A DNA stretch of 64,000 bases, from assembly GCF_025857195.1 (NCBI RefSeq), contig NZ_CP109787.1, forward strand, positions 3,137,501-3,201,500, written 5' to 3'. Positions 1-64,000 of this stretch are shown piece after piece. The notes beneath the pieces are model-generated. The model was not told where the DNA came from. It did not search any database and saw only the letters and a program-made list of their open reading frames with translations. The translations under genes and the position numbers were made by a program. Positions within the stretch are counted from its first letter, which is position 1. The number at the start of each line of letters is the position of its first letter. Source of the DNA: Leisingera thetidis (lineage in GTDB: Bacteria; Pseudomonadota; Alphaproteobacteria; Rhodobacterales; Rhodobacteraceae).

Positions 1-133
1 CGCAAAGAAAAATGACAATGCAAATGAAATCAACGCCTTAAGGCAAAACAAAGCCAGCACCACCGGCCCGTACCCCCGCGCCGGACCCGGCCCCAAACCG
101 CCCGGAATGCCCCGGAACCGCAGCACCGGCCAC

Positions 134-163
134 TTACCCACAGAACAGCGCGCCTTATCCACA
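134..163 (+). other. Pair of DnaA-box-like sites in the gene-free left end
   Basis: Bases 1-305 hold no gene I can support. Within them TTATCCACA at 155-163 matches the DnaA box consensus TTATNCACA exactly. TTACCCACA at 134-142 differs from it by one base, lies on the same strand, and starts 21 bp earlier, about two helical turns. A short-repeat copy follows at 191-250. Two boxes alone do not make an origin: no AT-rich unwinding region or replication gene is seen here. They may be chance or a DnaA-responsive site. Confidence 0.35.
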
Positions 164-190
164 GATTCACAGCCCGGAATCAAAGAATCC

Positions 191-250
191 TCTTCTTCTG
201 GCTCAAAATATCCCGGGGGAAGCCCAAAGGGCCGGGGGCAGAGCCCCAAA
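191..250 (+). repeat. Short dispersed intergenic repeat, copy A
   Basis: A pyrimidine run (tcttcttctggct) leads into a core AAAATATCCCGGGGG, then a GC-rich tail with a gggcagagcccc inverted repeat. The core recurs, as AAATACTCC followed by GGAG, at 6681, 8721, 36346 and 46955, and in reverse orientation at 20625 and 47105. It lies downstream (3') of the leftward gene ending at 306. Confidence 0.6.
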
Positions 251-305
251 CAAAATGGACGGCCCATGGGCCGCCCCTCAAACTTCAAACCTGAAAGCTC
301 AGCAT

Positions 306-689
306 TCAGCCCTGCTCCTCCAGCACCTTGCGGGCGGCGCGGAAACATTCCAGTGCCTGGGGCACACCGCAGTAGATGCCGATCACATGGATGATCGCCC
401 GGATCTCCTCTTTGGTAACGCCGTTATTGATGGCACCGCGGCAGTGCAGCTCCCATTCGTGCATCTTGCCCAGCGCTCCGATCATCGACAGATTCATCAT
501 CGAGCGGGTCTTGGCGTCGATCACATCATCGCCCCAGCCAAACCCCCAGCACCAGGCGGTCATCGCCTCCTGGAAGGGCCGGGTGAAGTCATCGGCCGCG
601 GCCAGGTTCGTTTCGACATATTCGGCGCCCAGGGTGGATTTGCGCTGTTCCAGGCCCTTCAGGAACAGGTCTTCGTCAAATGTGCTCAT
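306..689 (-). CDS. Carboxymuconolactone decarboxylase-family protein
   Basis: A 127-aa protein of the carboxymuconolactone decarboxylase (CMD/AhpD) fold, small all-helical proteins that form oligomers. The segment around residues 70-100 (EWELHCRGAINNGVTKEEI) is the typical CMD core. The single Cys there is not part of a CxxC, so a peroxidase role of the AhpD kind is unlikely and a decarboxylase or lyase-like role fits better. It is the last gene of the leftward operon, with one base between its start and the upstream aldehyde dehydrogenase stop. The substrate is unknown; context suggests a late product of betaine breakdown. Confidence 0.8.
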   Translation of the reverse strand: MSTFDEDLFLKGLEQRKSTLGAEYVETNLAAADDFTRPFQEAMTAWCWGFGWGDDVIDAKTRSMMNLSMIGALGKMHEWELHCRGAINNGVTKEEIRAIIHVIGIYCGVPQALECFRAARKVLEEQG

Positions 690-690
690 G

Positions 691-2145
691 TCAGCCTCTC
701 AGTTTCATGGCGATGTTCTTGGTCTGGACGTAGTTCCACAGCGCCCCGCGGCCCTTTTCGCGGCCGTAGCCGGATTTGCCGTAACCGCCAAAGGGAGTCT
801 CGACGCCGCCGGCATACCATTCGTTCACGAAGACCTGGCCTGCGCGGATCTGGCGGGCGCAGCGGGTTGCGCGGTCCAGGTCTCGGGTAAAGACACCGCC
901 GACCAGCCCGTATTCGGTGCTGTTGGCGATCTTGATGGCTTCGGCATCAGACCGGAATTTGAGGACCGAGAGAACCGGCCCGAAGATCTCTTCGCTGGCG
1001 ATGCTGTCGTTCGGGGTGATGCCGGAGACCACGGTCGGGGCCAGGAGGGCGCCCGCATTGCCGACGGGCGTCCCGCCCGCAGCGATGGTTGCGCCCCCGG
1101 ACTGCGCCTGCCGGACGATGCCAAGCGCACGGTCGCGCTGGGGCATGGACACCATCGCCCCCATATTGGCGCCGAACTCGGCCCGGTCGATACCGGCGCC
1201 TACGGTGAGGCTTTCGGCCACGTTCACCGCGCGCTCGACCAGTTCGTCGTGGCGGCTTTCGTGAACGATCACCCGGCTCATGGCGCTGCAGACCTGGCCT
1301 GCGTTGAAATAGATACCCCAACGGATGTCATTTTCAAACGCGTCGAGGTCGGCATCCTCATGCACGATGGCGGCGGATTTTCCGCCGAGTTCCAGTACGC
1401 AAGGCACCACGTTCTGCGCCGCCGCGGTGGCGATGCGGACGCCGGTGGGGACGGAGCCGGTGAAGACGATCTGGTTGACCTGCGGATGGCCTGCAAGGGC
1501 GGCGCCCGCCTCATGCCCGTAGCCGCAGAGGATGTTGACTGCCCCCGGCGGGAAACCCGCGGCCTCGGCCGCGCGGGCGAGCCAGGCATTGGTGAGCGGC
1601 GTCAGTTCCGGTGTCTTGATCACGCAGGCATTGCCGGTGGCCAGCGCCGCCGACAGCGAGCGCGCAGTCATCTCCACCGGGTAATTCCAGGGAATGATCT
1701 GGGCGGAGACCCCCTTCGGCTCGTTCTCGGTCCAGTCGAAATAGCCGCCGCCGAGCGGGATCGAGCGGCCCTCCACCGTGCTGGCCTGATTGCCGTAGTA
1801 CTCGAAATAGAGCGCCGCGCCCTCGATCTCGATCCGGGATTCCCAGAGCGGCTTGCCCTGCTCCAGGGTCAGGACCGGCGCGATCTCGTCAATGTGGCTA
1901 AGCAGGTAGCGGCCCATCGCCTGCACCATGCGGCCGCGTGCAATCGGGCGCAGCGCCGTCAGCTCGCCGGACAGGTGCAGGCGGCGGGCGGCCTGCACGG
2001 CGCGGTCCACGTCGGCGGCATCACCCAGCGCCTGGCGGGCCAAAAGCTCCCCATTGGCCGGGTTGGTGACATCGATCCACCCTGCCCCGCCAGGCACCCA
2101 TTCGCCGTCGATATAGTTCAGCCATTCGGCATCAAGCTGTGTCAT
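691..2145 (-). CDS. NAD(P)-dependent aldehyde dehydrogenase (betaine cluster)
   Basis: A 484-aa full-length aldehyde dehydrogenase. It shows the glutamate motif LELGGKSA, the catalytic cysteine in FNAGQVCSAM, and the usual PWNYPVEMTA segment of the cofactor-binding domain. Its gene lies 6 bp after the Rieske oxygenase stop and 1 bp before the CMD gene, so it is co-transcribed with them. A likely role is oxidising an aldehyde released by oxidative N-dealkylation or from the side chain of the demethylated product. Family members resemble betaine-aldehyde and succinate-semialdehyde dehydrogenases; the exact substrate cannot be read from the sequence. Confidence 0.88.
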   Translation of the reverse strand: MTQLDAEWLNYIDGEWVPGGAGWIDVTNPANGELLARQALGDAADVDRAVQAARRLHLSGELTALRPIARGRMVQAMGRYLLSHIDEIAPVLTLEQGKPLWESRIEIEGAALYFEYYGNQASTVEGRSIPLGGGYFDWTENEPKGVSAQIIPWNYPVEMTARSLSAALATGNACVIKTPELTPLTNAWLARAAEAAGFPPGAVNILCGYGHEAGAALAGHPQVNQIVFTGSVPTGVRIATAAAQNVVPCVLELGGKSAAIVHEDADLDAFENDIRWGIYFNAGQVCSAMSRVIVHESRHDELVERAVNVAESLTVGAGIDRAEFGANMGAMVSMPQRDRALGIVRQAQSGGATIAAGGTPVGNAGALLAPTVVSGITPNDSIASEEIFGPVLSVLKFRSDAEAIKIANSTEYGLVGGVFTRDLDRATRCARQIRAGQVFVNEWYAGGVETPFGGYGKSGYGREKGRGALWNYVQTKNIAMKLRG

Positions 2146-2151
2146 GATCGT

Positions 2152-3255
2152 TCAAATCCCTGCTGCTGCCAGATCGCGGTCTGCCGCGTCACGCATCCAT
2201 TTCTGAAGATGCAGGATGGAATGTTCCGAGTTCACACCGCAAGCGGGATCGACCACCAGCGGCCCGGGCACATAGCCGCGGCTTTTGAGGCCGCGCTGCA
2301 CTGATTCCACCAGGTGAATATCTTCTTCCACCGTGGTGGCGCGGTCCTGCACCGCCAGTCGGCGCACGGTTTCATTGTCTTCGCCGCGGACCGAGTACCA
2401 GCCGCGCCAGACCACGACGTGATCGGCATCCACCGCGCGCCAGTGATAGGTATTGAGGATGTTGCCCGGATAGACCTGGAAGGAGAACATCGGCCACAGA
2501 AACCAGCTGGAGTATTTGCCGTTGTTCTCGAACCCTGAGTTGATGTCATAGGTCATCTGGTCCAGCGAATTGCATTCTGTGGTGTGGCGCAGGCAGAAGC
2601 CCTGGGGCTGAATGTCATAGGTTTCCGGCTTGATCACCCCGGTGGAGAAGGTCGGGTGGTTGAGGCTGCAATGATAGCACTCGGAGTAGTTCTCGACCGA
2701 GACCTTCCAGTTGCAGTTTTCCGGGATTTCCACCCATTCCAGCGGCTTCAGCTCACCCCAATTGGGGACGAAGCTTTCCAGCTCGCCGCGCACGCCCGGA
2801 AACCAGTCGTCCATCGGCTGGGCTTCGGGATCGAGATTCACGAAGATGAAGCCCAGGAAGACTTCGGTGCGGACTTCGGTCAGGCAGACCTTGGATTTGT
2901 CAAAGCCCTGCACCGATTTCAGGTTCGGCCCGGCGCGCAGCTGGCCGGTCAGCTCATACGTCCAGGCGTGATAGGGGCAGACCACAACCCGCGTGGTGCC
3001 CTCGCCCGAGACCAGCTGGTGAGCGCGGTGCTGGCAGACATTGTAGAAGGTGCGGATCTCGCCATCCCTCCCCTTGATGCAAAACAGGCTTTCCCCGGCC
3101 ATCTCGAATGTAAAATAGTCACCGGGGTTTTCCAGCTGGCTAGCGTGACCGGCGTATTGCCAGGTGCGGGCCAGAAGGCCGTTGCGCTCGGCCTCGAAGA
3201 CAACCGGATCGGTATAGTACCGCCCCGCGAGGGAATGTGTCAGAGGGGCGTTCAT
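2152..3255 (-). CDS. Rieske non-heme iron oxygenase, alpha subunit, quaternary-ammonium type
   Basis: A 367-aa oxygenase component. The Rieske [2Fe-2S] ligands are C74-x-H76 and C93-x2-H96. The mononuclear iron site is H195, H200 and D312. The residue three before the first His is E192 (ENYSECYHC), the glutamate that replaces the usual bridging aspartate in carnitine, proline-betaine (Stc2) and glycine-betaine oxygenases. This places it with N-demethylating or N-cleaving oxygenases of quaternary ammonium compounds rather than arene dioxygenases. Its start overlaps the rpiR stop by 4 nt. No dedicated reductase gene is adjacent, so electrons must come from elsewhere. The substrate is inferred to be a betaine. 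Confidence 0.85.
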   Translation of the reverse strand: MNAPLTHSLAGRYYTDPVVFEAERNGLLARTWQYAGHASQLENPGDYFTFEMAGESLFCIKGRDGEIRTFYNVCQHRAHQLVSGEGTTRVVVCPYHAWTYELTGQLRAGPNLKSVQGFDKSKVCLTEVRTEVFLGFIFVNLDPEAQPMDDWFPGVRGELESFVPNWGELKPLEWVEIPENCNWKVSVENYSECYHCSLNHPTFSTGVIKPETYDIQPQGFCLRHTTECNSLDQMTYDINSGFENNGKYSSWFLWPMFSFQVYPGNILNTYHWRAVDADHVVVWRGWYSVRGEDNETVRRLAVQDRATTVEEDIHLVESVQRGLKSRGYVPGPLVVDPACGVNSEHSILHLQKWMRDAADRDLAAAGI

Positions 3256-4139
3256 TCAGGTTCCTCCGCATAAAGACCCAGCTGATGCCTGCGTTGGTGG
3301 AAATGCGCGACCCGTTCGACGATCTCGTCGCTGGAAACCGCGATCACGAAGGAGAGCAGCGTTTCCAGCAGGGCGATGGTCGAGACGGAAGACGGGAAGA
3401 ATTGCGGCGTGTCCGCCGCGACGACAAAACCGTGATCCGCATTCAGGACCACGGGGCTGGCAGGGCTGTCGGAAATGCCGACAATGGTGACCCCCTGTTC
3501 GCGCGCGATGCGGATCGCCTCGATCACCTCGGTGCGGTAGGGCTTGCAGGTCATTGCGATCAGCACGTCCTGGCTGTCGGCCCAGGCCAGATCGTCAACG
3601 GCCGTGGAACCGGGCTGCGGGATGGCGTGGAACTGCTTCATGCCGGTGGAGGCCAGATAGGTGAAGTTGCGGGCATTGGCGTTGTTGACGCCCACACCCA
3701 GGGTAAAGACCTGACGGGACTGCCAGATCACCCTTGCCGCCGCTTCCAGGCAGCCCGCATCGATGCCTGCAAAGGTCTCTTCGATATTGCGGATCGCCGC
3801 CCCCGCCATGTCGGCATAAAGCCCGCCCAACCCGCCGGACTTGCCGATATCCAGCAGCCAGCGTGCCCGGTCCGGAAAGGACACCCCGCCCCTGCGAATC
3901 GCCTCTCGGAAGGGGGCGCGAAAATCCTCGTAGCCTTCAAAACCCACCTGCCGCGCCATGCGGACAAAGGTGTTGGGTTTCACATTTGCTGCCTCGGCAA
4001 TCTCGCGGACAGTGGAAACCCCGACATCCGCGGGGTTTTCCAGCACATAGCGAGCCGCCTTCTGCGCCTCGGGCGTCAGGGCCTCCCACTCTTCGGTGAG
4101 GCGCTCCAAAACGGAATTTGATACATTTGTGTCATTCAT
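3252..4139 (-). CDS. MurR/RpiR-family transcriptional regulator (betaine cluster)
   Basis: A 295-aa regulator with an N-terminal RpiR helix-turn-helix (residues 1-75, containing STVREIAEAANVKPNTFVRMARQVGF) and a C-terminal SIS sugar-isomerase-like effector domain. I placed the start at the ATG at 4139 (MNDTNVSN) because the frame upstream of it lacks family similarity and overlaps the divergent promoter. It heads the leftward operon, overlapping the Rieske gene by 4 nt, and is divergent from the FAD dehydrogenase gene. An inverted repeat at 4123-4160 spans its own start codon, so it probably controls itself and both arms. Confidence 0.88.
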   Translation of the reverse strand: MNDTNVSNSVLERLTEEWEALTPEAQKAARYVLENPADVGVSTVREIAEAANVKPNTFVRMARQVGFEGYEDFRAPFREAIRRGGVSFPDRARWLLDIGKSGGLGGLYADMAGAAIRNIEETFAGIDAGCLEAAARVIWQSRQVFTLGVGVNNANARNFTYLASTGMKQFHAIPQPGSTAVDDLAWADSQDVLIAMTCKPYRTEVIEAIRIAREQGVTIVGISDSPASPVVLNADHGFVVAADTPQFFPSSVSTIALLETLLSFVIAVSSDEIVERVAHFHQRRHQLGLYAEEPE

Positions 4140-4160
4140 GATTGACGATGGTACAAATGT
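4123..4160. promoter_or_regulatory. Inverted repeat operator candidate between rpiR and the FAD dehydrogenase
   Basis: ACATTTGT (4123-4130) and ACAAATGT (4153-4160) are perfect inverted copies with 22 bp between them, centres 30 bp apart (about three helical turns). The left half lies inside the first codons of rpiR and the right half in the 70-bp divergent gap. RpiR proteins bind such AT-rich palindromes. The assignment to this RpiR is inference. Confidence 0.45.
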
Positions 4161-4209
4161 GGAATTAGCCTGTCGAGCAGAAAAGCGCATGGCAATCAGG
4201 AACGGCGAA

Positions 4210-6669
4210 ATGGCTGAGAAGGAATTCCCCACGCAGGCCCGTGTGGTCATTGTTGGCGGCGGCGTTATGGGGGCGGGCCTGGCCTATCACCTGGCGCATG
4301 AGGGCTGGGGCCCGGAGGTGGTTCTGCTGGAAAAGGCCGAGTTGACTTCAGGCTCGACCTGGCACGCGGCGGGGCAGATCACCCATTCCACCAGCTCGTT
4401 CGGGTTGGGCAAATGCGTCGACTACAACATCGGGCTCTACTCCGGGAAACTGGAGGAAGAGACCGGCCAGGCGGTGACCTGGCACGGCTGCGGCTCGTTC
4501 CGCCTGGCCTATACCGAGGATGAGATGGACTGGCTGCGCCACACGCTGTCGGTCGGGCGCAGCCTGGGTTTCAACATTGAACTTGTCGGGCCCGAAAAGG
4601 TCGCCGAGCTGCATCCCTTCTATAATCTCGAAGGAGTGCTGGGTGCGCTCCACACCCCCGATGACGGCCATGTTGACCCGACCAACGTGACCATGGCGCT
4701 GGCCGCCGGCGCCCGCCAGCTGGGCGTGCGCATCTTCCGCCGCTGCCGCGCCACCAACATCACGCAAGGACCGGGTGGCGAATGGATCGTCGAAACGGAA
4801 AAGGGCACCATTGCTTGCGAGCATGTGGTCAACGCCGGCGGCACCTATGCCCGCCAGATGGGCGAATGGTCGGGCCTGCAGCTGCCGATGACCTCGATGA
4901 CCCACCATTACTTCGTGACCGAGCCAGTGCCGGAGTTCGAGGGCTTGGACATGGAACTGCCGGTGATCCGCGATGACAAAAAGGTCTCCGGCTATATCCG
5001 GATGGAGCAGAAGCGCGGCCTGATCGGGATCTACGAGAAGGAAGGTTCCAACTCGGTCTGGCATGACCACTGCCCCTGGGACTACGAGAACTGGCTGTTC
5101 GATGCCGATTACGACCGGGTGATGCCGTGGCTGCAGGAAAGCCTGAACCGGATGCCGATCTTTGCCGACCTCGGAATTCAGCGCGAAGTGCACGGCGCGA
5201 TCTCGCATCCGCCGGACGGCAACCCGCTGATCGGCCCGGCAGCGGGCGTGAAAAACTACTGGTGCTGCTGCGGCACCCAGATCGGCATCGGCTGGGGCCC
5301 CGGCCTCACCCGCGAGCTGGCGCGGTGGATGGTGCATGGCGCCGCCGGCATTTCCATGCGCGAGTATGACCCGCGCCGCTTCGGCTCCTATGCCACCAAG
5401 GACTGGCAGGTGACCAAGGCGCATGAGGACTACAAGCTGCGCCACGAGATCCCCTTCCCGCATTTCAACCGCCTGGCGGGCCGCCCGGTCAAACCCTCGC
5501 CGCTTTATGACCGGCTGAAGGAAAAAGGCGCGGTCTATGAGGAAGTCTACGGCCACGAGCGGCCGCGCTGGTTTGCCAGGAACGGTGTGGAGCAGCGCGA
5601 CCACTACTCCTTCAAGCGCAATGTGGTGCACGGCATTGTCGGGGCAGAGGTGAAGGCCGTGCGCGAGGGCGCGGGCATCATGGACATCTCCGCCTTCACC
5701 AAGGTCGAGGTTTCCGGCCCCGGCGCCGCGGCGCTCCTGGACCGGCTGACCGCCAACCGCCTGCCGCGGAAGGCGGGCGGCATTGCCCTCACCCACATGC
5801 TGAACCGCCACGGCCGGATCGAGCTGGAAACCACCGTGGTGAAACTGGCAGAGGACAGCTACTACCTGGTCTGCGCCGCCTTCTTCGAACAGCGGCTGCT
5901 GGACCACCTGAACCAGAACCGCGCGGGCGACGAGGTGGCGATCAAAACCCTCTCCACCGATTGGGCCGCCCTTGCGCTCAATGGTCCGAAGTCCCGCACG
6001 GTGCTGGCCTCCTGCACCAATGCGGACCTGTCGAACGCCGGTTTCAAATGGCTCACCGCGCAGCAGATCGAGGTTGCGGGGCACAGGCTCTGGGCCTTCC
6101 GCATGTCCTATGCGGGCGAGCTCGGATGGGAGCTGCACATCCCGCGCGGCAACGCCCTGGCAGTGTATGACGCGCTCTGGGCCGCTGGCGCGGCGCATGG
6201 CATTGCCGACTATGGCTCTTTCGCGATGAACGCCATGCGGATGGAAAAGGGTTTCAAGGGGGCTGGCGAACTCACCAACGAAGTGACCCTGGCCGAGGCG
6301 GATGTGCTGCGCTTTGCCCGTACAGACAAGGACTACCTCGGCAATGACAAGACGCTGAACGCGGACGCCCTGCGCTGGGTCTGCGCCTATCTGGAGATCG
6401 AACCTGACGGCGTCACCGACGGCCATGGCGGCGAAGCGGTCCTGCTGGAGGGCAAGGTCGTGGGCTCCACCGCCTCGGTCGCCTATGGCCATACCGCCGG
6501 CAAGATCCTGGCCTTTGCCTATGTCAAACCGCACGCCAATGTGCCGGGCACGCCGATCGAGGTGGTGATTGCAGGCGCCCCGCGCCGGGGCCGCATCCTG
6601 GGCGCCCCCGCCTACGATCCCGAAGGCCTGCTCCCGCGCACCGACGCCGCACTCGCCCCGGCGGAATAA
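4210..6669 (+). CDS. FAD-dependent dehydrogenase fused to GcvT (dimethylglycine/sarcosine dehydrogenase-like)
   Basis: An 819-aa two-part enzyme. Residues 10-400 form a DAO-type FAD domain with VVIVGGGVMGAG at 12-23 and STWHAAG at 49-55. The His in that motif (H52) is the residue that carries covalent FAD in dimethylglycine and sarcosine dehydrogenases. The second half (about 430-819) is GcvT/aminomethyltransferase-like, which passes the removed one-carbon unit to tetrahydrofolate. I chose ATG 4210 because AGGAA at 4198-4202 is well spaced; upstream starts at 4189 and 4096 lack this. It should oxidatively demethylate the tertiary amine left by the Rieske enzyme. Confidence 0.87.
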   Translation: MAEKEFPTQARVVIVGGGVMGAGLAYHLAHEGWGPEVVLLEKAELTSGSTWHAAGQITHSTSSFGLGKCVDYNIGLYSGKLEEETGQAVTWHGCGSFRLAYTEDEMDWLRHTLSVGRSLGFNIELVGPEKVAELHPFYNLEGVLGALHTPDDGHVDPTNVTMALAAGARQLGVRIFRRCRATNITQGPGGEWIVETEKGTIACEHVVNAGGTYARQMGEWSGLQLPMTSMTHHYFVTEPVPEFEGLDMELPVIRDDKKVSGYIRMEQKRGLIGIYEKEGSNSVWHDHCPWDYENWLFDADYDRVMPWLQESLNRMPIFADLGIQREVHGAISHPPDGNPLIGPAAGVKNYWCCCGTQIGIGWGPGLTRELARWMVHGAAGISMREYDPRRFGSYATKDWQVTKAHEDYKLRHEIPFPHFNRLAGRPVKPSPLYDRLKEKGAVYEEVYGHERPRWFARNGVEQRDHYSFKRNVVHGIVGAEVKAVREGAGIMDISAFTKVEVSGPGAAALLDRLTANRLPRKAGGIALTHMLNRHGRIELETTVVKLAEDSYYLVCAAFFEQRLLDHLNQNRAGDEVAIKTLSTDWAALALNGPKSRTVLASCTNADLSNAGFKWLTAQQIEVAGHRLWAFRMSYAGELGWELHIPRGNALAVYDALWAAGAAHGIADYGSFAMNAMRMEKGFKGAGELTNEVTLAEADVLRFARTDKDYLGNDKTLNADALRWVCAYLEIEPDGVTDGHGGEAVLLEGKVVGSTASVAYGHTAGKILAFAYVKPHANVPGTPIEVVIAGAPRRGRILGAPAYDPEGLLPRTDAALAPAE

Positions 6670-6680
6670 GCAGAACCCGG

Positions 6681-6750
6681 CTCCCCTCTTCTTCTTTGTG
6701 AAAATACTCCGGGGGGAGCCGAAGGCGGGGGGCAGCGCCCCCTCCCCATA
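6681..6750 (+). repeat. Short dispersed intergenic repeat, copy B
   Basis: It has a pyrimidine run then AAAATACTCC and a GGGGGGAGCC tail, ending in a GC-rich stem (ggggcagcgccccc). It fills most of the 102-bp gap between the FAD dehydrogenase and the MDR gene, so it lies inside a presumed transcript rather than only at its end. Confidence 0.65.
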
Positions 6751-6771
6751 GCCAAAAGGAAAACGCGAACA

Positions 6772-7854
6772 ATGACCCTGCCCGACACCATGAAGGCGAT
6801 GGTTCTGACCGGCCACGGCGATCTGGACAAATACGAATGGCACGAGGACTGGCCGGTGCCGCAGCCCGGACCGATGGAAGTGCTGATCAAGGTCGGCGCC
6901 TGCGGGCTGAACAACACCGATGTGAACACCCGCTCCGGCTGGTATTCCAAGACGGTCAAGGGCGCCACCGCCGGCGGCGCCTTTGGCGAGGCCGGCAAGG
7001 AAGACCCGGCCTGGGGCGGCCGTCCCCTCGCCTTCCCGCGCATTCAGGGCGCGGACGCTGTTGGCCAAGTGGTGGCCTTGGGTGACGGCGCCGACCCGGC
7101 CCTCATCGGCAAGCGCGTCATGGTTGGCGGCTGGGTGCGCGACTGGGACGACCCGGAGAACAAGGACAAGGCCGGTTATTTCGGCTCCGAATGCGATGGC
7201 GGCTTTGCCGAATACACCAAGGCGGATGCGCGCGGCGTGGCCGTCGTCGACAGCCCCCTCAGCGATGCGGAGCTGGCAACCTTCTCCTGCTCTTACGTCA
7301 CCGCCGAAGGCATGCTGAGCCGCGCGGGCGTGGGCGCCGATGACACGGTGCTGATCCCCGGCGCCTCCGGCGGGGTTGGCGGCGCGCTTATTCAGCTCGC
7401 CAAGCGCCGCGGCGCGCGGGTGATCGCAATGGCCTCCGAGGCCAAACACGCCGAGGTGGCGGAGCTTGGCCCCGACCTGATCCTGCCGCGCGCGCCGGAG
7501 AACCTGCGGACAGCCCTTGGCGATGAGAAAGTCACCGTGGTCGCCGATGTGGTCGGCGGCGTGCAGTGGCCCAGACTGATCGACGTGCTGGAACGCGGCG
7601 GGCGGTACACCTGCTCGGGTGCAATTGCCGGGCCGATGGTGGAGCTGGACCTGCGCACCTTCTATCTGCGCGACCTGACCTTCACCGGCTCCACCGTGAC
7701 ACTGCACCGCAGCTTCACCGATGTCGTTTCCTCCATCGAGAAGGGAGAGATCAGACCGGCGCTGGCAGCGGTCTACCCTCTGTCGGACCTGAAGGAGGCC
7801 CAGGCCGCCTTCATCGCCAAGAAGCACACCGGAAACATTGTGGTGATCCCATGA
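6772..7854 (+). CDS. Medium-chain dehydrogenase/reductase lacking zinc ligands (quinone-oxidoreductase-like)
   Basis: A 360-aa MDR protein with an N-terminal GroES-like domain and a Rossmann domain (GASGGVGGALIQLAKRRGA) that binds NAD(P)H. The catalytic-zinc His of alcohol dehydrogenases (GHE motif) is replaced: the segment reads FPRIQGADAVG. The four-Cys structural zinc loop is also missing. It is therefore closer to quinone oxidoreductases or enoyl reductases than to a zinc alcohol dehydrogenase. Its stop overlaps the next gene's ATG by 4 nt, so translation is coupled to the DddQ-like cupin. It could reduce an alkenoyl product made by the neighbouring lyases; this is inference. Confidence 0.82.
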   Translation: MTLPDTMKAMVLTGHGDLDKYEWHEDWPVPQPGPMEVLIKVGACGLNNTDVNTRSGWYSKTVKGATAGGAFGEAGKEDPAWGGRPLAFPRIQGADAVGQVVALGDGADPALIGKRVMVGGWVRDWDDPENKDKAGYFGSECDGGFAEYTKADARGVAVVDSPLSDAELATFSCSYVTAEGMLSRAGVGADDTVLIPGASGGVGGALIQLAKRRGARVIAMASEAKHAEVAELGPDLILPRAPENLRTALGDEKVTVVADVVGGVQWPRLIDVLERGGRYTCSGAIAGPMVELDLRTFYLRDLTFTGSTVTLHRSFTDVVSSIEKGEIRPALAAVYPLSDLKEAQAAFIAKKHTGNIVVIP

Positions 7855-8459
7855 GCAAAGACCTGTTCGATCAGGCACTGGAAGCAGCCAAAGCCTTTCA
7901 TGCCGCCCTGCCCGCGGTGGCGGAGTTCCAGCCCTGGCCCGATGACATCACCTGGGCCGGCCGCGAAGGCCATCAGGTGCCCGGTGCGGCTTTGGTGCAA
8001 TCCGACCCCGGTTTTGCCGCCGAGGGCCTTCCGGCCGCGGCCGAAGTGCGGGCCCTGCAGCAGGCCATCATGGCGCTGGCGCCGCACGCCGAATGGCGCC
8101 TCACGTATACCGAGGAGGAAGTCGGCAAGGATTTCCTGCAGCGCTTCGGCTGGTTTGAGCTGGTGGGGCCGACCGGCCATTTCCACTCCCTGCAGAGCCG
8201 GATGACCATCGGCTACTGGGGCCCGCGGCTGGACTACCCCTGGCACCAGCACGGACCGGAAGAGCTTTACACCATCCTGTCCGGCAGCGCCGATTTCATG
8301 GCCAAGGGCGAAGAGGTGCGCCGCCTTGTGCCGGGCGACACCAAGATGCACGGGTCCAATCAGCCCCATGCCATGATCACCAACGAGCATCCGATCCTCT
8401 GCTTCGTCTTCTGGCGCGGCGAGGGGCTGGCGGATGATCCGGCAATGTCCCCGGGCTGA
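7851..8459 (+). CDS. DddQ-type cupin (DMSP-lyase family), paralogue 1
   Basis: A 202-aa cupin of the DMSP-lyase family. The metal and catalytic pattern of DddQ (His, +4 Glu, +6 Tyr, about +38 His, plus a Tyr at -5) is present as H134, E138, Y140, H173 and Y129. DddQ cleaves the sulfonium betaine DMSP to acrylate and dimethylsulfide using a single metal ion and a tyrosine base. Here the gene is coupled to an MDR reductase and followed by enolase-superfamily genes within a betaine-demethylation cluster. The true substrate may be DMSP or a related betaine. Confidence is high for the family and moderate for DMSP lyase activity. Confidence 0.75.
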   Translation: MSKDLFDQALEAAKAFHAALPAVAEFQPWPDDITWAGREGHQVPGAALVQSDPGFAAEGLPAAAEVRALQQAIMALAPHAEWRLTYTEEEVGKDFLQRFGWFELVGPTGHFHSLQSRMTIGYWGPRLDYPWHQHGPEELYTILSGSADFMAKGEEVRRLVPGDTKMHGSNQPHAMITNEHPILCFVFWRGEGLADDPAMSPG

Positions 8460-8477
8460 GCAACAGGAGCGCCGAAC

Positions 8478-8714
8478 ATGAATCTCACCGGCATCCGCCC
8501 GTACCAGCCTCCCTCTGCCAAACCTGGGCGGTCCCCTTGGCCGCGGAGCTGGCAACGCGATCGCAACCGGTGCAGCTTCGGTTGCGCTGCTGCCACTGGC
8601 GGCGCCCGGGTGAAGACCGGCATGCACGTTGCGCCGGTCCCGCCCGGCCTGGGTGCCATCCCCGATTTCGAAAACCTTGGCGCCCCGATGGCCGGCTTCG
8701 GAGCTTCGCAATGA
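8478..8714 (+). pseudogene. Collapsed enolase-superfamily gene (N- and C-terminal ends joined)
   Basis: A 78-codon frame with a well placed ribosome site (AGGAG at 8465-8469, 8 nt before ATG 8478). Residues 1-16 (MNLTGIRPYQPPSAKP) look like the start of a muconate-lactonizing/mandelate-racemase protein. Residues 42-75 (GARVKTGMHVAPV, then PPGLGAIPDFENLGAP) match the last 30 residues of the two intact paralogues, which end in PGLGV-x-P-x5-LG-x-P. The roughly 290-residue catalytic core is missing. It reads as an internal deletion of a third enolase-family copy that kept its start, stop and ribosome site. It may still be translated but cannot be an active enzyme. Confidence 0.65.
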
Positions 8715-8720
8715 CCCGCC

Positions 8721-8773
8721 GCGCCTTCCTCTTGCTGAAAATACCCCCGCCGGAGGCTCCCGCCCTCTCCATA
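8721..8773 (+). repeat. Short dispersed intergenic repeat, copy C
   Basis: It reads ttcctcttgctg, then AAAATACCCCCGCCGGAGGC, then a pyrimidine tail. It lies between the enolase remnant and the intact enolase-family gene, ending just before that gene's ribosome site (AAGGAC). Confidence 0.62.
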
Positions 8774-8784
8774 AGGACAAACGC

Positions 8785-9894
8785 ATGAGAATGACCCGCA
8801 TTGCCGTTTACCAGCTCGATATGCCATTGACCGAGCCCTATTCCTTGTCAGGCGGCCGTCTGAAGTTCGAAAAACTCGACAGCACCTTTGTGCGCATCGA
8901 TACCGACGAGGGTGTCTCAGGCTGGGGCGAGGGCTGCCCCTGGGGGCACACCTATCTGCCCGCGCACGGGCCGGGGATCCGGGCCGGGATCGAAACACTC
9001 GCACCAGCCCTGATCGGGCTGGACCCGCGCAGCCTGGATCATGTGAACCACGTGATGGATTTGCAGCTGCCGGGCCACCCTTATGTGAAATCGCCGATCG
9101 ACATGGCCTGCTGGGATATTCTGGGCAAGGCCTCCGGCCTGCCCGTGTGGCAGCTTCTGGGCGGAGCGGAGGCGGCGCCGGTGCTGGTGAACTCCTCAAT
9201 CTCCACCGGCAGCCCGGAGGAGATGCTGGCGCTGATCGCCCGTGCTGCGCAGAAGGGCTACATCGTGCATTCGGCCAAGGTGGGCGGCACCGATATTGGC
9301 CTCGACATCGCCCGGATCGAGGCGATTTCGGAAGGGCTGCCCAAGGGGCACAGGGTGACCTTCGACGTGAACCGCGCCTGGCCGCCGGGTGTGGCGGTTG
9401 AGGTGCTGAACTCGGTCAAGGCGCGCGACTGGGTGGAACAGCCCTGCGAGACGCTGGATCAATGCGCCCATGTGGCGGCGCGCGTGTCCAATCCGATCAT
9501 GCTGGACGAATGCCTGCATACCTTCGGCGACCATCTGCAAGCCTGGAGACGCCGTGCCTGCGAGGGTGTGAAGGTGAAGCCCAACCGCGCAGGCGGGCTG
9601 ACCAAGGCCCGGCAGATCCGCGACTTTGGCGTCTCCGTCGGCTGGCAGATGCATATCGAAGATGTGGGCGGCTCGGCGCTGGCCGATACCGCGGCGATCC
9701 ATCTGGCCGCCTCGACTCCCGAAGCAAACCGGCTGGCGAGCTGGCTGTGCCACTATCATCTGGACGCGGATCCGGTCCCCGGCCAGGGCGCGCGGAATGA
9801 CCGCGGCGTAGCGGTACCGCCGTCGCTGCCCGGCCTGGGGGTGACCCCCGAAGAGGGCGCGCTGGGGGAGCCGGTTGCGGTTTACGGAGGCTGA
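8785..9894 (+). CDS. Enolase-superfamily racemase/epimerase (MLE/MR type), paralogue 1
   Basis: A 369-aa protein with the capping domain (residues 1-125) and a TIM barrel. The catalytic pair is K165 (strand 2, HSAKVGG) and K265 (strand 6, VKVKPNRAGG). Metal ligands are D194, E218 and D241. This two-lysine layout, at almost the same positions, is that of proline-betaine racemases and hydroxyproline-betaine 2-epimerases (HpbD), which move the alpha proton of a betaine. ATG 8785 follows AAGGAC; a second ATG is at 8791. The gene ends 4 bp before the second cupin starts. The likely job is to interconvert betaine stereoisomers before demethylation. Confidence 0.83.
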   Translation: MRMTRIAVYQLDMPLTEPYSLSGGRLKFEKLDSTFVRIDTDEGVSGWGEGCPWGHTYLPAHGPGIRAGIETLAPALIGLDPRSLDHVNHVMDLQLPGHPYVKSPIDMACWDILGKASGLPVWQLLGGAEAAPVLVNSSISTGSPEEMLALIARAAQKGYIVHSAKVGGTDIGLDIARIEAISEGLPKGHRVTFDVNRAWPPGVAVEVLNSVKARDWVEQPCETLDQCAHVAARVSNPIMLDECLHTFGDHLQAWRRRACEGVKVKPNRAGGLTKARQIRDFGVSVGWQMHIEDVGGSALADTAAIHLAASTPEANRLASWLCHYHLDADPVPGQGARNDRGVAVPPSLPGLGVTPEEGALGEPVAVYGG

Positions 9895-9898
9895 GGAG

Positions 9899-10492
9899 AT
9901 GGCGGAACACCTGTTGCAGGAATTGTGGCGGTTAGCCGCCCGCACCGAAGGGCTGGCATGGTTTGCCGGGCGGATGCAGGGGTTGCCTGCGCTAGAGGTT
10001 GAGCCACACCGGCTGCCGGTGTGCGGAAGGATCGCGGAACTGGCCGCCAGCGGCACGCAGGTGAGCGCCGGCACCGCATCCGCGGTGGCTGCGCTGGCCG
10101 CCGCCCTGCCCGCCCTGCGCTGGCAGCAGACCTACACCGAGGCCGACGGGTTTTCCCGCAGCTGGCTGGACAATTACGGCTGGGTCAACCTGATCTCGCC
10201 CGAGGGGCTGTTCGCCAGCGATGAAATGCGGCTGTCGATCGGCTACTGGGGCGCCGGGCAGCACTATGACGAGCATTCGCACGCGCCGGAGGAGACCTAT
10301 CTGATCCTCGCAGGCCAGGCCCGGTTCCATTCCGAGGGGCGCGCAGCACGCGATGCCGGACCCGGCGAGACCATCCACCACGCGCCGCACCAGAAACACG
10401 CCATTGATATGGTGCCAGGGCCGCTGCTGGCGGCGGCGTTCTGGCGCGGCGAGGACCTGTTGAAGAAATCCGATCTGGGAAAACGCGCATGA
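9899..10492 (+). CDS. DddQ-type cupin (DMSP-lyase family), paralogue 2
   Basis: A 197-aa cupin diverged from the copy at 7851 but keeping the same residues: H128, E132, Y134, H167 and Y123, in the same spacing (+4, +6, +39, -5). Both paralogues share the GYWG strand before the metal site and an FWRGE-x-L motif near the C terminus. I chose ATG 9899 because GGAGG at 9886-9890 is 8 nt upstream. It is followed, with a 4-nt overlap, by the second enolase-family gene. Two kept active sites argue against simple redundancy; the paralogues may take different betaines or the two epimers of one. Confidence 0.74.
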   Translation: MAEHLLQELWRLAARTEGLAWFAGRMQGLPALEVEPHRLPVCGRIAELAASGTQVSAGTASAVAALAAALPALRWQQTYTEADGFSRSWLDNYGWVNLISPEGLFASDEMRLSIGYWGAGQHYDEHSHAPEETYLILAGQARFHSEGRAARDAGPGETIHHAPHQKHAIDMVPGPLLAAAFWRGEDLLKKSDLGKRA

Positions 10493-11592
10493 AGATCATC
10501 CGGATTTCGCTGTGGCATGTGCCGCTGACCAGCCACACCGCCTATCACATGGCCGAGGGCAAGACCTGCGGCACGGTCGAAACCGTCGTGCTGGCGCTGG
10601 ACACCGATACCGGGCTCACCGGCTGGGGCGAGGTCTGCCCGATCCCGCATTACCTGCCCGCCTATGCCCGTGGCGTGGTGCCGGCTGTCGAGGAAATGGC
10701 GCCGGTGCTGCTGGGTGCTGACCCGGTGGGGCCGGAGGCGGTGATGGCCGGGCTCGACCGCTGGCTGCAAGGGCACGCTTACGCCAAGTCCGCCATCGAC
10801 ATCGCCCTGTGGGACCTGACTGCCCAGGCAGCGGACCTGCCGCTTCATGCGCTGCTGGGCGGGCAGCGGCAGGCGGACATGCCGCTTTATCACTCGATCA
10901 CCTGTGTCGCACCGGAGGAGATGGCGCGCATCGCCTGCGAGGCGCAGGAGACCGGCATCGCCCAGTTCCAGGTGAAACTGGGCGCGGACCGCGACTGGCA
11001 GGCCGATGCGGCGCGGCTGCGGATGGTGCGCGAGGCGGTCGGGGACGGACCGCTGGTCTATGGCGACTGGAACTGCGGCGCCTCCTCGCTGGATGCCTCG
11101 CGCGCGGGCCGGGCGGTGGCGGATCTGGACATCATGCTGGAACAGCCCTGCGCCACCATCGAGGATTGCGCGCGGGTGCGCGCGGCCTGCGGGCTGCCGA
11201 TGAAACTGGATGAAAACGCGCATGATACGGCATCTCTGCTGGCAGGCCATGCGGCGGGGGTAATGGATGCGGTGGCCATCAAACTGTCGAAATTCGGCGG
11301 CCTGTCGGCGGCGCGCCGGGCGCGGGACCTGTGCCTGCATCTGGGTGCGAAGATGTGCATCGAGGATACCTGGGGCTCCGACATCACCACCGCCGCCCTG
11401 CTGCATCTGGGTGCGGCCACCGACCCGCTGCGTCTGATGAACGTCTGCGACCTGTCCGCCTATGTCAGCCCGCGGCTGGCGCCGGACGGGCCGGAGCGGC
11501 GCAACGGCCGTATCGCACCGCCCCAAGGTCCCGGCCTCGGCGTGCGGCCGGACCGCGAGAGCCTTGGCGCGCCCGCAGCCGTGATCAGCTGA
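10489..11592 (+). CDS. Enolase-superfamily racemase/epimerase (MLE/MR type), paralogue 2
   Basis: A 367-aa protein with catalytic K163 (FQVKLGA) and K265 (AIKLSKFGG) and metal ligands D193, E218 and D241. These coordinates fit those of the hydroxyproline-betaine epimerase HpbD even better than paralogue 1, and the segment IKL-x3-GG is the HpbD-like strand 6. Its start overlaps the cupin stop by 4 nt. It is the last gene of the rightward operon before a separate promoter at about 11.6 kb. Racemisation or epimerisation of a cyclic or linear betaine is the best guess; the substrate is not determined by sequence. Confidence 0.83.
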   Translation: MKIIRISLWHVPLTSHTAYHMAEGKTCGTVETVVLALDTDTGLTGWGEVCPIPHYLPAYARGVVPAVEEMAPVLLGADPVGPEAVMAGLDRWLQGHAYAKSAIDIALWDLTAQAADLPLHALLGGQRQADMPLYHSITCVAPEEMARIACEAQETGIAQFQVKLGADRDWQADAARLRMVREAVGDGPLVYGDWNCGASSLDASRAGRAVADLDIMLEQPCATIEDCARVRAACGLPMKLDENAHDTASLLAGHAAGVMDAVAIKLSKFGGLSAARRARDLCLHLGAKMCIEDTWGSDITTAALLHLGAATDPLRLMNVCDLSAYVSPRLAPDGPERRNGRIAPPQGPGLGVRPDRESLGAPAAVIS

Positions 11593-11626
11593 TTTTTGAC
11601 TTTTTGGTCAAAAACAATCTTAGAAT
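11593..11626 (+). promoter_or_regulatory. Promoter with overlapping palindromic operator upstream of the aminotransferase
   Basis: TTTTTGAC (11593-11600) and GTCAAAAA (11607-11614) form a perfect inverted repeat with a 6-bp spacer. The left arm contains a -35-like TTGACT (11596-11601), and TAGAAT at 11621-11626 could be a -10 box with 19-bp spacing. The stretch is much more AT-rich than its surroundings and begins right after the previous stop codon. Confidence 0.5.
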
Positions 11627-11656
11627 GTGCAACCACACGCAACAGGAACCGAAAAA

Positions 11657-12931
11657 ATGGAAAAGATCCTCACCCAGGCAGAATGGACAGACCGCGCCCG
11701 CGCAGTGCTGCCCGCCGGCGGTTTCGGCAATTTCGACCCCGGCATTGTCATCCGCGAGGGCAAGGGCTCGCGCGTGTGGGACGAAGACGGCAAGGAGTAT
11801 ATCGACTACCTGATTGGTTCCGGCCCGATGATGCTGGGGCATGGCCATCCCGAGGTGATGGAAGCCGTGCTGGAGCAGCTGCCCAAGGGCATGACCTTCT
11901 TTGCCAATAACGCCCGCGGGATCGAGCTGGCCGAGGAAATCTGCCGCGCCGTTCCGTGCAGCGAGCAGCTGCGTTACGTCTCTACCGGCGGCGAGGCGGA
12001 TATGTATGCGATCCGGCTGGCCCGCGCCTTTACCGGGCGCACGAAGATCGTGAAGTTCGAGGGCGGCTATCACGGCATGTCGGCAGAAGCGCAGATGAGC
12101 CTGGCACCGGTCAAGCGGGTGAATTTTCCGCAGGCGGTGCCGGACAGCGCGGGCATCCCGCCGTCGGTGGCGGCCGAGGTGCTGGTGGCGCCGTTCAATG
12201 ATTTTGAATACATCAAGCAGCTGATGGCAGAGCACGGGCACGAGATCGCCGCGATCATAGCCGAGCCGCTGCAGCGGATCGTGCCGCCGCTGCCGGGCTT
12301 CCTGGAACTGCTGCGCGCGGAAACCCGGACACATGGCAGCCTCCTGATCTTCGACGAGGTGGTGACGGGCTTCCGCTTCGCCTATGGCGGCGCGCAGGAA
12401 CTGTACGGCGTGACCCCTGACCTGGCGACGCTGGGCAAGGTGATCGGCGGCGGCTTCCCGCTGGCGGCCATCGCGGGCCATGCGGATATCATGCGGCATT
12501 TCGACAAGACCCAGGCGGGCGCCGATGGCTGGCTGATGCAGTTGGGGACGCTGTCGGGCAATCCGGTGGCGGCTGTTGCGGGCCTCAAGACGATGGAGGT
12601 GCTGCGCCGCGAGGGCGCCTATGAACAGCTGAACGGCACCGGCAAGCGGCTGATGCAGGCGACCAGCGCCGCGTTGGAAGACGCCGGGGTGCCGTTCCAG
12701 ATCGTTGGCGAGCCTGCACTGTTCGAGGTGGTATTTACCGGCGCCAAGGTGCGGGACTACCGCGGCACCCAATCGGGCAATGCGGAGCGTACCAGGCGTT
12801 ACAACGCAGTGCTCCGCGAGGAAGGCATCTTCAAGTCGCCGGGCAAGACCTATCCGAGCCTGGCGCTGGCCGAAGAAGACCTGCAGCAGACCGAGGCGGC
12901 AATCCGCAAAGCCGCGATGGCCCTGGACTGA
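11657..12931 (+). CDS. Class III PLP-dependent aminotransferase / glutamate-1-semialdehyde aminomutase-like
   Basis: A 424-aa fold-type I enzyme. The PLP lysine lies in ATLGKVIGGGFP and the cofactor aspartate in LLIFDEVVTGFR. Overall layout is close to glutamate-1-semialdehyde 2,1-aminomutases and omega-aminotransferases. The ATG at 11657 follows AGGAAC; an in-frame upstream start at 11627 falls inside the presumed -10/+1 region, so it was rejected. It has its own promoter after the enolase gene but keeps the same direction. Being in a catabolic cluster, transamination of an amino acid product is more likely than haem synthesis. Confidence 0.82.
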   Translation: MEKILTQAEWTDRARAVLPAGGFGNFDPGIVIREGKGSRVWDEDGKEYIDYLIGSGPMMLGHGHPEVMEAVLEQLPKGMTFFANNARGIELAEEICRAVPCSEQLRYVSTGGEADMYAIRLARAFTGRTKIVKFEGGYHGMSAEAQMSLAPVKRVNFPQAVPDSAGIPPSVAAEVLVAPFNDFEYIKQLMAEHGHEIAAIIAEPLQRIVPPLPGFLELLRAETRTHGSLLIFDEVVTGFRFAYGGAQELYGVTPDLATLGKVIGGGFPLAAIAGHADIMRHFDKTQAGADGWLMQLGTLSGNPVAAVAGLKTMEVLRREGAYEQLNGTGKRLMQATSAALEDAGVPFQIVGEPALFEVVFTGAKVRDYRGTQSGNAERTRRYNAVLREEGIFKSPGKTYPSLALAEEDLQQTEAAIRKAAMALD

Positions 12932-12952
12932 ATTCCTGCGCAACAAGCCGCG

Positions 12953-13000
12953 CCGTCCCGCACGTGGGATGGCGCAGCGCTGGTGTCCGATCACCAGTGC
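12953..13000 (+). terminator. GC-rich hairpins after the aminotransferase; rest of the 311-bp gap is empty
   Basis: GCGCTGGTG (12977-12985) pairs with CACCAGTGC (12992-13000) around a 6-nt loop with one G-U pair. A smaller stem, CCC-N6-GGG with flanking pairs, lies at 12953-12972. No U-run follows, so this is a weak terminator between convergent genes. I see nothing else in 13001-13242 beyond GC-rich low-information sequence. Confidence 0.4.
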
Positions 13001-13242
13001 CCTGAAAAGGCGCCCCCCGCCCGGCGTCCCCTTAGCTTCTGGTGGGGCGGATGATCGGGGCCGGCACGCGGCACGTGCCTGCGGCCGCCGGCACAACTCG
13101 GGCCCGCCGGTATTTCTATTGGGCGGCTCCGCGCGCCGGATACCGGCTGGCGCAATGGAATTCCGGACTGGGTTTGCGGCAGCGGCACCGTGGAATGAAA
13201 AGGCGGGCCGGCGGGCCGCCCGCAGTCCCAGCTGCCTGCATC

Positions 13243-13593
13243 TTAGCCCGTGGCGGCAGTAACGATAAGTTCGACGAGGAAATCCTCGCGCGCCAGCTTC
13301 GCCTCGCCGCAGGCCCGCGCAGGCGCGTGGCCCTCGGGCACCCAGGCGTCCCAGACCGCGTTCATTTCGGCAAAATCCTTCATGTCAGCGAGCCAGATCA
13401 CCGTCTGCAGAATGCGGGTCTTGTCGCTGCCGGCCTCTGCCAGCAGGGCATCGATCTTTTCCAGGCAGTCCTGGGTCTGCTGCGCCACGCTGGCACCGGC
13501 GGTGCCGACCTGGCCCGCCAGGTAGACAGTACCGCCATGGCTGACGATCTGGCTCATGCGCTGGGTGGTGTGGTTACGGGTAATTTCGGACAT
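13243..13593 (-). CDS. RidA-family (YjgF/YER057c) protein
   Basis: A 116-aa RidA-like protein, a trimeric family that hydrolyses reactive enamine/imine intermediates from PLP enzymes and flavin amine oxidases. The segment [11 protein letters not shown] and the C-terminal LARED-x-LVEL strand fit the fold. The usual arginine region reads [12 protein letters not shown]. Start at 13593 (MSEITRNH) is supported by GAGGAA just upstream. Its place beside a PLP aminotransferase and amine-oxidising genes suits detoxification of 2-aminoacrylate-like or imine by-products. Confidence 0.82.
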
Positions 13594-13680
13594 CGGTTCC
13601 TCGCAGATGGAATAATCGGGAAAAGCTGCGGCACACTTGGCGCTGCCGCGGCATTGCGGCAAGCGCGCCGCAATGCCGGG

Positions 13681-14034
13681 TTATTGGGAAAGCTTCCAGT
13701 CCCGGCCAGCGGGACAGAACTTGCGGCGGACCTGTTTGGGCTCCTGGCTGTCCTTGAGAAAGGCCTGGTGCTGCAACAGGAGGCAACCGCCGTCCTTGCC
13801 GCTGACCCGCACCTCGCCCCGTGCGCCGCTGTCCGGGTTGGACCATTGGGCCCGTTTGCCGGGTTCCCCCTGCGCCTCGGCCAACAAGGACTGTTCCGCC
13901 TGGCGCATGATGTTGGTGTCCTGCGGCGTCAGCCCCGATTCGGCCAGTATACGGCTAAGCGGGCTGGCCGCTGCAGGGGACAGCGTCAGCACCGATGCGG
14001 CGGCGGCGGCAACGAGAATTCCTGAAAATCGCAT
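13681..14034 (-). CDS. Small secreted protein with surface-antigen-like C-terminal domain
   Basis: A 117-aa protein with a clear signal peptide (residues 1-23, MRF then an Ala/Val/Leu core ending AAASP). The mature part contains WSNPDSGARGEVRVSG and ends KFCPAGRDWKL, with two cysteines that could pair. This layout resembles the RT0821/Lpp0805 or 17-kDa surface-antigen-type domain found in small alphaproteobacterial envelope proteins, but the match is by eye. It is not part of an obvious operon (87 bp to RidA, 114 bp to rpiR). Function unknown. Confidence 0.65.
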   Translation of the reverse strand: MRFSGILVAAAAASVLTLSPAAASPLSRILAESGLTPQDTNIMRQAEQSLLAEAQGEPGKRAQWSNPDSGARGEVRVSGKDGGCLLLQHQAFLKDSQEPKQVRRKFCPAGRDWKLSQ

Positions 14035-14148
14035 TACGAGTACTCCTGCCTGTAAGGTAAAAGCCTGGCCCCCGCGCTGCGGCAGGCCGCGTTCGGTCCA
14101 GTAAGGCGCAACCCGAAGGCATTGTCCATGCGGCGGCAGCCCCGCAGT

Positions 14149-15021
14149 TCAGGAAAACTTACGGAACAGCCGGGTCATGTCGAACAGTTCATCCAGCCGG
14201 TCGTAACGCTCCTTGGTCTTGTCCCAGCTTTCCTCCTGGGTGGCGGCGATCATTGCTTCCAACAGCATCATCGTGGCGATATTGGAATCCCAGGCCGACG
14301 GAATTTCGACCCAGCAATTGAAGGTGTGTCCGGCAACCGGGGCTATCGGGCTGGCCCATTGATCGGTGACCAGCACAATCTTCACCCCGCGTTCGGAGGC
14401 AAGCTCTGCCAGCCGCTGCAGGTTGGTCTCGTACCGGCGCACGTCGAACATCAGAAGCGTGTCGCCCTCGACCATGTCCAGAACGTAATGCGGCCAGGTG
14501 GCCGAGGAAGAAGTCATATGGGTGACCCGCTGCCGGATCGCCTGGAAATGGGTAAAGGCGTAGTCCGCAAGGGCCCGGGTGATGCGGCCGCCGACGACAT
14601 AGAGCCGGCCTTCGGTGTTGGCGAGCTGGCGGACGGCAGCATCGAACTGGGCTGAATCGATGTTGGAAAACGTCTGCTGCAGGTTGTCGGTCACCGCCTG
14701 TGAAAATCTGTTCAGCAGGTGGCCCTCGGGCGCCTCGGAGGCCCAGTTGTCGCGCCGTTTGGTGGGGCCGGAGACTTTGGCCTCCAATTCCTTCAGCAGT
14801 GCCTGATGGAATTGCGGGTATCCCTTGAAGCCCAGTTTCTGCACCATCCGCGCCACCGTCGGCGTCGACACTTCGGCATTGCCGGCCACGATGGTGATCG
14901 AGGCCAAGCCTGCTGCAGGGTAGTTCTCCAGCAGGAGGTTAGCGAACTTGCGCTCGGCTTGGGTGAGCGAGGAGTAACTCTCTCGGATCAACTCGCGAAC
15001 GGTGGCTGGCGGTTTCGTCAA
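14149..15021 (-). CDS. MurR/RpiR-family transcriptional regulator (TRAP operon)
   Basis: A 290-aa regulator with an RpiR helix-turn-helix (residues 1-80, including SITIVAGNAEVSTPTVARMVQKLGF) and a SIS domain (about 125-265; LYVVGGRITRALADY and VLVTDQWASPIAP). It is divergent from the amidohydrolase/TRAP operon, and three copies of TGAAAA-x-AT lie in the gap between them. It is distinct from the RpiR at 3252. SIS domains normally sense phosphosugars, but RpiR paralogues in such clusters may sense other acidic metabolites. The likely role is local control of the rightward operon. Confidence 0.87.
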   Translation of the reverse strand: MTKPPATVRELIRESYSSLTQAERKFANLLLENYPAAGLASITIVAGNAEVSTPTVARMVQKLGFKGYPQFHQALLKELEAKVSGPTKRRDNWASEAPEGHLLNRFSQAVTDNLQQTFSNIDSAQFDAAVRQLANTEGRLYVVGGRITRALADYAFTHFQAIRQRVTHMTSSSATWPHYVLDMVEGDTLLMFDVRRYETNLQRLAELASERGVKIVLVTDQWASPIAPVAGHTFNCWVEIPSAWDSNIATMMLLEAMIAATQEESWDKTKERYDRLDELFDMTRLFRKFS

Positions 15022-15068
15022 CGGGGCATTCCTGCTTCTTGAACAAACACTTCCTTACCCGGCTCCGG

Positions 15069-15154
15069 CCTGAAAAGATAGTTTCAGGAATCTCTGTTCG
15101 AAACCGGTCATGAAAAGATATTGACACAAATATCCCTTCATGAAAACATTTTTC
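15069..15154. promoter_or_regulatory. Triple TGAAAA operator array in the rpiR / TRAP-operon gap
   Basis: TGAAAAGATA occurs at 15071-15080 and again at 15111-15120, and TGAAAACATT at 15141-15150; the offsets of 40 and 30 bp keep them on one DNA face. The first sits in a perfect palindrome, CCTGAAA-N6-TTTCAGG (15069-15088). The third forms GAAAA-N3-TTTTC (15142-15154). A TTGACA (15121-15126) lies between copies two and three, so binding would block a rightward promoter. Confidence 0.55.
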
Positions 15155-15175
15155 CAATTCGCAGGGAGGCGGCAA

Positions 15176-15961
15176 ATGCACGAGGGTGATTCTCACACTC
15201 AGGGGGATGCAGTGGAAGTGGTGAACCGAAAGGGCACCGGCCCGGTCCTGCTGCTGTGCGAACATGCCTCCAGCGATATTCCCGCACGCTATGGCGGGTT
15301 GGGCCTGAAAGAGGCGGACCGGTTGAGCCATGCCGCCTGGGACCCGGGCGCGCGGGCTGTTGCCTTGCACATGTCCAGGGCGCTGGATGCGCCGCTGGTT
15401 GCCAGCCGGGTGTCGCGGCTGGTTTATGACTGCAACCGCCCGCCCGAAGCGGCCAGCGCCATGCCGGAGAAATCCGAACTGGTGGAGGTGCCCGGCAACA
15501 AGGAACTGACAGCAGCACAGCGGCAGGAGCGCGTCGACACGGTCTATGCACCGTTCTGCGGCACCGTTTCCAAGGTGATCAATGCCCGCAAGGAAGCCGG
15601 GCTGCGAACCGTTCTGGTCACGATGCACAGCTTCACGCCGGTCTATTACGGCCAGCACCGCGCAGTGGAGATCGGCGTCCTGCATGACTCGGACAGCCGT
15701 CTGGCGGATGCGATGCTGGCTGCCGCCCCTGCCCTGCCGCACCGGCATGTGGAACGGAACGCGCCGTACGGCCCCGCAGACGGCGTCACCCACTCGCTGA
15801 AAATCCACGGCCTGGCACACGGGCTGGCCAATGTGATGATCGAAATCCGCAACGATCTGGTGACCTCACCGGAAGAAGAAGAGGCCATGGCAGAAGAAAT
15901 GCTGACATTGCTGCGCCCGGCCCTGGCCGCGCTGGCGGCAGAGGGAGGGCCTGATGCCTAG
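15176..15961 (+). CDS. N-formylglutamate amidohydrolase-family enzyme
   Basis: A 261-aa member of the N-formylglutamate amidohydrolase (HutG-like, PF05013) family, zinc enzymes that cut an amide on a glutamate derivative. CEHAS near residue 28 and TMHSFTPVY near residue 145 are the metal and active-site motifs. I chose ATG 15176, preceded by GGGAGG with 6-nt spacing, over the upstream ATG at 15140. No hut genes surround it; it leads an operon with a TRAP transporter and a glutamine-synthetase-like ligase. It may hydrolyse a gamma-glutamyl or N-acyl amide made in that route. It overlaps dctQ by 8 nt. Confidence 0.82.
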   Translation: MHEGDSHTQGDAVEVVNRKGTGPVLLLCEHASSDIPARYGGLGLKEADRLSHAAWDPGARAVALHMSRALDAPLVASRVSRLVYDCNRPPEAASAMPEKSELVEVPGNKELTAAQRQERVDTVYAPFCGTVSKVINARKEAGLRTVLVTMHSFTPVYYGQHRAVEIGVLHDSDSRLADAMLAAAPALPHRHVERNAPYGPADGVTHSLKIHGLAHGLANVMIEIRNDLVTSPEEEEAMAEEMLTLLRPALAALAAEGGPDA

Positions 15962-16550
15962 GATTATCCGGGCCTATGTGCGCGGCATCGACGCGATGAA
16001 CCGCTTCATCGGCCGCTTTGCCATGTACCTGATCTTTGCCCTCATCGGGGTGCTGCTGTGGTCGTCGGTCTCCAAGACCTTCTTCAACCCGTCGCACTGG
16101 ACGCTGGAAACCGCACAGTTCGTGATGGTGGCCTATTACGTGCTGGGCGGGCCCTATTCGATCCAGATGGGGTCGAATGTGCGGATGGACCTGTTCTACG
16201 GCGCCTGGTCGACCAGGACCAAGGCATTGGTCGATGCCTTCACCGTGCTGTTCCTGATCACCTATCTGGTGATCCTGATGTACGGGGCGCTGAGCTCCAC
16301 CGCCTATTCCCTGGGCTATTTCGGCCTGGAGCCGGTGCAGTTCTTCTGGGACCTGCTGAAGACGCTGGTGACCCAAGGCCCGGCGGCCGCGGGCGAAGAG
16401 CTCGGCTATCTGGAGCGCAGCTCCACCGCCTGGCGGCCATTCCTGTGGCCCGTCAAAACCATCCTCTGCTTCGGCGTCTTCCTGATGCTGCTGCAATGCC
16501 TTGCCGAACTGTTCCGGGATATCGGACGCCTGCGCGGAGTTGAAATCTGA
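15954..16550 (+). CDS. TRAP transporter small permease (DctQ-type)
   Basis: A 198-aa membrane protein with four predicted helices (around residues 20-45, 55-75, 90-115 and 165-190), the DctQ layout. It is translationally coupled at both ends, overlapping the amidohydrolase by 8 nt and dctM by one base. It should pair with the 16550 permease and the 18104 binding protein for sodium- or proton-driven uptake of an organic acid or zwitterion. A 30-40 residue stretch between helices 3 and 4 is longer than usual. Confidence 0.88.
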   Translation: MPRIIRAYVRGIDAMNRFIGRFAMYLIFALIGVLLWSSVSKTFFNPSHWTLETAQFVMVAYYVLGGPYSIQMGSNVRMDLFYGAWSTRTKALVDAFTVLFLITYLVILMYGALSSTAYSLGYFGLEPVQFFWDLLKTLVTQGPAAAGEELGYLERSSTAWRPFLWPVKTILCFGVFLMLLQCLAELFRDIGRLRGVEI

Positions 16551-18052
16551 TGTCCTACGAATGGATTGCCATTGTCATGTTTGCCGGCATGATGCTGATG
16601 CTGATGACCGGCCAGCGGGTGTTTGGCGCCATCGGCTTTGTCGGTGCGGTTGCCGGCATGCTGCTGTGGGGCACCGGCGGCGTGGAAATCCCGTTTTCGG
16701 CGGCGATGAAGCTGATGAAATGGTATCCGCTGCTGACGCTGCCGATGTTCATCTTCATGGGCTATGTGCTGTCGGAGTCGAAAATCGCCGACGACCTCTA
16801 CCGGATGTTTCACGTGTGGATGGGGCCGGTGAAAGGCGGGCTGGCGATCGGCACCATCGGCCTGATGGTTCTGATCTCGGCGATGAACGGCCTGTCCGTC
16901 GCCGGCATGGCAATTGGCGCCACCATCGCGCTGCCGGAGCTTCTGCGGCGCGGCTATGACAAGATTCTGGTGACCGGCACCATTCAGGCGGGCTCCAGCC
17001 TTGGCATCCTGGTGCCGCCTTCGGTGGTGCTGGTGCTCTATGCGATGATCGCGCGCCAGCCGGTGGGGCAGTTGTGGCTGGCGGGCGTGATCCCGGGCCT
17101 TCTGATGGCCACCATGTTCATCATCTACATCTATGTCCGTGCCCGGATGCAGCCGGATCTCGGCCCTGCCATGCACCCCGAGGATCTGGCGGAGTATGAA
17201 GCGGTCACCGATCATCCGCTGCGCCTGAACTATATCATTCTCGCGGCGCTGGTGCTGGTGCCGCTCCTGATCTGGGCCGGCGCGATGGCGACCGAACACG
17301 CCTTGGGGCTGGGCCTCGGCCTTGGCGCCCTGTCCTTTGCCCTCCGCAAGAACCCGCTGTTCTACAAGGACGTGTTCATGAAGGAGAAGTACCGCCTGCT
17401 GTTCTCCGGCGTGCTGCCGCTGGCGATCTTTGCCGCGATGATGGTGCCCTTCGTGAACGGCTGGACCTCGCTGGTGGAAAGTTCGGCCATCGGTGCAATG
17501 ACCGCCTTCCTCGCCGCGGTGCTGAAGGGGCGGATGACCAGGGAGGTGTTCGAGATCTCGGTCCGCTCGACCCTTGGCATCTCCTGCATGTTCATGTGGA
17601 TCATCCTGGCCGCGCTGGCCTTCGGCGCCATCTTCGACGGCCTCGGCGCGGTGAAGGCGATCGAGGATCTGTTCACCGAACGCCTGGGCCTCAGCCCCTG
17701 GATGATCCTGATCCTGATGCAGCTGAGCTTCATCATCATGGGCACCTTCCTTGATGACACCGCGATGCTGGTGATCGTGGCGCCGCTGTATGTGCCGCTG
17801 GTCGGGGCAATGGGGTTCGACCTGATCTGGTACGGGGTGCTCTATACCATCACCACCCAGATCGCCTACATGACGCCGCCGTTCGGCTACAACCTGTTCC
17901 TGATGCGGGCAATGGCGCCGCCGGAGATCGGGCTGAAGGACATCTATGTCTCGATCATCCCCTTTGCCGCGGTAATGGCGCTGGCGCTGGCGCTGATCAT
18001 GATGTTCCCGCAGATCGCCCTGTGGCTGCCGGAATATGTCTACGGAAAATAG
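16550..18052 (+). CDS. TRAP transporter large permease (DctM-type)
   Basis: A 500-aa protein with the 12-14 hydrophobic helices of DctM. Family marks include GSSLGILVPPSVVLVLYA near residue 148 and FLDDTAMLVIVAPLYVP near 400, both in re-entrant or ion-binding regions. It starts on TGATG, sharing one base with the dctQ stop. The length is somewhat above the 425-450 aa common for DctM because of a longer central cytoplasmic loop (about 195-290). Substrate unknown; the surrounding ligase and dehydrogenases suggest an amine-bearing compound. Confidence 0.9.
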   Translation: MSYEWIAIVMFAGMMLMLMTGQRVFGAIGFVGAVAGMLLWGTGGVEIPFSAAMKLMKWYPLLTLPMFIFMGYVLSESKIADDLYRMFHVWMGPVKGGLAIGTIGLMVLISAMNGLSVAGMAIGATIALPELLRRGYDKILVTGTIQAGSSLGILVPPSVVLVLYAMIARQPVGQLWLAGVIPGLLMATMFIIYIYVRARMQPDLGPAMHPEDLAEYEAVTDHPLRLNYIILAALVLVPLLIWAGAMATEHALGLGLGLGALSFALRKNPLFYKDVFMKEKYRLLFSGVLPLAIFAAMMVPFVNGWTSLVESSAIGAMTAFLAAVLKGRMTREVFEISVRSTLGISCMFMWIILAALAFGAIFDGLGAVKAIEDLFTERLGLSPWMILILMQLSFIIMGTFLDDTAMLVIVAPLYVPLVGAMGFDLIWYGVLYTITTQIAYMTPPFGYNLFLMRAMAPPEIGLKDIYVSIIPFAAVMALALALIMMFPQIALWLPEYVYGK

Positions 18053-18103
18053 CCAAGGAGAGTCCCGGCAAGGGGCCGGATGTTTCAACAAGGAGAGAGA
18101 ATA

Positions 18104-19138
18104 ATGACAACAAGACGCAAGTTCCTGCAATCGGCCGGCGCAGGCGCCATCGCAGCGCCGCTGGCCGCCCCGGCGCTGGCCCAATCCACCATCACCTGGC
18201 GGATGCAGACCTATGCCGGCGCTGCGCTTGGCGAGCATGTGGTGAAGCCCGCGATCGATATGTTCAACAAGATCGCCGGCGACCGGATGCAGATCGAGCT
18301 GTTCTATGCCGACCAGCTGGTGCCGACCGGCGAGCTGTTCCGCGCCATGCAGCGCGGCACCATCGATGCGGTGCAATCGGATGACGACTCGATGGCCTCG
18401 CCCACCGATGTGACCGTGTTCGGAGGCTACTTCCCCTTTGCCTCGCGCTACTCGCTGGACGTGCCGGTGCTGTTCAACCAGTACGGCCTGAACGAAATCT
18501 GGGACGCGGAATACTCCAAGGTCGGCGTCAAGCACATCTCGGCCGGCGCCTGGGATCCCTGCCATTTCGCCACCAAGGACCCGATCAACTCGCTGGAAGA
18601 CCTGAAGGGCAAGCGCGTCTTCACCTTCCCGACCGCAGGCCGCTTCCTGAGCCAGTTCGGCGTGGTGCCGGTCACCCTGCCGTGGGAGGACATCGAGGTT
18701 GCGGTGCAGACCGGCGAGCTGGACGGCATCGCCTGGTCCGGCATCACCGAGGATTACACCGTCGGCTGGTCCAAGGTCACCGACTATTTCCTGACCAACA
18801 ACATATCCGGCGCCTGGGCCGGCTCCTTCTTTGCCAACATGGGCCGCTGGGAAGAGCTGCCCGAAGATCTGCAGACCCTGTTCCGCGTCTGCTGCGACCA
18901 GTCGCATTACTACCGCCAGTGGTGGTACTGGGGCGGCGAGGCCAACCTGCGGGTCAACGGCACGGACATGAAGCTGACCACCATCCCGGATGATGAATGG
19001 GCACAAGTCGAAGACGCCGCCGTCAAGTTCTGGGACGAGATCGCCGCAGAGTCCGAGACCAAGGCGAAGGTTGTAGAGATCTTCAAGAAGTACAACGCCG
19101 ACATGCAGAAGGCCGGCCGCCCTTACCGCTACGGCTGA
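18104..19138 (+). CDS. TRAP transporter substrate-binding protein (DctP-type, Tat-exported)
   Basis: A 344-aa periplasmic binding protein. The N terminus is a twin-arginine signal (MTTRRKFLQSAGAGAIAAP with cleavage near ALAQS), unlike most DctP proteins that use Sec. The start ATG 18104 is set by AAGGAGAG upstream. The body has the DctP fold; a conserved arginine-bearing strand that normally binds a carboxylate lies near GRFLSQFG. Several Trp and Tyr in the C-terminal part (SHYYRQWWYWGGEAN) could form an aromatic cage suited to a cationic ligand. The segment after its stop has three tandem hairpins. Confidence 0.88.
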   Translation: MTTRRKFLQSAGAGAIAAPLAAPALAQSTITWRMQTYAGAALGEHVVKPAIDMFNKIAGDRMQIELFYADQLVPTGELFRAMQRGTIDAVQSDDDSMASPTDVTVFGGYFPFASRYSLDVPVLFNQYGLNEIWDAEYSKVGVKHISAGAWDPCHFATKDPINSLEDLKGKRVFTFPTAGRFLSQFGVVPVTLPWEDIEVAVQTGELDGIAWSGITEDYTVGWSKVTDYFLTNNISGAWAGSFFANMGRWEELPEDLQTLFRVCCDQSHYYRQWWYWGGEANLRVNGTDMKLTTIPDDEWAQVEDAAVKFWDEIAAESETKAKVVEIFKKYNADMQKAGRPYRYG

Positions 19139-19160
19139 GGGGCCGGCCGGGAAACGGTGT

Positions 19161-19231
19161 TTGGCCCGCATCGCAGCGGGCCAAATTCCTTAACTAAGGA
19201 ATTTGCCAAAACTTTTGAGGAAAAGTTTTGG
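19161..19231 (+). terminator. Three tandem perfect hairpins between dctP and the ligase gene
   Basis: Hairpin 1 is TTGGCCCGC / GCGGGCCAA (19161-19169, 19176-19184). Hairpin 2 is AAATTCCTTA / TAAGGAATTT (19183-19192, 19195-19204), sharing two bases with the first. Hairpin 3 is CCAAAACTTTT / AAAAGTTTTGG (19206-19216, 19221-19231) with a gagg loop. Together they fill the gap to the next gene. They may end or process the transcript so that binding protein is made in excess over the catabolic enzymes. Confidence 0.6.
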
Positions 19232-19254
19232 CCTCAATACGCAAAGGGCCGCTC

Positions 19255-20607
19255 ATGCTCTCCTTCGATACACTCAAAGACCAGGTCGCGTCGGGCCTTG
19301 TCGACACGGTTCTCGTCTGCCTTGTGGACATGCAGGGGCGGCTGATGGGCAAGCGCTTCCACGCCGGGCATTTCATTGCCGGCGCCTGGGAGGAGACCCA
19401 TTGCTGCAACTACCTGCTGGCCACCGACCTGGCGATGGCGACGCCCGACGGCTATGCCTCGACCAGCTGGGAGCGGGGATACGGCGATTATGTGATGAAG
19501 CCGGATCTGGACACCCTGCGCCCGGTGCCGTGGCTGGAGGGCACGGTGATGGTGCTCTGCGACGTGCTGGATCACCACACCCACGCGGAGGTCTCCCACT
19601 CCCCGCGCGCCATCCTGAAGAAACAGGTGAACCGCCTCAAGGCGATGGGCTATGAAGCGATGTGCGCCACCGAGCTGGAGTTCTTCCTGTTCGAGAAGAG
19701 CTTTGACGAGATCCGCCGCTCGGGATTCCGGGATCTGGCGCCGATCTCCGGCTACAACGAGGATTACAGCATCCTGCAGACCTCGCGCGAAGAGCATGTG
19801 ATGCGCCCCATCCGCAACCACCTGTGGAATGCCGGGCTGCCGATCGAGAACACCAAGGGCGAGGCGGAGACCGGCCAGGAGGAGCTGAACATCAAATACG
19901 CCGCCGCGATGGACACCGCGGAGTACCACACGATTGCCAAGCACGCGGTGAAGGAAATCGCCCACAGCCAGGGCCACGCGGTAACCTTCCTGCCGAAATG
20001 GAGCCATGACAAGGTTGGTTCCTCCAGCCATGTGCACCAGTCGCTGTGGCAGGACGGCAAGCCCGCGTTCTTTGACAAGGGCGACGCGCTGGGGATGTCG
20101 CCCCTGATGAAGAGCTATATGGCCGGGCTGCTGAAATACGCGCCCGACTACACCTGTTTCATGGCGCCCTATATCAACAGCTACAAGCGGTTCATGAAGG
20201 GCACATTCGCCCCCACCCGGATCATCTGGTCGGTGGACAACCGCACCGCGGGTTACCGGCTGTGCGGCGGCGGCACCAAGGCAATCCGCGTCGAATGCCG
20301 GATTCCGGGGTCGGACATGAACCCCTATCTGGCGATGGCCGGGATGCTGGCGGCAGGCAGTGCCGGGATCGAGGAAGGACTGGAGCTGCAGCCGCCCGCC
20401 CGCGGTGACGTCTACCAGGGCGGCAGCGGCATGATCCCGGGCAGCTTGCGTGACGCGCGGGACGCCTTGCAGCGGTCAGAAATGCTGCGCGCCGCTATGG
20501 GAGAGGACGTGGTGGATCATTATGTCCGTGCCGCGGAGGTCGAGATCGAGGATTTCAACCGGGTGGTCACCGATTACGAGATCGCGCGCGGGTTTGAACG
20601 GGCGTGA
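19255..20607 (+). CDS. Glutamine-synthetase-family ligase (gamma-glutamylamine/polyamine synthetase-like), copy 1
   Basis: A 450-aa type I GS-fold protein of the PuuA/GlnA-like group, which joins the gamma-carboxyl of glutamate to an amine using ATP. Motifs include CATELEFFLF (glutamate/metal site), KVGSSSHVHQSLW (ATP loop) and RIIWSVDNRTAGYR. I chose ATG 19255; a longer TTG start at 19228 lies inside hairpin 3 and is unlikely. The regulatory tyrosine loop of true glutamine synthetase is not apparent. With the downstream aldehyde and alcohol dehydrogenases and the upstream amidohydrolase it fits a gamma-glutamylation route for an amine or amino alcohol. Confidence 0.85.
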   Translation: MLSFDTLKDQVASGLVDTVLVCLVDMQGRLMGKRFHAGHFIAGAWEETHCCNYLLATDLAMATPDGYASTSWERGYGDYVMKPDLDTLRPVPWLEGTVMVLCDVLDHHTHAEVSHSPRAILKKQVNRLKAMGYEAMCATELEFFLFEKSFDEIRRSGFRDLAPISGYNEDYSILQTSREEHVMRPIRNHLWNAGLPIENTKGEAETGQEELNIKYAAAMDTAEYHTIAKHAVKEIAHSQGHAVTFLPKWSHDKVGSSSHVHQSLWQDGKPAFFDKGDALGMSPLMKSYMAGLLKYAPDYTCFMAPYINSYKRFMKGTFAPTRIIWSVDNRTAGYRLCGGGTKAIRVECRIPGSDMNPYLAMAGMLAAGSAGIEEGLELQPPARGDVYQGGSGMIPGSLRDARDALQRSEMLRAAMGEDVVDHYVRAAEVEIEDFNRVVTDYEIARGFERA

Positions 20608-20624
20608 TCCGCCTTCCGGCGGAT
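20607..20624 (+). terminator. Hairpin at the ligase stop codon
   Basis: ATCCGCC (20607-20613) pairs with GGCGGAT (20618-20624) around TTCC, starting on the last base of the stop codon of the ligase gene. It leads directly into the reverse short repeat. No U-run follows, so it may be an attenuator or stability element rather than a full terminator. Confidence 0.45.
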
Positions 20625-20675
20625 TGGGGCCAGCCCCAAACCCCGGAGTATTTTGGCAAAGAAGAAGAGGGCTTT
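20625..20675 (-). repeat. Short dispersed intergenic repeat, copy D (reverse orientation)
   Basis: Read on the minus strand this is a purine/pyrimidine-biased lead, CCAAAATACTCCGGGG, and a ggggctggcccc stem. It lies between the ligase and aldehyde dehydrogenase genes, inside the operon. Confidence 0.62.
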
Positions 20676-20695
20676 GCCCTTTGTGAATGGAGTAA

Positions 20696-22084
20696 ATGGC
20701 GATGGGCCAGGTATTGAAATGCATCTCACCGGTCGATGGATCGGTTTTTGCGGAGCGCGCGGTGCTGCCGCGGGAGGATGCCTTTGCGGCGGCAGAGCGG
20801 GCACGGGCAGCGCAAGCAGCCTGGGCAGCACGGCCGCTGCAGGAGCGCATCGATCTGGTGATGGCCGGCGTGGCCGCCGTCGGTGCGATGAATGATGAAA
20901 TTGTGCCGGAACTGGCGCAGATGATGGGCCGCCCGGTGCGCTATGGCGGCGAATTCGGCGGCTTCAACGAGCGTGCCAGCCACATGGCGCAGATCGCCAG
21001 GGAGGCGCTGGCGGATATCGAAGCGGGCGAGGACGCCACCTTCAAACGCTACATCAAGCGCCTGCCGCATGGCGTGGTGCTGGTGGTGGCGCCCTGGAAC
21101 TACCCCTACATGACCGCGATCAACACCGTGGCGCCTGCCCTGATTGCCGGCAATGCCGTGATGCTGAAACATGCCACCCAGACCCTGCTGGCCGGGGAGC
21201 GCATGGCGCAGGCATTTCATTCGGCAGGCATTCCCGGGGACGTATTCCAGAATGTCTTCCTGGATCACGAGACCACTTCGGAACTGATCGCGAACCGCGC
21301 CTTCAACTTTGTGAACTTCACCGGTTCCGTGGGCGGCGGCAAGGCGATGGAGCGGGCGGCTGCCGGCACTTTTACAGGGGTTGGCACCGAACTGGGCGGC
21401 AAGGATCCCGGCTATGTGATGGAGGATGCCGATCTGGACGCGGCGGTGGACACGCTGATCGACGGCGCCATGTTCAACTCCGGCCAGTGCTGCTGCGGCA
21501 TCGAGCGGATCTATGTGCACGAAAGCCTTTATGATGCCTTCTTGGAAAAGGCGATTGCCATCGTGAAGGGGTACAAGCTGGGCAACCCGCTGGACCAGGA
21601 GACCACCATCGGCCCGATGGCCAACGTGCGGTTTGCCGATGAAGTGCGCAGCCAGATCGCCGACGCCGTTGCCGCGGGCGCCGTGGCCCATATCGAGACC
21701 ATGCCCGAAGACGACGGCGGCGCCTATCTGACGCCGCAGATCCTGACCAATGTCACCCACGATATGCGGGTGATGCGCGAGGAAAGCTTTGGCCCGGTTG
21801 CGGGCATCATGAAGGTCTCCTCGGATGAGGAAGCGATCCGGCTGATGAACGACAGCGACTTTGGCCTCACTGCTTCGCTCTGGACCCGTGATGTGGAGCG
21901 GGCGCAAGCCGTCGGCGACCGGATCGAAACCGGCACCGTCTTCATGAACCGCGCCGATTACCTGGATCCGGGCCTGTGCTGGACCGGCTGCAAGGACACC
22001 GGCCGCGGCGGCGGGCTGTCCGTCATCGGCTATCACAACCTGACCCGTCCGAAGTCGTTCCACCTGAAGAAGGTCACCGGCTGA
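20696..22084 (+). CDS. NAD(P)-dependent aldehyde dehydrogenase (TRAP operon)
   Basis: A 462-aa aldehyde dehydrogenase with WNYPYMTA, the glutamate motif TELGGKDPGY and the catalytic cysteine in FNSGQCCCGIER. Two ATGs compete: 20696 is 3 nt after GGAG, while 20702 (MGQVLK) has a better 9-nt spacing; either adds or removes two residues. The run of three cysteines at the active site is seen in some succinate-semialdehyde and phosphonoacetaldehyde-type dehydrogenases. It lies between the glutamate ligase and an iron alcohol dehydrogenase and would carry out the second oxidation step of a primary alcohol. Confidence 0.88.
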   Translation: MAMGQVLKCISPVDGSVFAERAVLPREDAFAAAERARAAQAAWAARPLQERIDLVMAGVAAVGAMNDEIVPELAQMMGRPVRYGGEFGGFNERASHMAQIAREALADIEAGEDATFKRYIKRLPHGVVLVVAPWNYPYMTAINTVAPALIAGNAVMLKHATQTLLAGERMAQAFHSAGIPGDVFQNVFLDHETTSELIANRAFNFVNFTGSVGGGKAMERAAAGTFTGVGTELGGKDPGYVMEDADLDAAVDTLIDGAMFNSGQCCCGIERIYVHESLYDAFLEKAIAIVKGYKLGNPLDQETTIGPMANVRFADEVRSQIADAVAAGAVAHIETMPEDDGGAYLTPQILTNVTHDMRVMREESFGPVAGIMKVSSDEEAIRLMNDSDFGLTASLWTRDVERAQAVGDRIETGTVFMNRADYLDPGLCWTGCKDTGRGGGLSVIGYHNLTRPKSFHLKKVTG

Positions 22085-22093
22085 GGACACCCC

Positions 22094-22123
22094 GCCCGCC
22101 CCGTTTCTCCTCCCGGGGCGGGC
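22094..22123 (+). terminator. GC-rich hairpin between aldehyde and alcohol dehydrogenase genes
   Basis: GCCCGCCCCG (22094-22103) and CGGGGCGGGC (22114-22123) form a perfect 10-bp stem with a 10-nt pyrimidine loop. There is no U-run. It sits 10 bp after the aldehyde dehydrogenase stop and upstream of the AAAGGAAA ribosome site of the next gene. Confidence 0.5.
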
Positions 22124-22147
22124 CGCTTGCATCAAAGGAAAAACATC

Positions 22148-23293
22148 ATGAGCCTCGTTGGAAACTGGTCCTATCCGACCGCAATCAAGTTCGGCGCCGG
22201 CCGGATCAAGGAACTGGGCGATGCCTGCGCCGCCGCCGGCATCAAAAGGCCGCTGCTGGTCACCGACAAGGGGCTGGCGGACCTGCCGGTCACCCAAGGC
22301 ACGCTCGGCATCATGGAAGCTGCCGGTCTGGGCCGCGGGATGTTCTCGGACGTGGATCCGAACCCGAACGAGAAAAACCTGGATGCCGGTGTTGCCGCCT
22401 ACAAGGCCGGCGGCCATGACGGCGTGATCGCATTCGGCGGCGGTTCCGGCCTGGATCTGGGCAAGATGGTCGCCTTCATGGCGGGCCAGACCCGCCCGGT
22501 TTGGGATTTCGAGGATATCGGTGACTGGTGGACCCGCGCCGATGCAGATGCCATCGCGCCGATCATTGCGGTGCCGACCACCGCGGGCACCGGCTCCGAA
22601 GTGGGGCGCGCCAGCGTAATCACCGACAGCGTCAGCCACGCCAAGAAGATCATCTTCCACCCGAAGGTGCTGCCGGCGGTGGTGATCTGCGATCCCGAAC
22701 TGACCGTGGGCATGCCCAAATTCATCACCGCAGGCACCGGTCTGGACGCCTTTGCCCATTGCGTCGAGGCGTTCAGCAGCCCCCATTACCACCCGATGTC
22801 CCAGGGAATCGCGCTGGAGGGGATGCGGCTGGTCAAGGACTACCTGCCGCGCGCCTATGCCGACGGCACCGACATCGAGGCCCGTGCCCAGATGATGTCA
22901 GCCGCAGCCATGGGCGCCACCGCCTTCATGAAGGGGCTGGGCGCGATCCACGCGATGAGCCACCCGATCGGCGCGCATTTCAACACCCACCACGGCACCA
23001 CCAACGCGGTCTGCATGCCCAGCGTGCTGGAACTCAACGCGCCCGCCATCGCGGACCGGTTCAACCAGGCGGCGGCTTATCTGGGAATCGACGGCGGCTT
23101 CGACGGCTTCCGTGCCTTCGTGCAGGAATTCAACGACTCGCTTGGCATCCCGCGCAGGCTGGCGGACCTGGGCGTTGCCGAAGCATCCATCCCCGAGCTG
23201 GTCAAAGGGGCCGTCAAGGATCCCAGCTGCGGCGGCAACCCCATCGAGCTGACCGAAAAAAACCTCACTCAGCTGTTTGAAGCCGCGATCTGA
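22148..23293 (+). CDS. Iron-containing (group III) alcohol dehydrogenase
   Basis: A 381-aa group III alcohol dehydrogenase. The NAD-binding motif is GGGSGLDLGK near residue 97. The iron ligands are a D-x3-H in GLDAFAHCVEA and two histidines in HAMSHPIGAHFNTHHG. ATG 22148 follows AAAGGAAA. The enzyme should oxidise a primary alcohol to the aldehyde used by the upstream dehydrogenase. It closes the operon; an 11-bp stem follows at 23317-23341. The linked set of ligase, alcohol dehydrogenase, aldehyde dehydrogenase and amidohydrolase is what a gamma-glutamylated amino-alcohol pathway needs. Confidence 0.88.
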   Translation: MSLVGNWSYPTAIKFGAGRIKELGDACAAAGIKRPLLVTDKGLADLPVTQGTLGIMEAAGLGRGMFSDVDPNPNEKNLDAGVAAYKAGGHDGVIAFGGGSGLDLGKMVAFMAGQTRPVWDFEDIGDWWTRADADAIAPIIAVPTTAGTGSEVGRASVITDSVSHAKKIIFHPKVLPAVVICDPELTVGMPKFITAGTGLDAFAHCVEAFSSPHYHPMSQGIALEGMRLVKDYLPRAYADGTDIEARAQMMSAAAMGATAFMKGLGAIHAMSHPIGAHFNTHHGTTNAVCMPSVLELNAPAIADRFNQAAAYLGIDGGFDGFRAFVQEFNDSLGIPRRLADLGVAEASIPELVKGAVKDPSCGGNPIELTEKNLTQLFEAAI

Positions 23294-23316
23294 CACAAGG
23301 GTCCGTTTGAACTCCG

Positions 23317-23341
23317 GCGCTCTCCGCCCAGCGGGGAGCGC
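23317..23341. terminator. Bidirectional terminator hairpin
   Basis: GCGCTCTCCGC (23317-23327) pairs with GCGGGGAGCGC (23331-23341) around cca, with one T-G pair, giving an 11-bp stem. It lies between the alcohol dehydrogenase and the convergent small protein gene and can serve both. Confidence 0.6.
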
Positions 23342-23364
23342 ATTGTCAATGCCGCGTGCCTTCA

Positions 23365-23580
23365 TCAGCCGCTGACGTAGACCTTGTCCTTGGGGTGGTA
23401 GAAAACTTTCTGATTGTGCAGCCGGCCAAGCAGCTCATGAATACGGCGCAAGGTAATCTCGTCGCCGCTGCCCGCGGGGGGTTTCGCTTCGGACAGCATT
23501 TCCCTTGTGCGGTGCAATGCTGTCTCTATCAGCTCCATGTCCTCAACGGACAGCGCAAACATCTCGTTGTATTTGGGCAT
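23365..23580 (-). CDS. Small conserved hypothetical protein
   Basis: A 71-aa acidic, helical-looking protein (start MPKYNEMFALSVEDMELIETAL). It has no signal peptide or membrane segment, and its last part reads LHNQKVFYHPKDKVYVSG. I do not recognise a named domain. The start at 23580 is set by codon content and a fitting ribosome region; an extension to 23649 is in frame but reads unlike protein. It is transcribed alone, away from the LacI-type gene. Similar short proteins with this helical heptad style occur in other Rhodobacterales, from memory only. Confidence 0.6.
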   Translation of the reverse strand: MPKYNEMFALSVEDMELIETALHRTREMLSEAKPPAGSGDEITLRRIHELLGRLHNQKVFYHPKDKVYVSG

Positions 23581-23724
23581 CAGCAATCCTCCACCGGGTT
23601 GGCCTGAGCTGAACGGGATCCATGCCAGCATGGTTGCACCGGAGCGCACCGCAAAGCTACAAAAATCCGCTTGGCGAACTGCGCCGCCAATTCCCCGGCC
23701 GCGGCAGCTGTCCCGGCTGGCAGG

Positions 23725-24729
23725 CTAGAGCGTCTCTCCCAGGCTGATAGCCGGGCACAGGCGGTCGAAGACCAGCCCCTCTGCTCCGCCCTCTGCGCGG
23801 GACTGCAGGATGATCTGTGCCGCGCGTTCACCGATTTCCCGGCGGGACGCATCGGTGGTGGCCAGCATTAACGGCAGGCCCTGCAGAATCTGCAGTTTGT
23901 TGAACCCCGCCAGGGCAATATCACCGGGCACCGATAGGCCTGCGGCCAGGCAATGCATCAGGCCGCCGACGCTCATCACGTCGCTGGAATAGTATATGCA
24001 ATCCAGGTCCGGGCGCCGCGCCAGCATCTGTGCCGTAAGCTCGCGGCCGGTCAGGATCGAACTTTCGCCCGAGTAATGCTCCAGGTCAGCAAGCGCCGCA
24101 CCCTCTGCCGCCAGCCCGTCGGTGAAACCGTCAAAGCGTTTGCGGGCACGGAAGTCCTGCGGCATCTTGGTGCCGATGAAGCCGATCCTGCGGTAGCCGC
24201 GCGCCAGGATCTGTTCCGCCATGTCGCGCCCCGCCTGCAGGTGCGAGATGCCGACGCAATGGCGCACCGGGTCGCCGTCCGTATCCATCACCTCGACCAC
24301 CGGGCAGTCGGCCTGCTGCAGCATCCGCCGTGTGGCTTCGGTATGTTCCAGCCCGGCCACGATCAGCCCCGAAGGCCGCCAGCTGAGCATTTCGCGGATG
24401 ACGCTTTCCTCCTCCTCCAGATCATAGCCGGAGATTCCCACCACCGGCTTCAGCTCGCTGTCCTTGAGCACCGCAGAAATACCCGAGAGCACCTCGGGGA
24501 AAACAAAGCTGTTGAGCGAGGGCACCACCACTGCCACCAGGTTGACCGATTGCGACGACAGCGACCCGGCAATCCGATTCGGCACATAGCCCTGGGCGCG
24601 GGCGACTTCCTCGACCCTCGCCTTGGTTTTGGCGGAGACATCCGGGGCGCCGCGCAAGGCGCGGGAAGCGGTCATCTCGCTGACCCCGGCCAGCCGGGCC
24701 ACGTCTTTCAGCAGCAGTTTCTTGGTCAT
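23725..24729 (-). CDS. LacI-family transcriptional regulator (GntR-like)
   Basis: A 334-aa regulator with a LacI helix-turn-helix (residues 5-25, LLKDVARLAGVSEMTASRAL), hinge helix (about 45-60) and periplasmic-binding-protein-like effector domain. It ends IGERAAQIILQSRAEG, the usual LacI C-terminal helix. Start ATG 24729 has AGGAG upstream; the extension to 24798 begins with TTG inside the operator region. It is divergent from gap, and repeated TATCG motifs with an 8-bp palindrome lie between. It resembles regulators of gluconate or sugar-acid use. The partner genes it controls, beyond gap, are not in the window. Confidence 0.85.
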   Translation of the reverse strand: MTKKLLLKDVARLAGVSEMTASRALRGAPDVSAKTKARVEEVARAQGYVPNRIAGSLSSQSVNLVAVVVPSLNSFVFPEVLSGISAVLKDSELKPVVGISGYDLEEEESVIREMLSWRPSGLIVAGLEHTEATRRMLQQADCPVVEVMDTDGDPVRHCVGISHLQAGRDMAEQILARGYRRIGFIGTKMPQDFRARKRFDGFTDGLAAEGAALADLEHYSGESSILTGRELTAQMLARRPDLDCIYYSSDVMSVGGLMHCLAAGLSVPGDIALAGFNKLQILQGLPLMLATTDASRREIGERAAQIILQSRAEGGAEGLVFDRLCPAISLGETL

Positions 24730-24801
24730 GCCGCCATGCTCCTGCACTTTGCGGGCAGCCGCAAGGGCCGCTCTTTCGGCGGAGGGGTTGATTTTCAATT
24801 T

Positions 24802-24839
24802 CGTTATCGCTATCGGTATCGCAACCGTTATCGATACCG
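24802..24839. promoter_or_regulatory. TATCG-rich operator array between the LacI-type gene and gap
   Basis: TATCG recurs at 24805, 24811, 24817 and 24829. CGGTATCG (24814-24821) and CGATACCG (24832-24839) make a perfect 8-bp inverted repeat with a 10-bp spacer. LacI-type operators are palindromes with a central CG, which the repeats carry. The closeness to both genes suggests the regulator controls itself and gap. Confidence 0.5.
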
Positions 24840-24873
24840 GATTCGCATCCGGTGCAACAGCCGGAGGTCAGGG

Positions 24874-25902
24874 ATGACATTGAAGATCGCAATCAACGGA
24901 TTCGGGCGGATTGGCCGCGGGGTGCTGCGGGCGCTTCTGGAAAGCCGCGCCGAGGATATCGAGGTGGTGGCCATCAATGACCTGTCCGCGCCGGAAACTC
25001 TGGTGCATCTGCTGAAATACGACAGCGTGCATGGGCGGCTGAAGACACCGGTGTTCCTGGCGGATGACCTGATCCGGGTGGGCCATCACAGCATCCGGCT
25101 GAGCGCCGTCCGCAACCCGGAGGAGCTGCCGTGGCAGGATGTGGACATCGCCTATGAATGCACCGGGCTGTTCACCTCCCGCGATGACGCGGCGCGGCAT
25201 TTGAGGAACGGTTCCAAGCGGGTTCTGATCTCTGCCCCCGGCAAGGATGCCGACCGGACCGTGGTCTTCGGCGTCAACCACATGGATCTGACGGCAGAGG
25301 ATGTGGTTGTCTCCAACGCGTCCTGCACCACCAACTGCCTGGCACCGCTGGCCAAGGTGCTGGATGAGGCCTTCGGGATCAGGACAGGCTATATGACCAC
25401 GATCCACGCCTATACCGGCGACCAGCCGACCCACGACACCAGCCACAAGGATCTGTACCGTGCCCGCGCCGCGGCGCTGTCGATGATCCCCACCTCCACC
25501 GGCGCGGCGCGGGCAATCTCCGAGGTGCTGCCGCATCTGAAGGGGCGGCTGGAAGGCTCGGCGATCCGCGTGCCCACCGCCAACGTCTCCGTTGTGGACC
25601 TGAGCTTTGTGCCGGAACGCCCCGCCACCGCCGAAGCGGTGAATGCCGCGGTGAAGGCGGCAGCCGGGAACGGGCTGGAGGGCATCCTGTCGTATGAGGA
25701 GGATCCGCTGGTCTCGGTCGATTTCAACCATGACCCGCATTCCAGCTGTTTTGCGGCCGCGCAGACCGCCGTCACCTCCGAAGGGCTGGTGCGGGTGGTT
25801 AGCTGGTATGACAACGAATGGGGCTTTTCCAACCGCATGGTGGACACCGGCCGCAGCATCGGCGAGGTGATGAAATCCGCCGAGATTGCCCTGGCCAGCT
25901 GA
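24874..25902 (+). CDS. gap: Type I glyceraldehyde-3-phosphate dehydrogenase
   Basis: A 342-aa GAPDH. NAD-binding INGFGRIGRGVLRAL at residues 6-21, catalytic cysteine in SNASCTTNCLAPL near 150, the partner histidine in TIHAYTGDQ, and WYDNEWGFSNRM near the C terminus. ATG 24874 has CGGAGG 6 nt upstream. The residue after the second glycine-rich strand is a neutral Asn/Asp region (VVAINDL), giving NAD preference. Its pairing with a LacI-type regulator suggests sugar- or gluconate-responsive expression and perhaps a paralogue separate from a housekeeping gap. Confidence 0.93.
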   Translation: MTLKIAINGFGRIGRGVLRALLESRAEDIEVVAINDLSAPETLVHLLKYDSVHGRLKTPVFLADDLIRVGHHSIRLSAVRNPEELPWQDVDIAYECTGLFTSRDDAARHLRNGSKRVLISAPGKDADRTVVFGVNHMDLTAEDVVVSNASCTTNCLAPLAKVLDEAFGIRTGYMTTIHAYTGDQPTHDTSHKDLYRARAAALSMIPTSTGAARAISEVLPHLKGRLEGSAIRVPTANVSVVDLSFVPERPATAEAVNAAVKAAAGNGLEGILSYEEDPLVSVDFNHDPHSSCFAAAQTAVTSEGLVRVVSWYDNEWGFSNRMVDTGRSIGEVMKSAEIALAS

Positions 25903-25909
25903 CCGGGCT

Positions 25910-25980
25910 CTCCCGCCCGTCGTCCGGCACCTGCAGGTGCCTCCTCCCGTTGGGCCCGGCGCCGCGCTGACGCGCGGCGC
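25910..25980 (+). repeat. Compound intergenic repeat, half copy after gap
   Basis: It begins CTCCCGCCCGTCG 8 nt after the gap stop, then the palindrome GGCACCTGCAGGTGCC (25926-25941), a CTCCCGTTGGGCC spacer and a hairpin GCGCCGCGC-TGAC-GCGCGGCGC (25959-25980). The closing arm present in the copy at 49487 is missing. It likely ends gap transcription. I see no gene between 25981 and 26148. Confidence 0.65.
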
Positions 25981-26148
25981 TGCGGCGTTCCGGTGCTGGC
26001 CGCCCGTTCTCTGCGGCGGACAAGCCCAGCCTGGGAAAATGCTGAATCCAGGATGCGCCGAAACAAACTCCGCCCCGGGAACCGCTGGCATGCCGCGCTG
26101 AATTGCGCCACAACGGGCGCAAGACTTGACCAGCTACAGGAGACCGGC

Positions 26149-27228
<1,080 letters not shown>

Positions 27229-27241
27229 CATCCTGACTTCT

Positions 27242-27313
27242 GCCAGCCCCGGGGTCAAGCGCCGCGCAGCGGCGGTGAACAGCTCCGCTCCCCCTTCTTG
27301 AGGCGGGGCTGGC
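27242..27313. terminator. Long imperfect hairpin downstream of mrp
   Basis: GCCAGCCCC (27242-27250) pairs with GGGGCTGGC (27305-27313) and TCAAG (27255-27259) with CTTGA (27297-27301), enclosing a GC-rich inner region. It is the first of two stems in the 282-bp gap between convergent mrp and phnE. No gene is seen in this gap. Confidence 0.5.
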
Positions 27314-27332
27314 AGTCCACAGACGGGAAGAC

Positions 27333-27363
27333 GCGCTTCAGGGCAGACCCTCCCCTGAAGCGC
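27333..27363. terminator. Perfect 11-bp hairpin between mrp and phnE
   Basis: GCGCTTCAGGG (27333-27343) and CCCTGAAGCGC (27353-27363) form a perfect stem with a 9-nt loop. It lies between convergent genes and can act for both. Confidence 0.55.
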
Positions 27364-27510
27364 TTCCCCGGCGGTCCTCTGTGCGCCGCACAGCGGCGCC
27401 ACGCCCGACTGTGACGTGCATTCCTTGATTGCACCGGAACAGGCGGGCGCCCCCGCCTGCCGGATCAGGCGTATTCCGCCAGGAATTCTTCCGCCCGCAG
27501 GTCCCGCGGC

Positions 27511-28875
27511 TCAGGGCAGCAGCAGGGGCGACCCCTTGTCCGTCTTGCGCCTGGCCGCCCCGGTATCGCCCTGGATCAGCCGCCGCCGCAGCCAGCCCGA
27601 GAACCAGTCCATCAGCATCACCATCAGGATGATCAGAGTGATGTAATAAGCCACCTCCTCCCAGTCCTTCTGGGTGATGATCGCCTGGGTCAGCAGCAGG
27701 CCGATGCCGCCGCCAGTGATCGCGCCGATGATGGTGGCGGAGCGGGTATTGGATTCGAGGAAGTACAGAAGCTGGCTCAGCAGCACCGGGGTGATCTGCG
27801 GGATCACCCCGAAGCGGTAGCGCTGCACTGGCCCCGCACCGGTAGAGGCAATGCCCTCGATCTGCTTCCGGTCGACATTCTCCAGCGCTTCCGAGAAGAT
27901 TTTGCCGAAAGTGCCGGTATCCGTCACCAGGATCGCCAATGCACCGGTCAGCGGGCCGGGCCCGAAGGCGCGGGCCAGAACCACCGTCCAGATCAGCGAG
28001 TCCACGCCGCGGAAGAAGTCGAACATGCGGCGCATGGCAAAGCGCAGGACCCCGAAGGGCATGAAATTGCGGGTCGCGGCAAAGGCCAGCGGCAGCGCGA
28101 TCAGACCGGCGCCGATGGTGCCGAGGAAGGCCATCAGCAGGGTCTCCGCAATCGCCCAGGCGACATCCCGGTGGCGCCACATCTTGTTGGTCCAGAACGC
28201 GTTGAGAATTGCGGCTGCTTCGCCCGAGGCTGCACGCTGCAACAGCTCCCCTGCCCCCATGCCGTAATAGGGGCTGTCCAGCGTAAAGAAGAACAGTTCC
28301 CAGCCGGTGAAATAGCGGAACACTTCGGCCCGGTTGCGGGTCACGGTCAGGCGGCCGGCTTCGGTGGTGACCGCCAGCCGGTTCTTGGAGACATTGATCC
28401 ACTCCGGCACGCCGCCGGGCGGCAGTTCGGCCTGAACGCCGGCGCTGCGGCTGGGGGTGGCGCGCACGGTGCCATACCCGGGGATCGCGTAGGCGATGCT
28501 GTCCGGTCCGAAGGTGACGGTATGACCGTCCTCCAGATCAATCACCGTGGTTGTGCCCAGGGCGACCCAATCCGGCGCGGTCCCGTCGGGATAGGCGCCC
28601 TTGCGCTCGCCCTCGATCGCAACCGAAACCGCGCCGCTGCGGTTGTCGCGGGTGACATGGGTCTTGTAGCTGTAGCTGTCGCTGATCAGGGTCCTGGCGT
28701 TTTCCAGACTGGCCTTCTGCCACAGCCCGGGCACGTCGAAGGCAAAGAAGACATAAGCCAGGTAGGCCAGCACCGCAGCGGGATGGGCAAAGTTCATCAG
28801 GCGCTTCTTCAGGAACAGCCGCGATATGCCCTGCTTCAGCTCGGCGGAGGAGAGATTGGTGTCGAACGTGGTCAT
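27511..28875 (-). CDS. phnE: Phosphonate-type ABC transporter permease PhnE, long form with periplasmic insert
   Basis: A 454-aa permease. A first helix at about 30-50 is followed by a 150-residue polar, beta-rich segment (about 60-205) before the standard PhnE helices (about 235-430). The permease part carries the EAA-like loop (EALENVDRKQIEGIASTGAGPVQRYRFGVIPQ), which contacts PhnC. Typical PhnE is 260-290 aa, so the extra segment is a periplasmic domain, known in the longer PhnE partner of some alphaproteobacteria. It overlaps the upstream phnE by 4 nt and ends the phnCDEE operon. Substrate: phosphonate, phosphite or a similar oxyanion. Confidence 0.87.
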   Translation of the reverse strand: MTTFDTNLSSAELKQGISRLFLKKRLMNFAHPAAVLAYLAYVFFAFDVPGLWQKASLENARTLISDSYSYKTHVTRDNRSGAVSVAIEGERKGAYPDGTAPDWVALGTTTVIDLEDGHTVTFGPDSIAYAIPGYGTVRATPSRSAGVQAELPPGGVPEWINVSKNRLAVTTEAGRLTVTRNRAEVFRYFTGWELFFFTLDSPYYGMGAGELLQRAASGEAAAILNAFWTNKMWRHRDVAWAIAETLLMAFLGTIGAGLIALPLAFAATRNFMPFGVLRFAMRRMFDFFRGVDSLIWTVVLARAFGPGPLTGALAILVTDTGTFGKIFSEALENVDRKQIEGIASTGAGPVQRYRFGVIPQITPVLLSQLLYFLESNTRSATIIGAITGGGIGLLLTQAIITQKDWEEVAYYITLIILMVMLMDWFSGWLRRRLIQGDTGAARRKTDKGSPLLLP

Positions 28876-29741
28876 GCCTTCGCTCCATGGGTCAGACGGT
28901 CACGCATGATGCCGGACAGCTGGTCGACGGCAACAATGGTGACAAAGAGGAGGAGGAAAATCGCTGCGGCCTCGTCGTAACGCCCCTGCCCCCAGGACAT
29001 GGCGTTCTTCAGCTCGTAGCCGATGCCGCCGGCCCCGACAAAGCCGAGGATGGCAGAGGCTCGGATGTTGATCTCGAACCGCAGCAGCGCATAGCTCACA
29101 TAGTTGGGGCCGACCTGCGGAAGCACCCCCAGCAGCATGCGCTGCGCCCAGCCGGCGCCGACAGAGCTGAGCCCTTCGACAGGCTTCAGCGAAGCGTTTT
29201 CATTGACCTCGGAAAACAGCTTGCCCAGCGCGCCCGCCGTGTGGATGGCGATGGCGATCATCGCAGGCACCGGCCCGCCGCCAAGGACAAAGATCAGCAC
29301 CAGCGCGATGACGATTTCCGGCACCGCGCGGCAGATGTCGCTGATCCGGCGGAACAGCGGGATCAGCGGAGCCCAGGGCGCCATGCCCCGGGTCGCCAGC
29401 AGCGACAGCAAGGTTCCGAAAACAGCCCCCGCCAGGGTCGAGGCCGCGGCAATGTTCAGGGTTTCCACCAGTGCTGGGAAAAAGGTCGCCAGATGCCCGG
29501 GCAGCTGCGCGGCTTTTTCCGCCGCCTCAGCCAGCACCTCGGCGGGATAATCGAAGATGCGGGTGTACCCGTCCGCAAAGGAACCGGCATTGCGGTCATC
29601 GGCGGTGCGGAACCCTGCCGCCATCAGCGCCACGAAAACTGCCAGAAGAATGCCGCCGTAAAGCCGCTTGCGCCGGGTGTGCGCGGTGTAGTGGTCCCGG
29701 ATCTCGTCCACCGCCGGCCGGGCTGCCGTCAGATCTGCCAT
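28872..29741 (-). CDS. phnE: Phosphonate-type ABC transporter permease PhnE, short form
   Basis: A 289-aa permease with an N-terminal helix (about 24-44) and five more from 85 onward. The EAA-like loop reads VNENASLKPVEGLSSVGAGWAQRMLLGVLPQVGP. It is the standard-size partner of the long PhnE; the two would form a heterodimer. It lies 114 bp after phnD and overlaps the long phnE by 4 nt. Confidence 0.9.
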   Translation of the reverse strand: MADLTAARPAVDEIRDHYTAHTRRKRLYGGILLAVFVALMAAGFRTADDRNAGSFADGYTRIFDYPAEVLAEAAEKAAQLPGHLATFFPALVETLNIAAASTLAGAVFGTLLSLLATRGMAPWAPLIPLFRRISDICRAVPEIVIALVLIFVLGGGPVPAMIAIAIHTAGALGKLFSEVNENASLKPVEGLSSVGAGWAQRMLLGVLPQVGPNYVSYALLRFEINIRASAILGFVGAGGIGYELKNAMSWGQGRYDEAAAIFLLLFVTIVAVDQLSGIMRDRLTHGAKA

Positions 29742-29855
29742 GTAAGGGTCCTGGTCTTGCTAGGGCGGCCGGTGCGGCGGCCATCAGGGAAATTGCGGGG
29801 CCCGGGACTGGCCCGGAACCCCGCAGAGCTCGGTATGAAAGGCACTTGGCTGAAA

Positions 29856-30758
29856 TTACTCGGATTTCAGTTTGCGGGCTTTGATGATCACCTCGTAGGC
29901 GTCGTGGGTGATCGGATCAAAGCTCTTGGCTTCGCCCGCAGCCACACCATAAAAGCATTCGCGGTCGGTTTCGCTGAGGTTGTCCATCAGCGCGGTCATC
30001 TTTTCCTTCACCTCTGCAGGCAGCGCCTTGCGCAGCACCACCGGACCTTCCGGGATCGGCGCGGATTTCCAGATTTCGACCATGTCGTTCATGTCGACCA
30101 GGCCCGCGTCCACGGCGCGGCGCAGCGCACCCGACTGGTAGCCGTCTTCCCATTCGCCCAGGCCGTCTGCCCAGGTCACGCCCCCGTCCACGTCGCCATT
30201 GGCTACCGCGACGATGGTCTGCTCGTGGCCGCCGGTGAATTTCACTTCACCGAAGTAATCGCCGGATTTCATGGTTGCGTCGATTTTGGCAGGGATCTCG
30301 ATCGAGGGGATCAGGTAACCGGAGGTGGAATTCGGATCACCGAAGCCGAACACCTTGCCCTTCATGTCCTCCAGCGAGCCGATGCCGCTGTCCCTGCGGG
30401 CAAAGCCGACCGAGTAGTAGCCGTAGCCGCCGTCGGTGTTCACCTTGACCAGAACCGGCTCCACCGCCTCCGGGTCGGACAGGTAGGTCTTGGCATATCC
30501 CGATGCGCCCAGCCAGGCCATGTCGATGGTGCCGCCCAGCAGACCCTGGATCACGCCGTTGTAATCGGCAGGGGCGAACAGCTTGGTCTCGACACCCAGT
30601 TCCTTCTCTGCGTATTCGCGCAGGCACTCGTTGTTGTTCAGACGGTCCTGGGCATTTTCGCCGCCCAGGATGCCGATGCGGAATTCGCTGATCTCTTCGG
30701 CCTTGAGGGGGGCTGTAAGCGCAGTGGCGGCCAGAACGGCGGCAAGCAGGGTCTTCAT
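29856..30758 (-). CDS. phnD: Phosphonate-type ABC transporter substrate-binding protein PhnD
   Basis: A 300-aa periplasmic binding protein with a Sec signal peptide (MKTLLAAVLAATALTAPLKAEE). Family segments include FRIGILGGENAQDRL near residue 27, WLGASGYAKTY near 82 and FGFGDPNSTSGYLIPS near 135, where the Ser/Thr residues bind the phosphonate or phosphite oxyanion. Start ATG 30758 is set by the signal peptide; a longer in-frame extension reads as non-protein. It lies 64 bp after phnC. No phn lyase (phnGHIJKLM), phnX or ptxD gene is nearby. Confidence 0.92.
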   Translation of the reverse strand: MKTLLAAVLAATALTAPLKAEEISEFRIGILGGENAQDRLNNNECLREYAEKELGVETKLFAPADYNGVIQGLLGGTIDMAWLGASGYAKTYLSDPEAVEPVLVKVNTDGGYGYYSVGFARRDSGIGSLEDMKGKVFGFGDPNSTSGYLIPSIEIPAKIDATMKSGDYFGEVKFTGGHEQTIVAVANGDVDGGVTWADGLGEWEDGYQSGALRRAVDAGLVDMNDMVEIWKSAPIPEGPVVLRKALPAEVKEKMTALMDNLSETDRECFYGVAAGEAKSFDPITHDAYEVIIKARKLKSE

Positions 30759-30822
30759 CTCGTGTCTCTCCGGTTGGCCTTCCCGGCGCAGCAGCGTCCG
30801 GGAAGATGAAAACAGGTCAGGG

Positions 30823-31641
30823 TTATTCGGCCGGAATGGCAGCGCGCAGCGCGTCCGTCTTTTCCAGCGTTTCGATCTCGGTCGACGTGGCCGCTTCGGA
30901 GAATTCCTCCCCGGCGCCATAGATTTCGCGGGCAACGCCGGTGGTCAGCTGTTCGGGCAGGCCGTCAAAAACGATGCGCCCGTCGCGCATCCCCACCACC
31001 CGGTCGCAATAGCGCCGCGCAGTGTCCAGCGTGTGCAGGTTGGCAATCACCGTGCGCCCGTCTTCCTCGTGGATGCGGCGCAGCGCCTCCATCACGGTCT
31101 GAGCGTTCATCGGGTCGAGCGACGCGATCGGCTCATCCGCCAGGATGATCTTCGGATCCTGCATCAGCGCCCGGGCAATCGCCACCCGCTGCTGCTGGCC
31201 GCCGGACAGCGCCTCGGCGCGCTTGGCCGCATGTTCCGCGATGCCGAGGCGGTCAAGAATGTCGATTGCCTTGTGGATGTCCGCCATCGGGTACAGGTTG
31301 AACATCGTCGCCATCGCCGACCGCCGGTTCAGCGTGCCATGCAGCACGTTGGACACCACATCCATCCGCGGCACCAGGTTGAACTGCTGGAAGATCATCG
31401 CGCATTCGGACTGCCATGCGCGCTTCTCGCGGCCCTTCAGGCCGGTGATTTCCCGGCCCTCGAACAGGATGCGGCCGCCGCTGGCGTCCTCCAGCCGGTT
31501 CAGCATCCTGAGCAGGGTGGATTTGCCTGCTCCGGAGCGGCCGATGACCCCGATCATGCAGGGCTTGTCGATATCCAGCGTCGCGGCATCCACCGCAATC
31601 TTTCCGCTGAACCGTTTTGTCAGTTTGTCAATGCGCAGCAC
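30823..31641 (-). CDS. phnC: Phosphonate-type ABC transporter ATP-binding protein PhnC
   Basis: A 272-aa ABC ATPase. Walker [10 protein letters not shown] near residue 34, Q-loop [13 protein letters not shown], signature [15 protein letters not shown], Walker [15 protein letters not shown] start it at GTG 31641 ([11 protein letters not shown]) preceded by GGGAG with 7-nt spacing; a TTG start at 31689 would add an unlikely arginine-rich tail. The C-terminal 30 residues past the ABC fold are acidic. It opens the leftward phnCDEE operon, divergent from rpe with 219 bp between. Confidence 0.9.
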
Positions 31642-31860
31642 CGGGGCGCTCCCTCTTCGTTCGAGGGCATGCCTAGCGCGCCTGCTCAAAGCTCATGTGT
31701 CACTGCCGTGAAAGTTTTGTAACGCCGCCCGGCGCAACTCCGGGACGTGCACCGCACCGCAACCGGGCGCGGCAAGGAAAACTGCCCCTGTGCACGGGGG
31801 GCGGGACGGTCTATATGGCCATCGACTCCTCATTTTCCCTTTGCAAAAGGAAGCTGCCAG

Positions 31861-32550
31861 ATGTCCTTTGACCGCAAGATCAAGATCGCGCCCTCCATCC
31901 TCTCCGCCGATTTCGCCAACTTCGGGCAGGAGATCCGGGCCATCGAGGCGCAGGGCGCCGACTGGGTGCATGTGGATGTGATGGACGGCCATTTCGTCCC
32001 GAATCTCACCTTCGGCCCGCAGGCGGTCAAGGCGTTCCGCCCGCATGTGAAGACGGTGATGGACGTGCACCTGATGATCGCGCCGGTCGATCCCTATATC
32101 GACGCCTACGCCGATGCGGGCGCCGACGTTCTGACTGCCCATGTCGAAGCTGGCCCGCACATCCACCGCACCCTGCAAGCCATCCGCGCAGCGGGCATGA
32201 AGGCCGGCGTTGCGCTGAACCCCGGCACCCCGGCGGAAGCGGTGGAGCATCTCATGGACCTCACGGACCTCGTGTGCGTGATGACCGTGAACCCGGGCTT
32301 CGGCGGCCAGAAGTTCCTCGACATGACTGCCAAGATCCGCCGCCTGCGGTCGATGATCGGCGACCGCCCGGTGCATATCGAAATCGACGGCGGCGTTGAT
32401 CCCAAAACCGCGCCGCTGGTGGCCGAGGCAGGCGCCGACGTGCTGGTGGCAGGCTCCGCCGTGTTCAAGGGCGGCTCGGTCGACAACCCGCAGGTCTACG
32501 GCGACAACATCCGCAAGATCCGTTCCGCCACCGAAGGCACCTGGGCGTAA
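31861..32550 (+). CDS. rpe: Ribulose-phosphate 3-epimerase
   Basis: A 229-aa TIM-barrel epimerase that interconverts ribulose-5-phosphate and xylulose-5-phosphate in the pentose phosphate route. Metal and catalytic residues are in ILSADFANFG, HVDVMDGHFVPN and EIDGGVDPKTA; the phosphate loop is GSAVFKGG. ATG 31861 follows AAAGGAAG. It is a single gene, divergent from phnC and followed by a compound repeat element. Confidence 0.94.
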   Translation: MSFDRKIKIAPSILSADFANFGQEIRAIEAQGADWVHVDVMDGHFVPNLTFGPQAVKAFRPHVKTVMDVHLMIAPVDPYIDAYADAGADVLTAHVEAGPHIHRTLQAIRAAGMKAGVALNPGTPAEAVEHLMDLTDLVCVMTVNPGFGGQKFLDMTAKIRRLRSMIGDRPVHIEIDGGVDPKTAPLVAEAGADVLVAGSAVFKGGSVDNPQVYGDNIRKIRSATEGTWA

Positions 32551-32560
32551 AGCGCGGAAA

Positions 32561-32634
32561 CTCCCGCCAATCGCCAGGCGCATCAAAGATGCACCGCTCT
32601 TGTTGGGCCAGGCGCCGCGCGTTCCGCGCGGCGC
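32561..32634 (+). repeat. Compound intergenic repeat, half copy after rpe
   Basis: It starts CTCCCGCC 10 nt after the rpe stop, then a GCATC-AAA-GATGC hairpin (32580-32592), a CTTGTTGGGCC spacer and a GCGCCGCGC-N5-GCGCGGCGC hairpin (32612-32634). The order is the same as in the copy after gap, while the loop sequences differ. Confidence 0.65.
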
Positions 32635-32731
32635 TTATGCGTGATACGGCCAGCGTTTTGCGTCCAGCCCGGCATTGCCGGGCCGCGCCCTGATGGCCCT
32701 CGACGGGCCGGAAGGGCGCCCGCCCGCCCGT

Positions 32732-34822
32732 TCAGCCGCTCTTGTTCAGATCGTCAAAGGTTTTGCCTTTGGCCACCAGCTGCTCCAGCAGCGGCGCGGG
32801 CTGCCAGAAGAAATCATCCTCCGCCGCATAGGACCGGATATCCGCCAGAATGCCGTCCAATCCCTGCAGCTCGGCCCATTTCAGCGGCCCGCCCCAGTAG
32901 CGCGGGAAGCCGTAGCCGAAGACCATCACCATATCCACATCCAGCGGCCGCCGCGCGATGCCTTCGCCCACCACCCTGGCAGCTTCGTTGACCATCGCGC
33001 ACATATAGCGGCGCAGGACCTCGGCATCGCTGAACGCGCGCGGGGCAACGCCCTGCTGTTCCTGATCCTTCGCAATCAGATCCGCCACATCGGGGTTCGG
33101 CACGCCGCCGCGCCTGCCTTCCTCGTAGATGTAAAACCCCTTGCCGGTCTTCTGGCCGAAATCGCCGCCCTCGCACAGCATCTCGTAGAAGCGCGGCACC
33201 CGTTCGCGCGGATCACGGGTCGGCGCGCGGCGCTTGCGCGCGGCCCAGTTGATGTCGAGCCCGGCCAGATCCCCCATCGCAAACGGCCCCATCGGGAAGC
33301 CGAAACCGGTCACCGCCTGGTCCACCTGATAGGGCGAGGCCCCGTCCAGCACCACGTATTCCGCCGCCTTGCGGTAGGCGTTCATGATCCGGTTGCCGAT
33401 GAACCCGTCGCAGATGCCGGAGCGCACCGCGACCTTCTTCAGCCGCTTGCCCAACGCGAATCCGGTGGCCAGAACCTCCGGCGCGGTCTGCTGCGCCACC
33501 ACGACTTCCAACAGCTTCATCACATGCGCGGGCGAAAAGAAATGCAGCCCGATCACGTCCTGCGGCCGGGAGGTCGCCGCGGCGATCTCGTCCACATCCA
33601 GATAAGAGGTATTGCTCGCCAGCACCGCGCCCGGCTTGCAGTGGGCGTCCAGCTTGCCAAAGACCTCGCGCTTCACGCCCATGTCCTCGAACACCGCCTC
33701 GACCACCAGATCCACCTGCCCCAGCGCGGCATAGTCCGTCGCCACCGTCAGCGCCCCGCCGGTCAGCTGTTCGTATTGCGCCTGGCTGATCTTGCCGCGC
33801 CTCAAAGCGCCTTTCAGGTTGCCCTCGATCCGTCCGCGGGCTGCGGCTGCCGCCTCTTCGGTCATCTCGATCAGAACCGCCGGCAATCCGGCCAGCAATG
33901 CCGCAGTGGCAATGCCTGCCCCCATGGTGCCGCCGCCGATCACCCCCATCGAGGCGACCCCGCGCGGCTCAATCCCTTCCAGTTCCGGCAGTTTGCTGAC
34001 CGCGCGTTCCGAGAAGAAGGCGTGAATCAGCCCTTGCCGCTGATCGGAGTCCATCAGTTCCTGAAACAGCGCGCGTTCGCGCTTGAGGCCGGTCTCGAAA
34101 CTCTCCGCCTCAGCTGCGGCCTGCACCGCGCGCACCGCCACCGCGGGCGACAGCTGGCCGCGGCCTTTCTTCAGCGTGGCCTCGTAGACCGCATCGAAAT
34201 CCACCGCGTCCGGCGCGGGCATTTCCCCCACCGCCCGGCGCGGCGCGCCCTGCTTCAGCAATTCCTGCGCGTAGGCCAGGCCGATGTCCCGCGGATCACT
34301 GTCTTCGATCCGGTCGATGACGCCCTTCTCCAGCGCCTCCGCCGCGCCGATGTGGCGTCCTGTCGTGATCATCTCCAGCGCCGCTTCTGTACCTGCCACC
34401 CGCGGCAGCCGCTGGGTACCGCCGGCGCCCGGCAGAATCCCCAGATTGACTTCGGGCAGCCCCATCTTCGCAGACGGCACCGCAATCCGGTAATGCGAGG
34501 CCAACGCCACCTCCAGCCCGCCGCCCAGAGCGGTGCCATGCATCGCGGACACCACGATCAGCGGCGAGGCCTCAATCCGGCTGCACAGGCCGGGCAGCTG
34601 CGGATCCTGCGGCGGCTTGCCGAACTCGCGGATATCGGCGCCGGCAAAATACGTCTTGCCCTCGCCATAGATCAGAACCGCCTTGGCGCCGTCCTGTTCG
34701 GCCCGTTCGATCCCGGCCAGCAGCCCCTTGCGCACCTCCGCGCCCAGTGCATTCACCGGCGGGTTCTGCGCCTTCAGAACGGCAATTTCGCCCACGCGCT
34801 CATATGCAATGGCTTCGGTCAT
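32732..34822 (-). CDS. FadJ-type fused enoyl-CoA hydratase / 3-hydroxyacyl-CoA dehydrogenase
   Basis: A 696-aa bifunctional beta-oxidation enzyme. Residues 1-190 are crotonase (GTALGGGLEVALASHYR; PEVNLGILPGAGGTQRLPR with catalytic Glu). Residues 290-470 are the NAD domain (MGVIGGGTMGAGIATAALLAG) and catalytic HFFSPAHVMKLLEVV; the rest is the two helical 3HCDH C-terminal domains. Start ATG 34822 has AAAGG upstream. No thiolase or acyl-CoA dehydrogenase is adjacent, so it works with partners elsewhere. It could also act on acyl-CoAs from phenylacetate breakdown. The 237-bp gap upstream (34823-35059) holds no gene. Confidence 0.92.
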   Translation of the reverse strand: MTEAIAYERVGEIAVLKAQNPPVNALGAEVRKGLLAGIERAEQDGAKAVLIYGEGKTYFAGADIREFGKPPQDPQLPGLCSRIEASPLIVVSAMHGTALGGGLEVALASHYRIAVPSAKMGLPEVNLGILPGAGGTQRLPRVAGTEAALEMITTGRHIGAAEALEKGVIDRIEDSDPRDIGLAYAQELLKQGAPRRAVGEMPAPDAVDFDAVYEATLKKGRGQLSPAVAVRAVQAAAEAESFETGLKRERALFQELMDSDQRQGLIHAFFSERAVSKLPELEGIEPRGVASMGVIGGGTMGAGIATAALLAGLPAVLIEMTEEAAAAARGRIEGNLKGALRRGKISQAQYEQLTGGALTVATDYAALGQVDLVVEAVFEDMGVKREVFGKLDAHCKPGAVLASNTSYLDVDEIAAATSRPQDVIGLHFFSPAHVMKLLEVVVAQQTAPEVLATGFALGKRLKKVAVRSGICDGFIGNRIMNAYRKAAEYVVLDGASPYQVDQAVTGFGFPMGPFAMGDLAGLDINWAARKRRAPTRDPRERVPRFYEMLCEGGDFGQKTGKGFYIYEEGRRGGVPNPDVADLIAKDQEQQGVAPRAFSDAEVLRRYMCAMVNEAARVVGEGIARRPLDVDMVMVFGYGFPRYWGGPLKWAELQGLDGILADIRSYAAEDDFFWQPAPLLEQLVAKGKTFDDLNKSG

Positions 34823-35059
34823 CCGGTCATCCTTTCTTCTGGGGCCGCCTGCCGCGCCCAAGTCCCGACTGATTAGGCACGGCAGCAGTATCTGCGCCAA
34901 GCCCTAATGGCAGCCGCAGGCCGCCAAACCCCGCGTTAGGGGAGATGGCAAAGCACGGCGCCTGTTTCGTCGCGGATCATGTAACAGGTGGGGACGAAAT
35001 TGAAAACTTTTTGAAACGTTTCGAGCAGGGATGCCGCGCCAAACGGCGCTGCGGAGCGC

Positions 35060-36292
35060 TCAGTGCGTCTTCACCGCCCCGCTTTCGATCCAGCCGTCCA
35101 GCACCTCCAGCGCCTTGGCCGCAAATTCCGCATCGTTGATGTGGCAGTCAAGCTCATGCAGGCTGGCATTTCCGGGACAGCTGCGGCGCATCTCGCCGCA
35201 AAAGGCCGCCAGCCCCGCCGCGTCATGCAAAGGCGCCCCGGCACGGTCCCATTCGTTGCAGCCGCCCCTGGGCAGCAGCACCGCAACCGGCGCCCGTGCG
35301 GCGGCCAGCTTGCCGCAGACGGCGTGTGCCACCTGCCGCCGCTCGTCTGCATTCAGCAGGGCAGAGGTGAGCAGGCGGTTGTGGGCATGCGTCTCCCGTC
35401 CTTTCAACTGCGCGGGCATTTCCTGCCATCCGGCAAAATCCACCAGATCACAGCAGCCCGGCGCCACCAGCTGCGGTATCCCTGCGCGGCCTGCATTGGT
35501 CATTCGGTCCGCCCCCGCCGACAGTCCGCCGAACAGGTGGTTCGACACCTCCTGCGGCGCAAAATCCATCACCGCGGCAAAGGCGCCTTCCGCCGCCAGA
35601 CTCTCGAACGCGCGCCCGCCCATGCCGGTGGCGTGAAACACGGCAACCTCGAATCCACGCTTCTCCAGCGCGGGTTTCAGCGCCACCATGTAGCGCAGCA
35701 CCGTCTTGCCAAACGAGGTCATGCCGATCAGCGGCCGGTCCCGCCGCGGCGGCTCCACCGCACGCGCTGCGCCCAGTACCGCCCCTGCGGCCTGGCTGAG
35801 CGAGGCCTTGCAGATCGAGTTCAGCCCGTACAGCCCCCCGGCCCACAGGATCATCTGCACGTCCGCCGGGATCCGGTCCGGCGGCACCAGCGGCGAGAAG
35901 GCGACGGTTGAGACAATATACTTCGGCACCCCGACCGGCAGCGCCGCGCACATGTCCAGCGCCAGATCGGTGCCCATGGTGCCGCCCAGCACGACCACAC
36001 CGTCAATGCGGCCGTCTTGGTACAGCTGCAGAGCCATGACCGCCGCACCTGCCCCCATGATCTGCATGGCGGTGTTTTCATCGCCTGAGCCGATCGCCTC
36101 TTTGATCGAGCTTCCGCCGGCCTCCGCCACCTCATGCTTGCTGACGTCCTCAGGCCGGGCGGGATCGCCCAGCACGCTGACATCCATGGTCAGCACCTTG
36201 CCGCCCTGCCCGCGGATCACCTCCGCCAGATAGCCCAGCTCGTCATCCTTGGTGTCATAGGTTCCGGCGACTAGAATGGTCTTGTCTGCCAC
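35060..36292 (-). CDS. Tm-1-like ATP-binding domain protein (UPF0261)
   Basis: A 410-aa protein of the UPF0261/Tm-1-like family, named for the N-terminal half of the tomato virus-resistance protein Tm-1. It begins MADKTILVAGTYDTKDDEL, with GGTMGTDLALDM near residue 105 and FHATGMGGRAFESL near 220, both glycine-rich ligand loops. In many genomes a TIM-barrel PEP-hydrolase-like partner gene is adjacent; none is here. It sits upstream of nothing but downstream of the aldehyde dehydrogenase and tct genes in the same direction, separated by a repeat, and may be part of that catabolic unit. Function unknown. Confidence 0.8.
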   Translation of the reverse strand: MADKTILVAGTYDTKDDELGYLAEVIRGQGGKVLTMDVSVLGDPARPEDVSKHEVAEAGGSSIKEAIGSGDENTAMQIMGAGAAVMALQLYQDGRIDGVVVLGGTMGTDLALDMCAALPVGVPKYIVSTVAFSPLVPPDRIPADVQMILWAGGLYGLNSICKASLSQAAGAVLGAARAVEPPRRDRPLIGMTSFGKTVLRYMVALKPALEKRGFEVAVFHATGMGGRAFESLAAEGAFAAVMDFAPQEVSNHLFGGLSAGADRMTNAGRAGIPQLVAPGCCDLVDFAGWQEMPAQLKGRETHAHNRLLTSALLNADERRQVAHAVCGKLAAARAPVAVLLPRGGCNEWDRAGAPLHDAAGLAAFCGEMRRSCPGNASLHELDCHINDAEFAAKALEVLDGWIESGAVKTH

Positions 36293-36345
36293 AGGCTTTC
36301 TCCCGTCTCTTCAGCTTCGCGGCGGCGGCTGTCTCTGCGCCGCAG

Positions 36346-36385
36346 CGTTTCATCTTTCCGCAAATACTCCCGCCGGAGGCCGCAG
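36346..36385 (+). repeat. Short dispersed intergenic repeat, copy E
   Basis: It reads gtttcatctttccgc then AAATACTCCCGCCGGAGGC. It lies in the 116-bp gap between the UPF0261 and aldehyde dehydrogenase genes. The core contains the short inverted repeat CTCC-CGCC-GGAG. Confidence 0.65.
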
Positions 36386-36408
36386 CACTTGCCGCGGCAA
36401 ATGCTGCT

Positions 36409-37893
36409 TCACAGCTGGATCCAGGCGGTCTTGAGGTCGGTATATTTATCCAGCGCGTGCAGCGACTTGTCATGCCCGTTGCCGGACTGCCCGACGCCGC
36501 CCAGCGGCACGGTGTTGTCCGGCCCGCCATAGGTGTTCACATGCACCACGCCCGCCCGGATCCCCGCCACCATCCGGTGCGCGCGGCTGAGGTTTGCGGT
36601 CCAGACCCCCGCCGCGAGGCCAAAGGCGGTGGCATTGGCCAGGCTCAGCGCTTCCTCTTCGGTTTCGAACTTCGTAACTGCCAGCACCGGTCCGAACACC
36701 TCGCGCTGGAACAGCGCATGATCGCGGGCCACCTGGGTGACGATCGCAGGCGCCATATAGGTGCCGCCGGTGTCCTCCAGGATGCGCCGGCCGCCGGTGA
36801 TGACCTGCCCGCCCTCGGCCCGCGCCATATCCATGAAGGACAGGTTCTGGCGCAGCTGCGCTTCGGAGTTCACCGCCCCGATCTGCGTGTTCAGATCCAG
36901 CGGATCGCCGACCTGCAGCGCCTCTGTCTCGGCTTTCAGCATTTCGATGAATTCATCTTGGATGGACGCCTCGACCAGCAGGCGCGAGCCCGCCACGCAC
37001 ACCTGGCCCGAGTTGCGGAAGATGCCTGCCGCGGAAACCTTGGCCGCCCTGGCCAGGTCCGGCGCGTCGGCAAAGACGATATTGGGGGATTTGCCGCCCA
37101 GCTCCAGATAGCAGCGCTTGAGGTTCGAGCGCGCCGAAGCCTCCAGCAGCTTGCGCCCCGTCGCGCCGGAGCCGGTGAAGGCCAGCACATCCACACCGCT
37201 TGAGGCCGCCAGCGCCGCGCCGGTTTCCGCGCCGGAGCCTGTCACCACGTTCAGCACGCCATCCGGCAGGCCGCATTCGGAGCAGATCTCTGCCAGCCGC
37301 AACAGCGTCAGGGAGGCGGTCTCGGCCGGTTTCAGCACCACTGAATTGCCCATCGCCAGAGCCGGCGCCAGCTTCCACGCGCCGATCATCAGCGGGAAGT
37401 TCCAGGGCACGATGGCTCCGACCACCCCGACCGGCATCCGGTGCACCAGCCCCAGCACATCCGGCGCGGTCGGCGCGACCTCGCCCGCCACCTTGTCCAG
37501 CGCCTCGGCGTAATAGCGGAAGGTGCCCGCCGCCGATCCCGGCTCTGCCTTCAGCGCCATGCTGAACTCGGTGCCATTGTCGCGGACGCCCAGCACCGCC
37601 AGCTCCAGCGCCTCGGCCTGGATGCGGTCGGCGATCCTGTGCAGCACCTGTTTCCGTGCGGCGGGGCTCTGTCCCGCCCAGCGGCGGTCCTCATATGCCC
37701 GCCGCGCCGAAGCGACAGCGTTCTCGACATCTGTGGCAGACGCGCCCGCCAGCGTCGTCAGAACAGATCCGTCAACCGGCGAAGCAACTTCGAGTGTCTG
37801 GCCCGAACCTTCCTGCCATGATCCTTCAAGAAAGAGTTTCTGCGGCGCCACATCAAGCCGCCGAAGCCTGTCGATGAGGTTTTGGTCTGCCAT
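36409..37893 (-). CDS. Aldehyde dehydrogenase (PuuC/betaine-aldehyde dehydrogenase-like)
   Basis: A 494-aa aldehyde dehydrogenase with PWNFPLMIGAWKLAPAL, LELGGKSPNIV and catalytic cysteine in FRNSGQVCVAGSRLL. The start ATG 37893 is strongly set by GAAGGAGG just upstream, even though that site lies inside the tctA frame. It resembles gamma-glutamyl-gamma-aminobutyraldehyde (PuuC) and related amino-aldehyde dehydrogenases. Its upstream neighbours encode a TctABC carrier, so it probably oxidises a compound brought in by that system. Confidence 0.89.
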   Translation of the reverse strand: MADQNLIDRLRRLDVAPQKLFLEGSWQEGSGQTLEVASPVDGSVLTTLAGASATDVENAVASARRAYEDRRWAGQSPAARKQVLHRIADRIQAEALELAVLGVRDNGTEFSMALKAEPGSAAGTFRYYAEALDKVAGEVAPTAPDVLGLVHRMPVGVVGAIVPWNFPLMIGAWKLAPALAMGNSVVLKPAETASLTLLRLAEICSECGLPDGVLNVVTGSGAETGAALAASSGVDVLAFTGSGATGRKLLEASARSNLKRCYLELGGKSPNIVFADAPDLARAAKVSAAGIFRNSGQVCVAGSRLLVEASIQDEFIEMLKAETEALQVGDPLDLNTQIGAVNSEAQLRQNLSFMDMARAEGGQVITGGRRILEDTGGTYMAPAIVTQVARDHALFQREVFGPVLAVTKFETEEEALSLANATAFGLAAGVWTANLSRAHRMVAGIRAGVVHVNTYGGPDNTVPLGGVGQSGNGHDKSLHALDKYTDLKTAWIQL

Positions 37894-39377
37894 TCGGCCT
37901 CCTTCAGTTCCTTGTGGTCCTTCAGCACCCGCAGGATGTGGACCGCCAGAACGATGATGATGAGTAGAAACAGGATGAACGCCACCGGGCGGTCAATGAA
38001 ATCAAAGGGTTCCTTCACCCGCGCCATGGCCGCGCGCAGCTTCACCTCCATGATGCCGCCCAGCACCATGCCCAGGATGATCGGCACCGCGGGCAGCGAC
38101 AGCCGCTTGAGGACATATCCGAGGATGCCAAACCCCGCCGCCATCACACAGTCGGTGGCGGAGTTGCGCAAGGAGTAAACCCCGACAAAGCTGAGCGTCA
38201 GGATGCAGACGCCAAGGAACCGGTTGGGGATGCGCACCACCTGGATCAGCGGCCTGGTGGCAAACAGCAGAAACAGCAGCACCAGCACGTTCAGGATCAG
38301 CAGCGCCAGGTACAGGGCCACGACAAAATCCATGTCGTTCTGAAACAGTCCCGGCCCCGGCACCACGTTGTGCACGTAGAACACCGACAGCATCATCGCC
38401 GTCAGCGCCTCGCCCGGGATGCCCAGGGCCAGCAGCGGCACCATGGCGGCGGCAGGCACGGCGTTGTTGGCGGTCTCCGCCGCGATCAGCCCTTCGGAGG
38501 AACCGTTGCCAAAGTCCTGCGGCCGTTTCGAGGTCTTCTGCGCATAGGTGTAGGACATGAACTGGGCGGTGAATTCGCCGACGCCGGGCACCATGCCCAT
38601 CAGCACGCCGAAGGTGGCGGAAACACCCGCCACCCTTGGATGGCGCGCCAGCTCGCGCAGCCCCTGGAACATGCCGCCGCGCAGGCGGGCCATGCGGATT
38701 TTCTCATCCTCGTCCGTCAGCAGCACAAAGGCCTGGGAAATCGCGAAAAGCCCCAGCACGACCACGATCAGGTTGATGCCGCCGCCCAGGAAGTCCTGCC
38801 CGAAAGTGTAGCGCTGGGTGTATTTCACCGGCTCGAGGCCAATGGTCTGCAGGAAGATCCCGAAACAGGCCAGCGCCCCGGCCACCAGCGCCTGGCCGCG
38901 GTGGGCAACCACCACCAGGATCAGGCCCAGAAGCGCCGCCATGAAGATCTCGCGCGAGCCGAACATCGGCGCGATTTTGGCCAGGACCGGGGCAAACAGG
39001 ATCAGGCAGACGACCGAAAAGATGCCGCCGAAGAAGCTGGCGGAATAGGCGAGGCTCAGGGCGCGGCGCGGCTCGCCCCGCGCGGTCATCGGGTAGCCGT
39101 CATAGGTGGTCAGCGCATTGACCGCGGTGCCCGGCGTGTTGATCAGGATTGCCGGAATGGCGCCGCCGTACATGGACGAGCCGTAGATCCCCAGCAGAAC
39201 GGTCAGCCCGACAATCGGGTCCATCGAGAACGTCGCGGGCAGCAGGATCGCAATGGCCACTGCCGGGCCGACGCCGGGAATGGCGCCGATCAGCACGCCG
39301 CCGACCGAGCCCGCCAGCAGCGCCAGCGCCACGTCCCAGCGCATCAGGATGTCTATGGCAGAAAGAATAAGGTCCAT
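37758..39377 (-). CDS. tctA: Tripartite tricarboxylate transporter large permease TctA, with overlapping C-terminal tail
   Basis: A 539-aa membrane protein with the repeated TctA halves; GAIPGVGPAVAIAILLPATF near residue 32 and GMVPGVGEFTAQFMSYTYAQ near 260 are the paired signature loops. TctA proteins are usually about 500 aa; here the frame runs on past HILRVLKDHKELKEAEWQ for about 35 basic residues and ends 136 nt inside the aldehyde dehydrogenase gene. The tail looks like read-through of coding sequence in another frame, so the original stop may have been lost. I start it at ATG 39377; a GTG at 39386 is an alternative. Confidence 0.88.
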   Translation of the reverse strand: MDLILSAIDILMRWDVALALLAGSVGGVLIGAIPGVGPAVAIAILLPATFSMDPIVGLTVLLGIYGSSMYGGAIPAILINTPGTAVNALTTYDGYPMTARGEPRRALSLAYSASFFGGIFSVVCLILFAPVLAKIAPMFGSREIFMAALLGLILVVVAHRGQALVAGALACFGIFLQTIGLEPVKYTQRYTFGQDFLGGGINLIVVVLGLFAISQAFVLLTDEDEKIRMARLRGGMFQGLRELARHPRVAGVSATFGVLMGMVPGVGEFTAQFMSYTYAQKTSKRPQDFGNGSSEGLIAAETANNAVPAAAMVPLLALGIPGEALTAMMLSVFYVHNVVPGPGLFQNDMDFVVALYLALLILNVLVLLFLLFATRPLIQVVRIPNRFLGVCILTLSFVGVYSLRNSATDCVMAAGFGILGYVLKRLSLPAVPIILGMVLGGIMEVKLRAAMARVKEPFDFIDRPVAFILFLLIIIVLAVHILRVLKDHKELKEAEWQTKTSSTGFGGLMWRRRNSFLKDHGRKVRARHSKLLRRLTDLF

Positions 39378-39386
39378 GGCGGGCAC

Positions 39387-39917
39387 TCAGAGATAGAGAA
39401 TGAAGAAACTGCGCAAGCTGCCCGGCAGATACTCATAAAGCATCGCTCCCGGGATCTTGACCGACAGGAAGGCCTTGAACAGCACCACCACGGCCACCGC
39501 AAAGGCAGCGCTTGTCCACAGCATCAAGCGGCTGCGGTAGCCCATCCGCCAGCACAGCAGCGGCACAAAGACCAGCGTCACGGGCAGGTAGCCGATGATG
39601 GGCACCAACAGGACATAGCCCATGAACCACCCGGCATATTCCAGCACCCGCCCCCAGCGCTTGACCTCCCGCAGGTCATAGCGGCTGACCCGCCGCCAGG
39701 GCAGTTTGTACAGGTGCAGCCCGCCCAGCAGCACCATGCCGCCGATGGCGACAGCGGGCCAGAACCGGGGCTGGGCAAACAGCTTGGTCTTGCCGACCCA
39801 GGTTGTCTGCTCTGTGATCAGAGCCAGCAGCAGCAGTGCGGCGCCCACCAGAAAGAGGGCAAAGACCAGCTGTCCGCGCCGCGGCCCTGCAAAGCGGCGT
39901 TCACGTTCCGAAGGCAT
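39387..39917 (-). CDS. tctB: Tripartite tricarboxylate transporter small permease TctB
   Basis: A 176-aa protein with four hydrophobic helices (about 15-35, 45-65, 95-120 and 130-150), the TctB pattern. It lies between tctC and tctA in the same direction, with almost no gap to tctA. It supports the large permease in sodium- or proton-coupled uptake. No other function is apparent. Confidence 0.86.
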   Translation of the reverse strand: MPSERERRFAGPRRGQLVFALFLVGAALLLLALITEQTTWVGKTKLFAQPRFWPAVAIGGMVLLGGLHLYKLPWRRVSRYDLREVKRWGRVLEYAGWFMGYVLLVPIIGYLPVTLVFVPLLCWRMGYRSRLMLWTSAAFAVAVVVLFKAFLSVKIPGAMLYEYLPGSLRSFFILYL

Positions 39918-39986
39918 GAGAAGAGTTCTTTGTCCGCGCGTGTGAAAGGGGCACCGGGACCGCCGGGGGCCCCGAAGCCGGGAGGA

Positions 39987-40934
39987 TTATTCCGACAGCA
40001 GGCTGCTGATGCGGGCCATGGTGCCGATGTCATTGGCAACCCGGGCGGCGCTGTCATCGGCACCCTGCCAGTAGACCAGCGCACCGGTTTCCTTGGCGAC
40101 ATTCTGGGCGCGCTCGCTCCTCACCGTCTGTTCGGCCACTGCAATGATCTTGTCGCGCACGTCCTGCGGGGTGTCCTTGGTCACGAACAGACCGTTCCAC
40201 AGGGCAATGTTCAGGCTCTCGTCCAACTCGCCGATGGTCGGCGCGTCTGGCGCCAGCGGGATGCGCTCGTCGGTGATCGAAACCAGCACCTTGATCTGAT
40301 CCAGGCAGGGCAGAATCAGTTGCAGCGTGGTGTTGATCACATCGGCATCGCCCGAGGCCAGCGTGTTGCAGTCCAGTGCGTCAAAGGCCGCGTCGGAGCC
40401 CCACTCGAAACCGGCGTTCCTGGCATAGGCCTTGGTCACCTGGGTCGGGGTCAGCACATCGCCGAAATGGCCCAGCGCCACGTCGTTTTCCCTGGCATAG
40501 GCTGCCAGCTCCTCCATCGTGCTGTAGGGCGCATCGCCAGAGGTGGCGATCACAAAGGGATAGGTCAGGAAGATCCCCAGCGGGTCGAATTTCTCCGGCG
40601 TCAGCGGCGGAATGCCGATCTGATGCCCCATCACCGGCACCCCGATCACGAAGGAGCCGATGGTGTAGCCATCGGCGGGCGCATTGGCGACCTCGATCGC
40701 GCCCGGGAACGGCCCGCCGCCGCCGCCCGGCTTGTTCACCACTGCTGCCGCGACGCCGTATGCGTTCTGGAAGTCCTCGGCGATCATCCGGGTCAGCACA
40801 TCCTCCAGATCCCCCGGCGGCCAGGGCACGATGAAGTTCACCGGCTTTTCCGGATACTCGGCCTGCGCCGCAACCGCGCTCAGCCCCAGTGCAGCCGCTG
40901 CGGCCGCCCCTTTCACGAGGGTGTTGAGTTTCAT
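39987..40934 (-). CDS. tctC: Tripartite tricarboxylate transporter substrate-binding protein TctC
   Basis: A 315-aa periplasmic binding protein with a Sec signal peptide (MKLNTLVKGAAAAAALGLSAVAAQA). The mature start EYPEKPVNFIVPWPPG and the VVNKPGGGGG loop are Bug/TctC-type marks; the latter helps bind a carboxylate. ATG 40934 follows GGGAGG. Some positions usual for citrate-type binding are altered (PPGDLEDVLTR in place of PGGxxDxxAR), so the ligand may not be a tricarboxylate. It opens the leftward tctCBA-aldehyde dehydrogenase operon, divergent from the IclR gene. Confidence 0.88.
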   Translation of the reverse strand: MKLNTLVKGAAAAAALGLSAVAAQAEYPEKPVNFIVPWPPGDLEDVLTRMIAEDFQNAYGVAAAVVNKPGGGGGPFPGAIEVANAPADGYTIGSFVIGVPVMGHQIGIPPLTPEKFDPLGIFLTYPFVIATSGDAPYSTMEELAAYARENDVALGHFGDVLTPTQVTKAYARNAGFEWGSDAAFDALDCNTLASGDADVINTTLQLILPCLDQIKVLVSITDERIPLAPDAPTIGELDESLNIALWNGLFVTKDTPQDVRDKIIAVAEQTVRSERAQNVAKETGALVYWQGADDSAARVANDIGTMARISSLLSE

Positions 40935-40970
40935 GGCTATCCTCCCAGTCAATCACCAATCACACTGCAT

Positions 40971-41031
40971 GGTTCATTATTTGAACCGTTGGTTTGAATT
41001 TAGATTGACAGGCCACCCGGTTATCTGTCAA
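40971..41031. promoter_or_regulatory. Two palindromes in the tctC / IclR divergent gap
   Basis: GGTTCA-TTATT-TGAACC (40971-40987) and TTGACAG-N13-CTGTCAA (41005-41011, 41025-41031) are both perfect. The second arms read as -35-like TTGACA in both directions, giving back-to-back promoters. IclR proteins bind palindromes in such gaps, so this is a likely binding site for the adjacent regulator. Confidence 0.5.
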
Positions 41032-41106
41032 CAAAATTGCATCGCAGGTGCGTGTTTTTCCGCAACACCCGCCTGGAAGAACTGAACAGGGAGCATCGGC
41101 AAGAGC

Positions 41107-41886
41107 ATGGGAACGGTATCCAAAGCCTTGTCATTATTGACATATTTCAACCATGGCCGGACCGAAATCGGGCTCAGCGACCTGACTCGCCTGTCAGCAA
41201 TGAACAAGGCGACGGTCTACCGGCTGATGAGCGAGTTGCAGGAATCAGGCTTTGTCGAGCAGGCCGGAACAGACCGGTCCTACCGCCTTGGCCCCCAGGT
41301 CCTGCGCCTGGCCGCCCTGCGCGAAGCAGCGGTGCCGATTCTGTCGGTCTCGCGCCGGGTGCTGCGCGACCTGAGCGACGAAACCGGCGAGACCGCCCAC
41401 CTGTCGCTCCTGCAGGGCAGCCAGCTCAACTCGCTGTCGCACGCCTACTCGCCCCGCCACGCGACCAAGGTGATGATGGAGGATGCCGAGGTGCTGACCT
41501 TTCATGGCACCAGCTCCGGCATGGCGGTTCTGGCTTACGCCAGCCCGGCCTTTGCCGACGAGGTTCTGTCGCAGCCGCTGGCAGCACGCACGGCCGCGAC
41601 CATCACCGATCCGCTGGAAATCCGCGCTCAGCTGGAGGCGGTGCGCCGGAACGGCGTTGCCCAGTCGGTCGGCGGGTTCGAGGCGGATGTGCACTCCCAC
41701 GCGGTGCCGGTCTTCGGCCCCGACCGCCAGGCGATTGGCGCGCTGGCCGTGGCGGCCCCGGTTTCCCGCATGACCGCGGAACAGAAGCAGCTGATCCCGG
41801 CGGCCCTGCGCCGCGCGGGCGCCGCCCTCACCCATCGCATCGGCGGCTCCGCTCCTGCGGATTATCCGCAGGACACTGCCGCCTGA
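41107..41886 (+). CDS. IclR-family transcriptional regulator
   Basis: A 259-aa regulator with an N-terminal winged helix (residues 3-65; IGLSDLTRLSAMNKATVYRLMSELQ) and a C-terminal IclR effector domain (about 80-250; HGTSSGMAVLAYA and ALAVAAPVSRM). It is divergent from the tct operon and upstream of the aminotransferase in the same direction, with 48 bp between. It likely controls both in response to the imported substrate. Confidence 0.9.
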   Translation: MGTVSKALSLLTYFNHGRTEIGLSDLTRLSAMNKATVYRLMSELQESGFVEQAGTDRSYRLGPQVLRLAALREAAVPILSVSRRVLRDLSDETGETAHLSLLQGSQLNSLSHAYSPRHATKVMMEDAEVLTFHGTSSGMAVLAYASPAFADEVLSQPLAARTAATITDPLEIRAQLEAVRRNGVAQSVGGFEADVHSHAVPVFGPDRQAIGALAVAAPVSRMTAEQKQLIPAALRRAGAALTHRIGGSAPADYPQDTAA

Positions 41887-41934
41887 CCTTCCCTCTCCGG
41901 CCCGGCTTGGGGGCCGCATCCAGGAGCTGACCCC

Positions 41935-43290
41935 ATGAACGACTCCAACTTCCTGAAAGAGCACAACGCCAAATCGCTCTGGCATCCGATGGCGCATCCC
42001 GGCGACAGCCTGGCCAATCCGCCTGCAATCATCACTTCGGCGCAAGGGGTGAAAATCACCGATATCGACGGGCACGAGGTGGTCGATGCGGTCGGCGGCC
42101 TGTGGAACGTGAACCTCGGATTTTCCTGCCAGCCGGTGAAGGAAGCCATCGCCGCGCAGCTGGATGTGCTGCCCTATTACTCCACCTTCCGCGGCACCAC
42201 CAACGACCAGGTTATCCAGCTGGCCGAGGAGCTGCGCAAGTTCTTTGCCCCCGATGGGCTCACCCGCGCCTTCTTCACCTCCGGCGGTTCCGATTCGGTC
42301 GAAACCGCCCTGCGCCTCGCCCGCCAGTACCACAAGATCCGCGGCGAAGCGGGCCGCACCAAGTTCCTGAGCCTGAAGAAGGGTTACCACGGCACCCACA
42401 TGGGCGGCGCCTCGGTGAACGGCAACGCCAATTTCCGCACCCAGTACGAGCCGCTCCTGCCCGGCTGCCACCACATCCCGGCGCCCTACACCTACCGCAA
42501 CCCGTTCAACGAGACCGACCCGGAGCGCCTGGCCCAGCTCTGCCTGCAGGCGCTGGAGGATGAAATCGCGTTCCAGGGCGCGGGCACCATCGCCGCCTTC
42601 ATCATGGAGCCGATCCTGGGCGCAGGCGGCGTCATCCCTCCGCATGCCAGCTTCATGCCCGGCGTGCGGGAGATCTGCTCTCGCAACGGCATCCTGCTGA
42701 TCGCGGATGAGGTGATCACCGCCTTCGGCCGCACCGGGTCCTGGACCGGCGCGCGGCACTGGGGCGTGCAGCCGGACATGATGTGCACGGCGAAAGCGAT
42801 CACCAACGGCTATTTCCCCTTCGGCGCGGTGATGATCGCGGACCATATGACCGGAACCTTCGAAAAGGACACCACCGGCAAGGCCGCCATCGGCCACGGC
42901 TACACTTATTCCGGCCACCCGGTCGGCGCAGCGGCGGCGCTGTCCTGCCTGAAGGAAACCCTGCGCCTGAACGTGCCGGAGAACGCCGCCGCCCGCGGCA
43001 CCCAGATCCACCAGGGCCTGCTGGCGCTGCAGCAGAAATACGAGCTGATCGGCGACGTCCGCGGCGGCCACGGCCTGATGTGCGCGCTGGAGCTGGTTGC
43101 GGACCGCACAACCAAGGCTGCCGCGGACAAGCGAACCCTCGGCAAACTGCAGCAGACCGCCTACGAGGCCGGCGCCATGGTGCGGGTCTCCGGCCCCAAC
43201 ATCATCCTGTCGCCGCCGCTGGTGCTGAGCGAGGCGGAAGCGGATACGATCCTCTCCTCTCTCGACGCGGGTTTCGCGGCGGTGAGCTGA
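41935..43290 (+). CDS. Class III omega-aminotransferase
   Basis: A 451-aa PLP enzyme of the aspartate-aminotransferase superfamily class III (taurine-, beta-alanine- or putrescine-pyruvate aminotransferase type). The PLP lysine is in CTAKAITNGYFPFGAV and the cofactor aspartate in LLIADEVITAFGRTG. The N-terminal NAKSLWHPMAHP stretch is typical of omega-transaminases that act on terminal amines. It follows the IclR gene and would make an aldehyde for the aldehyde dehydrogenase at 36409. The convergent end is closed by the 13-bp stem at 43351-43380. Confidence 0.88.
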   Translation: MNDSNFLKEHNAKSLWHPMAHPGDSLANPPAIITSAQGVKITDIDGHEVVDAVGGLWNVNLGFSCQPVKEAIAAQLDVLPYYSTFRGTTNDQVIQLAEELRKFFAPDGLTRAFFTSGGSDSVETALRLARQYHKIRGEAGRTKFLSLKKGYHGTHMGGASVNGNANFRTQYEPLLPGCHHIPAPYTYRNPFNETDPERLAQLCLQALEDEIAFQGAGTIAAFIMEPILGAGGVIPPHASFMPGVREICSRNGILLIADEVITAFGRTGSWTGARHWGVQPDMMCTAKAITNGYFPFGAVMIADHMTGTFEKDTTGKAAIGHGYTYSGHPVGAAAALSCLKETLRLNVPENAAARGTQIHQGLLALQQKYELIGDVRGGHGLMCALELVADRTTKAAADKRTLGKLQQTAYEAGAMVRVSGPNIILSPPLVLSEAEADTILSSLDAGFAAVS

Positions 43291-43350
43291 CGCCTGCACC
43301 AGGCGCTCCCGCGCCCGGGCCGCCAGGTCCGGGCGCTGCCGGATGCCATG

Positions 43351-43380
43351 GCGGGCCCGAAGCACTTGCTTCGGGCCCGC
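43351..43380. terminator. Perfect 13-bp bidirectional terminator stem
   Basis: The arms 43351-43363 and 43368-43380 (starting GCGGGCCCG and ending CGGGCCCGC) are perfect inverted copies around the loop ACTT. It lies between the convergent aminotransferase and glutamine-synthetase-like genes. Weaker GC-rich pairing occurs on both sides (43297-43345 and 43381-43430). Confidence 0.65.
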
Positions 43381-43455
43381 GCCTTCGGCAGCGCCGCTGG
43401 CGCGGCGCGGCGGCGCGGTACTGAAACGGGCGCAGCTGCCGCAGCCCGGCCGCCA

Positions 43456-44745
43456 TCAGATGAAATGCACATAGAAGTCACGCATGCCGTCGCCCTCCAG
43501 ATCGCGGGTCTTGCGCACTTCCCTGAGCTTCATGAAAACGTGGTTTGCGACCAGTTCAGGACCGACGGCCTCGGTCAGCGCGGCATCCCGCTGCAAATCT
43601 TCCACCGCCCCTTTCAGATCTGCCGCTGTGCCTTCGCGCGCATCGGTGCGGTCGAACCCGTCGCCGGTCTCCATCGGCGGCAGCTTGAGCCCGTTCTCCA
43701 CCCCCAGCCGCGCCGCCTGCAGCACCGCCGCCACCGCCGTGTAGGGGTTGGCCGATGAATCGGCGGTCCGGTGCTCCAGCCGCGCCTTGGCGCCGCCCTC
43801 GGAACTGATCCGCGTGGTCACGTTGCGGTGGTCGCCGCCCCAGTTCCGCCAGTAGCCCGACAGCGTTCCCGGCTGCAGCCGCATATAGCTGCTGGCGGTC
43901 GGCGCAATCAGCCCGGCCAGACCCTTGTGATGATGCAGCAAGCCGGCCAGGCAGCCGCGCGCCAGATCGGTCATATGCGCGGGCCCGCCCCGCGGACCGG
44001 CGGCCAGCGCATTGCCGCCTGCCTCGTCCGCAAAGGAAAAGTTGATGTGCATCCCCGAGCCGCCGGCCTCCGCCACCGGTTTCGGCATGAAGGTGAGGAC
44101 GATGCCGTATTCCAGCGCCACCTCCCGCGCCATCAGGCGGAACAGCACGACATCATCCACCGCCTTCACCGCATCGTCAAAGGTCAGCGCGTATTCGAAC
44201 TGCGGGCTGTCGAACTCGGCGGTGATCATGTCGAGCGAAAATCCCATGTCATCCGCCATTGCCCAGATCCGGTCATTGACCCGCAACGGATCGGCGAAGG
44301 GTCCGGTGCCGTAGACCACCCCGCCCGGCGCATCATAGGGCATCAGCCGCCCGCGGTCGTCCGCCTGCAGGGCAAAGGCCTCCAGTTCGATCCCGACCTT
44401 CGGCGCCAGCCCGCGCTTCTGCCAGTCCGCCACGGCCCGTTTGAGCGCCCCGCGCGGACACAGCGCCAGCGGCTGGCCCGCATCATCAAAGAGATCGCCC
44501 AGCACCACTTTGGTCGCGGCATGCCAGCTGTCGCGGATATCCTCCTGCAGCCACCTCAGCTCCATGTCCGGCAGGCCCTGCTTCACCATCGCGCCCGGCG
44601 CATCCAGCAGGTCCTTGTCGAAATGGGTGCCAAAAACCGACCGGCAGAAACGGGTCGAGCCCTCGCCGGTCCTGGAAAGGGGCAGATACTTCCCCCGCAT
44701 GATGCTGAGGTGGTCGCAGAACATCGCGCGCAGGCGGGTCTTCAT
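43456..44745 (-). CDS. Glutamine-synthetase-family ligase (gamma-glutamylamine synthetase-like), copy 2
   Basis: A 429-aa GS-fold protein, clearly diverged from copy 1 at 19255. Metal/glutamate motif GIELEAFALQ, ATP loop MPKPVAEAGGSGMHINFSF, and the glutamate-binding LEHRTADSSANPYTAVAAVLQA. I chose ATG 44745 (MKTRLRAMF) with AAGGA upstream; ATG 44781 and GTG 44808 are further in-frame starts. It lies 153 bp downstream of a P450 gene in the same direction and near a class I glutamine amidotransferase. Such pairs form PuuA/PuuD-like routes, making and cutting gamma-glutamyl amides. The amine is unknown. Confidence 0.84.
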   Translation of the reverse strand: MKTRLRAMFCDHLSIMRGKYLPLSRTGEGSTRFCRSVFGTHFDKDLLDAPGAMVKQGLPDMELRWLQEDIRDSWHAATKVVLGDLFDDAGQPLALCPRGALKRAVADWQKRGLAPKVGIELEAFALQADDRGRLMPYDAPGGVVYGTGPFADPLRVNDRIWAMADDMGFSLDMITAEFDSPQFEYALTFDDAVKAVDDVVLFRLMAREVALEYGIVLTFMPKPVAEAGGSGMHINFSFADEAGGNALAAGPRGGPAHMTDLARGCLAGLLHHHKGLAGLIAPTASSYMRLQPGTLSGYWRNWGGDHRNVTTRISSEGGAKARLEHRTADSSANPYTAVAAVLQAARLGVENGLKLPPMETGDGFDRTDAREGTAADLKGAVEDLQRDAALTEAVGPELVANHVFMKLREVRKTRDLEGDGMRDFYVHFI

Positions 44746-44898
44746 GGCTGGAGGTCCTTCCCTGTTGGGCGTGCTTTGCATCGTTTCGCGCACCTTGTTG
44801 CTTAACACATTTAGAGGTTTTCACCTAGCTGCGCACAAACCGCAGCCAGCCCCGCCCGGCCGCCAGGCCGGGCACGGCCCCGTGCCGGCACTTCGCGG

Positions 44899-46158
44899 TT
44901 ACACGGCGTCCACACGCACCGGCAATTCCTTGATCCCGCCCACGAAATTCGACCGCAGGAACCTGTGCGGCCCCGCCGCTTCGATATGCCGGATCCGCTT
45001 GGCCAGTTCCTGAAACAGCACCGTGACTTCCAGCCGCGCCAGCCACATGCCCAGGCAGACATGCGGACCGAACTGGCCGAACGACAAATGCCGGTTCGGG
45101 CTGCGGAAAAGATTCACGTGAAAGGGATCCTCGAAATACCCCTCATCCCGGTTGGCCGAGACAAACCAGTACAGCACCTTGTCGCCCGCGCGGATGGTCT
45201 TGCCGTGCATCCCGGCATCCCGCGTCGCGGTGCGCCGGAAGTAGAGCGCAGGCGTCGCCCAGCGGATGATCTCATCCGCTGCGGTGTCCCAGACCGCGCC
45301 GCCCTGCTGCATCTGCGCCAGCAATTCGGGCTGGTGGCACATCGCCTGGATCCCGGCGGCAATCGAATAGCGGGTGGTGTCATTGCCCGCCGCAACAAGC
45401 AGGCAGAAGAAGTTGCGGAACTCGGTCCCGGTGATCACCGACCCGTCCCTGGCCGGCTCCAGGATCAGGTTCAGCACGCCGGAGGTATCGCCCCTGCGCG
45501 CCTTCGCCGCCATCAGCTCCCTGGCATAGGCATACAGCTCCGCGCCGGCGGGCGAGTTGAAGGGCATCATCCGGAATTCATCCGTCTGCATCCTGTCGAG
45601 CACATGGGACGTGAAATCCGGATCGGTATTGGCAATCAGCGCATCGCCCTTTTCCACCAGCCAGGGCAGATCCGCCTCCGGCAGGCCAACCACCCGGCCC
45701 AGCATCCGCATCGGCAGCTGCCGGGCAATTTCCCTGGTGGCGTCGAATTCCCCTTTGGCCAGCGCCTGGTCCAGAATGTCCGCGCACAAATCCCGAATGT
45801 CCTGCTCGTACTGTGCCATGGTGGTCCTGGAAAACGCCTTCAGCAGTTTCATCCGCACCTTGGAATGCTCCGGCGGGTCGGTCTCCTGAAAGGTGCGCCG
45901 CGCCAGGTATTCCTCATGGGACTGGTCCTCCATCCGGATCCCCCGGGCAGAGGAGAACACCTCGGTGTTCTTGTTCATCACCGTGATGTCCTCATAGCGG
46001 GTGACCGACCAGAAATTTTCACCGTCCGCATATTCGGTCCAGTGCAGCGGATCCTCGCGCCGCAGCCGCGCAAAAGTGTTGTGCGGCGCGCCGCCTGCAA
46101 AGCTATCGTGGCTGCTCAGGTCCGCATGACCGTCATCCGTCGGGGTCCAAACTGTCAT
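44899..46158 (-). CDS. Cytochrome P450
   Basis: A 419-aa soluble bacterial P450. Oxygen-activation motif AAGNDTT (256-262) in helix I, E296-x-x-R299, and haem loop FGQFGPHVCLG with axial C368. The loop has one residue more than the classic FGFGxHxCxG form, as in the CYP125/142-type loop FGGxGxHxCxG. No ferredoxin or reductase gene is adjacent. It is divergent from the amidotransferase gene (69 bp) and upstream of the ligase at 43456. It may hydroxylate or N-dealkylate the amine handled by that ligase; this is inference. Confidence 0.92.
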   Translation of the reverse strand: MTVWTPTDDGHADLSSHDSFAGGAPHNTFARLRREDPLHWTEYADGENFWSVTRYEDITVMNKNTEVFSSARGIRMEDQSHEEYLARRTFQETDPPEHSKVRMKLLKAFSRTTMAQYEQDIRDLCADILDQALAKGEFDATREIARQLPMRMLGRVVGLPEADLPWLVEKGDALIANTDPDFTSHVLDRMQTDEFRMMPFNSPAGAELYAYARELMAAKARRGDTSGVLNLILEPARDGSVITGTEFRNFFCLLVAAGNDTTRYSIAAGIQAMCHQPELLAQMQQGGAVWDTAADEIIRWATPALYFRRTATRDAGMHGKTIRAGDKVLYWFVSANRDEGYFEDPFHVNLFRSPNRHLSFGQFGPHVCLGMWLARLEVTVLFQELAKRIRHIEAAGPHRFLRSNFVGGIKELPVRVDAV

Positions 46159-46227
46159 TGCGGTCTTCCCTGGCCTGCCTGCTTAGCGCATCTTAACAAA
46201 TACCATGAATAGGCAAAGGAAACCCTT

Positions 46228-46950
46228 GTGAGCATGCCCATGCACTTGGCCATCCTGATGACCAACACCGACGAAAGCGACTTTGCCCGGGCCCGCCCCA
46301 GGGACAGCGAGAAGTTCACCCGCCTGATCCAAATGGCGCGGCCGGACTGGCGCACTTCGGTGTATGCGGCGAAGGACGGGGAATTGCCTGAGGACCTTTC
46401 AGTCTTCGACGGCGCGATGATCACCGGCAGCCCGGCCTCTGTCCGCTCCGGCGCGCCCTGGATTGCGGACCTGCTGGAGCTGATCCGTGCCGCGCACGCC
46501 CGCCGCTTTCCGCTGTTTGGCGCCTGTTTCGGCCATCAGGCCATCGCACTGGCGCTCGGCGGCAGCGTCGGCGGCAATCCCGGCGGCTGGGTGCACGGGC
46601 TGACCCGCAACCGCCTGCGCAACCGGCCGGACTGGGCCGCCGCCCTGCCGGAAGAGGTCAAGCTCTACGGCTCCCACAGCGAGTGCGTTTGCGCCCTGCC
46701 GCCCGGCGCGGTGCCGCTGGCCGAGAGCAATGGCGTCAACGCGGGCTTCACCCTCGGCCGCCACATCCTGACCACTCAGCACCATCCGGAAATGAGCCAC
46801 GAGTTCATCACCGCGCTGACCTGGGAAATGCGGGCAACGCTTGGCCCCGCAGTCCGCGCCCGCGCGCTGGAAAGCCTGCGCAGCCACGCGGACCAGCAAG
46901 CCTTTGCGCAAAGCCTTGCCTGCTTTTTCGAACACGCCGCGCAGCGCTAG
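46228..46950 (+). CDS. Class I glutamine amidotransferase-family protein (gamma-glutamyl hydrolase-like)
   Basis: A 240-aa class I GATase-fold protein. The nucleophile Cys is in LFGACFGHQAIA near residue 98, with His and Glu in HHPEMSHE near 182. It stands alone without a synthase domain, like PuuD-type gamma-glutamyl-GABA hydrolases and GMP-synthase-like stand-alone GATases. GTG 46228 is preferred, with AAAGGA 7 nt upstream; ATG 46234 is possible. Its place next to the P450 and a glutamylamine-synthetase-like ligase suggests it removes the gamma-glutamyl group at the end of that route. Confidence 0.83.
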   Translation: MSMPMHLAILMTNTDESDFARARPRDSEKFTRLIQMARPDWRTSVYAAKDGELPEDLSVFDGAMITGSPASVRSGAPWIADLLELIRAAHARRFPLFGACFGHQAIALALGGSVGGNPGGWVHGLTRNRLRNRPDWAAALPEEVKLYGSHSECVCALPPGAVPLAESNGVNAGFTLGRHILTTQHHPEMSHEFITALTWEMRATLGPAVRARALESLRSHADQQAFAQSLACFFEHAAQR

Positions 46951-46954
46951 CGCC

Positions 46955-47000
46955 GGCTTTCATCTTTCCCGGAATACTCCCGCCGGAGGCACGGGGCCGC
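46955..47000 (+). repeat. Short dispersed intergenic repeat, copy F
   Basis: It reads ggctttcatctttcccgg then AATACTCCCGCCGGAGGC, starting 5 nt after the amidotransferase stop. With copy G in reverse orientation at 47105 it brackets a 105-bp stretch between convergent genes. Confidence 0.65.
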
Positions 47001-47104
47001 AGGCGCCGTTCCCTGCCTGGTTCCCCCGGCCCGCGCCGGGGACAGCCGCCACGCACCTGCGCCGCAGGCGCCCAATCACAGCCCGCCCCTCGAGAACACG
47101 GCCC

Positions 47105-47165
47105 AGGGGGCGCTGCCGCCGCCCTGCGGGCTCCCTTGGAGTATTTTTGCCAAGGCGAAAATGCA
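47105..47165 (-). repeat. Short dispersed intergenic repeat, copy G (reverse orientation)
   Basis: On the minus strand this reads CTTGGCAAAAATACTCCAAGGGAGCC followed by a GC-rich ggcggcagcgcc tail. It ends 7 bp from the sulfatase-like gene's stop. The pair F/G is the only inverted pair of this repeat in one gap. Confidence 0.65.
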
Positions 47166-47171
47166 GGGCGG

Positions 47172-48797
47172 TTACTGCGGCACCGGCCCGCGGCACTTCG
47201 CGGTCAGCTCGGGTTCGACTTCCTCTGCCTCGTAGACCCCCAGCAGGATGCCCCTGCGCCCCGATTTGCCGCGGCGCGCCTTGATCTGCTGATCCGACAG
47301 GGTGATCCGCTGCGACATCCGCAGGCCCCAGTCCAGCAGCCTGCCGTACATCAGATCGATGACCTCCTGATGCGTCTGCCGCGCGGCCAGATCCACCAGC
47401 TCGTCCGGGTCGTTTTCCAAGTCGAACAGCATCGGCCGCATACCGCCCTCTGCGTGCATGAACTTCCAGCGCTTGTCGGCGATCATGAACAGCCGCGCAT
47501 CCCTGGGCTCCAGCCCGAGGCTGCTGCACAGCGGCATGGTGGAATAGTCGAATTCCGCAACCGCATAGCCGCGCCAGTCCGGGGTTTCCCCGCGCAGGAA
47601 CGGCATCAGCGAACGCCCTTCCAGAATATGCGGGGCCGGCTCGCCGCCGGCCGCTTCCAGGAAGGTCGGCAGCAGGTCAATCGCCTCCACCAGTTCATCG
47701 CAGACTGTGCCGCGGGTGGCATCCGCCAGGCTGCGCGGATCATAGATGATCAGCGGCACCTTGATGGACGGCTCGTGGAACAGGTTCTTCTCCCCCAGCC
47801 AGTGGTCGCCGAGGTAGTCGCCATGATCCGACGTGATGACGATCATCGTGTCCCGCATCCGGCCGGTCTCCTCCAGCCAGGCAAACAGCCGCCCCATCTG
47901 GTCGTCGGCCTGCTTGATCAGCCCCATGTAGGCCGGGATCACCTTCTGCCGCACCTCATCGCGGCTGAAGGCCTGGCCGATCCGGTTGTTCATCATGCCC
48001 TTAAACACCGGGTGCGCGTCCTCGCGTTCCGCCGCCGAGCGCACCGCCGGCAGCACATGCTCCGGTCCGTAAAGATCGTGATAGGGCGCGGGCACGATAT
48101 AGGGCCAATGCGGTTTGATATAGCTCAGATGCGCGCACCAGGGGCCTTCCGCCTGTTCGATGAAGTCCATCGCCCGGGAGGTGAGCCAGGGGGTCTCGCT
48201 GTCCGCTTCGGCGATATTGGCCGGCTTGTCCGCATTGACCATGAACCAGCCGGAAGCGATATCGCCATCCTCTGCGCCCGCATTGGCGAAATCATTCCAG
48301 GGGTTTCCGCCCGGGTAGCCCTGCTGCCTGAGGTAATCGTTATAGGGGCTGCGCTTCTGGTCATAGAAGCCGTCCGGGCCTTCCGCCCACAGCCCGTCAT
48401 CGCGCACCCACGGGTCAAAGCCGCATTCCGACTGCCGCACCCCGATCACGCTGTCCGGTGCCAGCCCCAGACGCTGCATCCCCTCGGCATCCGCAACCAT
48501 ATGGGTCTTGCCGATCAGGTGGCAGCCCATGCCCGTCTTGCGCAAATGGTCGCCCATCGTCCATTCGCCCACCCGAAGGGGATAGCTGTTGAACTGCACC
48601 CCGTGGCTGGAGGGATACCGCCCGGTATAGCTCGACATCCGCGACGAGCCGCAGGTGGGCGATTGCACATAGGCGCGGGTAAAGCGCACGCCCTTTGCGG
48701 CCAGCCCGTCGATATGCGGCGTGTGCAGATGCGGATGGCCTGCGCAGCTGAGGTAATCGAACCGCAGCTGGTCGAACATGATGTAAAGAATGTTCAT
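47172..48797 (-). CDS. Sulfatase / phosphonate-monoester-hydrolase-like enzyme (formylglycine type)
   Basis: A 541-aa alkaline-phosphatase-superfamily hydrolase. C49-G-S-S-R53 followed by TGRYP is the C-x-[S/P]-x-R motif whose Cys becomes formylglycine. Metal ligands are D9, Q10 and the pair in TSDHGDYLGDH. The core AYMGLIKQADDQMGRLF and the end region resemble phosphonate monoester hydrolases and choline-sulfatase-like enzymes more than arylsulfatases. There is no signal peptide, so it acts in the cytoplasm, consistent with imported small esters. A serine rather than proline at the third motif position suits some anaerobic-type maturases, though CxSxR is also used in aerobes. Confidence 0.86.
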   Translation of the reverse strand: MNILYIMFDQLRFDYLSCAGHPHLHTPHIDGLAAKGVRFTRAYVQSPTCGSSRMSSYTGRYPSSHGVQFNSYPLRVGEWTMGDHLRKTGMGCHLIGKTHMVADAEGMQRLGLAPDSVIGVRQSECGFDPWVRDDGLWAEGPDGFYDQKRSPYNDYLRQQGYPGGNPWNDFANAGAEDGDIASGWFMVNADKPANIAEADSETPWLTSRAMDFIEQAEGPWCAHLSYIKPHWPYIVPAPYHDLYGPEHVLPAVRSAAEREDAHPVFKGMMNNRIGQAFSRDEVRQKVIPAYMGLIKQADDQMGRLFAWLEETGRMRDTMIVITSDHGDYLGDHWLGEKNLFHEPSIKVPLIIYDPRSLADATRGTVCDELVEAIDLLPTFLEAAGGEPAPHILEGRSLMPFLRGETPDWRGYAVAEFDYSTMPLCSSLGLEPRDARLFMIADKRWKFMHAEGGMRPMLFDLENDPDELVDLAARQTHQEVIDLMYGRLLDWGLRMSQRITLSDQQIKARRGKSGRRGILLGVYEAEEVEPELTAKCRGPVPQ

Positions 48798-48940
48798 CGG
48801 CGCCTCCCGGTCAATGATGCGCCATTATTGAACACGCGGTGCAATTTTTGGCGAGGACGATTCTTGACCTTCCCGCCGCGCCAAAGGAACAGTGGTCCTC
48901 TTTGCAATCCGATTCACAGCTGTTTCTTAGGACCCGAATT

Positions 48941-49513
48941 TTGCCGCGAAATGAAATCCGCCCAGCCACCGCAGAAGATTGCGCCAGCCTCGCCGCCCTT
49001 TCTATCGAAGTCTGGCTGGCCACCTATCTGCGCGCGGGCATCAGCCGCATCTTCGCGGAGCATGTGCTGGCACAGTACACCCCGGATCACTTTGCAGCAG
49101 CCCTCAAGACCTCCGAACAGTGCATTCTGGTATCGCAGAACCGCGAGGGCATCGATGGATATATCCGGGTGGCACACAACAGCCCCTGCCCGGCCGGCGG
49201 GCTCTCCCGCACGGAGATCGCCACGCTTTACGTCCGGCCCTGCCACCAGGGAGAGGGCAAGGGCGCCGGACTGCTCATCGCCGGGCTGCAGGCGTGCGGG
49301 ACCCGGGGCTGGGATGCGCCTTGGCTTGCCGCCAATTCGGAGAACCTGCGTGCCATCGCTTTTTATCTCCGCCACGGGTTCGAACCGGCCGGCCTGACCT
49401 GTTTCCGGATCGGGGAGGCAAGTTACGCCAATGACGTTCTGCAATACCGCGGCCCCCTGCCGCCTTCGCAGACCTCAAGCCGGCGCCCTCCCGCCCGTCG
49501 TCAGCCTTTCTGA
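48941..49513 (+). CDS. GNAT-family N-acetyltransferase
   Basis: A GNAT protein of about 190 aa. The fold starts at EIRPATAEDCASLAALSIEVW, and the acetyl-CoA loop is VRPCHQGEGKGAGLLIAG (motif Q-x-x-G-x-G/A). The start is uncertain: TTG 48941 has AGGA 8 nt upstream and sits just before the fold, while a GTG at 48839 would add 34 residues without clear similarity. The last nine codons lie inside the compound repeat element at 49487, so the basic C-terminal tail (SSRRPPARRQPF) is repeat-derived. The substrate is unknown. Confidence 0.8.
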   Translation: MPRNEIRPATAEDCASLAALSIEVWLATYLRAGISRIFAEHVLAQYTPDHFAAALKTSEQCILVSQNREGIDGYIRVAHNSPCPAGGLSRTEIATLYVRPCHQGEGKGAGLLIAGLQACGTRGWDAPWLAANSENLRAIAFYLRHGFEPAGLTCFRIGEASYANDVLQYRGPLPPSQTSSRRPPARRQPF

Positions 49514-49611
49514 CGAAAGACCTCCTCCCGTTGGGCCTGGCGCCGCGCCCTGCGCGGCGCCAGGCCCAACGGGAGCGGGGCAGTTTCACTGCACCGGCGA
49601 CGGGCGGGAGG
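49487..49611. repeat. Compound intergenic repeat, full copy with 24-bp perfect stem
   Basis: The element is closed by a 14-bp outer stem: CCTCCCGCCCGTCG (49487-49500) with CGACGGGCGGGAGG (49598-49611). Inside are TCAG-N5-CTGA (49501-49513), a perfect 24-bp stem with a 3-nt loop (49525-49548 and 49552-49575), and CAGT-TTC-ACTG (49581-49591). It forms a four-way junction and lies between convergent genes, so it can end both. It includes the GNAT stop codon. The other four copies in the window are shorter. Confidence 0.75.
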
Positions 49612-49628
49612 TCTGTGTGGCCGCAGGG

Positions 49629-51605
49629 TCAGGCATCCGCAGCCCCCTGCGGTGCGATTTCCAGCAGCAATTGCCCGGATTGAACCTGCGCGCCCGGGTG
49701 CTCCGCGATCAGGGCGACAATACCCGGACCCGCCGCCCGGATTTCGTGCTGCATCTTCATCGCTTCCACCACCGCAAGACGGCTGCCGGCGTCAACCGCA
49801 TCCCCCACGGCCACACAGACCTCCCTGAGCACGCCATGCAGCGGTGCAACAACCTGCCCGGACTGCCGGGCAGTATCGGCAGCGGCCGACGCCCGCTGGC
49901 GGGTCAGAGTGAATATCCGCGTGCCGGTTGCCACCTGCAGCAGACCGCCCTGGAAGCGCCAGCACTTGAGACCGGCCCGCCTGCCGTCAACCCGCAGGCA
50001 GCCACCGTCCCCTGTCACGTGATGCAGCCGGCCGCCGCAGGCCACGTTCAGCTGCCCCGGCGCCTCGCACACAGCGAGGCACTGGAGCGCGCCATTGCAA
50101 TTCAGGCGCACCGCGGACTGCAGCCCGCCCTGGCTTGACCAGCCCAGCAGTTCAGGTGCCACGCCGCCCGCCGCAGCCGCGCAGCGCTGCTGCCCGGCCC
50201 GGTAAATCAGCGCCGCCCCCAGCGCAAAATCCGTGGAACTCAAAGGCGTGTCCAGCCCGTCCGGAAAATGACGGGGAATGAAATCAGTGGCCGCACCCCC
50301 CGCTGCAAACTCCGAATGCGCCAGCACCTCCAACAGAAAATCCCGGTTGCACACAGGCCCGAGCAGCACGCAGTCCTGCAGCGCCGCCAGCAGCCGCTGC
50401 CGCGCCTCCTCCCGGGTGCGGCCGTGCGCGGTCAGCTTGGCCAGCAGCGGGTCATAAAAAGCAGAGATTTCCTGCCCCGATGCGATCCCGTCATCCACCC
50501 GGATGCCATCACCGCAGGGCGGCTGCCACTCAGCGATCCGCCCGGCCTGCGGCAGGAACCCCTGCGCCGGATCCTCGGCATAAAGCCGCGCTTCAATGGC
50601 ATGGCCCTGCATCTGCACATCGTCCTGCGCCAGCCCCAAAGCCTCGCCCCGCGCCACCCGGATCTGCATCTCCACCAGGTCCAGCCCGGTGATCATCTCC
50701 GTCACCGGATGCTCCACCTGCAGGCGGGTGTTCATCTCCAGGAAATGAAACGCTCCATTCCCGTCCAGCAGGAATTCCACCGTGCCCGCCCCCTGAAAGC
50801 CGATGGCCTGCGCCGCCTTGACCGCCGCGGTGCCGATCCGGGCACGCAGGGCTGCGTCCACGGCCGGGCTTGGCGCCTCCTCCACCACTTTCTGGTGGCG
50901 GCGCTGGATCGAGCAATCCCGTTCGCCCAGATGGATCACATGGCCATGCGCATCGCCGAACACCTGCACTTCCACATGGCGCGGGCGCATCAGCGCCTGT
51001 TCCAGGATCACCTCATCCGAGCCAAAGGCCGCCTGCGCCTCGCGGCGGGCCAGCTCCAATGCGGCGCTGAAATCCGCCGCCGACGGCACCAGCCGCATTC
51101 CCCTGCCGCCGCCGCCCGCGGCCGCCTTGATCATCACTGGATACCCGATCCGGGAGGCTTCCGCCGCCAGCACATCCGCCGCCTGATCCGCGCCTTCATA
51201 GCCCGGAACGCAGGGAACACCCGCCGCAATCATCCTGCGCTTGGCGGCGGCCTTGTTGCCCATCAGCGCAATCGCCTCCGGAGAAGGGCCGATAAAGACC
51301 AGCCCGGCGTCCGCGCAGGCGCGGGCAAAGTCCGCGTTTTCCGACAGGAACCCATAGCCCGGGTGCACCGCCCCGGCGCCAGCCTCCCGGGCCGCTGCGA
51401 TGACCTTCCCGATGGACAGGTAACTGTCCGCCGCCGGACCTGCGCCGATGCAGATCGCGGCATCGGCAAACTCCGCATGCGGGCTGGTGGCGTCTGCTTC
51501 GGTATAGACCGCAACGCATGCCAGCCCCATCCGGCGCGCCGTGCGCATCACCCGCAGCGCGATCTCGCCGCGGTTGGCCACCAGGATCGTGTCAAAACTG
51601 CTCAT
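49629..51605 (-). CDS. Acyl-CoA carboxylase biotin carboxylase / carrier subunit (alpha)
   Basis: A 658-aa protein. Residues 1-450 form biotin carboxylase (ILVANRGEIALRVMRTARRMG; the ATP loop KAAAGGGGRGMRL; EMNTRLQVEHPVTEM). The last 75 residues are the biotinyl carrier domain with the lysine in VVEAMKMQHEI. Start ATG 51605 lies 10 bp after the beta-subunit stop, so they are co-translated. It carboxylates a branched acyl-CoA with the 51616 subunit. Being beside an AtuA-like gene it may act on an acyclic-terpene- or leucine-type enoyl-CoA, though propionyl- or 3-methylcrotonyl-CoA are alternatives. Confidence 0.9.
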   Translation of the reverse strand: MSSFDTILVANRGEIALRVMRTARRMGLACVAVYTEADATSPHAEFADAAICIGAGPAADSYLSIGKVIAAAREAGAGAVHPGYGFLSENADFARACADAGLVFIGPSPEAIALMGNKAAAKRRMIAAGVPCVPGYEGADQAADVLAAEASRIGYPVMIKAAAGGGGRGMRLVPSAADFSAALELARREAQAAFGSDEVILEQALMRPRHVEVQVFGDAHGHVIHLGERDCSIQRRHQKVVEEAPSPAVDAALRARIGTAAVKAAQAIGFQGAGTVEFLLDGNGAFHFLEMNTRLQVEHPVTEMITGLDLVEMQIRVARGEALGLAQDDVQMQGHAIEARLYAEDPAQGFLPQAGRIAEWQPPCGDGIRVDDGIASGQEISAFYDPLLAKLTAHGRTREEARQRLLAALQDCVLLGPVCNRDFLLEVLAHSEFAAGGAATDFIPRHFPDGLDTPLSSTDFALGAALIYRAGQQRCAAAAGGVAPELLGWSSQGGLQSAVRLNCNGALQCLAVCEAPGQLNVACGGRLHHVTGDGGCLRVDGRRAGLKCWRFQGGLLQVATGTRIFTLTRQRASAAADTARQSGQVVAPLHGVLREVCVAVGDAVDAGSRLAVVEAMKMQHEIRAAGPGIVALIAEHPGAQVQSGQLLLEIAPQGAADA

Positions 51606-51615
51606 CCCGCCCCCG

Positions 51616-53232
51616 TCATATCCGCGCCACGCCAAAGCTGTTGGGGTTGAGGCGGCGTGCCCGCGCCTCCTGGCAGGTCTGCAGGCAGAAGCCGATCACC
51701 CGGCGGCTGTCGCGCGGGTCGATCATCCCCATGTCCAGCGCCCGCCCCGAGGTATAAAAGGCATCCGACTGCCCGTCGAAATGCGCGGTGATCCTTGCGC
51801 GCTGCGCCGCCAGCCGCGCCTCGTCCGCCTCCAGCCCCTTGCGCTCCGCCGTGCGGCGGGCGACCTGTTCCATCGTCAGCGCCGCCTGTTCGCCGCCCAT
51901 CACCCCGGTCATCGCGTTGGGCCAGGTGAACAGGAAATCGGCGCCGAAGGCATAGCCGCACATGCCGTAATTCCCCGCCCCGAAGCTGGCCCCGGTGTAG
52001 AGGGCAATCTTCGGCACCCGCAGATTGGTCACTGCCTGGATCATCTTGGCGCCCTGCTTGATCATGCCCGCCCGTTCGGAGGCGGTGCCGACCATGTAGC
52101 CGGTGGTGTTGTGCAGAAAGACCACCGGCGTTCCGGCCTGATCCATCGCCTGCAGGAAATGCGTGGCCTTGGCGGCCCCGTCCGGGTCCAGCGGGCCGTT
52201 GTTGCCCAAAAGGCCAACCGCCTGCCCCATGATCCGCGCCTGCAGGCACACTGTGGCCGGCCCGAAGCCCGGCTTGAATTCGCGCAAGACCGAGCCATCC
52301 GCGATCCGCGCCGCCACCTCGCGCATGTCATACGGCTTGCGGCAGTCCACCGGCACCGCGCCGGCGATCCCGTCAGGGTCCAGCGCAGGCGCGGCATACT
52401 CCGGGACGGCAGGGGCACATGGCTTCCAGCCCAGCCCGGCCACCACCTCGCGGGCGATTTCGATGCCATGCGCGTCATCCTCGGCCAGATACTCGACCAG
52501 CCCGGTCACAGCCGCATGCATCTCCGCACCGCCCAGATCCGCGTCCTCTGCCACTTCGCCGGTGGCAGCTTGCACCAGTGCGGCCCCGGCCAGCATCGCC
52601 ATGCCGTTGCCCCTGACGCCGATCACATAATCCGACAGCCCCGGCTGATAGGCGCCGCCCGCGGTCGAGGCGCCATGCAGCACCGTGATCACCGGGATAC
52701 CCGCCGCCGACAGCCGCGCCAGCCCCGCAAACATGCCGCCGCCATGCGCCCACAGCTCCACCGTGTAGCGCATCAGGTCGGCACCGGCGCTTTCCACCAG
52801 ATGAATGAACGGCAGCTTCTGCCGCTCGGCAATGGCGATGGCGCCCAGCGCCTTGTCCACCGACTTCTGCGTCATCGCGCCGGCATTGATCCCGGCATCA
52901 TCTGCAAAGATCAGCGCTCGCACGCCCTCGACATAGCCGATGCCAAGGATAATCGAGGCGCCGGGCACCGAGGTCTCCGGGTCCGGATCGTCCACCAGAT
53001 AGGAGGCCATGTTATAGAGCTCCAGGAACGGCAGCCCCGGATCAAGCAGCGCCGAGACCCGCTCCCGCGGCGACAGCTGCCCCCGCTTGTCGAAGACCAC
53101 GCGGCGCTGTTCGGACTTGGCCGCGGCGCGGGCCTCCAGCGCCCGCATCCGCTCCACCAGCGCCAGCATGTCCCTGCGGTTCCAGGCGAAGGTCTCGCTT
53201 TTGGCATCGATCCTGGTTTGAAAAACCGTCAT
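51616..53232 (-). CDS. Acyl-CoA carboxylase carboxyltransferase subunit (beta)
   Basis: A 538-aa carboxyltransferase of the 3-methylcrotonyl-/geranyl-CoA type. It has the two crotonase-like halves; HGASTAGGAYQPGLSDYVIGV near residue 178 and TGASFGAGNYGMCGYAFGADFLF near 405 are the paired oxyanion-hole segments. The latter, with GAGNYGMCG, is found in methylcrotonyl- and geranyl-CoA carboxylases. Start ATG 53232 is chosen over upstream frames that read unlike protein. It lies between the AtuA-like gene and the alpha subunit in one operon. Confidence 0.9.
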   Translation of the reverse strand: MTVFQTRIDAKSETFAWNRRDMLALVERMRALEARAAAKSEQRRVVFDKRGQLSPRERVSALLDPGLPFLELYNMASYLVDDPDPETSVPGASIILGIGYVEGVRALIFADDAGINAGAMTQKSVDKALGAIAIAERQKLPFIHLVESAGADLMRYTVELWAHGGGMFAGLARLSAAGIPVITVLHGASTAGGAYQPGLSDYVIGVRGNGMAMLAGAALVQAATGEVAEDADLGGAEMHAAVTGLVEYLAEDDAHGIEIAREVVAGLGWKPCAPAVPEYAAPALDPDGIAGAVPVDCRKPYDMREVAARIADGSVLREFKPGFGPATVCLQARIMGQAVGLLGNNGPLDPDGAAKATHFLQAMDQAGTPVVFLHNTTGYMVGTASERAGMIKQGAKMIQAVTNLRVPKIALYTGASFGAGNYGMCGYAFGADFLFTWPNAMTGVMGGEQAALTMEQVARRTAERKGLEADEARLAAQRARITAHFDGQSDAFYTSGRALDMGMIDPRDSRRVIGFCLQTCQEARARRLNPNSFGVARI

Positions 53233-53290
53233 CGCACGTATCCGCCTTTCTCCCGGCAAAGCCAGGCAGTGCTGCAAGATTCCGGCATTT

Positions 53291-55075
53291 TCACAGCTCC
53301 TCCAACAGTCCGGCATCCACCCGCACCGGCGCTGCCAGCAGCAATTGCGCAAACCCCTTGGCCTGAGGGTCATTGCGCAAGGAAGACGTCCCGCCGCCGC
53401 CCAGCGCGCCGTGCAGCAGGATATTCATCGACAGGCTGCCGGGCAGATAGAACCGCTCAAACCTGCCGTCCCAGAAATGCCCGAACACCCGGCGCATATG
53501 GGCCGCGTCCAGCGCCTCCCAGATCCAGGGCATGGCTTCCGGTGTCCGCGCGATCACCCCGATATTGGCGATATCGCCCTTGTCGCCGCTGCGCGCCCAG
53601 GCGAGGCGGATCAGCGGCACCTCCATCATTCTCTCTGCTTTTGGAACCGGCGGCGGCGCGGGCCGTTCCGCGGCCCGCAGCGGCATGCCCGCAGCCGGTG
53701 CTGCCGTTTCGCGGCCCGCCGCATCCCGGACGGATACCGGCACCTGCGCCTTGGGCAGCAGGCAGGAGAACAGCGCCAGCACCGGCGACGGCTTGGGCCG
53801 CGCACCCGCAAAGCCGCTCAGTCCCGGCGGCGCGGCGAGGCCCAGGCCAACCGCCTCCTTCAGGAACACCCCCACCCCGCGGGCCTCCGGGTGGCGCACC
53901 GCGATCTTGACCGCCACCTCGCGCGCCGGTCCGCTTTGCCGCAACCCGCCGAACTGGCTTTCGCTGCCGATCAGCTCAATGCTTGCATCGGTGAAGTCCG
54001 GCAGCTGCAGCCGGTCCAGAACGTCCCGCGCCCGGGTCAGAGCCGTCTTGGCAAAGAGCCGCGCCTTGGCCTCGGCGTCCAGCCCATAGAAGGTGAAGTA
54101 ATGGCCGCTGCGGAAACCGTCCTGCCAGGTGATGCAGGTCTTGTAGGCCTCCGGCACGCCGCGCCCCTTGGCGCCTGCCACCCGCACCCGGTCCGGCCCC
54201 GCCTCCGTCAGCCTCACCTCTGAGAAATCGCACACCACGTCCGGCAGCACATAGGCCTGCGGGTCGCCGATCTCATACAGCAGCTGCTCCGCCACCGTCC
54301 CGCGCGAGACCAGGCCGCCGGTGCCCGCGGGCTTGGTCACGTCGAAGCTGCCATCGGCGCGGACCTCGGCAACCGGGTAACCGATCCCGGCCATCCCCGC
54401 CGCCGCCTCCTGCCAATCGGTGAAATTGCCGCCCGTCGCCTGCGGCCCGCATTCCAGGATATGGCCTGCCAGGCTGCCGCCCGCCAGCTGGTCCAGACCG
54501 GCAGCGTTCCAGCCGAAGCGATGGATGCAGGCGCCCAGTGTCACCGCGCTGTCCACGCAGCGCCCGGTGATCACGATATCCGCGCCCCCGTCCAGCGCTG
54601 CGGCAATCGGAAAGGCCCCCAGATAGGCGTTGACGCTGGCGATCTTCTCCAGCGGCGGAAACGGCGCGCCGGTGAACATGTCCCGGGGCGCAGCCTCTGC
54701 CAGCTCCGCCGCGCGGCCCAGCAAATCGTCGCCTTCAACCACCGCCACCCTCAAGTCCAGCCCTTGGGCGGCGATCTCCTGCCGCAGGGCCGCGGCGCAG
54801 GCCTGCGGGTTCATCCCGCCCGCGTTGGAAATGACCCGCACCCCTTGCCGCGCGATCTCTGCCAGGTTCGGCGCCATTGCTGCTGTCACGAAATCGGTGG
54901 CATAGCCCGCCTGCGGATCCCTTGCACGGGCCCGCGCCAGCACCGCCATGGTGATTTCGGCCAGGTAGTCATAGACGAGAAAGTCCAAGCCCCCCGCCGC
55001 CAGCAGCTGCGGCGTGGCCAGGGAGGCCTCCCCCCAGAACCCGGCTGCGCCGCCAATGCGCAGAACCTGTGGCAT
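53291..55075 (-). CDS. AtuA-like (DUF1446) acyclic-terpene-utilisation protein
   Basis: A 594-aa protein with an N-terminal DUF1446 (AtuA core; VLRIGGAAGFWGEASLATPQLL, SNAGGMNPQACAAALRQE and DIVITGRCVDSAVTLG) and a C-terminal roughly 100-residue AtuA C domain (MEVPLIRLAWARSGDKGDIANIGVIAR). ATG 55075 follows GGAAGGAGAA. AtuA-type genes travel with AtuC/AtuF carboxylases in citronellol breakdown and with carboxylases in other acyl-CoA routes. Its enzymatic role is unsettled. Here it is first in a three-gene operon; no citronellyl-CoA dehydrogenase, hydratase or lyase gene is adjacent. Confidence 0.86.
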   Translation of the reverse strand: MPQVLRIGGAAGFWGEASLATPQLLAAGGLDFLVYDYLAEITMAVLARARARDPQAGYATDFVTAAMAPNLAEIARQGVRVISNAGGMNPQACAAALRQEIAAQGLDLRVAVVEGDDLLGRAAELAEAAPRDMFTGAPFPPLEKIASVNAYLGAFPIAAALDGGADIVITGRCVDSAVTLGACIHRFGWNAAGLDQLAGGSLAGHILECGPQATGGNFTDWQEAAAGMAGIGYPVAEVRADGSFDVTKPAGTGGLVSRGTVAEQLLYEIGDPQAYVLPDVVCDFSEVRLTEAGPDRVRVAGAKGRGVPEAYKTCITWQDGFRSGHYFTFYGLDAEAKARLFAKTALTRARDVLDRLQLPDFTDASIELIGSESQFGGLRQSGPAREVAVKIAVRHPEARGVGVFLKEAVGLGLAAPPGLSGFAGARPKPSPVLALFSCLLPKAQVPVSVRDAAGRETAAPAAGMPLRAAERPAPPPVPKAERMMEVPLIRLAWARSGDKGDIANIGVIARTPEAMPWIWEALDAAHMRRVFGHFWDGRFERFYLPGSLSMNILLHGALGGGGTSSLRNDPQAKGFAQLLLAAPVRVDAGLLEEL

Positions 55076-55246
55076 GGCTTCTCCTTCCGGCTGGCAGCTC
55101 CTGCAAAGCATACACGGGATTGCCCGCAAACGCCGGGCCGCGGCCTTCAGCGTGGCGGCCAAAGCCCTGGTTTCGCAACCTTGACCCCGCGTCCAGGGCC
55201 GCGAAGGCCGCGTTCGGCCCGCAGATACGTTACAAGATTCGTGATC

Positions 55247-55315
55247 ATGTAATTTTCAGGTTACATTTGACTTGCCGCGAATCATCTTCCAGCGTATCAC
55301 CGACCCAACGGTCGG
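55247..55315 (+). promoter_or_regulatory. Promoter region of the phenylacetate operon with two palindromes
   Basis: ATGTAA-N8-TTACAT (55247-55266) is immediately followed by a -35-like TTGACT (55267-55272). CCGACC-CAAC-GGTCGG (55300-55315) is a perfect 16-bp palindrome of the TetR-operator kind. PaaR regulators of phenylacetate genes are TetR-family proteins, so this second site is a candidate, but no regulator gene is in the window. Confidence 0.5.
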
Positions 55316-55351
55316 CTTATCCCTGCCGCCGCCACAGGAGACGCGAACACC

Positions 55352-56554
55352 ATGGATGCTTTCATCTGCGATGCCACCCGCACCCCGATCGGCCGCTACG
55401 GCGGCGCCTTGAGCCAGGTGCGCACTGACGACCTTGCCGCTTTGCCGATTGCCGCGCTGGCGGCGCGCAACCCGGATGCGGATTGGGGCGCGCTGGACGA
55501 CGTGATCCTGGGCGACGCCAACCAGGCCGGGGAAAGCAACCGCAACGTGGCCCGCATGGCCGCCCTGCTGGCGGGCCTGCCCGCCGCGGTGCCCGGCACC
55601 ACCATCAACCGGCTCTGCGCCTCCGGCATGGATGCAGTCGGCATGGCGTCGCGCGGGATCAAGGCAGGCGATTACGACATGGCCATCGCCGGCGGCGTCG
55701 AAAGCATGAGCCGCGCGCCCTTCGTGATGCCCAAGGCCGCTAGCGCCTTCACCCGCGCCAATGCGGTTTACGACACCACCATCGGCTGGCGCTTCGTGAA
55801 CCCGAAGATGGACAAGATGTACGGCACCGACTCGATGCCGCAGACCGCTGACAACGTCGCCGCCGACTACGGCGTCTCCCGCGAGGACCAGGACGCATTC
55901 GCCGCCCGCAGCCAGGCCCGCTGGGCCGCGGCGCATGAGGCGGGGATCTTCAAGGACGAGATCACCCCCGTCACCATCCCCCAGCGCAAGGGCGAGCCAA
56001 TCGTTGTGGACACCGACGAGCACCCCCGCCCCGGCACCACGGCCGAAAAGCTGGCAGGCCTCAAGGGCGTCAACGGCCCGGACAAGAGCGTGACCGCAGG
56101 CAATGCCTCGGGCGTCAACGACGGCGCCGCGGCGATCCTGATGGCGAATGAAGCGGCTGCCGCCAGGAACGGCCTGAAACCGATGGCCCGCATCGTCGGC
56201 ATGGCCGCCGCCGGGGTCGAGCCGCGCATCATGGGCATCGGTCCGGTGCCGGCCACCCGCAAGGTTCTGGCCCGCACCGGCCTGACCATCGAGCAGATGG
56301 ACGTGATCGAACTGAACGAGGCCTTCGCCAGCCAGGGCCTCGCCACGCTGCGCGAACTTGGCGTTCCCGACGATGCGCCCCATGTTAACCCTAATGGCGG
56401 CGCCATTGCGCTTGGCCACCCGCTCGGCATGTCCGGCGCGCGGCTGGTGCTGACCGCCGCCTATCAGCTGCAGCGCACCGGCGGACGTTTTGCGCTTTGC
56501 ACCATGTGCGTCGGTGTCGGACAGGGAACAGCCCTGATCCTGGAACGCGTGTAA
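55352..56554 (+). CDS. pcaF: 3-oxoadipyl-CoA / 3-oxo-5,6-dehydrosuberyl-CoA thiolase
   Basis: A 400-aa thiolase. The acyl-accepting cysteine is in TINRLCASGMDAVGMASRG near residue 90, and the second cysteine and His are in CTMCVGVGQG and GHPLGMSGAR. Sequence style is that of PcaF/PaaJ, which releases acetyl- and succinyl-CoA from the ring-opened phenylacetate or beta-ketoadipate intermediate. It is the first gene of the phenylacetate operon, 24 bp before paaA. It is annotated PaaJ in other phenylacetate clusters; the symbol is a choice between two names for one function. Confidence 0.9.
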   Translation: MDAFICDATRTPIGRYGGALSQVRTDDLAALPIAALAARNPDADWGALDDVILGDANQAGESNRNVARMAALLAGLPAAVPGTTINRLCASGMDAVGMASRGIKAGDYDMAIAGGVESMSRAPFVMPKAASAFTRANAVYDTTIGWRFVNPKMDKMYGTDSMPQTADNVAADYGVSREDQDAFAARSQARWAAAHEAGIFKDEITPVTIPQRKGEPIVVDTDEHPRPGTTAEKLAGLKGVNGPDKSVTAGNASGVNDGAAAILMANEAAAARNGLKPMARIVGMAAAGVEPRIMGIGPVPATRKVLARTGLTIEQMDVIELNEAFASQGLATLRELGVPDDAPHVNPNGGAIALGHPLGMSGARLVLTAAYQLQRTGGRFALCTMCVGVGQGTALILERV

Positions 56555-56578
56555 CCTAACCCGCAGGAGGTCCCAGAC

Positions 56579-57556
56579 ATGTATGCTCAGATGATCAAAT
56601 CCGAAGCGACCCAGGACGATCCGGAAAAGCTGGCCGCCTTCCAGGCCCGTATCGACGCGGGCGAGAAGATCGAGCCCAAGGACTGGATGCCCGAGGGCTA
56701 CCGCAAGACGCTGATCCGCCAGATCGGCCAGCACGCCCATTCCGAAATCGTCGGCCAGCTGCCCGAGGGCAACTGGATCACCCGCGCCCCGACGCTGGAG
56801 CGCAAGGCGATCCTGCTCGCCAAGGTGCAGGATGAGGCGGGCCACGGCCTGTACCTTTACTGTGCGGCGGAAACGCTGGGGGTTTCCCGCGACGAGATGA
56901 CGGAGATGCTGCTCGACGGGCGCATGAAGTATTCGTCGATCTTCAACTATCCGACGCTGAACTGGGCCGACATCGGGGCGGTCGGCTGGCTGGTCGACGG
57001 GGCCGCGATCATGAACCAGGTGCCGCTGCAGCGCACCTCCTTCGGCCCCTATTCGCGCGCGATGATCCGGGTCTGCAAGGAAGAGAGCTTTCACCAGCGC
57101 CAGGGCTATGACGCCATCCGCAAGATGGCCGAGGGCACGCCGGAGCAGAAGAAGATGGCGCAGGACGCGCTGAACCGCCTCTGGTACCCGTCGCTGATGA
57201 TGTTCGGCCCGTCCGACAAGGACTCGGTGCATTCCGCCCAGTCGATGGCCTGGAAGATCAAGATGAATACCAATGACGAGCTGCGCCAGAAGTTCGTCGA
57301 CCAGACCGTGCCGCAGGCCGAATACCTTGGCCTCACCGTCCCCGATCCGGACCTGAAATGGAACGAGGAGCGCGGCCATTATGATTACACCGACCCGGAC
57401 TGGAGCGAGTTCTTTGACGTGATCAAGGGCAACGGCCCCTGCAACACGGACCGCCTCGCCGCCCGCAACAAGGCCTGGGACGACGGCGCCTGGGTGCGCG
57501 ACGGGATGCTGGCCCACGCCAGGAAGAAAGCCGCCCGAAAGCACGCCGCCGAATAA
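56579..57556 (+). CDS. paaA: Phenylacetyl-CoA epoxidase catalytic subunit PaaA
   Basis: A 325-aa carboxylate-bridged diiron protein that epoxidises the ring of phenylacetyl-CoA. The ligand set reads E56, E86, H89, D140, E169 and H172, and the spacings (30, 3, 51, 29, 3) equal those known for the E. coli subunit (E42, E72, H75, D126, E155, H158). AGGAGGT precedes ATG 56579. It works with PaaB, PaaC and reductase PaaE, encoded just downstream. Confidence 0.95.
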
Positions 57557-57619
57557 CCCCAAGCATTCCGGCGCTCCGGCCAGCCGCGCAGCGCCCCCTC
57601 AGCCAGGAGGATTTGAGAC

Positions 57620-57904
57620 ATGAAAAACGAATGGCCCCTCTGGGAAGTCTTCATCCGCGGCCAGCACGGCATGAGCCACCGCCACGTCGGTTCCCTGCAT
57701 GCGCCGGACGCCGAAATGGCGATCAAGAACGCCCGCGACGTCTATACCCGCCGCAATGAGGGCGTGTCGATCTGGGTGGTCGAGGCAAACCACATTGCCG
57801 CGTCCTCGCCCAGCGACAAGGGCCCGCTCTATGAGCCGTCCGAGTCCAAGGTCTACCGCCACCCGACCTTCTTCGACATTCCCGAAGAAGTGGGAGCGAT
57901 GTGA
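57620..57904 (+). CDS. paaB: Phenylacetyl-CoA epoxidase subunit PaaB
   Basis: A 94-aa structural subunit of the epoxidase. It starts MKNEWPLWEVFIRGQHGMSHRHVGSLHA and carries the ARDVYTRRNEGVSIWVV core typical of PaaB, which bridges PaaAC heterodimers. AGGAGG lies upstream of ATG 57620. Its stop overlaps the start of paaC. Confidence 0.95.
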   Translation: MKNEWPLWEVFIRGQHGMSHRHVGSLHAPDAEMAIKNARDVYTRRNEGVSIWVVEANHIAASSPSDKGPLYEPSESKVYRHPTFFDIPEEVGAM

Positions 57905-58665
57905 TGACCCGCGAAGAGGCTTTTGCCCAGTTCCTGCTGCGGATGGGCGACAACACCCTGATCCTCGGCCACCGGGTCAGCGAATGGTGCGGCCATGCGC
58001 CGGTGCTGGAAGAGGACATCGCACTTGCCAACACCGCGCTGGACATGATCGGCCAGACCCAGATGTGGCTTGGCCTCGCTGCCGAGGTGCAGGGCGAAGG
58101 GAAATCCGCCGACGATCTCGCCTTCCTGCGCGACGCCTGGGATTTCCGCAACGTGCTGCTGGTCGAGGTGCCGAACGGCGGCTTCGGCCGCACCCTGATG
58201 CGCCAGTTCCTGTTCGACGCCTGGCATTCGATCCAGCTGGGCCGGCTGATGAAATCCTCCGACGCGCGCGTCGCGGCAATTGCCGAGAAGGCGTCGAAAG
58301 AGGTTGCCTATCACCTGGAACGCTCCGCCGATACCGTGGTGAGCCTGGGCGACGGCACCGAGGAAAGCCATGCCCGCATGCAGGCGGCGCTGGACTATCT
58401 CTGGCCTTACGCGGGCGAGATGTTCCAGTCCGACGCGGTCGACGCCGAGATGGTGAAGGCAGGCATTGCCCCCGATCCGGCGGCCTTGCGCGAGGAATAC
58501 GACGCGCTGGTCTCCCGCATCCTGACTGAGGCCACGCTGACCATCCCGGAGAGCCGTTTTGCCCACAAGGGCGGCCGCACCGGTGCAATGCACACCGAAC
58601 ACCTGGGCCACCTGCTGACCCAGATGCAATGGCTGCAGCGCGCCTACCCGGGCGCCAAGTGGTAA
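57904..58665 (+). CDS. paaC: Phenylacetyl-CoA epoxidase structural subunit PaaC
   Basis: A 253-aa ferritin-like protein that pairs with PaaA and lacks catalytic metal. It starts MTREEAFAQFLLRMGDNTLILGHR and has DMIGQTQMWLGLAAEV, family marks for PaaC. The start is ATG 57904 (TGATG with the paaB stop), with GGGAG 7 nt before; a GTG at 57901 is in frame. A strong hairpin follows at 58678-58713. Confidence 0.94.
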   Translation: MTREEAFAQFLLRMGDNTLILGHRVSEWCGHAPVLEEDIALANTALDMIGQTQMWLGLAAEVQGEGKSADDLAFLRDAWDFRNVLLVEVPNGGFGRTLMRQFLFDAWHSIQLGRLMKSSDARVAAIAEKASKEVAYHLERSADTVVSLGDGTEESHARMQAALDYLWPYAGEMFQSDAVDAEMVKAGIAPDPAALREEYDALVSRILTEATLTIPESRFAHKGGRTGAMHTEHLGHLLTQMQWLQRAYPGAKW

Positions 58666-58677
58666 CACAGCACCAAC

Positions 58678-58713
58678 GGCAGCCCCCTCCCCTGCGGGAG
58701 GCCGGGGGCTGCC
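58678..58713 (+). terminator. Hairpin between paaC and paaD
   Basis: GGCAGCCCCC (58678-58687) pairs with GGGGGCTGCC (58704-58713), and CTCCC (58687-58691) with GGGAG (58696-58700) inside. The stem is strong but has no U-run. It lies in the only sizeable gap inside the paaA-E run (89 bp) and could dampen paaDE relative to paaABC. Confidence 0.5.
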
Positions 58714-58754
58714 CGGCGTATCCGCCGCGCGGACTGCCAAAAGGGATGAACCGC

Positions 58755-59228
58755 ATGAGCCAAGTGACAACTCAGCCAAGCATTGACCAGATCTGGGAGT
58801 GGCTCGACGCCGTGCCGGATCCGGAAATCCCGGTGATCTCGCTGGTCGATCTGGGCATCATCCGCGATGTGGCATGGGAGGGGGAGACCTTGGTTGTTTC
58901 CGTCACCCCGACCTATTCCGGCTGCCCGGCAACTGCGGTGATCGCCTTGGATATCGAAACCGCGCTGCGGGACCGCGGCATAACCGATCTGAAGCTCAAA
59001 ACCCTGATCTCCCCGGCCTGGACCACCGACTGGCTGTCGGCCAAGGGCCGCGCCAGGCTGGAGGGGTACGGCATCGCCCCGCCCCAGGCCGCCGGCGGCC
59101 CGGAGAAATGCCCCAACTGCGGCAGCACCGATGTCACCAAGGTCAGCCAGTTCGGCTCGACCCCCTGCAAGGCCCACTGGCGCTGCCAGGACTGCCTCGA
59201 ACCCTTTGATTATTTCAAGTGCATCTGA
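58755..59228 (+). CDS. paaD: PaaD, Fe-S assembly factor for the phenylacetyl-CoA epoxidase (MIP18 domain)
   Basis: A 157-aa protein with an N-terminal MIP18/DUF59 domain (residues 8-95; VPDPEIPVISLVDLGI and TYSGCPATAVI) and a C-terminal zinc-ribbon region with CPNC and CQDC pairs. It helps mature the diiron or Fe-S components of the PaaABCE complex. I chose ATG 58755 (MSQVTTQ), 9 nt after AAGGG; ATG 58746 is too close to it. Confidence 0.9.
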   Translation: MSQVTTQPSIDQIWEWLDAVPDPEIPVISLVDLGIIRDVAWEGETLVVSVTPTYSGCPATAVIALDIETALRDRGITDLKLKTLISPAWTTDWLSAKGRARLEGYGIAPPQAAGGPEKCPNCGSTDVTKVSQFGSTPCKAHWRCQDCLEPFDYFKCI

Positions 59229-59238
59229 GGAGACCCTG

Positions 59239-60312
59239 ATGGCGCGCTTTCACGATCTTGAAGTCACCGACGTCCGCAAGACCATCCGCGATGCGGTGGT
59301 TGTCACCCTCAAGCCCGCGGGCGGCGCGGTCGGGGACTTCGCCTTCACCCAGGGCCAGTACCTGACCTTCCGCCGCGACTTCGACGGCGAGGAGCTGCGC
59401 CGCAGCTATTCGATCTGTGCCGGCCGCGACGAGGGCATTCTGCAGGTCGGCATCAAGCGCGTCGACGGCGGCGCCTTCTCGACCTGGGCCAATACCGATC
59501 TGAAACCCGGCGACACCCTGCAGGCAATGCCGCCGATGGGGACTTTCTTCACCCCGCTCGATGCAGGCGCCGAGAAGCACTACCTCGGCTTTGCAGGCGG
59601 CTCCGGCATCACCCCGGTGCTGTCGATCCTCAAGACCACGCTGGCAGCAGAACCGAACGCCTCCTTCACGCTGGTCTACGCCAACAAGGGCGTCAACACG
59701 ATCATGTTCCGCGAGGAGCTGGAGGACCTGAAGAACCTCTACATGGGCCGTTTCAACGTCATCCATGTGCTGGAATCGGACGCCCAGGACATCGACCTGT
59801 TCACCGGCCTGGTGACGCAAGAGAAATGCGCCCAGCTGTTCGAGCACTGGATCGACATCGGATCGGTGGACACCGCCTTCATCTGCGGCCCCGAACCGAT
59901 GATGCTGGGCATCGCCGCAGCACTGCGCACCGCCGGTCTGGATGACAGCCAGATCAAGTTCGAACTGTTCGCCTCTGCCCAGCCGGGCCGCGCCAAGCGC
60001 AAGGCCGCCGCCACCGGCGCCGGCAGCAGCGCCAACCAGACCCGCGCCGCCATCACCCTGGACGGCGCCACCCAGACCATCGAGATGGGCAAGGACATGA
60101 CCCTGCTGGACGCGGCGCTGGAAAACGCGATGGATGCGCCCTACGCCTGCAAGGCGGGGGTCTGCTCCACCTGCCGCTGCAAGGTGCTGGAAGGCGAGGT
60201 CGAGATGGTCGCCAACCACGCGCTGGAGGATTACGAGGTCGAGAAGGGCTATGTGCTGTCCTGCCAGGCCTATCCGGTGACCGATACCGTCGTGGTCGAT
60301 TACGACCAGTAA
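59239..60312 (+). CDS. paaE: Phenylacetyl-CoA epoxidase reductase PaaE
   Basis: A 357-aa FAD and [2Fe-2S] reductase. FAD motif RRSYSICAG near residue 54, NAD(P)H-binding FAGGSGITPVLSILKTTL near 117, and C-terminal ferredoxin cysteines in YACKAGVCSTCRCKVLEG. It passes electrons from NADPH to PaaA. ATG 59239 follows GAGGAG. A low-complexity Ala/Gly linker (about 250-265) joins reductase and ferredoxin domains. Confidence 0.94.
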   Translation: MARFHDLEVTDVRKTIRDAVVVTLKPAGGAVGDFAFTQGQYLTFRRDFDGEELRRSYSICAGRDEGILQVGIKRVDGGAFSTWANTDLKPGDTLQAMPPMGTFFTPLDAGAEKHYLGFAGGSGITPVLSILKTTLAAEPNASFTLVYANKGVNTIMFREELEDLKNLYMGRFNVIHVLESDAQDIDLFTGLVTQEKCAQLFEHWIDIGSVDTAFICGPEPMMLGIAAALRTAGLDDSQIKFELFASAQPGRAKRKAAATGAGSSANQTRAAITLDGATQTIEMGKDMTLLDAALENAMDAPYACKAGVCSTCRCKVLEGEVEMVANHALEDYEVEKGYVLSCQAYPVTDTVVVDYDQ

Positions 60313-60336
60313 CGCCTGCCCAAGGGAGAACGGATC

Positions 60337-61098
60337 ATGACTGACGAGATGAGCATCGAAAGCTATCTGGCCCAGGGCGGCGTGCTGAGCAACCCGTCCA
60401 ACGTGCCGCCGCGCTACCGCGCCGAGCTGCTGAAGATGATGGCGACCTTTGTCGACAGCGAGCTGGCGGGCGCCGCCGGCTTTGCCGACATCATCAACGA
60501 AGGGCCGGGTATCAAGGCGCGTATCGCTGCCGCGAAGATCGTGCTGGAAAAATCCGACAGCGCCGAGAAAGTGCTGCGCATCATGGGCGAGTTCGGCGCC
60601 GACACCGAACGGTATGCCGACCACCACCCCTGGACCGCCCGGCTGGAACGGGACGCTGACATCGGCCAGAGCCGGACCAAGCACGACATGCGGCTGGCCG
60701 TGTTCAACTACCCGCTGGAAGGCTGGGCGGATGCGGTGGTGATGAACCTCCTGATGGGCCGGGCGGTGGCACTGCAGCTGGAGGAGCTGTCCCATGTCTC
60801 CTACCAGCCGCTGGCCGAGGCGTTTCGCGCCATTCTGCCGGTCGAGGCGCACCATGCGGACCTGGCCGAAGAAGGCTTGATGCAGCTGGTTGAGGCAAAA
60901 GGCGCGCCAGCGCTGCAAGAGCTGGCGGACTACTGGTGGCCGCGGGTGGCGGCAAGCTTCGGCCAGGAAGGCTCGGAGAAGTTCGAAGGGCTCAAGGCCA
61001 TGGGCCTGCGCCGCACCCCGAATGCCGAGCTGAAAGCCCGATGGCAGCAGGACGCGGGGGCCACTCTTGGCAAGACCGGGCTGAAACCGGCCGCGTAA
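60337..61098 (+). CDS. Extra PaaA/PaaC-family ferritin-like protein at the end of the paa operon
   Basis: A 253-aa protein of the phenylacetate-catabolism (PF05138) fold. Compared with PaaA of this operon it keeps E42, E71, E170 and H173 but has D74 where PaaA has H89 and G141 where PaaA has D140. This gives four of six diiron ligands. It shares FNYPLEGWAD with PaaA's [10 protein letters not shown]. It is too large and too PaaA-like to be PaaB and does not resemble PaaC as closely. It is co-directional, 24 bp after paaE. Possible roles: a second oxygenase, a mononuclear or altered-metal protein, or a structural partner. Confidence 0.8.
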   Translation: MTDEMSIESYLAQGGVLSNPSNVPPRYRAELLKMMATFVDSELAGAAGFADIINEGPGIKARIAAAKIVLEKSDSAEKVLRIMGEFGADTERYADHHPWTARLERDADIGQSRTKHDMRLAVFNYPLEGWADAVVMNLLMGRAVALQLEELSHVSYQPLAEAFRAILPVEAHHADLAEEGLMQLVEAKGAPALQELADYWWPRVAASFGQEGSEKFEGLKAMGLRRTPNAELKARWQQDAGATLGKTGLKPAA

Positions 61099-61115
61099 CC
61101 AGCCGGGGCCGGGCA

Positions 61116-61183
61116 CTCCCGCCCGGGCCTGCGCGCATCGGGATGCGCTTGCCCGGTTGGGCCGGGCGCGCCTTGCGGCGCGC
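61116..61183 (+). repeat. Compound intergenic repeat, half copy after the paa operon
   Basis: It starts CTCCCGCCCGG 17 nt after the stop, then GCGCAT-N4-ATGCGC (61133-61148), a GGTTGGGCC spacer and GCGCGCC-TTGC-GGCGCGC (61166-61183). The order of parts matches the copies after gap, rpe and the GNAT gene. Bases 61184-61446 hold the 61250 palindrome and otherwise no gene. Confidence 0.65.
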
Positions 61184-61249
61184 AGGACCCTGCCGGCGGC
61201 ATCGCGCCCGCACACGCAAAGGTTGATTAGGTCAGCCATTCTGCCCGAA

Positions 61250-61267
61250 TGTTTCGCGCGCGAAACA
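61250..61267. promoter_or_regulatory. Perfect 18-bp palindrome upstream of the class IV aminotransferase
   Basis: TGTTTCGCGCGCGAAACA is a perfect palindrome with no spacer, 180 bp before the aminotransferase start and in a stretch without genes. A weaker imperfect inverted repeat (AACAACTGTTTT and AAAAGCAGCTGTT) lies at 61339-61371. The binding protein is not known to me. Confidence 0.5.
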
Positions 61268-61446
61268 AATGGACAGCAATGCTGACCTATAAGACGCCGC
61301 GTCATTTCCCGCCACCCAAGGCACCTAACCACCTGAAAAACAACTGTTTTACACCCAGAAAAGCAGCTGTTCCGCCCGTCTGGCACGCAAGCATGTCTGG
61401 ACGGCTGCCGCGACTCCGCCTAGTTTTCGCTGCGTAAAGCGAGGGC

Positions 61447-62316
61447 ATGAAAATGGCAGCGGGCAGCACCATCCGAACCTATTCCGACGGCAAGTGGCAG
61501 GACGGCGACCTGGCGGTGATGCGGGCCGCGGATCACGCAATGTGGCTGGGCTCCTCGGTGTTTGACGGTGCGCGGTTCTTTGATGGGATGACCCCGGATC
61601 TGGACCTGCACTGCGCCCGCACCAATGCCTCGGCCCGGGCGCTGATGATGACGCCGACGCTGTCGGCAGAGCAAATGGCGGAGGTGGTCCGCGAAGGGCT
61701 GGAGGGATTTGCGCCCGGTGCCGCGGTCTATATCCGGCCCATGTACTGGGCCGCAGACGGCGACGAGACCCTGATCGCCCCCAGAGCGGACAGCACCCGC
61801 TTTGCCGTCAGCCTGGAGGAAATCCCGATGGCGCCGGACACCGCCGCTGCGACCCTCACCCGCACCCGCTTCCGCCGTCCGGTGCTGGAAACCGCGGTGG
61901 TGAATGCCAAGGCCGGCTGTCTTTACCCCAACAACGCCCGGATGCTGCGGGAGGCGCGCAGCAAGGGGTTCTCCAATGCGCTGGTGCTGGATGCGATGGG
62001 CAATGTGGCCGAAACCGCCACCACCAATGTCTTCATGGTACGCGATGGCGAAGTGTTCACCCCGATCCCCAACGGCACCTTCCTGGCCGGCATCACCCGC
62101 GCGCGCCACATCAGCAACATGCGCGCCGATGGCATCCCCGTGCAGGAATGCGTGCTGGGCTATCAGGATTTCGAAGAGGCCGACGAGATCTTCCTGTCCG
62201 GCAACATGAGCAAGGTGACCCCGGTCACCGCCTTTGACAATTGCAGGTATCAGGCGGGCCCCGTCGCCAAGCGGGTGCGCGAGATGTACTGGGACTGGGC
62301 CTCCAGCCAGCCGTAA
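61447..62316 (+). CDS. Class IV aminotransferase, branched-chain amino acid type
   Basis: A 289-aa fold-type IV PLP enzyme. The PLP lysine is in VVNAKAGCLYPNNARML, and GNVAETATTNVFMVRDGEVFTP with FLAGITRARH are family marks of branched-chain and D-amino acid aminotransferases. ATG 61447 is near GAGGG; ATG 61453 has a more usual spacing and would drop two residues. It stands alone between the paa operon and the stress-protein gene. It probably transaminates leucine, isoleucine and valine, though D-amino acids or 4-amino-4-deoxychorismate-type substrates cannot be ruled out. Confidence 0.86.
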   Translation: MKMAAGSTIRTYSDGKWQDGDLAVMRAADHAMWLGSSVFDGARFFDGMTPDLDLHCARTNASARALMMTPTLSAEQMAEVVREGLEGFAPGAAVYIRPMYWAADGDETLIAPRADSTRFAVSLEEIPMAPDTAAATLTRTRFRRPVLETAVVNAKAGCLYPNNARMLREARSKGFSNALVLDAMGNVAETATTNVFMVRDGEVFTPIPNGTFLAGITRARHISNMRADGIPVQECVLGYQDFEEADEIFLSGNMSKVTPVTAFDNCRYQAGPVAKRVREMYWDWASSQP

Positions 62317-62342
62317 CGCAGGGCGCGCGCGCGCCTCAGGAT

Positions 62343-62425
62343 CTCCCGCCCGCTCCGGGCCTTTGCGGCAAAGGCCTCTGCACGGCCGGGCATGGCACCG
62401 CCGGACAGCCCTGCGGGAGCGGGAG
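62343..62425 (+). repeat. Compound intergenic repeat, degenerate copy after the aminotransferase
   Basis: It begins CTCCCGCCCG 26 nt after the stop and ends in GCGGGAGCGGGAG, which can pair back to it imperfectly. Inside is GGCCTTTGC-G-GCAAAGGCC (62358-62376). It keeps the outer closing arm that the other half copies lost but not the inner GC stem. Confidence 0.5.
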
Positions 62426-62552
62426 CGCTCACCTGCCCGCGGGCAGCCCTTGGTCTAGGGCCAGATAACCGCAACACCGCCGCCGCTTTGGCTCTATTGC
62501 CTGATGGCGCCGCTTGCGCCATGATCCGCGGTGGAACAACGAGAGAGCGAAG

Positions 62553-63008
62553 ATGCGCAAATTCCTTGTGGTACTGGACGACAGCCGCGAATGCCTGAAC
62601 GCCATGCGGTTTGCCGCGATGCGGGCGGCGCATACCGGTGCCGGCGTCACCATCCTGTCGGTGATCCCGCCGGACGAGTTCAACCACTGGATCGGCGTCG
62701 GCGAAGTCATGCGGGAAGAGGCACGCGAGCGGATCCATGCGCATTTCGAGGTCTTTGCCAAATGGATGCGCGACCGCCAGAACGTCGACCCGGAACTGGT
62801 GATCCGCGAAGGCGAGCCGGTGCCGGAAATCCTCGACTATATCGAGGCCGACGCGGAGATCGGCGTGCTGGTGCTGGGGGCCGGCACCGGGCGCAAGGGG
62901 CCGGGTCCTCTGGTCACCCAGCTGACCAAGAACTCGGGCACCCTGCCGGTGCCGATCACCATCGTGCCCGGCGATCTGTCGAAAGAAAAACTCGAAGCAA
63001 TCACCTGA
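62553..63008 (+). CDS. Universal stress protein (UspA family)
   Basis: A 151-aa single-domain Usp. It starts MRKFLVVLDDSRECLNAMRFA and has the ATP-loop LVLGAGTGRKGPGPLVTQL near residue 108, a variant of G-x2-G-x9-G-S/T. It is 21 bp before the isomerase gene in the same direction. ATG 62553 follows GAGAGAGCGAAG, a weak site. Confidence 0.87.
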   Translation: MRKFLVVLDDSRECLNAMRFAAMRAAHTGAGVTILSVIPPDEFNHWIGVGEVMREEARERIHAHFEVFAKWMRDRQNVDPELVIREGEPVPEILDYIEADAEIGVLVLGAGTGRKGPGPLVTQLTKNSGTLPVPITIVPGDLSKEKLEAIT

Positions 63009-63029
63009 CGGGGCAGCGGAGCGGCGGCG

Positions 63030-63644
63030 ATGGGCGGCAGGATCACCTTCTGGTTCGAATTCGCCTCCCCCTATTCCTATCTCAGCGTGATGCGCATCGG
63101 CCAAGAGGCCGCCGCGCGCGGGGTCACCGTCACCTGGAAGCCGTTCCTGCTGGGGCCGGTGTTTGCCGACCAGGGCTGGGACACCTCGCCGTTCAATATC
63201 TACCCGGCCAAGGGGCGCTACATGTGGCGCGACATGCAGCGGATCTGCGCCGCCCGAGGGCTGCCCTTCCGCCGCCCGTCCCCGTTTCCGCAGAACGGGC
63301 TGAAGGCAGCACGGCTGGCGCTGGCGGCGGCGGAGCAGGACCGGATCGAAACCTTTGCACAGGCTGTATTCCGGGCGCAATTCGGCAATGGCGCGGATAT
63401 CTCCAGCGAAACCGTCCTGCGGCGCTGCCTGCACCAGGCGGGCTTGGGCGAGGCGGGCATGGGCGCGGCGCTGCTGGAGCGTGCAGCAGCGCCTGAAATC
63501 AAATCGGCACTGAGAAGGCGGACGGAACAAGCCATCGCCGCAGGCATTTTCGGCGCACCGAGTTTTTTCAGCGGCGACGAACTGTTCTGGGGCGATGACC
63601 GGCTGGAACAGGCACTGGCGCACGCCGCAGCCGGCGTATTTTAG
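63030..63644 (+). CDS. DsbA-fold 2-hydroxychromene-2-carboxylate isomerase-family protein
   Basis: A 204-aa thioredoxin-superfamily protein of the HCCA isomerase/kappa-GST group. The N-terminal FWFEFASPYSYLSVMRIG carries the serine that replaces the redox cysteine and holds glutathione. The C-terminal GIFGAPSFFSGDELFWGDDRL is the cis-proline region of this family. It likely carries out a glutathione-dependent isomerisation of an aromatic-derived product; its link to the nearby phenylacetate genes is uncertain. Confidence 0.86.
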   Translation: MGGRITFWFEFASPYSYLSVMRIGQEAAARGVTVTWKPFLLGPVFADQGWDTSPFNIYPAKGRYMWRDMQRICAARGLPFRRPSPFPQNGLKAARLALAAAEQDRIETFAQAVFRAQFGNGADISSETVLRRCLHQAGLGEAGMGAALLERAAAPEIKSALRRRTEQAIAAGIFGAPSFFSGDELFWGDDRLEQALAHAAAGVF

Positions 63645-63713
63645 AATCGTTCCAAATCTTGACTTGCGGCCCCGCAGGGCGCATATCGGGGGCACGCTTA
63701 ACGGAGACCCGAC

Positions 63714-64000
63714 ATGTTCATTCAGACTGAATCCACGCCCAACCCGGCGACGCTGAAATTCCTGCCGGGCCAGACCGTTCTGGAGGTGGGCACCGCCGAC
63801 TTCCCCAGCGCCGAGGCGGCGGGCAAATCGCCGCTGGCTTCCCGCATCTTTGCGGTCGAAGGCGTGACCGGGGTGTTCTTCGGCAACGACTTCGTGACCG
63901 TGACCAAGGCGGACGGCGTCGATTGGGACCACATCAAGCCCGCGATCCTGGGCGCAGTGATGGAGCATTACCAGTCCGGCCAGCCGGTGATGGCGGACGG
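63714..64000 (+). CDS. NifU-like (Nfu) Fe-S scaffold protein, cut by the window edge
   Basis: The first 95 residues of an Nfu/NifU-type protein: MFIQTESTPNPATLKFLPGQTVLE and FAVEGVTGVFFGNDFVTVTK form the Nfu N-terminal domain. The CxxC-bearing C-terminal NifU domain would follow beyond the edge. ATG 63714 is preceded by GGAGACC. It provides or carries Fe-S clusters, complementing Mrp at 26149. Confidence 0.9.
   Translation, partial: MFIQTESTPNPATLKFLPGQTVLEVGTADFPSAEAAGKSPLASRIFAVEGVTGVFFGNDFVTVTKADGVDWDHIKPAILGAVMEHYQSGQPVMAD

Follow-up and report, generated by a model that had tools for sequence, protein, structure and literature searches.

A predicted mosaic catabolic cluster at the dddQ locus of Leisingera thetidis and other marine Rhodobacteraceae

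The gene dddQ serves as a marker for the release of dimethylsulfide (DMS), despite the poor affinity of DddQ for DMSP (Km 22 mM; excerpt of PMC5395565). The same excerpt reports that DMSP induces dddQ and that DMS fell by 97% in a dddQ mutant of R. pomeroyi and by 20% in one of Roseovarius nubinhibens. DMSOP is cleaved by DddQ more efficiently than DMSP, according to an excerpt of PMC10686828. The dddQ locus of R. pomeroyi DSS-3, like that of R. nubinhibens, has a gene for a medium-chain reductase/dehydrogenase (MDR) beside dddQ; adjacent dddQ genes occur in some roseobacters, as the initial annotation of the present locus had rightly stated; and the MDR gene from the R. nubinhibens cluster failed to relieve sensitivity to acrylate (all from excerpts of PMC3338564).

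Besides DddQ (4B29), the R. nubinhibens cluster encodes three enolases whose structures have been solved, 2QDD, 2RDX and 2PCE. Our search of open-licence papers by title and start of abstract returned no account of a Rieske/DMGDH/enolase context of dddQ. Lei et al. (2018, Biochemistry) reportedly dealt with DMSP lyase-like cupins. We analyzed a 64-kb stretch of Leisingera thetidis DNA (the window), whose gene content identifies a dddQ locus that is also a putative mosaic catabolic cluster of marine Rhodobacteraceae.

Gene content of the L. thetidis locus

The operon at 7851-11592 of the window contains two DddQ-type cupin genes alternating with enolase-superfamily genes, plus the remaining end of another, degraded enolase gene. 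The order cupin, remnant, enolase, cupin, enolase with 4-nt overlaps or gaps, recorded in the initial annotation, is confirmed by the coordinates. The medium-chain reductase/dehydrogenase gene MDR (6772-7854, plus strand, PF00107/PF08240) overlaps the start of cupin1 (7851-8459, plus) by 4 nt. The remnant of enolase EN0 (8478-8714, plus) is followed by EN1 (8785-9894, plus; PDB 2qdd, 677 bits), a 4-nt gap, cupin2 (9899-10492, plus) and, after a 4-nt overlap (ATGA), EN2 (10489-11592, plus), which was assigned from its orthologs and gene context. MDR occupies the place of the MDR028 gene adjoining dddQ in R. pomeroyi and R. nubinhibens (excerpt of PMC3338564). MDR was considered as the acrylyl-CoA reductase AcuI and rejected, as it reached 36.7 bits against NF051456, where the cut-off is 440. 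In the L. thetidis genome, dmdA sits close to an acuI-like gene, both about 1.5 Mb from the locus.

The initial annotation had also called the enolase remnant, and its 3′ end proved real. EN0 appears to have suffered an internal deletion; the recognizable 3′ end (about 8598-8692) matched by blastn the 3′ end of intact EN0 genes (L035, L036, L040 and L038), at the same place with 70-72% nucleotide identity in three Leisingera genomes (E 1e-20 to 1e-7) and with 69% in a Rhodobacteraceae MAG. The 5′ end (MNLTGIRPYQ) resembles the start of an enolase and gave no match in BLAST.

We fetched 56 loci with an EN2 ortholog, and the 51 that carry both EN2 and a DMGDH gene (the EN2 loci) are the basis of the counts out of 51. 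Upstream of MDR lies DMGDH (4189-6669, plus), encoding a dimethylglycine-dehydrogenase-like N-demethylase with FAD and folate-binding (GcvT-like) parts (PDB 5l46, 518 bits; PF01266 and PF01571). Divergent from the operon is an RpiR-type regulator (3252-4139, minus), assigned to its family by reading, without a family search, and kept in place in 45 of the 51 EN2 loci. The same arm continues with a Rieske oxygenase (2152-3255, minus), whose closest solved structure is a carnitine monooxygenase (PDB 6y8j, 216 bits), the second distinct PDB protein being 3vca (120 bits); no reductase partner was recognized beside the Rieske gene in the window. Next comes an aldehyde dehydrogenase (ALDH, 691-2145, minus, PF00171; 8/51 EN2 loci) that is betaine-aldehyde-dehydrogenase-like, with 410.9 bits against TIGR01804, under the curated cut-off of 668.6. 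The outermost gene of the arm, CMD (306-689, minus), is carboxymuconolactone-decarboxylase-like (PF02627, 69.5 bits); in many related loci it lies close to the Rieske gene, and it was seen in 22 of the 51. Downstream of EN2 lies AT3 (11657-12931, plus), a class-III aminotransferase gene present in 47 of the 51 loci (PF00202, 202 bits; 5i92, 305 bits), which is glutamate-1-semialdehyde-aminomutase-like and scored 362.2 bits against TIGR00713, below the cut-off of 527.

Cupins and enolases

Both cupins pass the Pfam family DMSP_lyase (PF16867, gathering cut-off 27), cupin1 at 74.8 and cupin2 at 82.1 bits. The complete DddQ active site noted earlier is present in each, with Tyr at -5, Glu at +4, Tyr at +6 and His at +39 relative to the second metal-binding His. 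Y129, H132, H134, E138, Y140 and H173 (cupin1 numbering) are invariant in 25/25 alignment rows, the two window cupins included, so that the His/His/Glu/His metal site and the two tyrosines are kept in cupin1 and cupin2. The DddQ assignment of cupin1 was made by sequence, including a tree; its closest solved structure is RnDddQII (4B29, 209.5 bits). For cupin2, the six best PDB matches of the AlphaFold model (pLDDT 95.6) were all DddQ, with TM of 0.85-0.91 (query length), and the remaining 44 PDB rows listed had TM of at most 0.58. Cupin2 belongs to a clade (SH-aLRT 98) in which 8 of 11 members sit between EN1 and EN2. A small cupin gene, which follows EN0 in L035, was looked for in the 64-kb window and not found.

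The enolase tree resolved four clades, with EN1 grouping with EN3 and 2PS2 (SH-aLRT 98) and EN2 standing apart; the placement of EN0 next to 4MGG is weakly supported (64). K165, D194, E218, D241 and K265 are conserved at 100% in 50 EN0, 76 EN1, 95 EN2 and 9 EN3 sequences. This K-D-E-D-K set is the catalytic set of an HpbD-type betaine epimerase, as given for 4H2H in an excerpt of PMC11961199.

Trp320 is present in 76/76 EN1 sequences and absent from EN0, EN2 and EN3, as counted in an alignment without an HpbD sequence; EN0, EN2 and EN3 have Asp321. Trp320 may correspond to the tryptophan with which the hydroxyproline-betaine epimerase HpbD binds the quaternary ammonium of its betaine, and is a candidate betaine-binding residue of EN1. 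Among solved enolases of known function, the best-scoring for EN0, EN1 and EN2 was 4MGG, which is presumably the Labrenzia enzyme. The Labrenzia enzyme catalyzes 2-epimerization and dehydration of cis-3-hydroxy-L-proline (excerpt of PMC5144071). EN0, EN2 and EN3, which have Asp321 like 4MGG, probably act on free amines.

The possibility that these enolases are cis-3-hydroxyproline dehydratases or cycloisomerases was ruled out by curated cut-offs: EN1 and EN2 scored 311.1 and 327 bits against NF043002 (cut-off 500), and 114.2 and 100.7 bits against TIGR02534, the muconate/chloromuconate cycloisomerase family (cut-off 335). Of 394 genomes, 57 have an EN2 ortholog (66-100% identity), the next match being at 44%. 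In a protein search aimed at HpbD, the best 120 of 2,738 matches were all at least 75% identical to EN2, with no HpbD among them. One of these 120, P0179, is named "4-hydroxyproline betaine 2-epimerase" at its source, which we take as automatic naming.

Core and optional genes across genomes

Enolases of the EN0-EN3 types occur at 54 of 75 loci found by cupin seeds, part of which lie on short contigs, and the cupin-enolase neighborhood is more than chance. The initial annotation had proposed that a [cupin-enolase] unit was duplicated and that both copies act in sequence on one betaine. The alternating order in the window and the position of the cupin2 clade fit such a unit, as does Leisingera ANG59, where cupin2 still precedes EN2 in the absence of EN1, MDR and cupin1. 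The duplication itself is contradicted by the cupin and enolase phylogenies that had been suggested as its check: the trees disagree, and EN1 and EN2 are not sisters. Many EN2 loci are without cupins, and the numbers of the two enzyme types do not match, with one cupin and at least two enolases at 35 of the 54 enolase-bearing loci. We consider a duplicated unit very improbable.

Comparison of the loci instead shows a core made up of the Rieske oxygenase, the RpiR regulator, the DMGDH-like demethylase, EN2 and the class-III aminotransferase. Some genomes add to it an optional module that comprises MDR, EN0, EN1 and one or more DddQ cupins. The Rieske gene is found in 44 of the 51 EN2 loci, and Rieske and EN2 are jointly present or absent (44/0/2/8 of 54 loci, p = 4e-8). 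None of MDR, cupin, EN0, EN1 and EN3 is present in 14 of the 51; 13 of these 14 core-only genomes have no EN1 at E<=1e-70, and 5 carry a DddQ cupin elsewhere. MDR associates with EN1 (27/5/3/16 of 51 loci, p = 3e-6), and the cupin with EN0 (p = 3e-4), EN1 (p = 0.007) and MDR (p = 0.02) in the same 51 loci; these exact tests take no account of shared descent. As MDR and EN1 occur without a cupin at 12 of the 51 loci, the cupin is dispensable for MDR/EN1.

The association with EN0, together with the Asp321-bearing and probably free-amine enzymes EN0, EN2 and EN3, would suit a late step for the cupins, as carboxylate dehydratases or isomerases working on an intermediate already demethylated or deaminated and releasing no amine or sulfide. 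This we regard as quite improbable, given that the cupins associate with the Trp320-bearing EN1 too and that DddQ accepts sulfonium substrates (excerpts of PMC5395565 and PMC10686828).

Loci such as L065, L076 and L084, which are without Rieske, DMGDH and EN2 genes, suggested that the cupin locus is independent of the demethylation genes. This idea was dropped because EN2 and the Rieske gene were found elsewhere in those genomes. Of 11 genomes with an EN2-less cupin locus, 9 carry EN2 and the Rieske gene elsewhere, with DMGDH beside them; in 6 of these 9 relocated cores, no AT3 was seen next to EN2.

Across 394 genomes, DddQ and EN2 are associated (29/28/27/310, odds ratio 12, p = 2e-13), and the two lie less than 10 kb apart in 22 of the 29 genomes with both. 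EN2 is absent from 27 of the 56 DddQ-bearing genomes. We inspected 17 of the EN2-less ones: 2 had an EN1-type cluster, 3 had MDR beside the cupin, 3 had only cluster-type CMD/ALDH nearby, and 9 had no cluster gene near the cupin at >=55% identity. These genomes favor the explanation that the cupins are true DMSP/DMSOP lyases, which would sit in the cluster for co-regulation with other osmolyte catabolism and have no pathway in common with its other genes, the enolases serving nitrogen betaines only. It is also supported by the lowered DMS production of dddQ mutants and the DMSP-induced expression of the gene (PMC5395565, excerpt), as well as by DMSOP cleavage (PMC10686828, excerpt). We nevertheless find it unlikely in view of the high Km for DMSP (PMC5395565, excerpt), the association of DddQ with the cluster, the distant dmdA and acuI-like gene, and an adjoining MDR that is not AcuI-like and whose R. 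nubinhibens counterpart did not cure acrylate sensitivity (PMC3338564, excerpt).

Proposed role and comparison with known systems

We propose that the locus is a mosaic cluster for a methylated-nitrogen (betaine-type) carboxylate, in which cupins and enolases would be parallel alpha-proton-abstracting enzymes; this has an even chance of being right. It keeps in outline the earlier idea that the two enzyme types serve one betaine, in the form of one betaine-type cluster (Rieske, DMGDH-like) with a candidate Trp in EN1, and gives up the duplicated pair. In the core, the Rieske oxygenase and then DMGDH would remove N-methyl groups, EN2 might epimerize the demethylated amino acid at its alpha carbon or catalyze an elimination there, and AT3 would remove the nitrogen. 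The optional set (MDR, cupins, EN0 and EN1) would handle related betaines. EN1, with Trp320, may take the quaternary form as an alpha-epimerase and/or a beta-eliminating enzyme. The DddQ cupin would abstract the alpha proton and expel the beta substituent, as with DMSP, and MDR would reduce the double bond thus formed. The cupin and the enolases would then differ in stereo- or leaving-group preference and not be duplicated partners. The DGTA headgroup, carnitine and hydroxyproline betaine were weighed as substrates; the data separate none of them, and none is claimed.

More tentatively, and with some doubt on our part, DddQ might belong largely to a betaine-degradation pathway, its native reaction being beta-elimination from a quaternary-ammonium carboxylate, possibly with amine release, with MDR reducing the product and DMSP being secondary. 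The modular co-occurrence links 29 of the 56 sampled DddQ-bearing genomes, about half, to an N-demethylating cluster. If the betaine reading is true, dddQ counts in ocean surveys overstate the capacity for DMS production, and the enolases 2QDD, 2PCE, 2RDX and 3EEZ gain a function. The question of the native substrate of DddQ is reduced to a few assays on already crystallized proteins, and the conserved cluster context is a testable hint at the true role of DMS-releasing enzymes.

Among known systems, the carnitine monooxygenase CntA and the glycine betaine monooxygenase GbcA are the closest relatives of the Rieske protein of the cluster, which scored 152.7 bits against the GbcA family (NF058607), below the cut-off of 670. 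Compared with NF043002, to which EN1 and EN2 fall short, EN0-EN3 form clades of their own. Bar the first or a single residue, 2PCE is EN3, 2RDX is EN0 and 2QDD is EN1 of the R. nubinhibens cluster, and 3EEZ falls within the EN1 clade; in the matches obtained, the PDB names of this group (2PCE/3FV9, 2RDX, 2QDD/3FVD and 3EEZ) are just "mandelate racemase/muconate lactonizing enzyme". The window cupins share Pfam family, active-site residues and fold with the DMSP lyase DddQ (4B29, 4LA2, 4LA3, 5JSP and 5CU1), whereas cupin2 lies in a separate clade at 30-33% identity to the solved DddQs. The dddQ loci of R. nubinhibens ISM and Ruegeria lacuscaerulensis ITI-1157 (L046 and L075) have the same arrangement, Rieske-RpiR, divergent from DMGDH-MDR-cupin(s)-enolases-aminotransferase. 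Relative to these, the window has lost EN0 (bar the remnant) and the small cupin, and has an extra cupin, cupin2, between EN1 and EN2.

Cupin and enolase genes of the operon

On the forward strand the operon runs in the order dimethylglycine-dehydrogenase-like demethylase (DMGDH), medium-chain reductase/dehydrogenase (MDR), cupin1 (7851-8459), a decayed enolase EN0 (8478-8714), EN1 (8785-9894), cupin2 (9899-10492), EN2 (10489-11592) and a class-III aminotransferase (AT3), while the divergent arm encodes RpiR, a Rieske oxygenase, an aldehyde dehydrogenase (ALDH) and a carboxymuconolactone-decarboxylase-like (CMD) protein. MDR/cupin1 and cupin2/EN2 overlap by 4 nt, a 4-nt gap separates EN1 from cupin2, and both cupins exceed the cut-off of the DMSP lyase family PF16867 in a Pfam search. 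The gene order, junctions and scores confirm the alternation of cupins with enolase genes described in the initial annotation. The full DddQ active site claimed for both cupins is likewise intact, as sequence reading and alignment agree, and the six top PDB matches of the AlphaFold model of cupin2 (pLDDT 95.6) are DddQ structures. A third PF16867 protein of the same genome (G000:C2:318736-319149, 73.9 bits) forms a very long branch of the cupin tree.

The enolase remnant noted after cupin1 is real. It is an EN0 with an internal deletion, whose 3' part matches the end of the intact EN0 located between cupin1 and EN1 in Leisingera aquimarina, ANG-M1 and ANG-Vp. A small Cupin_2 gene follows EN0 in the related locus L035, and no gene of this type was found in a search of the window. 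The small Cupin_2 protein (94 aa, PF07883; for example L053:11673-11954) lies between EN0 and EN1 in the four loci for which its position was read, and occurs in 36 of 75 enolase loci with a DddQ cupin versus 0 of 35 without one. A short dispersed repeat (77-81% over 31-42 bp) is present at 6688-6718, 8716-8757, 36340-36380 and 46951-46990, with one copy immediately upstream of EN1.

Downstream, the next cluster (13243-23293, some gene names assigned by reading) comprises RidA-like, second RpiR-like and N-formylglutamate-amidohydrolase-like genes, a TRAP transporter, a glutamine-synthetase-like gene, an aldehyde dehydrogenase and an iron alcohol dehydrogenase. L034, L035 and L037 also have parts of it after the cupin cluster; the Ruegeria and Roseovarius loci compared did not show it. 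Elsewhere in the window, a UPF0261 protein (a family of unknown function) adjoins an aldehyde dehydrogenase and a TctA-type transporter gene (35060-39386), and one stretch (41935-46947) holds a second class-III aminotransferase, a second glutamine-synthetase-like protein, a P450 and a class-I glutamine amidotransferase.

A mosaic cluster of core and optional genes

Scanning named genomes with an alignment of cupin1-type sequences yielded 75 cupin-seeded loci. EN0-EN3 enolases, recognised at ≥55% identity to a reference, are present at 54 of them (56 counting two distant enolases), in Leisingera, Ruegeria, Roseovarius, Tropicibacter, Shimia, Mameliella, Nioella and others. A separate search found EN2 orthologs in 57 of 394 family genomes at 66-100% identity, the next match being at 44%. 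Besides the window's own, 56 EN2 loci were examined; in 51 of these DMGDH and EN2 are both present, which brings the intervening genes into view. None of MDR, cupin, EN0, EN1 or EN3 is found in 14 of the 51; MDR+EN1 occurs in 10, MDR+cupin+EN0+EN1 in 10, MDR+cupin+EN1 in 5, and the remaining 12 are rarer mixtures. The outer genes, whose counts are lower bounds as contig ends or the extent of the stretch may cut them off, include Rieske in at least 44, RpiR in at least 45, AT3 in at least 47, CMD in at least 22 and ALDH in at least 8. We read Rieske, RpiR, DMGDH, EN2 and AT3 as the core of the cluster, with MDR, cupin, EN0 and EN1 as optional genes. MDR is associated with EN1 across the 51 loci, and neither requires the cupin, since 12 of them have MDR and EN1 without one.

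The initial annotation had proposed that a cupin-enolase module was duplicated and kept as a pair. Both trees and the unmatched gene numbers lead us to reject this. In the enolase tree (66 rows), EN0, EN1, EN2 and EN3 form clades with SH-aLRT of 100, 99, 93 and 86 (99 for EN3 with PDB 2PS2, presumably from Aspergillus); EN1 joins EN3/2PS2 at 98, EN0 stands beside 4MGG at 64, and EN2 falls outside. In the cupin tree (101 rows), cupin2 belongs to a clade of 11 (SH-aLRT 98), eight of which lie between EN1 and EN2, and four cupins directly upstream of EN2 (L103, L106, L149, L174) fall outside it. The 54 enolase-bearing cupin loci carry one cupin in 39 cases, two in 12 and three in 3, and 35 combine one cupin with at least two enolases. 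In Leisingera ANG59 (L210), cupin2 still precedes EN2 even though cupin1, MDR and EN1 are missing there. From the trees, the gene numbers and this arrangement, cupin2 tends to travel with EN2, though not through duplication of a unit.

Of the 394 genomes, 29 have both DddQ (scored at E≤1e-18 to cupin1) and EN2, 28 have EN2 alone, 27 DddQ alone and 310 neither (odds ratio 12, p 2e-13, in a test that ignores shared descent); the two genes are ≤10 kb apart in 22 of the 29. EN1 is absent at E≤1e-70 from 13 of the 14 genomes whose locus is core-only, and five of the 14 (G004, G086, G141, G176, G236) have a DddQ cupin elsewhere. Conversely, of 11 genomes whose cupin locus is without EN2, nine carry EN2 and a Rieske gene at another place, accompanied by DMGDH in all nine regions (L210-L218); one stop codon falls within the alignment in four of these nine Rieske matches. 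AT3 is recognised in three of these regions (L210, L211, L218) and, for four of the remaining six (L034, L065, L076, L084), at the cupin locus, an arrangement resembling a single pathway divided between two loci; it was found at neither place for L055 and L078. EN2 was not found in the other two genomes searched, those of L101 and of the Bugula-associated L037, the latter without a match at E≤1e-70. L037 retains only CMD, cupin1 and AT3 among the cluster genes searched, and the stretch following its cupin starts enolase-like and then breaks off.

The DddQ-only genomes count against a strict link between DddQ and the cluster. In 18 loci from 17 of these 27 genomes, an EN1-type cluster was found in two, G200 and G109; three (G033, G064, G335) have an MDR adjoining the cupin and no cluster enolase, three just a cluster-type ALDH (G270, 72%) or CMD (G137, G326, 87-88%), and nine no core or optional gene at ≥55% identity. 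The G109 locus (L222) is a full cluster with an EN1-type enolase, 67% to that of the window, in the usual place of EN2.

Enolase active sites and a proposed pathway

K165, D194, E218, D241 and K265 (numbered as in EN1 of the window) show no variation across 50 EN0, 76 EN1, 95 EN2 and 9 EN3 sequences. This set, common to EN0-EN3, is the one given for 4H2H (PMC11961199). At position 320 every EN1 has Trp, every EN0 Thr, every EN2 Cys and every EN3 Leu; position 321 holds Asp throughout EN0, EN2 and EN3 and mostly Ala or Leu in EN1. We take Trp320 of HpbD, a candidate counterpart of EN1 Trp320, to bind a quaternary ammonium. These residues suggest, as a lead, that EN1 may act on a quaternary betaine and the other enolases on free amines. 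A Labrenzia enolase catalyses both the epimerisation and the dehydration of cis-3-hydroxy-L-proline (PMC5144071), so the cluster enolases could perform either.

The closest solved structures are carnitine monooxygenase for the Rieske protein and mitochondrial DMGDH for DMGDH. Gene content, homology, co-occurrence and catalytic residues are observations; the enzymatic steps are what we infer. Rieske and DMGDH would remove N-methyl groups and AT3 the nitrogen. EN1 and the cupin would each abstract an alpha-proton from the quaternary form, and MDR may reduce the double bond left by elimination, a step suggested by its association with EN1 and by the MDR-cupin neighbours without a cluster enolase. 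Of the earlier proposal, a betaine pathway shared by both enzyme types is plausible, as a modular hypothesis without the duplicated unit.

DMSP cleavage and known dddQ loci

A review gives DddQ a Km of 22 mM, describes DMSP induction, and puts the loss of DMS in dddQ mutants at 97% in R. pomeroyi and 20% in R. nubinhibens (PMC5395565); DMSOP is reported to be used more efficiently than DMSP (PMC10686828). The genome of the window has dmdA together with an acuI-like gene (scoring 430.9 bits against a cut-off of 440) at C1:1,621,317-1,623,515, a long way from the window itself at C1:3,137,501. Given this literature and this distance, cleavage of DMSP by DddQ is real, yet its genomic context suggests another role or an additional one.

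The cluster of R. nubinhibens ISM (L046) has two cupins and four enolases. Its second cupin is PDB 4B29 (187/187 residues compared), its EN1 is 2QDD (366/367), and its EN3 and EN0 are 2PCE and 2RDX, the first residue excepted. PDB 3EEZ we take to be from R. pomeroyi. The MDR028 gene is linked to dddQ of R. pomeroyi and to dddQ1/dddQ2 of R. nubinhibens, and the R. nubinhibens gene is reported to leave acrylate sensitivity uncorrected (PMC3338564). In the window, too, an MDR occupies the position of MDR028 at these dddQ loci.
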